Virus record (IMG/VR): IMGVR_UViG_3300009548_000025
Location: 1 to 27,336 of that record
Length of the DNA: 27,336 nt
Source: a virus
Reading direction: 5' to 3' (one strand)
Below, one piece after another: positions 1-27,336 of the stretch (position 1 is the first letter of the stretch; each line of letters starts with the position of its first letter). Made by a program: the position numbers and the translations under genes. The notes under the pieces were generated by a model that worked only from the letters and a program-made list of their open reading frames with translations, was not told where the DNA came from and searched no databases.

Positions 1-1911
1 GGAAGAGTTGACATTGTGAATTTGACTGGTATTGGTAGCACTAGCATCAGCCACACCCACAGGAGGGATGGTTTTGACCGCATTGAATAAGTTTGACGTT
101 CCCCCATTACCCGTAGTCCATGAACCGATAGCGGAGTCTGCCGTAGGAAGAAGCAGAACCGATTGCCCAAAACCAAGTAAGACTGACCCATTGTCTACAA
201 GTAAATCATCAAAATAAGCTTCAAAACCGCCTACGGTGTCAACAGTCCTACACCCTAAACAAAGGTTGTATAACCCACTGAGAAAAGGAAAGGTGTTTTT
301 GCTAGTCCACAGAACCCCATCGACGTAGAGTTGGATTCCCTGACCGTTGTTATAGCCTACATTAGCAGCGATACAATGCCAGAGGCCGTCTACGGAGAGA
401 GCATTAGTGCTATTGGGCGATACCCCTCCAGCCGATGAGCCAGCGAAAATCGTTCCAGTGGGATTGATACCAATAATCCAGCTATTAATATTTCCGAATT
501 CACCAAACATAGCAAGAGTCGTGCCGGGAAGACTTAATAGCTTCATATAGAAGCGGGCACTCCCCAACTGGATGATATTTGACCCGTTTCCATCGAGGGA
601 TGTAAAAGTGATGTAGGGTGTCTGTCCTGCCGCAGCCTTAGCATGAAGTCCATAATTGCCTGTACGTTTAGCGGCGGGTATGACTTCAATGGTTCCTGAC
701 CCACTGTAGGAGTTTGCTTCGTATAGCGACCCCATCTCCAAGCCCGAAATCACCACATGCTGCGACGGGCCATTCTGGAAATCGACGTAGATGCCGAGAA
801 AGTCCACGTCAACCACCTGAGCATTCGCATCGGTCTTACGAACCGCAACAACAGGAGCAGTGGAAAGCGTGACACTAGGGGATTGGATGCACGGCCCGTA
901 ATGCGTATTCCATCCCGTAGGGAAAGTTCCAATTGCCCCCAATCCCCCACTATAGCCATACTCGAAGCTTTGCCCACCTGCACTTTGTGCAGGGTTCGAG
1001 TCTATCCACACTCCACCAGCACGGGCAGAGGTCGTCGGTGTACCATCATTCACCACAGCCATGACGGCATTTATCGTAGCGTTGGAGGCTACGCCTGCGG
1101 CTCGGTAGGACATACACTGCGCTTTGTAATCCTGATTGCCCGTGGCGTTTGAATTGTGAATTTGACTGGTGTTGGTGGCCGAGGCATCAGCAAGCCCCGC
1201 AGGCGGCGAGGTCTTGAGGGCGTTATAGAGATTGGTTGCCCCGCCTGCCCCCGCTGTCCAAGTACCCACGGAGGAGTCAGCAATCGGTGGCAGCAAGACC
1301 GCACCGCCCGGCCCCAAGGTCACAGAACCATTGTCCACCAGAATGTCGTCATAGTAGGCTTCAAAACCTCCGTTAGTGTCTGTGCCTTGAAGCCCTACTG
1401 AGAATTCTGTATTGTAAGTTGGATTAGGGGTTCCCGTGGCAATAGAAGCCCATAAAACCCCGTCCACATAGAGTTGCGCTCCTGCACCCGCATTATAGCC
1501 AACGTTGAGAGAAATAAGATGCCACAAGCCATCTACCGTAAGAGCCTGAGTGCTGTTGGCAGATGTGTTACCTGTAGTCGTTTGACAATATAGGGTGCCG
1601 CTTGGGTTGATGCCAATATATGATTGGGTGTTTGCGCTGTTATATACCTGAGCAAACACAACGGTAGTGCCGGGGAGGTGCAAAAGCTGAAAGTAAAATC
1701 GGTAGCTCTGAACAAACTGAGCATAAACACCAACAGCGGTTTCTTGGTAGAAGTACAAATATCCGGTCTGACCCGCTGCCGCTTTCACATGCAGACCATA
1801 GTTTCCCGTGCGGCGGGCGGCGGCAATGACTTCAACCGTCGCAGTTCCACCACTTGGAAGACCTTCGTTGGTGCTCCCCATCTCGAACCCGCAAATGAGC
1901 GTGTTCGCCAT
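1..1911 (-). CDS. LamG-like repeat tail/fibre protein (3' end outside window)
   Basis: The frame is open from ATG 1911 to the left edge (637 codons), so the C-terminus is missing. The protein has a repeat of about 380 residues. Residues about 1-200 and the matching segment from about residue 383 each hold a concanavalin/LamG-like beta-sandwich, with recurring phrases such as GNYGLH, KAAAGQT, YVDGVLW and LVDNGSV. Each is followed by a shared linker with ADASATNTSQIHN. Such domains in phages usually sit in tail fibres or surface structures and bind glycans; that role is inferred from family. The start overlaps the stop of the collagen-like gene as TAATG, so translation is probably coupled. Low-complexity Gly/Ala/Thr/Ser composition fits a structural protein. 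Exact function unknown. Confidence 0.8.
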   Translation of the reverse strand, partial: MANTLICGFEMGSTNEGLPSGGTATVEVIAAARRTGNYGLHVKAAAGQTGYLYFYQETAVGVYAQFVQSYRFYFQLLHLPGTTVVFAQVYNSANTQSYIGINPSGTLYCQTTTGNTSANSTQALTVDGLWHLISLNVGYNAGAGAQLYVDGVLWASIATGTPNPTYNTEFSVGLQGTDTNGGFEAYYDDILVDNGSVTLGPGGAVLLPPIADSSVGTWTAGAGGATNLYNALKTSPPAGLADASATNTSQIHNSNATGNQDYKAQCMSYRAAGVASNATINAVMAVVNDGTPTTSARAGGVWIDSNPAQSAGGQSFEYGYSGGLGAIGTFPTGWNTHYGPCIQSPSVTLSTAPVVAVRKTDANAQVVDVDFLGIYVDFQNGPSQHVVISGLEMGSLYEANSYSGSGTIEVIPAAKRTGNYGLHAKAAAGQTPYITFTSLDGNGSNIIQLGSARFYMKLLSLPGTTLAMFGEFGNINSWIIGINPTGTIFAGSSAGGVSPNSTNALSVDGLWHCIAANVGYNNGQGIQLYVDGVLWTSKNTFPFLSGLYNLCLGCRTVDTVGGFEAYFDDLLVDNGSVLLGFGQSVLLLPTADSAIGSWTTGNGGTSNLFNAVKTIPPVGVADASATNTSQIHNVNSS

Positions 1912-3263
1912 TAGCTCCTCGTAATATCCAGCATCAGCGCCAGTCGGTTGACGGTTGCGGCGGCGTCAAGGTTAAACTCTAAAACATCCCCCAGCGTCAG
2001 GGTCCTTGTCCACGTATCTACCGCAGTGCTGGTATTATTCTGCTGTGGCCCACTTAAGTTGGGAGGAGCAGACGCTACAATACTGGCGGTCGTGGGGAAG
2101 CTTGCATAAGTACATTTCTTGATGGTAATCTGTGCTGTGCCCGAGGCGTTGGCGAGCAATGTCCAACCTGTGATGGTTGCGTTGTAGGGAACTTGAACAT
2201 ACCCATACGACCCTGTGGCAGGCACCGAACCTCTGCCGTCAATAACAAAAACAATGGCTCCCGATGAAGGTCCCGTATAGCCTGTGTAACCCGTATAACC
2301 AATCGGTCCCGTGTAGCCGGTGTAACCTGAGTAACCCGTAAAATTACCGGGTCCTGTGTAACCTGTGTATCCTGAATAGCCCGTATATCCGGTGACACTG
2401 GGTCCAGTGTAACCAGTTACTCCGGTATAACCCGTGTATCCTGTGTAACCTGTAAAATTGCCCGGACCGGTCGCTCCCGTATATCCGCTGTAGCCTGTAG
2501 ACCCAGTAAAATTGCCCGGTCCGGTAGGCCCTGTAGCCCCCGAATATCCCGTATAACCTGTGGAATTTCCGGGTCCAGTTGGACCTGTGTAGCCGCTCGT
2601 TCCCGTGTAACCAGTGTAACCCGTGAAGTTCCCCGGTCCGGTGGGTCCGGTGAATCCACTGGCTCCTGTAAAGCCTGTGTACCCCGTGCTTTCAGGACCG
2701 GTATAGCCGGTATACCCAGCTGGCCCAATCGGTCCTGTATACCCCGAATATCCGGTAAAGTTGCCGGGACCCGTGGGGCCGCTGTCCCCCGTATAGCCCG
2801 TGAAACCGGTAAAATTACCCGGCCCAGTAGGTCCGGTCGTTCCTGTATATCCGGTTATGCCGGGTCCGGTAGGTCCGGTCGGCCCAGAATCTCCAGTGTA
2901 ACCGGTCGGACCCGAATATCCTGTAAAATTGCCCGGACCAGTGTAACCCGTGAAACCGCTGGGGCCGCTGTAGCCGGTATACCCTGTAAAGTTTCCCGGT
3001 CCTGTGGCACCGAGCGGCCCCGTAGGGCCGGTCGTGCCGGTCACACTCTGGGCAATGAGACCCCACCACGTGGAGCCGACGAAGGGGGTGTTGCCCCGGT
3101 TGTTGTTCTGGAGCGAAATCCACGAGGAGCCGTTGTAGGTGAGGGCGTTGCCAAACTGATAGGTGATGGTATTATTCCACGGCTTCACATACGTGACGAG
3201 GATGCCGTCGATAGTGAAAACGGAGTTGGGGTTGACCGGGTCTATGACTCTGATAGCTGGCAT
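1911..3263 (-). CDS. Collagen-like phage tail/fibre protein
   Basis: 450 residues. Residues about 1-75 form a small N-terminal module with the pattern [18 protein letters not shown] then WWGLIAQ, like the carbohydrate-binding-like modules of phage tail proteins. Residues about 76-335 are an almost unbroken Gly-X-Y collagen repeat dominated by GPTG, GYTG, GYSG and GNFTG. The last ~110 residues look like a beta-rich cap that could trimerise the fibre ([17 protein letters not shown] and later). Collagen repeats in phage tail fibres form triple helices; the location is inferred. The ATG overlaps the upstream stop as TAATG, and its own stop overlaps the next start the same way, so 4714-1 is a coupled operon. 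Confidence 0.9.
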
Positions 3264-4714
3264 TATCTCAGTCGGGGAGGCCAGTGAATCCGCTTGCTCT
3301 TCTTTTCAGCGAGCGAGGGGTAGTCGTTCTCCGCCTCCCAGTCCCTTGTTAGATTTAGTGGATTTTTAACATTCTGGTGCTGCTCAAACGGCTGTGCCGT
3401 GTCGTCAATATTCTTCTGGTTTTCCCGGTTGGCAATTGCCTCCGAGCCGTTGAAAATTTCTCCCTGTGTTTGCCCACTGTTATGTACAAAAACCCCGGCA
3501 CTCAAAGCGAAATTATGATACTTATCAACAATAAAATCATATACATCAGCAGTACCAGCAGATGCGACTGATACCACCTTATGATTAACGGAGGCACAAA
3601 GCAAACAAGTGGCAGAGACTATCTGGCGGTCTGTGTGCCAGCGTTTGTGGGTAGCTAGTTGACTTCTGTGCTTCTGGGCAACAACAAACCCCTCTTCCCC
3701 CAACAACTCCCTGTATTTCACCAAAATATTGGCCTTTTCTTCTTTATTCACCCACGGATGAGGAAAGTGTGCCCAAGGACGTGGTTTCCCCTTGCGGTCA
3801 GAGTTAATTTTGGACATGTTACGGCTACGTGCCGTCCGCCCTTTATCTGTAACTGGAACTCCCAACTCTTGATGCAATTTCTGATGTTCTTCCCAAGTTA
3901 TAACAGCGAGATTGTCAGGGGAATTGTTGAAGCGATTCAAATCTTTATGATGTCTTACATACCCCTTTGGACATCTAGCTTCCGCAAAACGATGGGTAAA
4001 CTTCCACGATTCTCTACCCGGCTCGTATGTCCTTTCATATTCATTACCCTCAAAAGCAATCGGAGCCAAGTCTCTGTAGAGAGGCATCAAGGAATCTCCG
4101 GGGATAAGTTCTGCTGCCCGTTTGTATCCTCCCCCTCTTAGCATAAATCTCTCGGTAAAGGTACACCTTATAGTTTTACCGTTGTCCAACCTTACTTCTA
4201 GTAGGGGGGCATCTTTTTCAACCAGTCGGGCGTCATGCCCGTATCCGGGTCTAAGCATTCCCTTCTCGTTTATTGAATAAACCCAGAAATGGTCCTTTCC
4301 TAGAAGGTCAACTATGGCTATTTCTGTTCCGTCCAGCAGCGGAAGTTGAGAGTCAGCGGTAAGACAAACATCATACCCGTATGCCTTTTTGCTGCGCTGG
4401 AGGGCCGCTACGACGTTCTGGAGTTTCCAGACAGCGTGTAGCTGGCTATCTGCTGCTGCGCCCCAATCTCCCGATTTGGCGAAGGCGTTAGCGGTCTCCA
4501 TATCCCAGCGAGCAAAGCGGATATCTCTGGTCAACCGACTCTTGGGGGGAATCTTTGCCGATACGGTGTTGATGGCGGAGCCAAGATGCTGACGGGCTTC
4601 GAGATAAGCGGACCGGTCATTTCTTTGGTCACCCGAAAGGAGGGAATAGAGAGACTCCAGATAACTGGGTGAAGTCAAGATAGCCGTCTTTGGACACAAC
4701 AGTGGGTTGCGCAT
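3263..4714 (-). CDS. Unknown phage protein interrupted by an HNH intein
   Basis: 483 codons. Residues 117-412 are an intein; the spliced product would be about 187 residues (1-116 joined to 413-483). The extein is not one I recognise: mostly helical, charged, with no membrane segment, placed directly before the collagen-like fibre gene, so a virion or tail-associated role is likely but inferred. SD GAGGG lies before ATG 4714. The splice junction would join GYDV to SGQTQGE. Production of the mature protein depends on splicing, or on release of the two halves if splicing fails. Confidence 0.8.
3479..4366 (-). other. Intein with embedded HNH homing endonuclease
   Basis: 296 residues (117-412 of the host protein). 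It starts with the catalytic Cys of block A ([13 protein letters not shown]) and ends with block F/G ([21 protein letters not shown]), followed by Ser as the +1 residue: a class 1 intein with Cys1, penultimate His, terminal Asn and Ser+1. The middle carries an HNH nuclease ([19 protein letters not shown] and a following EEHQKLH). Oddity: block B reads CTFTERFML, so in my alignment the usual T-x-x-H histidine is Glu. Either the alignment is off or the first splicing step is altered. Confidence 0.88.
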
Positions 4715-4757
4715 AGTTTTCCCTCTAAATAGAATCTGAAAAGACGGAACTTACTGG

Positions 4758-5115
4758 TTAGGCTTGGGGTGGGGGAGTAGCGGAGGAGGCAACATCTACA
4801 AGTGTCTGAAAGATTGGGTCTTTTGACAATGGCTCGGGGGCCGGGGTAGGAGGCGGTTCAGGCGGGGGAGCGGGGGGAGCTTTCACGATGGGGTTACCTT
4901 CAAGGTCGGTCACCGTGGCGGTGATGTCGATAACCTGCGGGCGTTGAAACAAGCGGAGGACGACCCCGTTGCGGCGGCCGTTCTTGGTACTCACGCATCC
5001 CGGAGCCGACCGGAATGGATTGCACGTCGGCGAGGGAAACAAAAATCTCGTACTCACCCCCGGCAAGGTGAGTTCCGTATTTTTTGATGATGGCGGCTAC
5101 AACGGCGGGGTTCAT
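4758..5115 (-). pseudogene. Small protein split by a +1 frameshift
   Basis: The N-terminal part reads well from ATG 5115 (MNPAVVAAIIKKYGTHLAGG, then EYEIFVSLADVQSIPVGSG). After about position 5000 that frame turns into unlikely Arg/Pro-rich sequence and stops near 4900. The natural-looking continuation (STKNGRRNGVVLRLFQ, then VIDITATVTDLEGNPIV and a proline-rich tail ending at TAA 4758) is in the +1 frame. Joined, they would give about 118 residues. Possible causes are a true frameshift mutation, a base-call error near the GGG run, or programmed +1 shifting. Function not recognised. A longer start at 5151 overlaps the upstream gene. Confidence 0.55.
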
Positions 5116-5134
5116 GAGTAATAATACTGCTTCG

Positions 5135-5869
5135 CTAGATTTCAAAAACAACGGGAGGATACGGCCCTAAATTTTTCCTTTCTAAAGGATATCCATACGG
5201 GTTTGCTACAATCCTTGTTTCCCCCATCATTCTATTTCCGGGGAGGTGGGTATGCCCATAAACCCATAGGGGCGGCTTTCTCTTTAAAATAAGGTGAGTC
5301 ATATCACAAACAAAAAATCGGTTTAGATTATCGCCTTGAAAGACTGGAGCAACTACACTATAGGCGGGAACGTGATGGGTAAGGACAATGGTCTTGTCAG
5401 TGATATATTTTTTGCCCGCTTCTATAAATTTATGATTTTCCTCGTATACCCAGTCCTTAAATCCCCTAATAACAAGAAAATCGCTTAATTGGTCTTCATA
5501 CATCTTATTATGGGGGGCATCAGGAAACCACATTGCTCCACCGAAAAACCCAATTCCGTCAACCGTCTCGACAGAATTCCTTAACCAGTGGAAATTTGAA
5601 GGCATTACGGAAATAAGGATTCCCTCGGCAGCTTCTTTAGTACCATAATAATAGCAATGGTTTCCGCAAGTAAAAATGCAGTGGCGAGCCTTCCTAGCAA
5701 AGTAATCTACAACCCGTTTGGTCTTTTCCTTACCTTGTGAGCAGGGTACCACGAGGTCTCCGGGAAGTAAAAGGAAATCAAGGTTAGGAGAAAACTCCAA
5801 GGAGTCTAGGAACTCAAGGGGATTTTTATAAAATTCAGAATGGATATCACTCAAAAGCTGAGCTTTCAT
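5135..5869 (-). CDS. Calcineurin-like metallophosphoesterase
   Basis: 244 residues from ATG 5869, which has GGGGGG 3 nt upstream (a TTG one codon earlier is less likely). The five metallophosphoesterase motifs are present in order: D8-x-H10 (SDIHSE), GD38L, GNH (N70, H71), THH (H165, H166) and GHTH (H206, H208). The family uses a two-metal centre to hydrolyse phosphomonoesters, diesters or nucleotides. The substrate cannot be told from sequence; cytosolic, no signal peptide. The start lies inside the 3' end of the upstream HNH gene, giving a 23-nt overlap and likely coupling. Confidence 0.88.
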   Translation of the reverse strand: MKAQLLSDIHSEFYKNPLEFLDSLEFSPNLDFLLLPGDLVVPCSQGKEKTKRVVDYFARKARHCIFTCGNHCYYYGTKEAAEGILISVMPSNFHWLRNSVETVDGIGFFGGAMWFPDAPHNKMYEDQLSDFLVIRGFKDWVYEENHKFIEAGKKYITDKTIVLTHHVPAYSVVAPVFQGDNLNRFFVCDMTHLILKRKPPLWVYGHTHLPGNRMMGETRIVANPYGYPLERKNLGPYPPVVFEI

Positions 5870-6452
5870 CAACCCCCCTGCAATGAAGCATGTATACTGA
5901 CTTCACTAATTCCAAGAACCTATTGGCGGGGAGAGAAGACTTCATGGTATTATGCTCCTTGCAACATGGAACCGTGTTGTCCAAAGTATACCCCAGTGAG
6001 TTGTCCAACCTGTCAATACCATTTGCAATCATCCCAACATCCCGACCCCTCTTGACATCCTTTTTGTGTTTGCGCATAAACCTCATCTTCGGAGCACAGC
6101 CGCCCCAGTAACAATCCCGCTTTATGATAGAGGAGAACTCCTCTCTCGTGAGTTTCCACTCAAGGCCCCGTTCTTCTGCATGTTGACGGTACCGATAGAA
6201 GAGTCTATTAACAAAAATCTCCTCTACAGAGAGAGAAGACTGCGGAGGACCCCAAGGGTATTGTTTTCCCCTTTGGCTACGGTACCTACATTGTAAGCAT
6301 TTTGTAGATGTCCCTCTCTTGAGAGTCTGTTTCCCAACCTCTTTTTGATTATTACATCCTTGACACAAGCACAGCAAATACCCATCCCGCTTACCTTGGG
6401 ATAAGACTCTCCAAAGCCCAAATTCCCTACCAATCCAATCTATATTTGGCAT
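5847..6452 (-). CDS. Free-standing HNH homing endonuclease
   Basis: 201 residues from ATG 6452, chosen because GGGGGG sits 5 nt upstream (an ATG at 6476 has no SD). The N-terminal third has Cys pairs (CLCQGC, CLQC) that could bind zinc. The C-terminal half has the phage HNH core: CYWGGC, then NGIDRLDNSLGYTLDN and PCCKEHNTMKSS. Such enzymes nick or cut at intergenic or intron-less sites and spread by homing. It overlaps the metallophosphoesterase gene at its 3' end, an arrangement typical of an inserted selfish gene. Confidence 0.87.
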   Translation of the reverse strand: MPNIDWIGREFGLWRVLSQGKRDGYLLCLCQGCNNQKEVGKQTLKRGTSTKCLQCRYRSQRGKQYPWGPPQSSLSVEEIFVNRLFYRYRQHAEERGLEWKLTREEFSSIIKRDCYWGGCAPKMRFMRKHKKDVKRGRDVGMIANGIDRLDNSLGYTLDNTVPCCKEHNTMKSSLPANRFLELVKSVYMLHCRGVDESSAFE

Positions 6453-6494
6453 ATTGCCCCCCACTAGGGGTTCCATATACCAAATACTTAAAAT

Positions 6495-6689
6495 CTAATG
6501 TCTATTCCCGTCCTTATAATATTGAAAAACGTAGGTGTTTATTGCTTGCAGCCTATACCAGTTGCCAGCGTCGGCGAGCCTCTTACGTTCCTCTAAAATG
6601 GTTGACCACGGGGTAGCTTCGAGTAGATTGAAATTTTCTTGCGTCATGAAAGGCAGGAGGCAGTCGGGGATTGTATCCACGTGACGCAT
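6495..6689 (-). CDS. Small hypothetical protein next to tRNA-Gly
   Basis: 64 residues from ATG 6689, which lies only two bases after the encoded CCA of the upstream tRNA-Gly, so there is no room for an SD outside the tRNA. A later ATG at 6647 would give 50 residues. The sequence is soluble with a helical middle (ILEERKRLADAGNWYRLQA). No family recognised. If the tRNA is cut out at its 3' end, the remaining message would be nearly leaderless. Confidence 0.5.
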   Translation of the reverse strand: MRHVDTIPDCLLPFMTQENFNLLEATPWSTILEERKRLADAGNWYRLQAINTYVFQYYKDGNRH

Positions 6690-6691
6690 AT

Positions 6692-6768
6692 TGGAGCGGG
6701 CGATGGGATTTGAACCCACGACATCCAGCTTGGGAAGCTGGCGTTCTACCGGACTGAACTACACCCGC
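6692..6768 (-). tRNA. tRNA-Gly (CCC)
   Basis: Acceptor GCGGGTG pairs with CGCCCGC; discriminator T and encoded CCA (6692-6694). The anticodon loop TTCCCAA gives CCC; T arm GTGGG/CCCAT with loop TTCAAAT. Canonical U33. It reads GGG and lies apart from the main array. Confidence 0.93.
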
Positions 6769-6805
6769 ATATATAAGGATTCGGTAGCCTGTCTATACAA
6801 ACAGG

Positions 6806-7441
6806 CTACTGTTTTGCCGCCTTCCGTTGGGCGGAAGTGAACGACGCCTTGAGACCACGCCGGACGGCGCTGGTGTTGGCGCTTACGGCAAGGTATACCT
6901 CCTGAGTGGAGGAGGGGTTGTTGTTGTAGCTCATGGAAGTATCCGCCGAAATGTTGAATCCCTTGGCGGTCAGAACGGCGTTCTGATTGGCTCCCAAGAA
7001 GATGAAGGTCCAGTTGTACTTCTCTGTCTGGTGCTTCACCATGTTCGCCACATTTTCCTTCGTGAATTCCTTGCTGGCGTTCTCATGACCATCCGTGAGG
7101 ATGACGATGATGACCTTCTCCGGGCGCTCCTCTTCCGGCATCTTTTCCAGCCGCTCGCCAACCTCGATAATCGTCCACCCCATGGCGTCATGCAGGGGAG
7201 TGTTCTCCCGTGGGGAGAAGGTGTCCTTGGTCAGATTTGGAACGTCCGTCAAAGGTGCGTCGATAACGATTTCATGGGGGTCAATGGAGTCGAATTGGAC
7301 CAACAGGAGATGGGCTTCTCCGGGCTGCTGCTTCTGCCCATTGATGAACTCGTTGAAGCCGTCGATGGTCGCATCCTTGACGATGCTCATGGAACCGGAA
7401 CGGTCTAAAACTACGGCGATAAATGCGGAATCGGATTTCAT
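6806..7441 (-). CDS. von Willebrand factor A (VWA) domain protein
   Basis: 211 residues; almost the whole length is a VWA fold. The metal-ion-dependent adhesion site is complete: D13-x-S15-x-S17 (DRSGSMS), T81 (ENTPLHDA) and D117 (ILTDGHEN). The start is fixed by AAGGAGG 6 nt before ATG 7441. Such domains bind protein partners through a metal ion. In bacteria, stand-alone VWA proteins of this kind sit in stress, tellurite-type and AAA-ATPase-linked systems, but no partner ATPase is visible here. The C-terminus is basic (KAAKQ). Role in the phage unknown. Confidence 0.9.
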   Translation of the reverse strand: MKSDSAFIAVVLDRSGSMSIVKDATIDGFNEFINGQKQQPGEAHLLLVQFDSIDPHEIVIDAPLTDVPNLTKDTFSPRENTPLHDAMGWTIIEVGERLEKMPEEERPEKVIIVILTDGHENASKEFTKENVANMVKHQTEKYNWTFIFLGANQNAVLTAKGFNISADTSMSYNNNPSSTQEVYLAVSANTSAVRRGLKASFTSAQRKAAKQ

Positions 7442-7729
7442 ATGCCTCCTTGAATTTGGACGGGGACCAACAAGTCAGCGTCGTGGGTCCTAATCAATAA
7501 TCGCAACAACAGCGACCACAAACGACCAATCACAACTACTAACTAAAGTAAGGTTCGACCCGATAGGGTAGCCTTGTTCACCATCCTACAATCTTTATCG
7601 TCGGCGGAATTGGAAGTGAGCCGACTATCCGCACTCTTCTTGCGGCCCCCGGTAAAAGAGTTACTAGCTCGGCTCCCATTGCTGAGTAAATCCGTGGTCA
7701 AGCAGCGCTGATTCGCATCACGCACCAAG
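7442..7729 (-). other. Non-coding stretch upstream of the VWA gene, possibly structured
   Basis: No convincing gene. Read on the minus strand it contains a hairpin with a GNRA loop (GCGTGAT, GCGA, ATCA-CGC) near 7700, a 7-bp stem GAGCCGA/TCGGCTC (about 7615-7675) enclosing ACTCTT/AAGAGT, and GGACC/GGTCC near the VWA start. It may be a structured leader. I could not match it to group I intron, tmRNA or riboswitch motifs. Confidence 0.35.
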
Positions 7730-8194
7730 CTATAATACTGAAAATTTTGTGGACCTATAAGCCTTCTTCCAATTTTTATGACACTCTTTACACTGACGGT
7801 GTAACCCATTCCACATTGACCGGTTTTTATAAAACCTATCAACAGGAAAAAACATTTTGTGATTTGAGCACCAGCTTGTTCCCGGTGGACCTATTACTCT
7901 TTTTCCGATGTGTTGGGCTGCCTGAATATTGCATTTTTTATGGGCAAACGAAATATTTTCTAAATCCCAAAACAGATTCGGGTCCGAATTACGCCAAGGC
8001 TCTTTGTGTTCAATGCTAAAAGATGCTAACGTCTCAATCTTTGAACCACAGCGATAACAAACATCATCGTGGTTTTGTTGGATGTACCTAAAAAGAAGGT
8101 TTCGAGTAAGCTTATGGGTAGCTGACCCCGGACTCATACCTAACTGTCTTGTATAGTCCGCATTCAACCGCTTTTGTGACTTACTTTGTTTCAT
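7730..8194 (-). CDS. Free-standing HNH endonuclease with terminal zinc finger
   Basis: 154 residues. The HNH core has CYRCG, then FSIEHKEPWRNSDPNLFWDL, then ENISFAHKKCN, which matches the His-Asn-His pattern with flanking Cys pairs. It is followed by the short zinc-finger-like motif often fused to such enzymes (FYKNRSMWNGLHRQCKECHK). It starts 45 nt after the 3' end of the RNase P RNA, a typical position for a homing gene next to its target. Its last codons overlap a near copy of the RNase P RNA 3' end. SD GAGAG. Confidence 0.88.
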   Translation of the reverse strand: MKQSKSQKRLNADYTRQLGMSPGSATHKLTRNLLFRYIQQNHDDVCYRCGSKIETLASFSIEHKEPWRNSDPNLFWDLENISFAHKKCNIQAAQHIGKRVIGPPGTSWCSNHKMFFPVDRFYKNRSMWNGLHRQCKECHKNWKKAYRSTKFSVL

Positions 8195-8238
8195 GGCAAT
8201 CTCTCTAATAAGGTTGCCGTAGTCAAATCACTAAATTA

Positions 8239-8544
8239 TTTGTGGACTTATAAGCGGAGTTTTGTTCCTCTTGCGAGGCGACAACCATCAATCTAGCCCC
8301 CCCTATTACTAGGGGGGTCAAGCTCTCAACCCGAGGGTTATAGCGAACCGAGCAGGTTCATCCCCTCCTATTCGAGATTGCTCCCCGTGAAGATTGCCCG
8401 TTTCACCCGGACTTAACCGGCTCGTCTCTGTTGCTCTAATTGTCGCAGTATTGCTACTGCGCCGGGGCGTTACCCCGCACGGTGCTCTGTGTAGCTCCGA
8501 CTTTCCTCTCCCCCTTGCGGGGCAGCAGTTGTCCAGTCCACAAA
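8239..8544 (-). ncRNA. rnpB: RNase P RNA (bacterial type A-like)
   Basis: 306 nt on the minus strand. The ends pair as a perfect 10-bp P1 (8535-8544 with 8239-8248). In order it has the RNase P hallmarks: GAGGAAAGTC (CR-I, P4 5' strand), GGTAACGCC, AACAGAGA, GGGTGAAACGG, GGAGCAATCTCGAATAGG, GGGTTGAGAGCTTGA, TAGATTGATGGTTGTC (CR-IV) and ACAAAACTCCGCTTATAA (CR-V, P4 3' strand). RNase P cuts the 5' leaders from tRNA and tmRNA precursors. Here it lies downstream of a tRNA array and a tmRNA on the same strand. The RNA would need a host protein subunit (none seen here) or act in place of the host RNA. Confidence 0.95.
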
Positions 8545-8656
8545 CCTTTTCCAAACTTGGGATTATTAGGAGCGAAGATTCCCTTCGACCCATCCGGGTC
8601 AAGGGCCTTCAAAGTAAGATAGTAACTCATGCTCCCGATGCTCACGCCGTCACCTT

Positions 8657-8680
8657 ACATCTCACACTACATCTCACACT
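8657..8680. repeat. 12-nt tandem duplication upstream of the RNase P RNA
   Basis: ACATCTCACACT occurs twice in direct tandem, followed by ACAT. It lies between the glycosyltransferase stop (8698) and the RNase P RNA 5' end (8544), where a promoter or processing site would be expected. No function can be assigned. Confidence 0.6.
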
Positions 8681-8697
8681 ACATAGTGCTACCAAAT

Positions 8698-9330
8698 TCA
8701 TCTAATCTCCTTGGCCTTTTCGTGGACCATTTGAATGCCCATGAAACGTTCTTCGGTGGTAAGTGTGTGTGGGTGGTAAGTGATGATGTCGTTTTCCGGG
8801 AGAGGGACCCTTCCCTCCGTCATACTGTAACGACCATCGTGCTCTGTGGGACAAACGCTATTAAATGACAGCGTTGCCCATACCCACCAATCCTCATCGT
8901 TGTAGCAACGGGTGTCCTTTAAGCAGGGCGCTGACGCAAGAAACTCTAACGCTTTCCTACTGAGCCAGTACCCGGAGCCTCCGTAGGGTTGGTTATTTTC
9001 CCCCACACCCCGTTGTCCTATATGGTCATGCCGCTCAAACCCCGACCGGAGTAACCGAGGGGTGCAAACATAGGTATCAACATCACACTTAAAAACGTGG
9101 TCATAGCTGTACATTATCACCCATTGATATGCAGCTTGGACCTTGGATGAGAGGTCTCCGTATGTGTCAGAAACATTCAGCGAAACCTCATCATCATCAG
9201 CATTTTCCAATTTGGGACTACCCAAGAAAAACCGATAATCAACCGGGCACTCTCTCAACCATGTTTCCCTGAGTTGCTGCTGCCAGCGACGGTGAGCGTG
9301 GCAACTCATAATGGATATCAGCGGTCGCAA
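8698..9330 (-). CDS. GT31-like galactosyltransferase family protein
   Basis: 210 residues. It shows the beta-1,3-glycosyltransferase (GT31, GT-A fold) pattern: an N-terminal strand then RRWQQQLRETW, YGDLSSKV, the metal-binding DxD at D83-V-D85 (VFKCDVDTYV), GGSGYWLS (117-124) and E146-D147 (NDEDWWVWATL). These enzymes transfer a sugar from a UDP-sugar; the acceptor is unknown (phage DNA, virion protein or host surface glycan). The start is TTG 9330, favoured because an ATG at 9309 would remove the first beta-strand. It follows the small zinc-binding protein gene by four bases. No signal peptide or membrane anchor. Confidence 0.8.
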   Translation of the reverse strand: MRPLISIMSCHAHRRWQQQLRETWLRECPVDYRFFLGSPKLENADDDEVSLNVSDTYGDLSSKVQAAYQWVIMYSYDHVFKCDVDTYVCTPRLLRSGFERHDHIGQRGVGENNQPYGGSGYWLSRKALEFLASAPCLKDTRCYNDEDWWVWATLSFNSVCPTEHDGRYSMTEGRVPLPENDIITYHPHTLTTEERFMGIQMVHEKAKEIR

Positions 9331-9334
9331 TTAC

Positions 9335-9481
9335 TCACACCGTCTCCTTGCACCCGCAGGGTTCATAATCCTGTTGCCATCCGGGCGGGATACTCTTCAT
9401 CCACCCCTTGACCTTGACCCTTACGGTGCAGGGCTTTTTGTATTTACGATGCTTGCATTTGGAACATTTGGCGGAAGCCAT
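9335..9481 (-). CDS. Small Cys-rich (zinc-ribbon-like) protein
   Basis: 48 residues from ATG 9481 to TGA 9335. It has two Cys pairs (CSKC near the N-terminus and CGC near the C-terminus, plus one more Cys), separated by a basic segment, as in small zinc ribbons that bind nucleic acid. The ATG follows the tmRNA 3' end by eight bases with no SD in between. Its stop is four bases before the next start, so it belongs with the glycosyltransferase gene. No family recognised. Confidence 0.6.
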   Translation of the reverse strand: MASAKCSKCKHRKYKKPCTVRVKVKGWMKSIPPGWQQDYEPCGCKETV

Positions 9482-9489
9482 AAATTTTT

Positions 9490-9841
9490 TGGTGGAGGCG
9501 CTGGGATTTGAACCCAGGTCCGAAAAGTGTCACAACAAGAAGACTACACGCTTATCCTGCTTCGTACTGCTCTTTGCCATGACTCTGCTGAAACAGGCAT
9601 ATCAGAACCACGGTGCAAGCCTTTATCTCGCCGGATATCGGCTGCATCCCCGGTCGCAGCCTCTCTATCGGCGCTTGGCCTCTACCCGACAGGCTAAAGC
9701 AGAGCAAGCGTGCCTAATCTAGCGATTAAGCAAATGCATATTGCGCTGTGGCAATTGCGTTGTTAACCCTTGTTACGGGCAGGGTAACCTCCCGGCGTGC
9801 CTTCCTGCAATGAGCGCTCCCGTCGAAACCAGAACGCCCCC
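9490..9841 (-). ncRNA. ssrA: tmRNA (transfer-messenger RNA)
   Basis: 352 nt on the minus strand including an encoded CCA. The 5' end GGGGGCGTTCTGGTTTCGACGG is typical of one-piece tmRNA. The 3' end has T arm CTGGG-TTCAAAT-CCCAG and acceptor CGCCTCC, which pairs with GGGGGCG. The tag reading frame ends in AIATAQYAFA and TAA (9726-9728); the resume codon is either this first GCA or the GTT-AAC-AAC just before it, giving a 10- or 13-residue tag. tmRNA frees stalled ribosomes and tags the peptide for proteolysis; SmpB would come from the host. The tag ending YAFA is a typical hydrophobic degron. Confidence 0.95.
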
Positions 9842-9942
9842 ACATTAAACGGGACACCGCATATATGCTACCCAGTGTGAGCGTAGTGCCCTAAGGCATG
9901 TCCCTTATGTAACCACCGGAGTGTCCCAAACCGTCACATTAC

Positions 9943-10149
9943 TTATAGTTCAAACCCAGACTCATAGACTCCGGTAATCCGCATATTACCATCGATGTAA
10001 TCACCGTTGAAGTCTACGAAATCCTGCTCCTTAAGGTTTTTTGACTTTTCAGTCGCTTCCTCTAAAGACCGGGCCGAAACAGTGGTACTGGTGTAGAGTG
10101 TGAGTTTTGCCTGAACCTCGTAATCCCTGATTTTTTCCTTTTTCATCAT
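9943..10149 (-). CDS. Small hypothetical protein (68 aa)
   Basis: 68 residues with two consecutive Met codons; GGGAG fits the second ATG (10146) best. Predicted beta-alpha-beta-beta: EVQAKLTLYTSTTVSA, an acidic/lysine helix EEATEKSKNLKEQ, then DFVDFNGDYIDGNMRITGVY. No membrane segment. It sits between a tRNA-like element and the tmRNA. The motif CAGTATTAG lies at 10163-10171, just upstream. Function unknown. Confidence 0.7.
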   Translation of the reverse strand: MMKKEKIRDYEVQAKLTLYTSTTVSARSLEEATEKSKNLKEQDFVDFNGDYIDGNMRITGVYESGFEL

Positions 10150-10185
10150 ATGCTCCCAAGGACTAATACTGAGATTCTTAAAAAA

Positions 10186-10279
10186 TGGTAGGGGACCGGG
10201 GTGTCAATCCCCGCCGAGCACGGTAATCAGCCGCAACTACAGGTTTATAGGACCTGCCTGCACGTCGGTGCTATCCCCC
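10186..10279 (-). tRNA. Aberrant tRNA-like element, class II shape, anticodon loop CCTATAA
   Basis: The acceptor pairs GGGGGAT with GTCCCCT, with discriminator A and an encoded CCA. The anticodon stem CAGGT/ACCTG and T stem CGGGG/CCCCG are perfect. The T loop is ATTGACA instead of TTCRANN. The D arm is reduced to GCAC-CGAC-GTGC without G18G19, and there is a 26-nt variable region. Loop CCTATAA has C33 and TAT in the anticodon register. Identity cannot be assigned; it may be a pseudo-tRNA or a tRNA mimic. Confidence 0.6.
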
Positions 10280-10284
10280 AGAGT

Positions 10285-10362
10285 TGGTACCGTGGACGGG
10301 ACTCGGACCCGCTAATGCTCTGGTTGAAAGCCAGAGGACTCGACGACTTTGTCTTCCACGGT
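10285..10362 (-). tRNA. tRNA-Glu (TTC)
   Basis: Acceptor ACCGTGG/CCACGGT, discriminator A, CCA encoded. Anticodon arm TCTGG-CTTTCAA-CCAGA gives TTC; T arm GCGGG-TCCGAGT-CCCGT. It reads GAA. Confidence 0.9.
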
Positions 10363-10371
10363 ATAAAGTTT

Positions 10372-10435
10372 GAGGCTGCGAAGTATCCACGTTTGGGAGT
10401 ACAAAGGCGGGCAGCAGCCTCATCATTTTGCCCGC
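10372..10435. other. Potential H-type pseudoknot between tRNA genes
   Basis: Two perfect inverted repeats interleave: GAGGCTGC (10372-10379) with GCAGCCTC (10414-10421), and GCGGGCA (10407-10413) with TGCCCGC (10429-10435). The two stems touch with no base between them, the geometry of a coaxially stacked H-type pseudoknot, and would fold on either strand. No tRNA or gene occupies 10363-10471. Confidence 0.5.
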
Positions 10436-10471
10436 ACCCACTACGTGGTCAATGGTAGCCATGACCTCACT

Positions 10472-10548
10472 TGGAGCACGGGATAGGATTTGAACCTATG
10501 AATGCAGGTTTTGCGGACCTGTCCCTTAAGCCGCTTGGGTACCCGTGC
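10472..10548 (-). tRNA. tRNA-Cys (GCA) with C33
   Basis: Acceptor GCACGGG/CCCGTGC, discriminator T, CCA encoded; D arm CCC/GGG; T arm ATAGG-TTCAAAT-CCTAT. The anticodon arm CAGGT-CCGCAAA-ACCTG gives GCA but has C at position 33 in place of the near-universal U. Confidence 0.85.
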
Positions 10549-10554
10549 TTAAAC

Positions 10555-10628
10555 TGGAGACCCGGATGGGAATCGAACCCACTTAAACGGTTTTGCAGAC
10601 CGCCTCCTAACCATTCGGAATCCGAGTC
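10555..10628 (-). tRNA. tRNA-Cys (GCA)
   Basis: Acceptor GACTCGG/CCGGGTC, discriminator T, CCA encoded. Anticodon arm GCGGT-CTGCAAA-ACCGT gives GCA with normal U33; T loop TTCGATT. A second Cys tRNA six bases from the first. Confidence 0.92.
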
Positions 10629-10629
10629 A

Positions 10630-11142
10630 CTAAACATAAATTTTTCCACCATATTCATCCGCTATTTTTAAGAAATTCTCATCACGGATGCCATGATGTT
10701 CGGTACGATGACAGTTGGAACAGAGTAATTCACATTTTTTTAATTCTTTGACTATCGTTGCCCATGCTCTGTTACTAACCGTACCAATATCGAACTCTTT
10801 GTTGTCTCCGGGGTGGTGAAACTCAAAAGCCGCAATGTCTCCGACCCATCCACACCGATTGCATTTTCCTCCAAGCCACTTTACGGCTGTACGTTTAGCT
10901 CGAAAACGTCTAATGCGGGATACACAGGTATTACACATACGCCTGCGAGGACCGGTGTTCTGACCACATAAGCGGCAGTGGAAATTTCTATTCTCATCCC
11001 GGTCAGTTTCATAATTAAATTTCTTTCCCTTAAATGGGCTACAGGATAAACAATACCTGCGACCGTTCAGCTTTTTTATTTTCCCATCAACATTTACCCT
11101 TGATGGAATATACCCACCGCAATTTTTGCAAATAAGCATCAT
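10630..11142 (-). CDS. Free-standing HNH endonuclease with three zinc-ribbon motifs
   Basis: 170 residues. The N-terminus has CKNC and CLSC, the middle CRLCG and CNTC, then the HNH module: CNRCGW, FEFHHPGDNKEF, CELLCSNCHRTEHH. The paired cysteines hold zinc around a beta-beta-alpha metal nuclease. The gene starts with two Met codons behind AGGGG and ends one base from tRNA-Cys, so it was probably inserted among the tRNA genes by homing. Confidence 0.9.
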   Translation of the reverse strand: MMLICKNCGGYIPSRVNVDGKIKKLNGRRYCLSCSPFKGKKFNYETDRDENRNFHCRLCGQNTGPRRRMCNTCVSRIRRFRAKRTAVKWLGGKCNRCGWVGDIAAFEFHHPGDNKEFDIGTVSNRAWATIVKELKKCELLCSNCHRTEHHGIRDENFLKIADEYGGKIYV

Positions 11143-11201
11143 AACCCCTATAAAGGGGGTTGGTAGTTCAAATTATGCCTTTCCACTTGGCGACAGGTGC
11201 G

Positions 11202-11393
11202 TTACTCTTCGGCGACATCTTGTATGAAAATGCGCCTAATCTTTATTTTCGTTGACCAGTAGAGTCGGCATCCTTCCACTATCGCCCAACTCAACGTATG
11301 GAGAATCATCCATCCTACCACAATCCAGTGGCTAAACTCATCAAATATACGAATTGGCTCGTATACCAGCAGTTTGTGAATGATGTTATCCAT
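11202..11393 (-). CDS. Small single-pass membrane protein (hypothetical)
   Basis: 63 residues. Residues about 22-42 (WIVVGWMILHTLSWAIVEGC) form one hydrophobic segment, followed by a basic stretch (KIKIRR) and an acidic end, suggesting N-out/C-in topology. There is no strong SD before ATG 11393. Not recognised; may be a phage inner-membrane accessory peptide. Confidence 0.55.
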   Translation of the reverse strand: MDNIIHKLLVYEPIRIFDEFSHWIVVGWMILHTLSWAIVEGCRLYWSTKIKIRRIFIQDVAEE

Positions 11394-11412
11394 AGGCTCA
11401 TGGTCTTGCCTT

Positions 11413-11610
11413 TTACAAACTTCCCGTCAGGTCTGCTTGTGCTCCACACGGGCAGTGAACACTGATAAAATCCCCAATACCACTTGGGCAGATGTTGAAG
11501 CTGTAAAGGTCACCACACGTACCGGGCCGGAGTTTGCACTTTTTCTTGTGCTCTTTCTCCCAAGCCTTGAACTTCGCTTCCTCGTTTATGTCCAGCGTCA
11601 ACGTTGCCAC
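11413..11610 (-). CDS. Small Cys-containing protein (GTG start)
   Basis: 65 residues from GTG 11610, fixed by GGAG six bases upstream. The N-terminal half is a charged helix (DINEEAKFKAWEKEHKKKC). The second half has CGDL, CPSG and CPCGAQ, cysteines that could hold a metal. It lies just downstream of the Glu tRNAs in the same direction. No family recognised. Confidence 0.65.
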   Translation of the reverse strand: MATLTLDINEEAKFKAWEKEHKKKCKLRPGTCGDLYSFNICPSGIGDFISVHCPCGAQADLTGSL

Positions 11611-11622
11611 AACATCTCCACT

Positions 11623-11699
11623 TGGCAGGGCCGATGGGATTTGAACCCACGGTTTCCAGATTGAGAATCTGGCGACTTAAGCCACTTGTCTACGACCCC
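11623..11699 (-). tRNA. tRNA-Glu (CTC)
   Basis: Acceptor GGGGTCG/CGGCCCT, discriminator G, CCA encoded. Anticodon arm CCAGA-TTCTCAA-TCTGG gives CTC; T arm GTGGG-TTCAAAT-CCCAT. It reads GAG. Confidence 0.9.
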
Positions 11700-11706
11700 A
11701 TGAATT

Positions 11707-11780
11707 TGGTAGCCCGTAGGGGAATCGAACCCCTCTTTACAGATTGAGAATCTGCTGTCCTGCCGATAGACGAACAGGCC
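11707..11780 (-). tRNA. tRNA-Glu (CTC), second copy
   Basis: Acceptor GGCCTGT/ACGGGCT, discriminator A, CCA encoded. Anticodon arm GCAGA-TTCTCAA-TCTGT gives CTC; T arm GGGG-TTCGATT-CCCC. It differs from the neighbouring Glu(CTC) gene outside the anticodon loop, so it is not a recent copy. Confidence 0.9.
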
Positions 11781-11822
11781 GTGAAAATCAACTATCAAAT
11801 ACATAGGTGGAGGTAATCACAC

Positions 11823-12473
11823 TTGCATACTGACATATCAAATCCACCCGAAGAATCAATAATATCTACACTCTACGATGGGAAGCCAAGAAGGCTGTTT
11901 CTTCATTACTGTACACTTCCCACATGCAAAAGGCCTTTTTACTTACCCAAACACTCTAATGGTCAATACTGCTCAAGAGAGTGCTCGGGGGTTGCTAGTA
12001 GAACAAGAGTTACTGTAAAATGCTCATTTTGCTTTACTAGCTTTGAAAAACGCCCCGCTCAAATTAAAGCATCAAAATCTGGTCTGCTTTTTTGCTCACG
12101 GGCATGTAAAGACCACGCTCAGTCTATCCTATCCGGTGAGGCATTTCATGATATGAGACCAGACCATTACACTAACGGTGGAGCGGCGTATCGAGAAATT
12201 GCATTCAAACATCATCCAAAAAAATGCAATCGTTGTGGATACGCCCGCTTTACCCCAGTTCTGCGGGTTCACCATATAGACCGCAATCGAAAAAACAACA
12301 AACCTGAAAACCTTGAAATCCTTTGCCCCACCTGCCATGAAGATGAACACTTCATCGCTAAGGATGGACTATATACTTTCAAAAACTTGGTGGATACGGC
12401 GGGAGTCGAACCCGCAATCGTTCTTCCGTGCGAGGGAAGTGCCATCCCATTAGGCGACGTACCCAAAACTTGA
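11823..12473 (+). CDS. HNH endonuclease, plus strand inside the tRNA array
   Basis: 216 residues from TTG 11823, with GGAGG eight bases upstream. Cys pairs (CTLPTC, CSREC, CSFC, CSRAC) form zinc ribbons. The HNH core is CNRCGY, VLRVHHIDRNRKNNKPENLE, CPTCHEDEHF. The last ~28 codons run antisense through tRNA-Ala(CGC), so the original end is probably near 12390 and the tail is read-through. Orientation opposite to all tRNAs points to insertion by homing. Confidence 0.85.
   Translation: MHTDISNPPEESIISTLYDGKPRRLFLHYCTLPTCKRPFYLPKHSNGQYCSRECSGVASRTRVTVKCSFCFTSFEKRPAQIKASKSGLLFCSRACKDHAQSILSGEAFHDMRPDHYTNGGAAYREIAFKHHPKKCNRCGYARFTPVLRVHHIDRNRKNNKPENLEILCPTCHEDEHFIAKDGLYTFKNLVDTAGVEPAIVLPCEGSAIPLGDVPKT
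12388..12464 (-). tRNA. tRNA-Ala (CGC)
   Basis: Acceptor GGGTACG/CGTATCC contains the G3-U70 pair that defines alanine tRNAs; discriminator A, CCA encoded. Anticodon arm CTTCC-CTCGCAC-GGAAG gives CGC; T arm GCGGG-TTCGACT-CCCGC. It reads GCG. Confidence 0.93.
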
Positions 12474-12474
12474 T

Positions 12475-12554
12475 GACGCTGGTCCTACTCTCCGGGCTGT
12501 TAACCCCTCTCCTTGGCGTCGTGTCACCCACTTCTGGAGCACGAACCCAGCGTC
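12475..12554. repeat. Inverted-repeat-bounded element in the tRNA array
   Basis: GACGCTGG (12475-12482) pairs perfectly with CCAGCGTC (12547-12554), enclosing 64 nt. The size and closing stem resemble a tRNA, but there is no T arm, no CCA and no standard D arm. Read on the minus strand, an inner loop TTAACAG is closed by GGG/CCC. Nature unknown. Confidence 0.4.
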
Positions 12555-12559
12555 GTTCT

Positions 12560-12646
12560 TGGTGGAGCCGGAGGGATTCCCACCCCCAAGTGTTGTAAAC
12601 ACTACGCTCTTCCGATGGCAGAAGGTTCTGCTTAAGCTCCGGTCCC
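12560..12646 (-). tRNA. Aberrant tRNA-like element, Val(TAC)-like
   Basis: CCA is encoded with discriminator A. Acceptor GGGACCG/CGGCTCC has one A-C mismatch. The D loop is enlarged to about 24 nt by a hairpin (GCAGAA/TTCTGC). The anticodon loop TTTACAA gives TAC but the stem has only four pairs. T stem GGGGG/CCCTC carries loop TGGGAAT without T55-C56, and no variable loop remains. It could be a decayed tRNA-Val or a tRNA mimic. Confidence 0.5.
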
Positions 12647-12652
12647 AAACTT

Positions 12653-12727
12653 TGGTGCGCCCGGTAGGGGTCGAGCCTACCACCTCTTGCTTGTCGAGCA
12701 AGCGCTCTCCCGCTGAGCTACAGGCCC
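12653..12727 (-). tRNA. tRNA-Val (GAC) with C33
   Basis: Acceptor GGGCCTG/CGGGCGC with a G2-G71 mismatch; discriminator A; CCA encoded; D arm GCTC/GAGC with GG in the loop. The anticodon arm CTTGC-TCGACAA-GCAAG gives GAC with C33. T arm GTAGG-CTCGACC-CCTAC. It reads GTC. Confidence 0.82.
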
Positions 12728-12733
12728 ACAAAC

Positions 12734-12838
12734 TGGAGCGGGCGACCGGCGTTCAGCCGGTACAACATGCCTGACTTGATATCAAGCCCGGACACGGCGT
12801 GGTCTGGTGGACCACCGCTCTGATTAAGCTACACCCGC
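12734..12838 (-). tRNA. Aberrant tRNA-like element, Gly(ACC)-like, with a long insertion
   Basis: Acceptor GCGGGTG/CGCCCGC, discriminator T and CCA are identical to those of tRNA-Gly(CCC) at 6692. The D stem GCTT/GAGC encloses only AATCA (no G18G19). The anticodon stem GTGGT/ACCAC carries CCACCAG, giving ACC with C33. A 37-nt insertion with the palindrome CTTGATATCAAG fills the variable region. T stem ACCGG/CCGGT has loop CTGAACG. Decoding ability is doubtful. Confidence 0.55.
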
Positions 12839-12877
12839 AAAATTCGGGACAACCGGCTGGTTAAGCTAGTCATCCGC

Positions 12878-12954
12878 AGGTTCTACTGCTCGGGGTCCCT
12901 TTTCAGGGGAACCACCACAGTCCCCCTTACTGAGGGACCCTGCTGGTAGAACCT
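12878..12954. other. Long rod-like hairpin in the tRNA array
   Basis: Three stacked stems: AGGTTCTAC/GTAGAACCT (12878-12886 with 12946-12954), GGGTCCCT/AGGGACCC (12893-12900 with 12933-12940) and AGGGG/CCCCT (12905-12909 with 12923-12927). They are separated by near-symmetric internal loops (TGCTCG opposite TGCTG). No coding region overlaps. It could be a processed small RNA or an RNase III-type site between tRNAs. Confidence 0.55.
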
Positions 12955-12997
12955 CGCCACTCGTCAGCTTCGACAGCCCTTAGAGTGACTACAATCT

Positions 12998-13071
12998 TGG
13001 AGCGGGACATGGGAATCGAATCCGTTTCACAACCTTGGGAAGGTTGGGCACACCCAATATACCATACCCGC
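12998..13071 (-). tRNA. tRNA-Gly (CCC), imperfect
   Basis: Acceptor GCGGGTA/GTCCCGC pairs at five of seven positions; discriminator T; CCA encoded; D arm GGTA/TGCC with GGG in the loop. Anticodon arm CAACC-TTCCCAA-GGTTG gives CCC. The T stem ACGGA/CCCAT has two C-A mismatches around a normal TTCGATT loop. It may be decaying; a better Gly(CCC) lies at 6692. Confidence 0.75.
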
Positions 13072-13117
13072 CTAAACTTTAGCGAAAACCGACTTTCGAC
13101 CTCCTTTTATAGGAGGT

Positions 13118-13192
13118 TGGAGCGGGATACCGAAGTCGAATCGGTACGACCACGTTGGAAGCGTGGCATGCTACCATTGACATCAATCCCGC
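13118..13192 (-). tRNA. tRNA-Gly (TCC)
   Basis: Acceptor GCGGGAT/ATCCCGC, discriminator T, CCA encoded. Anticodon arm CCACG-CTTCCAA-CGTGG gives TCC; T arm ACCGA-TTCGACT-TCGGT. A hairpin ACCTCC/GGAGGT lies just downstream (13099-13117). Confidence 0.93.
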
Positions 13193-13205
13193 CCAAAAAA
13201 CAACT

Positions 13206-13754
13206 ATGAATCAATGCCCAGTCTGTAATACACCAGCAAACCACATCTATTGTTCGCTAGCATGCAGCAACAAGAGCCGGACTGCTAAAAATGAAGCTAA
13301 ATACATGCTCAGCCCTAAACGTTGCCCCGTATGCGAAGCATCCATCCCCTACAACAAACGGTTTGATAACACATATTGCTCCAGTTCTTGTTCGGCAAAA
13401 GCAAGCAACGCAAAGAGACCAAAAAAACCGAAACCAGAACCGAAAGGACGTGGGCACTACCTCCATGCAAAGGCCCTAGAACAGTTTGAACTAGGGGGAG
13501 TCAAGCACCGAAAAACCATCCGCAAAATCCTCATCTCAAAAAGAGGAAATAACTGTGAAATCTGCGGTATGCTGCTCGTTTGGTGCAACAAACCCCTTAT
13601 TCCAGTCGTAGACCACATTGATGGAGATGCTGGAAACTGTAAACCAGACAACGTCCGCTTAACTTGTCCAAACTGCAACAGCCAGACTCCAACTTTCTGT
13701 GGTCGAAATAAAGGCAACGGAAGACAATCCCGAGGGATGTCTAAGTATGCCTAA
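13206..13754 (+). CDS. HNH endonuclease, plus strand inside the tRNA array
   Basis: 182 residues from ATG 13206 (an earlier ATG at 13155 lies inside the tRNA-Gly). It begins with two zinc-ribbon units (CPVCNTP/CSLAC and CPVCEAS/CSSSC), a basic linker (KRPKKPKPEPKG), then the HNH module CEICG, PVVDHIDGDAGNCKPDNVR, CPNCNSQ. It ends five bases before tRNA-Ala(TGC). Opposite orientation to the tRNAs suggests a mobile gene. No clear SD. Confidence 0.87.
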   Translation: MNQCPVCNTPANHIYCSLACSNKSRTAKNEAKYMLSPKRCPVCEASIPYNKRFDNTYCSSSCSAKASNAKRPKKPKPEPKGRGHYLHAKALEQFELGGVKHRKTIRKILISKRGNNCEICGMLLVWCNKPLIPVVDHIDGDAGNCKPDNVRLTCPNCNSQTPTFCGRNKGNGRQSRGMSKYA

Positions 13755-13758
13755 ACTT

Positions 13759-13832
13759 TGGTGGAACCACGGGGGGTCGAACCCCGGTTTTCTGCGTGCA
13801 AGGCAGAAGTCCTCCCATTAGACGATGGCCCC
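13759..13832 (-). tRNA. tRNA-Ala (TGC)
   Basis: Acceptor GGGGCCA/TGGTTCC includes G3-U70; discriminator A; CCA encoded. Anticodon arm TCTGC-CTTGCAC-GCAGA gives TGC; T loop TTCGACC. It reads GCA. Confidence 0.93.
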
Positions 13833-13839
13833 ACAAACT

Positions 13840-13913
13840 TGGAGCAGAGGAGGAGAATCGAACTCCCGTATGAACGTTGGCAACGTCCCGCACTGCCATT
13901 GTGCTACCCCTGC
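13840..13913 (-). tRNA. tRNA-Gly (GCC)
   Basis: Acceptor GCAGGGG/CCTCTGC, discriminator T, CCA encoded. Anticodon arm GGACG-TTGCCAA-CGTTC gives GCC; T arm GGGAG-TTCGATT-CTCC. It reads GGC. Confidence 0.92.
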
Positions 13914-13922
13914 AAATCTTTC

Positions 13923-14044
13923 GCCTTGTGGGCTGGCTTACCATACCCATGAGCACAGTATCCCAAATCGAACGGGAGAGGCCAGCCTTGGATGCCCTTC
14001 TATTTACAGTCGTCTATGACCGCTGCGGTTACCCGCCACAAGGC
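13923..14044. other. Nested inverted-repeat RNA element in the tRNA array
   Basis: GCCTTGTGG (13923-13931) pairs with CCACAAGGC (14036-14044). Directly inside, GGCTGGC (13931-13937, sharing one base) pairs with GCCAGCC (13981-13987), leaving a second domain at 13988-14035. About 120 nt, no reading frame, no CCA. Multi-helix RNA of unknown kind, flanked by tRNA-Gly and tRNA-Val. Confidence 0.45.
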
Positions 14045-14147
14045 TTAAAACAGGGCGGCTCTTAACGTAAGTCGCCGATAACACCGGTCGTCAGCCGGAT
14101 TAGCCGTATACGTTGACATCTGGTAGACATTACTGTCAACCAGAACT

Positions 14148-14225
14148 TGGTGCCCCGAACAGGACTCAAACCTGTGTTCTCCATCGTGTGAAGGTGGCGC
14201 TTTGAAGCCACTAAGCTACCGGGGC
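14148..14225 (-). tRNA. tRNA-Val (CAC)
   Basis: Acceptor GCCCCGG/TCGGGGC, discriminator A, CCA encoded. The anticodon arm CCACC-TTCACAC-GATGG has one C-A mismatch and gives CAC; T arm ACAGG-TTTGAGT-CCTGT (T in place of C56). It reads GTG. Confidence 0.87.
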
Positions 14226-14236
14226 ATATTTAATTT

Positions 14237-14315
14237 TGGTACTCCGGGTGGGACTCGAACCCACGAGTTTACCTGCTTGTAAGGCAGGTGTCTTAGCCGC
14301 TCGACTCACCGGAGT
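14237..14315 (-). tRNA. tRNA-Val (TAC)
   Basis: Acceptor ACTCCGG/CCGGAGT, discriminator A, CCA encoded. Anticodon arm CCTGC-CTTACAA-GCAGG gives TAC; T arm GTGGG-TTCGAGT-CCCAC. First tRNA after the upstream terminator/attenuator. Confidence 0.93.
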
Positions 14316-14337
14316 AAAAAGTCTCCTTAAAACACAA

Positions 14338-14359
14338 AAGGCGCTCTTTCGAGCGCCTT
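14338..14359 (-). terminator. Intrinsic terminator upstream of the tRNA array (attenuator 3:4 stem)
   Basis: On the minus strand AAGGCGCTC and GAGCGCCTT form a 9-bp stem closed by a GAAA tetraloop, followed by the T-rich tract TTTTGTGTTTT and then the first tRNA. Its 5' arm overlaps the alternative stem at 14354-14363, so it can be prevented from forming. Confidence 0.85.
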
Positions 14360-14404
14360 CGGGGGTCCTTGCTTGGATTTTCTATCCAAGCCCTCCCGAA
14401 GGCG
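14354..14404 (-). promoter_or_regulatory. Antiterminator stem (2:3) of a transcription attenuator
   Basis: CGCCTTCGGG (14404-14395 on the minus strand) pairs over ten bases with CCCGAAGGCG (14363-14354). Inside its loop, GCTTGGAT/ATCCAAGC (14391-14384 with 14378-14371) forms a further stem. The structure excludes both the terminator (14338-14359) and the upstream hairpin AGGCGA-TACC-TCGCCT (14415-14400). The three stems therefore have the 1:2, 2:3, 3:4 order of a classical attenuator. Confidence 0.75.
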
Positions 14405-14483
14405 AGGTATCGCCTCCCTCACACACTGCGGCGACCGCTTCTATCGTGTCAACCGGGTTTGTGATGACCGTTTTCATGTTCAT
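14382..14483 (-). CDS. Leader peptide of the tRNA-array attenuator (33 aa)
   Basis: 33 codons from ATG 14483 (or the third codon, ATG 14477) to TAG 14382. Residues 15-24 read EAVAAVCEGG (14412-14441), exactly the five amino acids served by the tRNA genes downstream. The ten codons are all different; GAA, GCG, GTC, GCA, GTG, TGT, GAG, GGA and GGC each have a matching tRNA in the window, and only GCC lacks one. The last codons of the run overlap arm 1 of the 1:2 hairpin, so a ribosome stalled there would favour the antiterminator. A -10-like TATTAT (in CAGTATTAT, 14495-14503) lies just upstream, preceded by TTGATG at 18 bp. Initiation signal: GAAGCGAG. The peptide itself probably has no function. 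Confidence 0.7.
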   Translation of the reverse strand: MNMKTVITNPVDTIEAVAAVCEGGDTSPSGGLG

Positions 14484-14527
14484 CTCGCTTCTATATAATA
14501 CTGTCGGTAGTTCAAAAACATCAAAAC

Positions 14528-14659
14528 TTAAATTTGACGAACGCTGACCTTGGTTGGCTTCACACCGAAAATCTTACTGACAGTAAGGATGGCCTTCCCG
14601 GCACTAATGGCCTCAATCTTAACCCTACGGTCACGATAAGTGCCAACAAATTTTTTCAT
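14528..14659 (-). CDS. Small basic protein (43 aa)
   Basis: 43 residues from ATG 14659 to TAA 14528, with GGAAGGA eight bases upstream and an extended -10 promoter (14680-14688) before it. It is basic and regular: MKKFVGTYRDRRVKIEA, then GKAILTVSKIFGV, KPTKVSVRQI. The pattern resembles a small beta-sheet protein. It ends 45 nt before the leader peptide. No family recognised. Confidence 0.7.
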   Translation of the reverse strand: MKKFVGTYRDRRVKIEAISAGKAILTVSKIFGVKPTKVSVRQI

Positions 14660-14679
14660 AATCAAATCCTTCCACTTAC

Positions 14680-14688
14680 ATTATACCA
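14680..14688 (-). promoter_or_regulatory. Extended -10 promoter
   Basis: Reads TGGTATAAT on the minus strand (TGn plus a perfect -10 TATAAT), about 20 bases before ATG 14659. No good -35 is present, as expected for an extended -10 site. The same GTGGTATA(A/C)TG context recurs at 16026 and 26181. Confidence 0.6.
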
Positions 14689-14721
14689 CAGATTTCAAGA
14701 TTTTAAAGGAAATAATTTGCC

Positions 14722-15276
14722 TTAACAATTTTCCTTGCCATCCTCATTCAGTATCAGGTGGGGCTTGCGCACATGGGCGCTGAAATATGTCGCCGCCATA
14801 AGTGCTTTCTCCAGCCGGGGCTTAGCAGGGTCGTCAGGGGTGACGCTAAGCGCCCCAAGAGCGTAAGGACTTCCACAGCCGATTGCCTCAAAGCCGTCCA
14901 CCCTCTCAAACACCTGAAAGTCTCCCTCGAAGCGGAAGATGTGTCCCCTAAAGGCCACGAGAAATATCCCGGTGCTGCTGTGCTCATCCTGCTGTGCCAT
15001 GAAGCCGCCCACATTGAACGTCCGGCGCACCGCCTCAATAAACTCGGTTGCCATGAACTTTATCAGGGGAACCTTGGGGTCCGTGTAAGCAGGGGGTTCC
15101 AGCTTGTATTGGAGAAGCTGTGTCATACGCATCGACCCCACCGCTCCAATCAAGTAGGGTCCGTTAAAGAATGCCTTCCTGTTGGTGAGAGTCACCATAT
15201 CCTCACCATCAGAGGCCGCAGAATCAGCGCCCATCCAAACCTTTCCTTTTTCAACCACGGCTGCTACACAAGACAT
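14722..15276 (-). CDS. Proteasome/HslV-like Ntn-hydrolase with Ser1
   Basis: 184 residues from ATG 15276, fixed by AAAGGAG six bases upstream; it overlaps the previous stop as TAATG. Counting Ser as residue 1 after Met removal, the conserved proteasome positions fall exactly at D17 (GKVWMGADSAA) and K33 (LTNRK). A GSPYALGAL segment matches the late beta-strand/helix of HslV and proteasome beta subunits. Family members are N-terminal-nucleophile peptidases forming rings; here the nucleophile would be Ser (or the next Cys) in place of Thr. No unfoldase partner is visible. Possible roles are prohead/host protein turnover or a peptidase of phage-specific use. C-terminus ends in Cys. Confidence 0.75.
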   Translation of the reverse strand: MSCVAAVVEKGKVWMGADSAASDGEDMVTLTNRKAFFNGPYLIGAVGSMRMTQLLQYKLEPPAYTDPKVPLIKFMATEFIEAVRRTFNVGGFMAQQDEHSSTGIFLVAFRGHIFRFEGDFQVFERVDGFEAIGCGSPYALGALSVTPDDPAKPRLEKALMAATYFSAHVRKPHLILNEDGKENC

Positions 15277-15743
15277 TATTTCTCCTTTGGGACGCCGACG
15301 AAGGCGACTTGCCGAGCTATTTTCCTCGGAGGCCACTCTAAGTTAATACCAGATAATCGGAGAGTCTGAGTGACATTCACCCCCTCCGCCTCGGGACAGA
15401 AATCAGCGACATAATCCTCATGCTCCACGAGAAACGCCGTAACCTTGGCAGCGAGCTTCTTGCGTGGCCCGGTCTGCCAGTACAGGCAACACCGAAGTTG
15501 CCGTTCCGACCACTGCGGATGACGCAACTTCATCCTTCGCATATGGTTTGCTAAGTCGAATTCATTGATTATAGCGTAAACGGGTTGGGAGGTATCTATC
15601 TTATCAACAAACCGGACGCACTCAGGGGGGCACCCTACTTTATGTCCGTAACATGGACAGCCCTTCGGATGACCGGGGTACGGGAGCCGACACAGCTTCC
15701 CCGATTCGGGGTACAGTGCGATTTGACGCAATTCCACGACCAT
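15276..15743 (-). CDS. Cysteine-rich putative metal-binding protein
   Basis: 155 residues, SD AGGTGA. The N-terminal half has a compact Cys cluster, CRLPYPGHPKGCPCYGHKVG followed by CPPECVRF, as in small iron-sulfur or zinc-binding proteins; two further Cys pairs follow (RCCLYW, DFCPEAEG). No catalytic motif I can name. Translation is coupled to the downstream Ntn-hydrolase through TAATG. Function unknown; it may carry a metal for, or regulate, that enzyme (inference). Confidence 0.75.
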   Translation of the reverse strand: MVVELRQIALYPESGKLCRLPYPGHPKGCPCYGHKVGCPPECVRFVDKIDTSQPVYAIINEFDLANHMRRMKLRHPQWSERQLRCCLYWQTGPRKKLAAKVTAFLVEHEDYVADFCPEAEGVNVTQTLRLSGINLEWPPRKIARQVAFVGVPKEK

Positions 15744-15751
15744 AGACTCAC

Positions 15752-16009
15752 CTAAGAGTAATACTTCGCTGGACCCCGATTCAGAACCCGCAAATTACGG
15801 TGCCTCTGCTGATTGCTTTTGAGAAAAAAAATCAGGTTGGTCTTAACACTGCGGATGTTGTGAATGGGGAAAGGTCCTGCTTTGATGTGATGCAGAAGAA
15901 GTATGGCAGTGCCATCCTGTCCAACTTTTTGAATGTCCACCACAGCTTCATCCTTAGAGCGGGGGAAGCATGGCCCCGGATACCGGCAGTTACACTCCGC
16001 CTGTCGCAT
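15752..16009 (-). CDS. Small hypothetical protein
   Basis: 85 residues from ATG 16009 with AAGGA four bases upstream (GTG 16021 is an alternative). The N-terminus has CNCRYPGPC; the middle is a hydrophobic beta-like stretch (DGTAILLLHH, KTNLIFFL) and the end is basic. It ends eight bases before the next gene and is preceded by an extended -10 promoter at 16026. Not recognised. Confidence 0.6.
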   Translation of the reverse strand: MRQAECNCRYPGPCFPRSKDEAVVDIQKVGQDGTAILLLHHIKAGPFPIHNIRSVKTNLIFFLKSNQQRHRNLRVLNRGPAKYYS

Positions 16010-16025
16010 AAAATCCTTCACTCTC

Positions 16026-16034
16026 AGTATACCA
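16026..16034 (-). promoter_or_regulatory. Extended -10 promoter
   Basis: GTGGTATACT on the minus strand, 17 bases before ATG 16009. It matches the 14680 and 26181 sites and lies right after a terminator-like hairpin, consistent with a new transcription unit. Confidence 0.55.
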
Positions 16035-16041
16035 CGTGCGG

Positions 16042-16082
16042 GATGGACGCCGAAGGAATTTTAATTTCCGGCAGCGTCCATC
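16042..16082. terminator. Terminator-like hairpin
   Basis: GATGGACGC (16042-16050) pairs with GCGTCCATC (16074-16082), and the stem continues inward with CCG/CGG and GGAA/TTCC around a TTTTAA loop. It lies 38 nt after the stop of the 96-aa gene. No T tract follows on the minus strand, so it may be an RNA-stabilising or factor-dependent end. Confidence 0.5.
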
Positions 16083-16119
16083 GGGGGGCGGGGTACGATA
16101 GGGGACTCTACTACGGGGC

Positions 16120-16410
16120 TTAGCCGAGGGTGATTTTACGGATATTATCGGCAGCGTTCCCCGCTATTTTGGCATCAAGGCTTGTGGCAAGGGTGACTTT
16201 AGGAAGCTCCACCTCTACCATGGCGATTTGACTCGCCGCAATGAGCACAAATTTATTCTCCTTCTCCAACTTCTTGAGGAGACCCACACTGGCATACTGC
16301 ACAATCGCCTGCATGGCGAGAGCCTCAGCATGTTCAGATGGGACGGGCAACTCCTGCACCTCCGTAGTACCATCCACGAAAGTCAGAACGAACTTAAGAA
16401 TTGTTTCCAT
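16120..16410 (-). CDS. Small hypothetical protein (96 aa)
   Basis: 96 residues, SD AAAGGA six bases before ATG 16410. Alternating beta-strands and helices: ILKFVLTFVDGTTEVQELPV, a helix over EHAEALAMQAIVQYASVGLL, then NKFVLIAASQIAMVEVELP. No Cys, no membrane segment. Lies between a GIY-YIG gene and a hairpin terminator. Not recognised. Confidence 0.7.
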   Translation of the reverse strand: METILKFVLTFVDGTTEVQELPVPSEHAEALAMQAIVQYASVGLLKKLEKENKFVLIAASQIAMVEVELPKVTLATSLDAKIAGNAADNIRKITLG

Positions 16411-16426
16411 GTGTATCCTTTAATAA

Positions 16427-17185
16427 TCAGCTTTCCTGTCTTACAATACTCGTAACCCGTAAAATTCGGGCTTGCCTAATTTTTTCCTTAGTCTCTTCTG
16501 AATGTTTTCTTCCAAACATGGGGTTGTTTTTCCCAGTTGCATTTTTAGAGCGTAAAGCACAAAGCTCAGAAGAGGCTGTTTTCCCTTGATGTTTTTCTGA
16601 CATTATTAATTTTACATCATCCGAGTGATGCTTACCATAAAACGAGTTGTCCTTTCCAAAACGAGGGTGGTTGTGAGACCACTTTCCGATAATAAATCTA
16701 TCAGGAGAGGTAAGCATTCTTTGAGTACTTACCTTCGATAATCGAGCCCTATGCTCTGAGGAAAATAATCGACCCTTCAAGGCATCACTAATTTTCCTTC
16801 TTGTTTCTTCCGATATCACCCTTCCTTTGGCTTTTTCTGATATCTTAGCCTTAGTTGAAGCGGAAAACTTAACCCCCAAGGTAGACAAACCAGCAACCGG
16901 AGAACAGTTAAATCCTTTCTTGTGGGCTTGAAGTTCATCAATCCAATATTGTTCTCTCGTAAGTAACACAAGTGGGTCGCACGGACATTCTTCCAAAACC
17001 CTAAATAGAAAAGCAGCGGAACCGTATTTGTTCCACGCCCTTTGCAATCTTTTGGATTTATTCACACCCTTAGATAAAGCCCACCGATGCTCCCTCCAAC
17101 GTTTGAAAACATCTTTGGCTTGCCCGACATAGTTGCGCTCTGTATTAACAAGAGAAATACAGTAAACTCCACATACTTGTTTCAT
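16427..17185 (-). CDS. Free-standing GIY-YIG homing endonuclease
   Basis: 252 residues, SD AGAGGGG. The N-terminal GIY-YIG nuclease domain has GVY (6-8), YVG (19-21), the catalytic Arg in KRWREH, a Glu in TREQYWIDEL and GFNCSP. The rest carries NUMOD3-type DNA-binding repeats (SEETRRKISDALKGR; FGRKHSEETKEKIRQA). It sits directly after the ribonucleotide reductase gene, a frequent homing target in phages. Confidence 0.9.
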   Translation of the reverse strand: MKQVCGVYCISLVNTERNYVGQAKDVFKRWREHRWALSKGVNKSKRLQRAWNKYGSAAFLFRVLEECPCDPLVLLTREQYWIDELQAHKKGFNCSPVAGLSTLGVKFSASTKAKISEKAKGRVISEETRRKISDALKGRLFSSEHRARLSKVSTQRMLTSPDRFIIGKWSHNHPRFGKDNSFYGKHHSDDVKLIMSEKHQGKTASSELCALRSKNATGKNNPMFGRKHSEETKEKIRQARILRVTSIVRQES

Positions 17186-17235
17186 GGCCCCTCTGATAAA
17201 GGTTTCTATAGTTCACAAATACCAAAACTACAGGA

Positions 17236-20118
17236 TTATATATCGCAACTGTTTCCAGAGCAAGCAACTTCCTTCATCGCCGTGGTGTGGTCATCTTTCT
17301 CAAATTCAGGAAGCTTTAACCAGTCTATTTCCGGCATCTTAAGACTAGCCGCCCGATACTCCACTTCGGATACCTCCGTGTAGGGAGCCTGCTTATAGAT
17401 GTGGTTGGTGAATGGAAGGAATGCTATCCCGCCGATTTGGTCAAAGTGCTTGTAGACCCATGTAGCCACTTCCAACCACTCGTGGTCCCGGACATAGATG
17501 GTCGTACTGGGGTTGTGTTCGGTCCAGTGCTGCCGGTAAGTGAGGTAGAGTTCAAGCTGTTCAATAGCCGTCAGCTTGTTCCGAGTGATAGACCCCTCGG
17601 GGGAAGCCAAGGGGAAGAAGAACACATCCACATCGTTGGGTTTCGTAACATCTGGCTCATTGGGAACTCCACATGCCTTGAGGAATGCCCCAATGGGATT
17701 TTTACGGTCTTCCCGGATAGCCCGCACGAGGTATTCGCTAAACCTCGTATGGATGCCTGGCGAGCAGTTGACCAGTTGGCTGACCGTGCCGGACGGCTTG
17801 ACACAGGTAACGGCGACGGAGGGGGTGATGCCCAGCTTCCCTGCCCACTCCACGTTAACGGCGACAGCGTGTTGACGGAGGTGGTCCAGAAGGGGAGCAA
17901 GCTCCTTGCTGTTGGTGGAGAGCAGCCGGTTGTCCATGATTCCCGAGAGTGAAACGCCCAATAAGCGCTCTTCCTCGGCGTTTCGCTGCCAATCCTTACG
18001 CAGGTACCTAAATTCCGTTAACGTCGATTGTAGGGTGCCTAGAATCGCCGCAAGGCATATTTTACGTTCAAGGCTGACGGCGTCGTCGGACGGACGGCAG
18101 ACAACCTCGGTGAGATTGCATTGATATGTCAGAACATTAGCAAAGAGAGCCATATGTTTCTCAGGTTCGGAGAAACAGAAAACATCATGCCGTCCCGGCA
18201 GTGGAACAACGCTGCGAACAATCTGATATTTCCCCTTAAACCTTGGGATATGCCCACCCTTTGTATTCACTCTATGACTGGGGATATTAGAGCAATCTGT
18301 TATTTGAAGGTACCACAAATCATCACTACGAACCCCGTAGTTGGTCTTAATTCCTGCCGACTCACACAAATTTACCAATGAACGTATCCCTTGTTTAGTC
18401 AAAAGAAGTTGCATCTTTCGAGCACGAAGCTCACCGGATATATACAAGCGCACTCCTCCTGTTCCAGTCTCAGAGCCATCGGCATCCATCCACCCAGCCA
18501 CAAACTCTAAAACCGATTTCTTATTCCACAAGAACAGCCTATCTAGTGCCGTATGATCTGTTTTCAAGGCTTTCATTAAAGAGACATCTACAAACTTTGT
18601 GCAGGAGATTCTTTGACTATCAACACTATACCCCGGTTTCCGGCGTACTTTCGCACGACTTCCTGCCAGGGGCAGGGTCTGGTCTTTACGACCATATAAG
18701 TCAGCAGTAACAATACTAGAATCCCCGTTACTACTGCCGTCACCAACGCAAAAACCAAGGGTATAAGCGTGATTAATACAGTTTCCATCCTTTGAAGAAA
18801 CAATCTTTGTAGGTTCGACCTGAACGGGGTATTTGCTATACTTCATTAAGTTTTTAGCTTCCACCCGTTTCCAATTTTTTTGAAATCTAGTCTTTACTGA
18901 GAACCCGTGGTCAGGGGTGCAATCCAAGTAAGAACCATCAGATAAAGTAACACGCAATAGCTGTTGTAATGAACCAGTCTGGCGGATAACAACGTCCGAC
19001 CAGCCCTTTCCATTCCACACCGAAACAGTCTTTCCAACATTTTCACCTATTTTTATAATCCCTAATTTTGTAATTAAGGGGGTTTGTTTTGATACACATA
19101 GACCCTTACTTCTAAGTATAATTTCGCCACACGGGTTGATTCCAAACTCAATCCCCTCCCACTTACGGCGACCCACGGACTTGGCTTTCTTGACGGCAGC
19201 ATCCCGGTTGTAGATGCCCCGCTCCCCGGACCGGCTCTCACAAAGTGACAACCACTCCCGGATGAAGGTGACCATCTCTGGTTTTTCGGTGTAGACGGCG
19301 GAGTTGTTGGCTAAGGCCCGTTGCGGATTTTCAATCCACCACTGACCGTTCTTGGCGTTGCGCATCCGGTCATCGGATAAATTGGAGAGGGATATCATTG
19401 CCGACCGGCGCACACCACCTGAAACCACGATGTCGGCTACCATGCACATGAGGTCGTGGCATTCGAGAGACGTGAGCTTGCGCCCAGCTGCATTCTTGAA
19501 AAGCTGAACAGTGAACTTGAAGAGGCGGTCTAACGGTCCCGGCCCGGATGCCCTGCCGCCGAAGGTCTTGAGCGGCATACCAGCCGGGCGGACGGAGGAG
19601 AGGTCCCATTGCGGGATTGAACCACCGTAGAGCAAAGCGATGAGTTGGCGGAAACCGGAAGCCCAGCCAATTTTGGAATCACGAATTTTGATGATGGTCT
19701 CAACGGGATAGAAATTTTCGGCGACGGTGGGGAGTTGATTTACATATTGGCGCTCTACGGAGAAACCCAAGCCTACACCGCACATACTGATATACATCGC
19801 TTCGTCAAATGCACGGGGGTCATCAATAGCCAAAAAGCTGCAATTATAAGCGGCGACTTCATCCTTTTCGAGCGCCTTTCCTGCGGTCATCATGGCTCGC
19901 ATGGAGGGCATGACTTCCAGATTGAGTATAGCATTTTCCAACTCTTTTGAAGTTTCTTCTCGAACGTCGGCGGGGATTCTCTTGGATATAAATTCGATGT
20001 ATCTGTGAACGGTTTCAGACCAGTCTTCCCGACGACTCTTCTCAGGAAGCCAACGGGCATACCTACTTTTATAGATATATTCTTGAAACGGCGTAACAGC
20101 ACCACTCTTCAAAGTCAT
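17236..20118 (-). CDS. nrdJ: Class II (B12-dependent) ribonucleotide reductase with intein
   Basis: 960 codons, SD ACAGGAG. After removing residues 341-666 (intein) the enzyme is 634 residues, somewhat short for the monomeric adenosylcobalamin-dependent ribonucleoside triphosphate reductase family. Key residues by analogy with the Lactobacillus enzyme: C93 (NCSF) and C667 as the redox pair, N328, C330 (thiyl radical) and E332 in NPCGEI, CVKPSGTVS in the barrel, and the C-terminal shuttle pair C953/C958. It reduces ribonucleotides to deoxyribonucleotides for phage DNA synthesis; B12 would come from the host. No B12 riboswitch is visible upstream. The intein splits the active site, so activity requires splicing. 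Confidence 0.93.
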   Translation of the reverse strand: MTLKSGAVTPFQEYIYKSRYARWLPEKSRREDWSETVHRYIEFISKRIPADVREETSKELENAILNLEVMPSMRAMMTAGKALEKDEVAAYNCSFLAIDDPRAFDEAMYISMCGVGLGFSVERQYVNQLPTVAENFYPVETIIKIRDSKIGWASGFRQLIALLYGGSIPQWDLSSVRPAGMPLKTFGGRASGPGPLDRLFKFTVQLFKNAAGRKLTSLECHDLMCMVADIVVSGGVRRSAMISLSNLSDDRMRNAKNGQWWIENPQRALANNSAVYTEKPEMVTFIREWLSLCESRSGERGIYNRDAAVKKAKSVGRRKWEGIEFGINPCGEIILRSKGLCVSKQTPLITKLGIIKIGENVGKTVSVWNGKGWSDVVIRQTGSLQQLLRVTLSDGSYLDCTPDHGFSVKTRFQKNWKRVEAKNLMKYSKYPVQVEPTKIVSSKDGNCINHAYTLGFCVGDGSSNGDSSIVTADLYGRKDQTLPLAGSRAKVRRKPGYSVDSQRISCTKFVDVSLMKALKTDHTALDRLFLWNKKSVLEFVAGWMDADGSETGTGGVRLYISGELRARKMQLLLTKQGIRSLVNLCESAGIKTNYGVRSDDLWYLQITDCSNIPSHRVNTKGGHIPRFKGKYQIVRSVVPLPGRHDVFCFSEPEKHMALFANVLTYQCNLTEVVCRPSDDAVSLERKICLAAILGTLQSTLTEFRYLRKDWQRNAEEERLLGVSLSGIMDNRLLSTNSKELAPLLDHLRQHAVAVNVEWAGKLGITPSVAVTCVKPSGTVSQLVNCSPGIHTRFSEYLVRAIREDRKNPIGAFLKACGVPNEPDVTKPNDVDVFFFPLASPEGSITRNKLTAIEQLELYLTYRQHWTEHNPSTTIYVRDHEWLEVATWVYKHFDQIGGIAFLPFTNHIYKQAPYTEVSEVEYRAASLKMPEIDWLKLPEFEKDDHTTAMKEVACSGNSCDI
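18121..19098 (-). other. LAGLIDADG intein in the ribonucleotide reductase
   Basis: 326 residues (341-666). It begins with Cys (CVSKQTPLI); block B is CTPDHGFSV with the usual His. Two LAGLIDADG motifs (YTLGFCVGDGS and FVAGWMDADGS) form the homing endonuclease. It ends LTYQ before Cys 667, so the terminal residue is Gln instead of Asn and the penultimate residue is Tyr instead of His, an unusual but known kind of ending. The +1 Cys is itself the redox-active cysteine of the reductase. Confidence 0.92.
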
Positions 20119-20368
20119 AGGACTCTCCTGTAAGTTAGCCTGCGGTCCTTCTGTCGGGATTTGGAACGTCTGCGGTCATACTTGCGGCTGTTTATGGGTC
20201 CGGTAGTGAAAATGCAAAATTACTTGCAAACCTCTCCGGGCACAAAAAAATCACAGCACCAATGGGGATTTCGAGGAGTGGGGAAATTGAAGTCAATAGT
20301 GGGTTTGAAGTAGTCATGAAAAATATTTTTTTGGGTTCCGGTCAAAGGCCCGGAATAGAATAATACTG
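20119..20368 (-). other. Non-coding leader between two genes
   Basis: About 250 nt without a convincing gene. It holds a hairpin TTCCGG/CCGGAA (20337-20356) just after the upstream stop, and the CAGTATTAT motif at 20360-20368. I looked for cobalamin riboswitch motifs upstream of the reductase and saw none. Confidence 0.5.
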
Positions 20369-20842
20369 CTATTTCCAGCAATCACAAAACTCTCTATCGG
20401 TAGCAAGACTGTTGGGGTCTCGCCTATCTTTCCAGCCTATACCCAAACACTTTTTGCAGTGCTTATCCGGCTGAGGAACATGCAGGATATCCCACGGATG
20501 GTCTTTGGGATTGTAGTCGGGTGGTGTATCTTCCACCATCCTCCGCCCGTTCCGGCGTACAAACCCAACTGTCAGAACTTGCTCTTTGTACCACTGGTCA
20601 CACCCCTTGAAGTTGGGGTTAAACAAGCAGTGGATAGCCCGCCAAATCTCTCTCTGCGGAATGGGTTCATCATCGTCCTCATTCCAATCCCCAACCCATA
20701 TTTTCCATTTAGCGGAGAGAGAGAATTTCTGCGTCGGAGAGGAAGCAGAGGAATTCACCGGAGAAGAGGAGGCAGGAGGAGCGGGTTTCTCTTCCCCTAA
20801 AACTTTGAACGTGTTGCTAAGGTCAAACGGTTGCTGCGCCAT
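20369..20842 (-). CDS. Hypothetical protein with a C-terminal Cys motif
   Basis: 157 residues, SD AGGAGA. N-terminal 45 residues are disordered (Pro/Ser rich). The middle has KWKIWVGDWNEDDDEP, then REIWRAIHCLFNP. The C-terminus has CKKCLGIGW and CDCWK, a likely zinc-binding knuckle. It lies between the putative replication initiator and the reductase, so a DNA replication accessory role is possible (inference from context only). Confidence 0.75.
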   Translation of the reverse strand: MAQQPFDLSNTFKVLGEEKPAPPASSSPVNSSASSPTQKFSLSAKWKIWVGDWNEDDDEPIPQREIWRAIHCLFNPNFKGCDQWYKEQVLTVGFVRRNGRRMVEDTPPDYNPKDHPWDILHVPQPDKHCKKCLGIGWKDRRDPNSLATDREFCDCWK

Positions 20843-20849
20843 GTATCTC

Positions 20850-21470
20850 CTATTTCCAGTTTTCTTCTTCCACGGGGGAAGCCGGAATGGCAGACGTTTC
20901 CGGTTCTTGTTTTGGTTCTGGTTCTACCCGCCGTTCCGGCTTCCCTTCGGTTCGGTTCGGTTCGGTTATATTAGATTCGGTTGTCCCGAGCGGAAGTGAG
21001 TAAGTTACGTCTTTTCTATAGTTTCGGAGTTTCAAGTTGTACCCGCTCACTGCCAGTTTAGTGCAGGTACAGTACCAGTTCGCTGCCAGACAACTGCCCA
21101 GACACTGCCGGACCAGTGCCAGCTTACTGCCAGTTCGCTGCCCTTTCACTGCCACATGGTCCTTAACCTTATGACCCCATTTGGGGTTCCACAAGATTCC
21201 GTTGCAGTCGTTGCACCTGAAAAGGTGGGCATACTTGTACAACCACTGGGTGAGCGTCCGGTACCTAACCCCGATGAGTTGCGCTAGCTCCCAAGCATCA
21301 GTTGGGAAGGTGCCCAAATACCACTGTTTGAGGAGCAGGCGAAAGTAGATAAGCTCCGCCTCTTTCTGACGGTCTTTCCGCATCTTTTGAACGTGTAAAT
21401 CCCCCTCCCAATCCGCCCAATTTATGGGCATGATGGGGGGCACTGAGTCTTCGATGGAGTACTTAGCCAA
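20850..21470 (-). CDS. Putative replication initiator/helicase-loader-like protein
   Basis: 206 residues from TTG 21470, chosen for AGGAGG four bases upstream; ATG 21431 lacks an SD. Residues about 30-75 (LIYFRLLLKQWYLGTFPTDA, then WELAQLIGVRYRTLTQWLYK) resemble the helical DNA-binding part of phage replication proteins of the DUF1376/O type. Then come CNDC and a Cys-rich stretch. Residues about 103-140 show an 11-residue periodicity because the DNA beneath is an 11-bp iteron array. The C-terminus is an acidic/Pro disordered tail. It lies directly after the helicase gene. As in lambda O, the origin probably lies in the initiator gene (inference). Confidence 0.6.
   Translation of the reverse strand: MAKYSIEDSVPPIMPINWADWEGDLHVQKMRKDRQKEAELIYFRLLLKQWYLGTFPTDAWELAQLIGVRYRTLTQWLYKYAHLFRCNDCNGILWNPKWGHKVKDHVAVKGQRTGSKLALVRQCLGSCLAANWYCTCTKLAVSGYNLKLRNYRKDVTYSLPLGTTESNITEPNRTEGKPERRVEPEPKQEPETSAIPASPVEEENWK
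20946..20965. repeat. TTCGG x4 tandem repeat
   Basis: Four perfect 5-bp copies within the 3' part of the initiator-like gene, followed by an AT-rich stretch and another TTCGG. Because 5 is not a multiple of 3 it does not follow codon periodicity. It could be slippage-derived or a second protein-binding array beside the iterons. Confidence 0.7.
21050..21159. repeat. Iteron array, ten 11-bp repeats (candidate replication origin)
   Basis: Copies begin at 21050, 21061, 21072, 21083, 21094, 21105, 21116, 21127, 21138 and 21149, an exact 11-bp spacing, with consensus (C/G)TGCCAGTT plus two variable bases. A weaker copy (GTACC) starts at 21039. The spacing is one DNA turn and not a multiple of three, although the region is coding. 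An AT-rich stretch (21485-21530) lies nearby. Iterons of this kind bind the cognate initiator. Confidence 0.75.
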
Positions 21471-21514
21471 ACAACCTCCTATCAATAACTTGAGTATATG
21501 TTACTTTGATATAT

Positions 21515-23110
21515 CTAAAGTGTATCAGCCATCTCGGAATCAATGTTTCTTACCTCCTGAATCACCTGCTTCAACTCCGTGGTCAGGGGACGTTGTTCCG
21601 AGGCGGCGGCACCCTTACGGACGAATGCACCTGTCCAAGGAGATATTACCGCAATTTGCGCCAAAGGTTGTGCTCCGACACGCTTTTTTACGCATCCAAT
21701 TTCAATTTCGTTGCGTTCCGGTGCCTTCATTTCGATGTCCGACCACACCGTGAGGATGACATCCATGTCGTCTTTCAGTTCGGAAAATGTGCGGATAGCA
21801 TCCAGTGTGTAGTGCCCAATTCCCTCTTTGAAGTCCCCCTTCATAGCTTCCTTGTAGGACTCCTTGGTAATCTGCACGGGACTCATGACGATGATGCCCC
21901 GGCTCTCGTCAAACTGGCGGGTGAACTTCTGGATGCGGTGAATGAGTTCCTTCATCCCTTGGTCTTTCCACCGGGGGTCACCGGGAATCTCCAGCCGGGT
22001 GATGTAGTCCAAAAGCAGGAAGTCATAGTGGTTCTTGCTGTGATAGAGCTTGAGCCAGTCTTCAATGGAATCCCAGTCACGATTGGGGAACTCTTTGACT
22101 TCGAGCTTTCCCGGCAGGTTCCTTCCATTTTCGATGTCGAAGCAGATATCCTGCATGTGCCGGATGTGTTCCGAAGTGACGTTCCGGTTTTCCCATTCTT
22201 TGGTGGGAGGGAGGACAAGCTCACCATAATCCGGGTGAGAGGAATGCAAGTAAGTCATCACGTCCCAAATTCGCTTGGACGTGTGCTCGGTGGAAACATA
22301 TAGACCGTTGAATCCTTGGCGTAACCAGTTGTAGACTATGTAGTTGGCAAGTGTGGTTTTGCCATCGTTTGCCTGCCCGACGATGCCGATGAAGCGGTTG
22401 TCTGTCTGTTTGCCAATGACCACACACTTGTCAACGTTGTCCAGACCAAGCAGCATCCGACCGTTCTCATTCTGCTCGTTCATCAGGTTGGCAAAACCCT
22501 CCCGGACTACCTGCATGTTTTGGTGCAGGAATCCATCTACAGGCGGTGTATCGTCGGTGTAGTCTTCCAACCACTTCATGCGCAGCCAACGCATGGCAGG
22601 AGCGGGACCCCGCTCTTCCTTTTTCTCCCCCTTCTCAAACCACTTGAAGGAGTCCATACCGTTGGCAATTTTGGAGTATTGGTTAGCAGCGACAGAGTGC
22701 CAAGCTCCCCGGACCTTGGAGAAGGCGTTCTCCAGAACCATGAGGGATTCCAGCCCCCGGACGGATTCCGTGGGGGGATTCCATGTGGTCAAGGTATCAA
22801 GCTGTTGCAGGGTTTCCGTGGTTTCATCTTTTTCACCATCCTCACCCCCACGAGAGAACTCCTTGATGTGGTCGGGGTTGGTGACGATGTACCCCTTAAC
22901 GTCCTGCGGACCCACGGGAAGGCGTTTGAAGCGGGTGATGTATTTCCATATAGCCTTCATGGTTCTGCTGGTAACCACTTCATCGCTATCTGGCATGTAG
23001 TCGATGGTGAAGGAGTACTTGATGGTCCACATCAATTTTTTCTTGTTTTGTAGAACAAATGGGTACAAATCCTGCGTACACAACCTTCGGCATAACTCCG
23101 TTAGATACAT
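21515..23110 (-). CDS. DnaB-type replicative DNA helicase
   Basis: 531 residues, SD AAGGA. The C-terminal RecA-like ATPase has Walker A GQANDGKTT (245-253), a catalytic Glu in YVSTEHT (E275), Walker B DFLLLDYITRL (D368), and a conserved GIIVMSPVQ strand. The N-terminal ~220 residues are helical and would form the primase/loader-interacting part. It unwinds DNA at the replication fork as a ring. The next gene downstream is the putative loader/initiator. The upstream GIY-YIG gene ends within its SD region. Confidence 0.9.
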   Translation of the reverse strand: MYLTELCRRLCTQDLYPFVLQNKKKLMWTIKYSFTIDYMPDSDEVVTSRTMKAIWKYITRFKRLPVGPQDVKGYIVTNPDHIKEFSRGGEDGEKDETTETLQQLDTLTTWNPPTESVRGLESLMVLENAFSKVRGAWHSVAANQYSKIANGMDSFKWFEKGEKKEERGPAPAMRWLRMKWLEDYTDDTPPVDGFLHQNMQVVREGFANLMNEQNENGRMLLGLDNVDKCVVIGKQTDNRFIGIVGQANDGKTTLANYIVYNWLRQGFNGLYVSTEHTSKRIWDVMTYLHSSHPDYGELVLPPTKEWENRNVTSEHIRHMQDICFDIENGRNLPGKLEVKEFPNRDWDSIEDWLKLYHSKNHYDFLLLDYITRLEIPGDPRWKDQGMKELIHRIQKFTRQFDESRGIIVMSPVQITKESYKEAMKGDFKEGIGHYTLDAIRTFSELKDDMDVILTVWSDIEMKAPERNEIEIGCVKKRVGAQPLAQIAVISPWTGAFVRKGAAASEQRPLTTELKQVIQEVRNIDSEMADTL

Positions 23111-23111
23111 A

Positions 23112-23819
23112 CTATTTTTCCTTTTGAAACGGGAACACCATTTCTGGGTTTTTTAATTTACGTCGTTTCCAAGCCGCTTTCAGTTTAGTAATTGTTTCAG
23201 GTGTTCTCGGTTTTACCTCCCTAACTTCCCTTTGTGCCGCCCCTATTTTTCTTTTCGATTCCGGTGAGTGCTTTCTTCCAATCCACACATTACGGGAGTT
23301 TTCTATAGCCTTAGCAGATGGTTTCTTACCCTTTAGTGCCAGCCTCAATTTCACTCTTGTTTCGGGTGAGCACTTTCTGCCAATTGCAGCATCCCGTAGT
23401 TTTTTGATGGTTTCGACAGAGCATTTTCTACCCAATCTTTTGGGGTAAGTTTCGGAGGGGAATCTCATACCATTAGCACCTCCTTCACCCCCCGTACTTC
23501 GGTTGTATCCGAATTGGTGGTCGGTTGACTTCCTCTTAGATATTTCCCGTTTCTCTAAGGTGCTAGATTCTTCAAAGGTAAGCCCCGGACCGTGGATAAT
23601 GCTGATTTCAAAGGAATCACGGCCATATTTACGAATAGAGTTCAACAGATGTTTGTTTCCCGCCGAGGGGGAACAATGGAGTGCCCATCGCCTTTTCAAA
23701 CCACAGGATGTTTGACCAACATACACCTTCCCATTTACTTTGTTGGTTATAAGGTAGACAATCCAGCTTTTCTCGGTGGTGTGACTTCTGATTTTCATTG
23801 CGTATATTCTAAATACCAT
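23112..23819 (-). CDS. Free-standing GIY-YIG homing endonuclease
   Basis: 235 residues from ATG 23819 (ATG 23798 also possible; neither has a strong SD). GIY-YIG domain: WIVYLITNKVNGKVYVGQT, Arg in LKRRWALH, Glu in TLEKREISK, then FGYNRSTGG. It is followed by several NUMOD3-like repeats (IGRKCSPETRVKLRLALKGK; GRKHSPESKRKIGAAQ). Its stop lies two bases before the helicase start, so the helicase SD is inside this gene. Confidence 0.9.
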   Translation of the reverse strand: MVFRIYAMKIRSHTTEKSWIVYLITNKVNGKVYVGQTSCGLKRRWALHCSPSAGNKHLLNSIRKYGRDSFEISIIHGPGLTFEESSTLEKREISKRKSTDHQFGYNRSTGGEGGANGMRFPSETYPKRLGRKCSVETIKKLRDAAIGRKCSPETRVKLRLALKGKKPSAKAIENSRNVWIGRKHSPESKRKIGAAQREVREVKPRTPETITKLKAAWKRRKLKNPEMVFPFQKEK

Positions 23820-23862
23820 TCTGATAGTGATTCTATGAAAGATGGCTTCATAGGCCGTTCAT

Positions 23863-24375
23863 ATGGGTATAGAAATGACTGACTCCAACTTTGTGGATGT
23901 GGAACTACTGCGCTACAAGTTCCGGTTCAAAAAACTCACATGGAGAGAAGAAATGGCTATCCATATTGGTAAGGGAGAAGACCCCCTGCGCACAGTCCTA
24001 TCAACCGCTCTTGCCGAAGTCTCTGGGATTAAGCCCCAATCTTTGAAAGAGTCCATTCGGGTAATTGCGGCCATTCCAGAGGCTATTGCCGCCAGGGTTT
24101 GGAAGGTCTACAAGGGTTCACTACCACCTGCCAGTCGATTTTCCACCGTGGATTTATATCAGGCCCCCCAACCCTCCACTTTTATGAATCGAATTTCTGA
24201 TGATGGGGAGGAAGAGGAAACAGCCCATGACAAGGCTATCAAGTCTATGGAAGTCCGTTTTGGGAAAGAGGAGGTCGCCGCTGAGGCAGAACTAAGTCGT
24301 AAAATATTGGAATCCGCTCGTAAGGAAAAGCGGATATTTCCAGCGGCTACCCCGGACGGAGGACCACATGGTTAG
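23863..24375 (+). CDS. Hypothetical phage protein (170 aa)
   Basis: 170 residues from ATG 23863 (ATG 23875 is an alternative; neither SD is strong). First gene of the rightward block; the 44-nt gap to the leftward GIY-YIG gene must hold divergent promoters. The protein is soluble: N-terminal basic part (YKFRFKKLTWREEMAIH), helix KESIRVIAAIPEAIAARVWK, and an acidic C-terminal helix. No domain recognised. Its stop overlaps the next start by 8 nt. Confidence 0.8.
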   Translation: MGIEMTDSNFVDVELLRYKFRFKKLTWREEMAIHIGKGEDPLRTVLSTALAEVSGIKPQSLKESIRVIAAIPEAIAARVWKVYKGSLPPASRFSTVDLYQAPQPSTFMNRISDDGEEEETAHDKAIKSMEVRFGKEEVAAEAELSRKILESARKEKRIFPAATPDGGPHG

Positions 24376-25513
24376 AGGGAATGTCTCCCCAACGGTCCTT
24401 GGTACATCTCCCACGGGAAGGTGGGTGGGTGGTGGTTCACCCGGTGAAAGTAAAATGACTTTCGGGGTGGAGATTGCTAGGAAACTTGGTGAGGGTATAA
24501 TCAACCGGGTACCCACCAAGTATGTAGAGGGTGTTCGGGAGAAAGTTACCGAGGCGTGTGATGAGCTTATCAGTGTAGGAGCAAGAATTCGTCCTCTTAT
24601 GGTGGATGGCAAGCAGCGGGGGTGGGTGCGGGGTTTTCACGATACCGAACGTCGCATCCTCAGGCGGTGGATACCGGATAGTCTGGAGTTTGTCTTTAGG
24701 TGTCTATTGCTGAGTACAACGCTTAATGAGGAAGAATTGGGGTCTCTATCCTCCTTGGAGATTCATCGCCTTGTCCAACTTATTTTGGCAATGGGAGACC
24801 GAGATGCCTCTCTCTTCCCTTACCTATCGGCATTCTCCACTACCCGAACCTCAGAAATGCTTTGGCATAGCCACAGTGCTTATTTCTCCTGCGAGACTAG
24901 GAATATTAACCTCCCGGATGGTAAGACTATGCGGGTCTTGTGCCCCTCGAATCATACCCGTTTATGGGCCTCGCTCTGCACTTATCGGGAGCAGGCCAAG
25001 AAGCGCTTGGATGAGTCATGGAACGCTGTGCTTATCATGCGCCCGTGGGCGGGGAAGTCTGTAGATGGGTTGGCGGCGGAGCTTAAAGACGCAACCCGTA
25101 AGATGCGGGTGGATGCTCTGGAGCCGTGGGAGAATGTAGTAGCGGCCCCCGTGGATACCAGCCTTGAAGATGGGTGGGCACACGTGGAAAACATGGAAAC
25201 CAAGGAGGGAATGCTCAAAGAATTTCATGGGATGCTTTCCAACGACCGCCACGAGAAGCTCATGGCAAAATTTGAAAAGCAGCAGGTGGATGCCGCCGAA
25301 CAACGCAAGCGAGAGATTGAGCAAATGGTCACCCGGCGTGGGGGTATCGGAATCAACAAGGAAACCATCCGTATCGAAACGGAGGAAGAGGTTACAAAGA
25401 GGGAGAGGGACTTGCAGAAGGGGAGAATTACCCCGACCCCCGTTACCAGAGAGGGTGCAAATCCACTCCCCGGAGACGTGAGGGAAAAGATTCGGCGCTA
25501 CCAACAGGATTAG
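24368..25513 (+). CDS. Hypothetical phage protein (381 aa)
   Basis: 381 residues. ATG 24368 has GGAGG five bases upstream and overlaps the previous stop. The first 30 residues are Gly/Ser/Pro rich; residues 30-120 are helical (MTFGVEIARKLGEGIINRV); the middle has Cys and Trp residues; residues 270-350 are a long charged helix or coiled coil (EKLMAKFEKQQVDAAEQR; TEEEVTKRERDLQKG). No membrane segment. Not recognised; the context suggests a virion or assembly protein. Confidence 0.8.
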   Translation: MVRGNVSPTVLGTSPTGRWVGGGSPGESKMTFGVEIARKLGEGIINRVPTKYVEGVREKVTEACDELISVGARIRPLMVDGKQRGWVRGFHDTERRILRRWIPDSLEFVFRCLLLSTTLNEEELGSLSSLEIHRLVQLILAMGDRDASLFPYLSAFSTTRTSEMLWHSHSAYFSCETRNINLPDGKTMRVLCPSNHTRLWASLCTYREQAKKRLDESWNAVLIMRPWAGKSVDGLAAELKDATRKMRVDALEPWENVVAAPVDTSLEDGWAHVENMETKEGMLKEFHGMLSNDRHEKLMAKFEKQQVDAAEQRKREIEQMVTRRGGIGINKETIRIETEEEVTKRERDLQKGRITPTPVTREGANPLPGDVREKIRRYQQD

Positions 25514-25846
25514 TTATAGCTTGTGGATAAACCATGCAATTGTTAGAACAAAAATCGCCGTAAACATAAGAATCCATGTCGATACGGGTACATTGGGAAA
25601 AAACATGGATAGAAATGAAATACCAACATAACTTGGGTACAGTATTATCCCACCCACTAAAATCAGGAATAGGGCGAGGGTACATGACCACCCCAATCTA
25701 CCCCCACCATTGTAGTTTGGACCAGCGGGGTAAAATGGGGGGTTCACTCCCTTTGCTTTAAGGGAATGGTAGGCATCCAAAGAGATTAAATAATCCCTTT
25801 CTGCCCGATGTAGTTGCGATAACCTGTCGTCCGCTGTTTCATCCAT
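25514..25846 (-). CDS. Small membrane protein, paralogue 1
   Basis: 110 residues from ATG 25846, which has GGAGG six bases upstream. N-terminal cytosolic part contains RDYLISLDAY, one variable residue, then SLKAKGVNPP and a PNY turn. Two hydrophobic segments follow (about 53-75 and 90-107). The N-terminal motif is shared with the neighbour at 25883. Function unknown; small phage membrane proteins can act in lysis or exclusion, but nothing here proves that. Confidence 0.75.
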   Translation of the reverse strand: MDETADDRLSQLHRAERDYLISLDAYHSLKAKGVNPPFYPAGPNYNGGGRLGWSCTLALFLILVGGIILYPSYVGISFLSMFFPNVPVSTWILMFTAIFVLTIAWFIHKL

Positions 25847-25882
25847 ACGCATCCTCCATTATCAACAGGAGTAGCCGGGGGT

Positions 25883-26161
25883 TTAATAAGGCATAGGCCA
25901 ACAATGCCAACCCATGATTGAACAGACGACTACCCATGCCCCTAAACCTAATGTTCCCCCAACTCCCGTGAAAAATCCGAGTCCGAGTATAGTCTCGGTG
26001 ATACCACCACCGGTTCCCTCACTACCATAGTTTGGTCTTGATGGGTAGAGGGGTGGATTCACTCCTTTAGCTTTAAGAGAGTAATAGGCGTCTAGGGATA
26101 TTAGGTAATCCCGCTGCCCTTGAGCCACTCGTAGCATTTTGTCTTCCGAACTTTCATCCAT
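25883..26161 (-). CDS. Small membrane protein, paralogue 2
   Basis: 92 residues from ATG 26161, with GGAGG eight bases upstream. It shares with paralogue 1 the MDE start, RDYLISLDAY and SLKAKGVNPP, and the PNY turn. Its single Gly-rich hydrophobic segment (about 60-85) differs. It ends 37 bases before paralogue 1's start. The pair lies in opposite orientation to the surrounding genes and has its own promoter. Confidence 0.72.
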   Translation of the reverse strand: MDESSEDKMLRVAQGQRDYLISLDAYYSLKAKGVNPPLYPSRPNYGSEGTGGGITETILGLGFFTGVGGTLGLGAWVVVCSIMGWHCWPMPY

Positions 26162-26180
26162 ACAAGTTTCCTCCACTTCC

Positions 26181-26189
26181 AGTATACCA
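26181..26189 (-). promoter_or_regulatory. Extended -10 promoter for the membrane-protein pair
   Basis: GTGGTATACT on the minus strand, about 20 bases before ATG 26161; same form as the sites at 14680 and 16026. It is the only leftward gene pair in this rightward block, so a dedicated promoter is expected. Confidence 0.6.
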
Positions 26190-26268
26190 CGATTCGGCCC
26201 TCAATTTCCAAAATTCTTGTGGTCATTTTCAGATAACTGACTGTCACCCGATTAATTAGGGAGGAATT

Positions 26269-26898
26269 ATGAGTTCAAAGACAAAGCCGGGAACCGGGGT
26301 GGTTGTTGAGGCCCCTAAGTCCCTTGATGAGGTAATTTTAGGTCTTAAGGGGTTCGGAATTGAAGAAAACGAGGAAATCCTTAATTTTGAGGCATCTGGG
26401 AAGACAGTATGTCTCAGAATTGCCAATATTCCCACTGACCAAGAGATGAAAGCACTTCTTGCTTGTGAGGAGCTTAAGGGGTATGCTTGGGTTCAGCGCA
26501 TCCGGTGTGAGATACTATCCCGAGCGGTGACGTGGATTAACGGCATCAGCATTCGCAACCTCATGGAAGAGCAGCGGATACTGATAGACCCCACCACCAA
26601 TGAAAAATCGGATGTGCAGGTCGTCCTGCGGAACATTTTCCTCGGATGGGGACAGGAGGTCCTCCAGACGCTTTGGAAGATTCTCATGGTTCACACCGAC
26701 AACATCGAAAAGCGTATGCAGAAGAACTTTCCGCAAAGCACACTGATGACCGAGGTGGAGCGCCGGTTTTTCGAGGCCGCTTTGAAGGAAATCCACGATG
26801 CCAGCAAGGAAGTAATTGAAGACACCGTAGCAAAGAGCCTAGAAGCCCAGTTGTCTGCTGAGGAAAGGGCGGCGGTAGAAAAGGAGCAAAAGGCTTAA
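26269..26898 (+). CDS. Hypothet. helical phage protein (209 aa)
   Basis: 209 residues; GGAGGAATT before ATG 26269 is a strong SD. N-terminal 20 residues flexible, then mixed alpha/beta (ESSENTIALLY a SLDEVILGLKGFGIEE start and ASGKTVCLRIANI strand). From residue 60 it is mostly helical, with WVQRIRCEILSRAVTWI and a long charged C-terminal helix ending in KEQKA. No family recognised. It lies 3 nt before the next gene and probably belongs to the same structural or assembly operon. Confidence 0.8.
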   Translation: MSSKTKPGTGVVVEAPKSLDEVILGLKGFGIEENEEILNFEASGKTVCLRIANIPTDQEMKALLACEELKGYAWVQRIRCEILSRAVTWINGISIRNLMEEQRILIDPTTNEKSDVQVVLRNIFLGWGQEVLQTLWKILMVHTDNIEKRMQKNFPQSTLMTEVERRFFEAALKEIHDASKEVIEDTVAKSLEAQLSAEERAAVEKEQKA

Positions 26899-26901
26899 TA
26901 G

Positions 26902-27336
26902 ATGCCCGCACCCCCCTACAATCCGAAGGATTTGCAAGATTCCATCAACAACCTGAATAAGGCAACTGTAGCCTTATCCGGGACGATGGATTTGATTGTC
27001 GCCAAGGAACAACAACTCGTTGACTTGATGGCTAAACTGCAAGAGAGTATTGGGACGGTCAACACCACCGCCGAGGCTTTAGTTACCCACGTAGAAGACC
27101 AAAAACGGGGATTAGATGGTGTCCTCAAGATGGTTCACGCCATCAACTCTGGGCAGGTTCTTCAAAAGAAAAACTTCAAGGAAGTTCAGGAGGAGCTTGA
27201 GAAGATAAAGAAGGTAGCGGAGGACGTGAAGAACAGCGGTAGCTACTCCGTCGCAGACCGGGAAAAGGCCATCAAGGCTCTCAAACTCATTAACGATGAG
27301 TTGAAGAAAATCAACGACCGGGCTAGAGATACCACC
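26902..27336 (+). CDS. Helical coiled-coil phage protein, truncated by window end
   Basis: Starts at ATG 26902 (MPAPPYNPKDLQDSINNL) and stays open to the right edge (145 codons). After a short Pro-rich start it is nearly all helix with heptad-like Leu/Ile/Val spacing, as in KNFKEVQEELEKIKKVAED and KALKLINDELKKINDRA. Such proteins in tail operons include scaffold, tape-measure and chaperone types; the missing C-terminus prevents a call. The only SD-like sequence is AAAGG about nine bases upstream. Confidence 0.75.
   Translation, partial: MPAPPYNPKDLQDSINNLNKATVALSGTMDLIVAKEQQLVDLMAKLQESIGTVNTTAEALVTHVEDQKRGLDGVLKMVHAINSGQVLQKKNFKEVQEELEKIKKVAEDVKNSGSYSVADREKAIKALKLINDELKKINDRARDTT

Follow-up and report, generated by a model that had tools for sequence, protein, structure and literature searches.

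A candidate multivalent attenuator ahead of a jumbo-phage tRNA array, with matching leaders in other phages

The window, a 27,336-nt stretch of viral DNA (IMG/VR record IMGVR_UViG_3300009548_000025), is a fragment of a jumbo phage and carries on its minus strand a tRNA array together with a tmRNA and an RNase P RNA (Table 1). ARAGORN counts 13 tRNAs and one tmRNA, not the 14 tRNAs of the original prediction; a further likely tRNA is Glu(UUC) at 10364–10281. This tRNA-Glu(UUC)-like sequence (ACCGTGGAAGAC...CCACGGTACCA, minus strand) has odd arms, is missed by both ARAGORN and Rfam, and has a similar copy in a 317-kb relative (L006 14106–14182). The array (6692–14315) serves almost only G-starting codons (Val, Ala, Gly and Glu, with Asp in the relative) plus Cys, so that the division of tRNAs in this phage group appears largely to follow the first codon base or the amino-acid family.

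Other elements are interspersed with the tRNAs. A segment of ~150 nt between tRNA-Val(GAC) and tRNA-Gly(CCC) (12827–12998, minus strand) is ~91% identical to its counterpart in the relative (L006 12253–12500), and several of the surrounding tRNAs have diverged more than it has; it lacks an Rfam match and is possibly an unknown structured RNA. Small ORFs of HNH type, read by eye, lie at 13155–13754, 11823–12473, 10630–11142 and 7730–8194, and their positions differ between the two phages, which suggests mobile endonucleases within the array. Elsewhere in the window, an intein with an HNH domain is found in one protein (3263–4714 and 17236–20118, minus strand, corresponding to the intein protein and a ribonucleotide reductase ORF). 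The reductase ORF matches its homologues only in separated pieces (~66% coverage), and an insertion may therefore be present there too.

Ahead of the first tRNA, translation of the sequence bears out the predicted 33-codon frame. Its control codons read GAA GCG GTC GCC GCA GTG TGT GAG GGA GGC GAT, the run EAVAAVCEGG spanning 14441–14412 and the Asp codon following at 14411–14409. An exact scan of IMG/VR for ACTACCGRYRGTATTATAT returned 15 stretches, 14 of which lie ahead of leaders or of arrays A, C or D of the window's phage group, and the 317-kb relative holds three copies.

Table 1. Features of the window and leaders preceding tRNA arrays in other phages
Feature	Genome	Position	Strand	Basis or content
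Promoter-like element ACTACCGACAGTATTATAT, conserved, ahead of leader	Window	14493..14511	minus	Exact IMG/VR scan for ACTACCGRYRGTATTATAT
Leader ORF MNMKTVITNPVDTIEAVAAVCEGGDTSPSGGLG-stop	Window	14382..14483	minus	33 codons; conserved in 317-kb relative apart from V6A and T13L
Control codons E A V A A V C E G G D	Window	14409..14441	minus	Residues match array Val, Gly, Ala, Glu, Cys (plus Asp in relative)
Hairpin 1:2 (14417–14410 with 14405–14398)	Window	14398..14417	minus	Fold
Antiterminator 2:3 (14403–14395 with 14363–14355)	Window	14355..14403	minus	Fold without arm 1; complementarity test
Intrinsic terminator 3:4 (14360–14351 with 14346–14337)	Window	14337..14360	minus	Fold; compensatory pairs
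Val(UAC) and Val(CAC), first two tRNAs	Window	14148..14315	minus	ARAGORN; Val(UAC) starts at 14315
Remaining array: Gly(GCC), Ala(UGC), Gly(UCC), Gly(CCC), Val(GAC), Ala(CGC), Glu(CUC) x2, Cys(GCA) x2	Window	10472..13913	minus	ARAGORN
tmRNA, tag ATAQYAFA, downstream of array	Window	9490..9841	minus	
RNase P RNA, class A	Window	8235..8544	minus	
Array A leader MKNLSSNSLSSLSYSSSLLSGLVLPDGWDG	317-kb relative			Precedes Tyr, Leu, Ser tRNAs
Array B leader MRNRKPNPMQWQPKRHFSRPSFGGLPFAP	317-kb relative			Precedes His, Arg, Asn, Lys, Phe, Met, Pro, Gln(CUG), Trp
Array C leader MLTITMPHTQTQTTISSGGGACLA	317-kb relative			Precedes Ile, Thr, Gln(UUG)
Array D leader (the window's leader)	317-kb relative			Precedes Val, Gly, Ala, Asp, Glu, Cys
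Array 1 leader MKTLCLSSYCLSSSLSLSDGWD...	Tunturi_5			Precedes Leu, Cys, Tyr, Ser
Array 2 leader MQHVSTFRFAVPATAGNPAGQQGTNA...	Tunturi_5			Precedes Asn, Gln, Gly, Thr, Pro, His, Ala, Phe
Array 3 leader MKQILKQLGHDFDIRGKRGVVVDTWDITIRGERKWSDVRDMRV...	Tunturi_5			Precedes Trp, Asp, Met, Lys, Val, Arg, Glu, Ile, Gly
gp149 (annotated hypothetical protein), MTRIHTTLPTAKPASTGALTLASWPASSKPLLRHSAVLA	CcrBL9			Precedes Pro, Thr, Lys, Leu, His, Ala, Ser, Trp
Second leader MSKMYRQFVRQIQSVRVNR...	CcrBL9			Precedes Tyr, Val, Ile, Gln, Asn, Arg, Phe
gp083, MFALSHNSLSTKAASPASLSLAPLATATKPSTKPTTSASHSTDHL	phiCbK			Leader before terminator already annotated in record
Unannotated leader MSKTYRQFVRQIQVVRNIR...	phiCbK			Before terminator already annotated in record

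The three mutually exclusive hairpins that had been proposed for the leader were reproduced by folding in silico, with coordinates within a few bases. A segment containing arm 1 (14420–14335) folds as 1:2 plus 3:4, and the segment from which arm 1 has been removed (14405–14335) folds as 2:3. The antiterminator encloses a small hairpin that contains the stop codon, and a further hairpin lies upstream in the full fold of the leader. On the minus strand, the folding of the 161-nt leader is beyond that of every dinucleotide shuffle (z -4.5; 0/200 as good). The terminator consists of GAAGGCGCTC-GAAA-GAGCGCCTTT followed by a T-rich tail, confirming the predicted GAAA loop and T tract, and the first tRNA begins ~22 nt further on. 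No Rfam family, T-box included, was matched at the leader in a search of the whole window at gathering scores and of 6400–14400 at E up to 0.05; the leader thus gives no sign of the specifier-loop structure, binding tRNA directly, that defines T-box riboswitches.

Taken by itself, the window makes a weak statistical case. The residues of the whole ORF match those of the array with a marginal p = 0.04, and, once Asp is included, the leader run is equaled by about 10 of the 20,284 ten-residue windows drawn from these phages' long ORFs (~1 in 2,000), so that the 1-in-100,000 chance first attached to this run was too strong. That all ten of its codons differ is true but not unusual: 14 of the 17 control codons are distinct where 12.0 are expected (P = 0.12), and codon diversity, which we rejected as a signal, is not significant in most leaders. 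The case for a match between leader and array, as read from sequence, is carried by the comparative evidence and not by the window alone.

The 317-kb relative (IMG/VR 3300041809_000571; loci L005/L006 and L014–L016), in which TerL gave no phrog_2 match, contains 62 tRNA matches in four clusters, and a leader and a terminator stand at each of the four. Its D leader is that of the window with the two substitutions V6A and T13L and is identical through the control codons and arms; in the terminator stem, three base pairs show compensatory change, from CTC-GAAA-GAG to GCT-GAAA-AGC, and divergence is seen in both the upstream gene and the first tRNA. Together the four arrays cover all 20 amino acids, with Gln alone occurring in two sets. 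Its isoacceptors are split between arrays B and C, leader B carrying CAG with tRNA CUG and leader C carrying CAA with tRNA UUG. Among the 24 possible assignments of leaders to arrays in this phage, the real one scores best.

Fragments resembling the window's own phage, or a close relative of it, carry the same arrays. In one such leader A, in-frame deletions and one insertion have left the Leu/Ser/Tyr make-up intact, and in leader B both the antiterminator and the terminator have been rebuilt (TTTGCG/CGCAAA to TTCGC/GCGAA). Among close relatives, the array was not found conserved without the leader codons or the stems.

Tunturi_5, a cultured phage of Tunturiibacter (PP885688.1, 309 kb; PMC11924767), shares a distantly related HslV-like protein with the window phage and divides its tRNAs otherwise, into three arrays, each with a leader and a terminator. 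Cys belongs to the Leu/Ser array and to its leader in Tunturi_5, whereas it belongs to array D and leader D in the window's phage. Gly is split between two Tunturi_5 arrays, and there the leaders match at the codon level only partially.

Leaders were also found in Caulobacter and Brevundimonas jumbo phages, following a scan of unrelated phages, later refined, for an ATG-initiated ORF and a terminator ahead of tRNAs. In phiCbK, the two annotated terminators lie near record positions 49,769 and 51,502. At least one leader of the CcrBL9/phiCbK pair is present in CcrColossus, CcrRogue, CcrBL10, C1 and the Brevundimonas phages Kikimora, Bajun and Kabachok, and several leaders have the same make-up with the residues reordered (for example Colossus, MTFSTHKPSTLKPATGAASLAHASLLTPATSKPSLSRSL). 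Tyr, Arg, Gln, Phe, Val, Ile and Asn account for 117 of the 127 control residues in eight leaders of the second type, here termed gamma; variable sites are swapped mostly within the residues of the array, and even unlikely replacements occur, Phe for Asn among them. The short ORF ahead of an array matches that array in the relative (4/4), in Tunturi_5 (3/3) and in the phiCbK-like pairs.

The Tyr codons of the phiCbK and CcrBL9 leaders predict a tRNA-Tyr, although Tyr and Thr tRNAs had been reported absent from phiCbK-like phages, along with any functional RNA besides tRNAs (Gill et al. 2012, PMC3556154). We then saw tRNA-Tyr(GUA)-like genes in phiCbK (L100 6207–6290) and CcrBL9 (L093 8409–8494). 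They are detected by neither ARAGORN nor Rfam and were overlooked in the phiCbK paper, and their location corresponds to that of the annotated tRNA-Tyr of Kikimora and Bajun.

To evaluate the match across phages, leaders were grouped into 12 families with one representative each. All 12 rank their own array best, a result equaled by none of 200,000 random assignments, and the control codons are in this sense cognate to the operon behind them, as expected of an attenuator. Every identity of the array is present in the leader in 11 of the 12 families, the exception being Met in the second leader of the 634-kb huge phage LR745206. In most phages the match is confined to the amino-acid level. Some leaders have only a weak Shine-Dalgarno site, which counts against the attenuator reading.

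The arrangement of the leaders is equally consistent. In all 14 leaders compared, the stop codon lies 19–32 nt from the terminator, the short ORF ending near the terminator as it does in attenuators. Complementarity between the final 60 nt of the ORF and the 5' arm of the terminator exceeds that of dinucleotide shuffles (Fisher ~6e-13 over the 14 leaders, a value that overstates the strength because some leaders are homologous); taken singly, 3 of the 14 are clearly not significant and several more are marginal.

Compensatory changes affect all three helices in the gamma leaders of eight Dolichocephalovirinae phages, extending to the Caulobacter/Brevundimonas family the covariation seen in the relative's terminator. 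In the alignment, four pairs of the terminator have changed on both sides (covariation score reached by 0/500 shuffles), as have two pairs of the antiterminator (6/500) and two of hairpin 1:2 (1/500), and pairing falls sharply in slid controls. A single change can be followed through every helix: at columns 44/58/139/157, CcrBL9 has T/A/T/A where most phages have T/G/C/G. The covariation, with the folds of the window, points to a mutually exclusive antiterminator such as a ribosome-mediated attenuator requires, and the compensatory changes likewise support an intrinsic terminator ahead of the first tRNA. Indels within the aligned leaders are multiples of three; together with substitutions that keep to the residues of the array, they suggest that the leader may be translated.

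Further cases are individually weak and serve as support only: the leaders of LR745206 and of the phage G015 gave p 0.004–0.04 and were picked from several scanned candidates, and G015 has one possible leader and none ahead of its first array. No matching leader was found ahead of the mixed tRNA arrays of the relatives G014 and G017, nor in the unrelated tRNA-rich phages Phosso, RcXuper, StarPlatinum, DSS3_MAL1, DuncansLeg, LR745208, LR756500 and T5. The design is therefore not universal, nor is it required for carrying tRNAs. In a relative of G014 (L086 1750–1944), a 64-codon ORF containing all 20 amino acids precedes a strong terminator and a mixed tRNA array, and is possibly a sensor for that array.

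We interpret the window leader as very probably a multivalent, ribosome-mediated transcription attenuator that would switch the phage tRNA operon on when any of the encoded tRNAs is short. The ORF, the terminator, the alternative pairings, the match of residues to array, the covariation and the recurrence of the design are all evident in the sequences, and the attenuator originally proposed for this array gains support from the covariation and from the matching leaders upstream of other arrays. Leader translation, termination, ribosome stalling and induction would follow the classical scheme. A ribosome trailing RNA polymerase through the short ORF would sample, codon by codon, the tRNAs of the operon behind it. 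With all relevant aminoacyl-tRNAs plentiful, it would run on to the stop codon and occupy arm 2, so that the 3:4 terminator would form and no tRNAs would be made. Should any of them become scarce, the ribosome would halt on the control codons and mask arm 1, and the 2:3 antiterminator would let the array be transcribed. In jumbo phages, a large complement of tRNAs is distributed over two to four arrays, and a matching putative sensor precedes each of them.

The inducing signal is most likely a shortage of usable tRNA during infection, through cleavage of host tRNA by defence nucleases or through exhaustion, and not amino-acid starvation as such. We infer this because tRNA genes would cure a loss of tRNA, not a lack of amino acids, and because Gln codons follow the isoacceptors (a single split box; the Gly split of Tunturi_5 is followed in part). 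It is possible, though in our judgment unlikely, that the same attenuator senses starvation through uncharged tRNA, the tRNAs being made as charging falls. Classical leader-peptide attenuators all sense charging, the architecture cannot separate the two signals, and the leader–array match is mostly one of amino acids; against this, extra tRNA genes would not relieve starvation, and the separation of Gln isoacceptors into arrays whose leaders each hold only the matching Gln codon argues, for that one box in the window's group, for sensing at the isoacceptor level.

The earliest control codons lie 20–30 nt before arm 1; in the window, the first four occupy 14441–14430 and arm 1 starts at 14417. 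The usual footprint of a stalled ribosome is too short to reach arm 1 from these four codons, and the control codons may therefore not all act equally: the first four may act more weakly, or via the upstream hairpin of the full fold. This distance would also suit a leader that senses the overall rate or shutdown of translation through transcription–translation coupling, with the matched codons as a by-product of codon adaptation, since a delay at any point of the leader would alter the relative progress of ribosome and polymerase. We hold this to be improbable, given that a general sensor needs no array-specific codon sets and that permutations within phages favor the matched assignment. That the terminator merely insulates the tRNAs from the upstream transcript, with constitutive read-through and a small ORF that arises by chance or encodes a small structural protein, would accord with how common terminators are between phage operons, with the annotation of those of phiCbK as terminators and with the marginal residue match in the window, but it is already contradicted by leader compositions that track array compositions in 12 families, by the covarying alternative helices and by the leader's own conserved promoter-like element, and is highly improbable.

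A multivalent attenuator builds on a mechanism that is known as such, ribosome-mediated attenuation of amino-acid operons. In enterobacteria, the thrL and ilvL leaders hold mixed control codons of several amino acids. The theory of attenuation in amino-acid operons has been treated (PMC1183508). The phage leaders resemble thrL and ilvL in their short ORF, overlapping 1:2, 2:3 and 3:4 hairpins and intrinsic terminator. However, thrL and ilvL respond to two or three amino acids and govern operons encoding biosynthetic enzymes, whereas the phage operons would consist of the tRNAs themselves, with up to nine identities per leader and several sensors dividing the amino acids. T-box riboswitches likewise control transcription by the state of tRNA, but they bind uncharged tRNA directly and need no leader ORF.

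The phiCbK-like phages were described with the same elements, gp083 and predicted terminators before tRNA clusters (PMC3556154), and a term search of the main text of that paper and of the Tunturi paper (PMC11924767) turned up neither leaders nor attenuation. Phage tRNAs have been presented as a counter-defence that replaces host tRNAs cleaved by defence nucleases (PMC10264068, PMC11555353); the titles and abstracts of these two papers propose a reason for carrying tRNAs and describe no operon-specific sensor that switches them on. A full-text literature search, which covered open-licence papers only, gave no report of a tRNA array controlled by an attenuator, so that absence is not proof. Within that scope, the original statement that no mixed-codon attenuator had been described for such an array stands, mixed codons themselves being known. 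We likewise found no account of the apparent use of attenuation on tRNA genes in phages, where a single leader covers as many as nine amino acids and the leaders of a set share the amino acids out among them.

These leaders appear to form a class of regulatory RNA overlooked by annotation, gp083 being called hypothetical and others left unannotated, and they help to find overlooked tRNAs such as the tRNA-Tyr reported absent. As natural multi-residue sensors of tRNA supply, they could serve as reporters of translation stress. More broadly, we regard as an evenly balanced proposition that jumbo phages of unrelated hosts have a control of tRNA supply spanning the genetic code, in which two to four operons, each sampling its own codons at the isoacceptor level, would detect the failing part of the host tRNA pool, for example under an anticodon-nuclease defence, and restore it. 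What phages gain from carrying tRNAs has been an open question for decades, with codon compensation set against the replacement of cleaved host tRNAs. A sensor for each array, written in the array's own amino acids, would mean that the tRNAs are made in response to their shortage and would tie phage tRNAs to translation stress, and the question becomes directly testable in phiCbK and Caulobacter crescentus.
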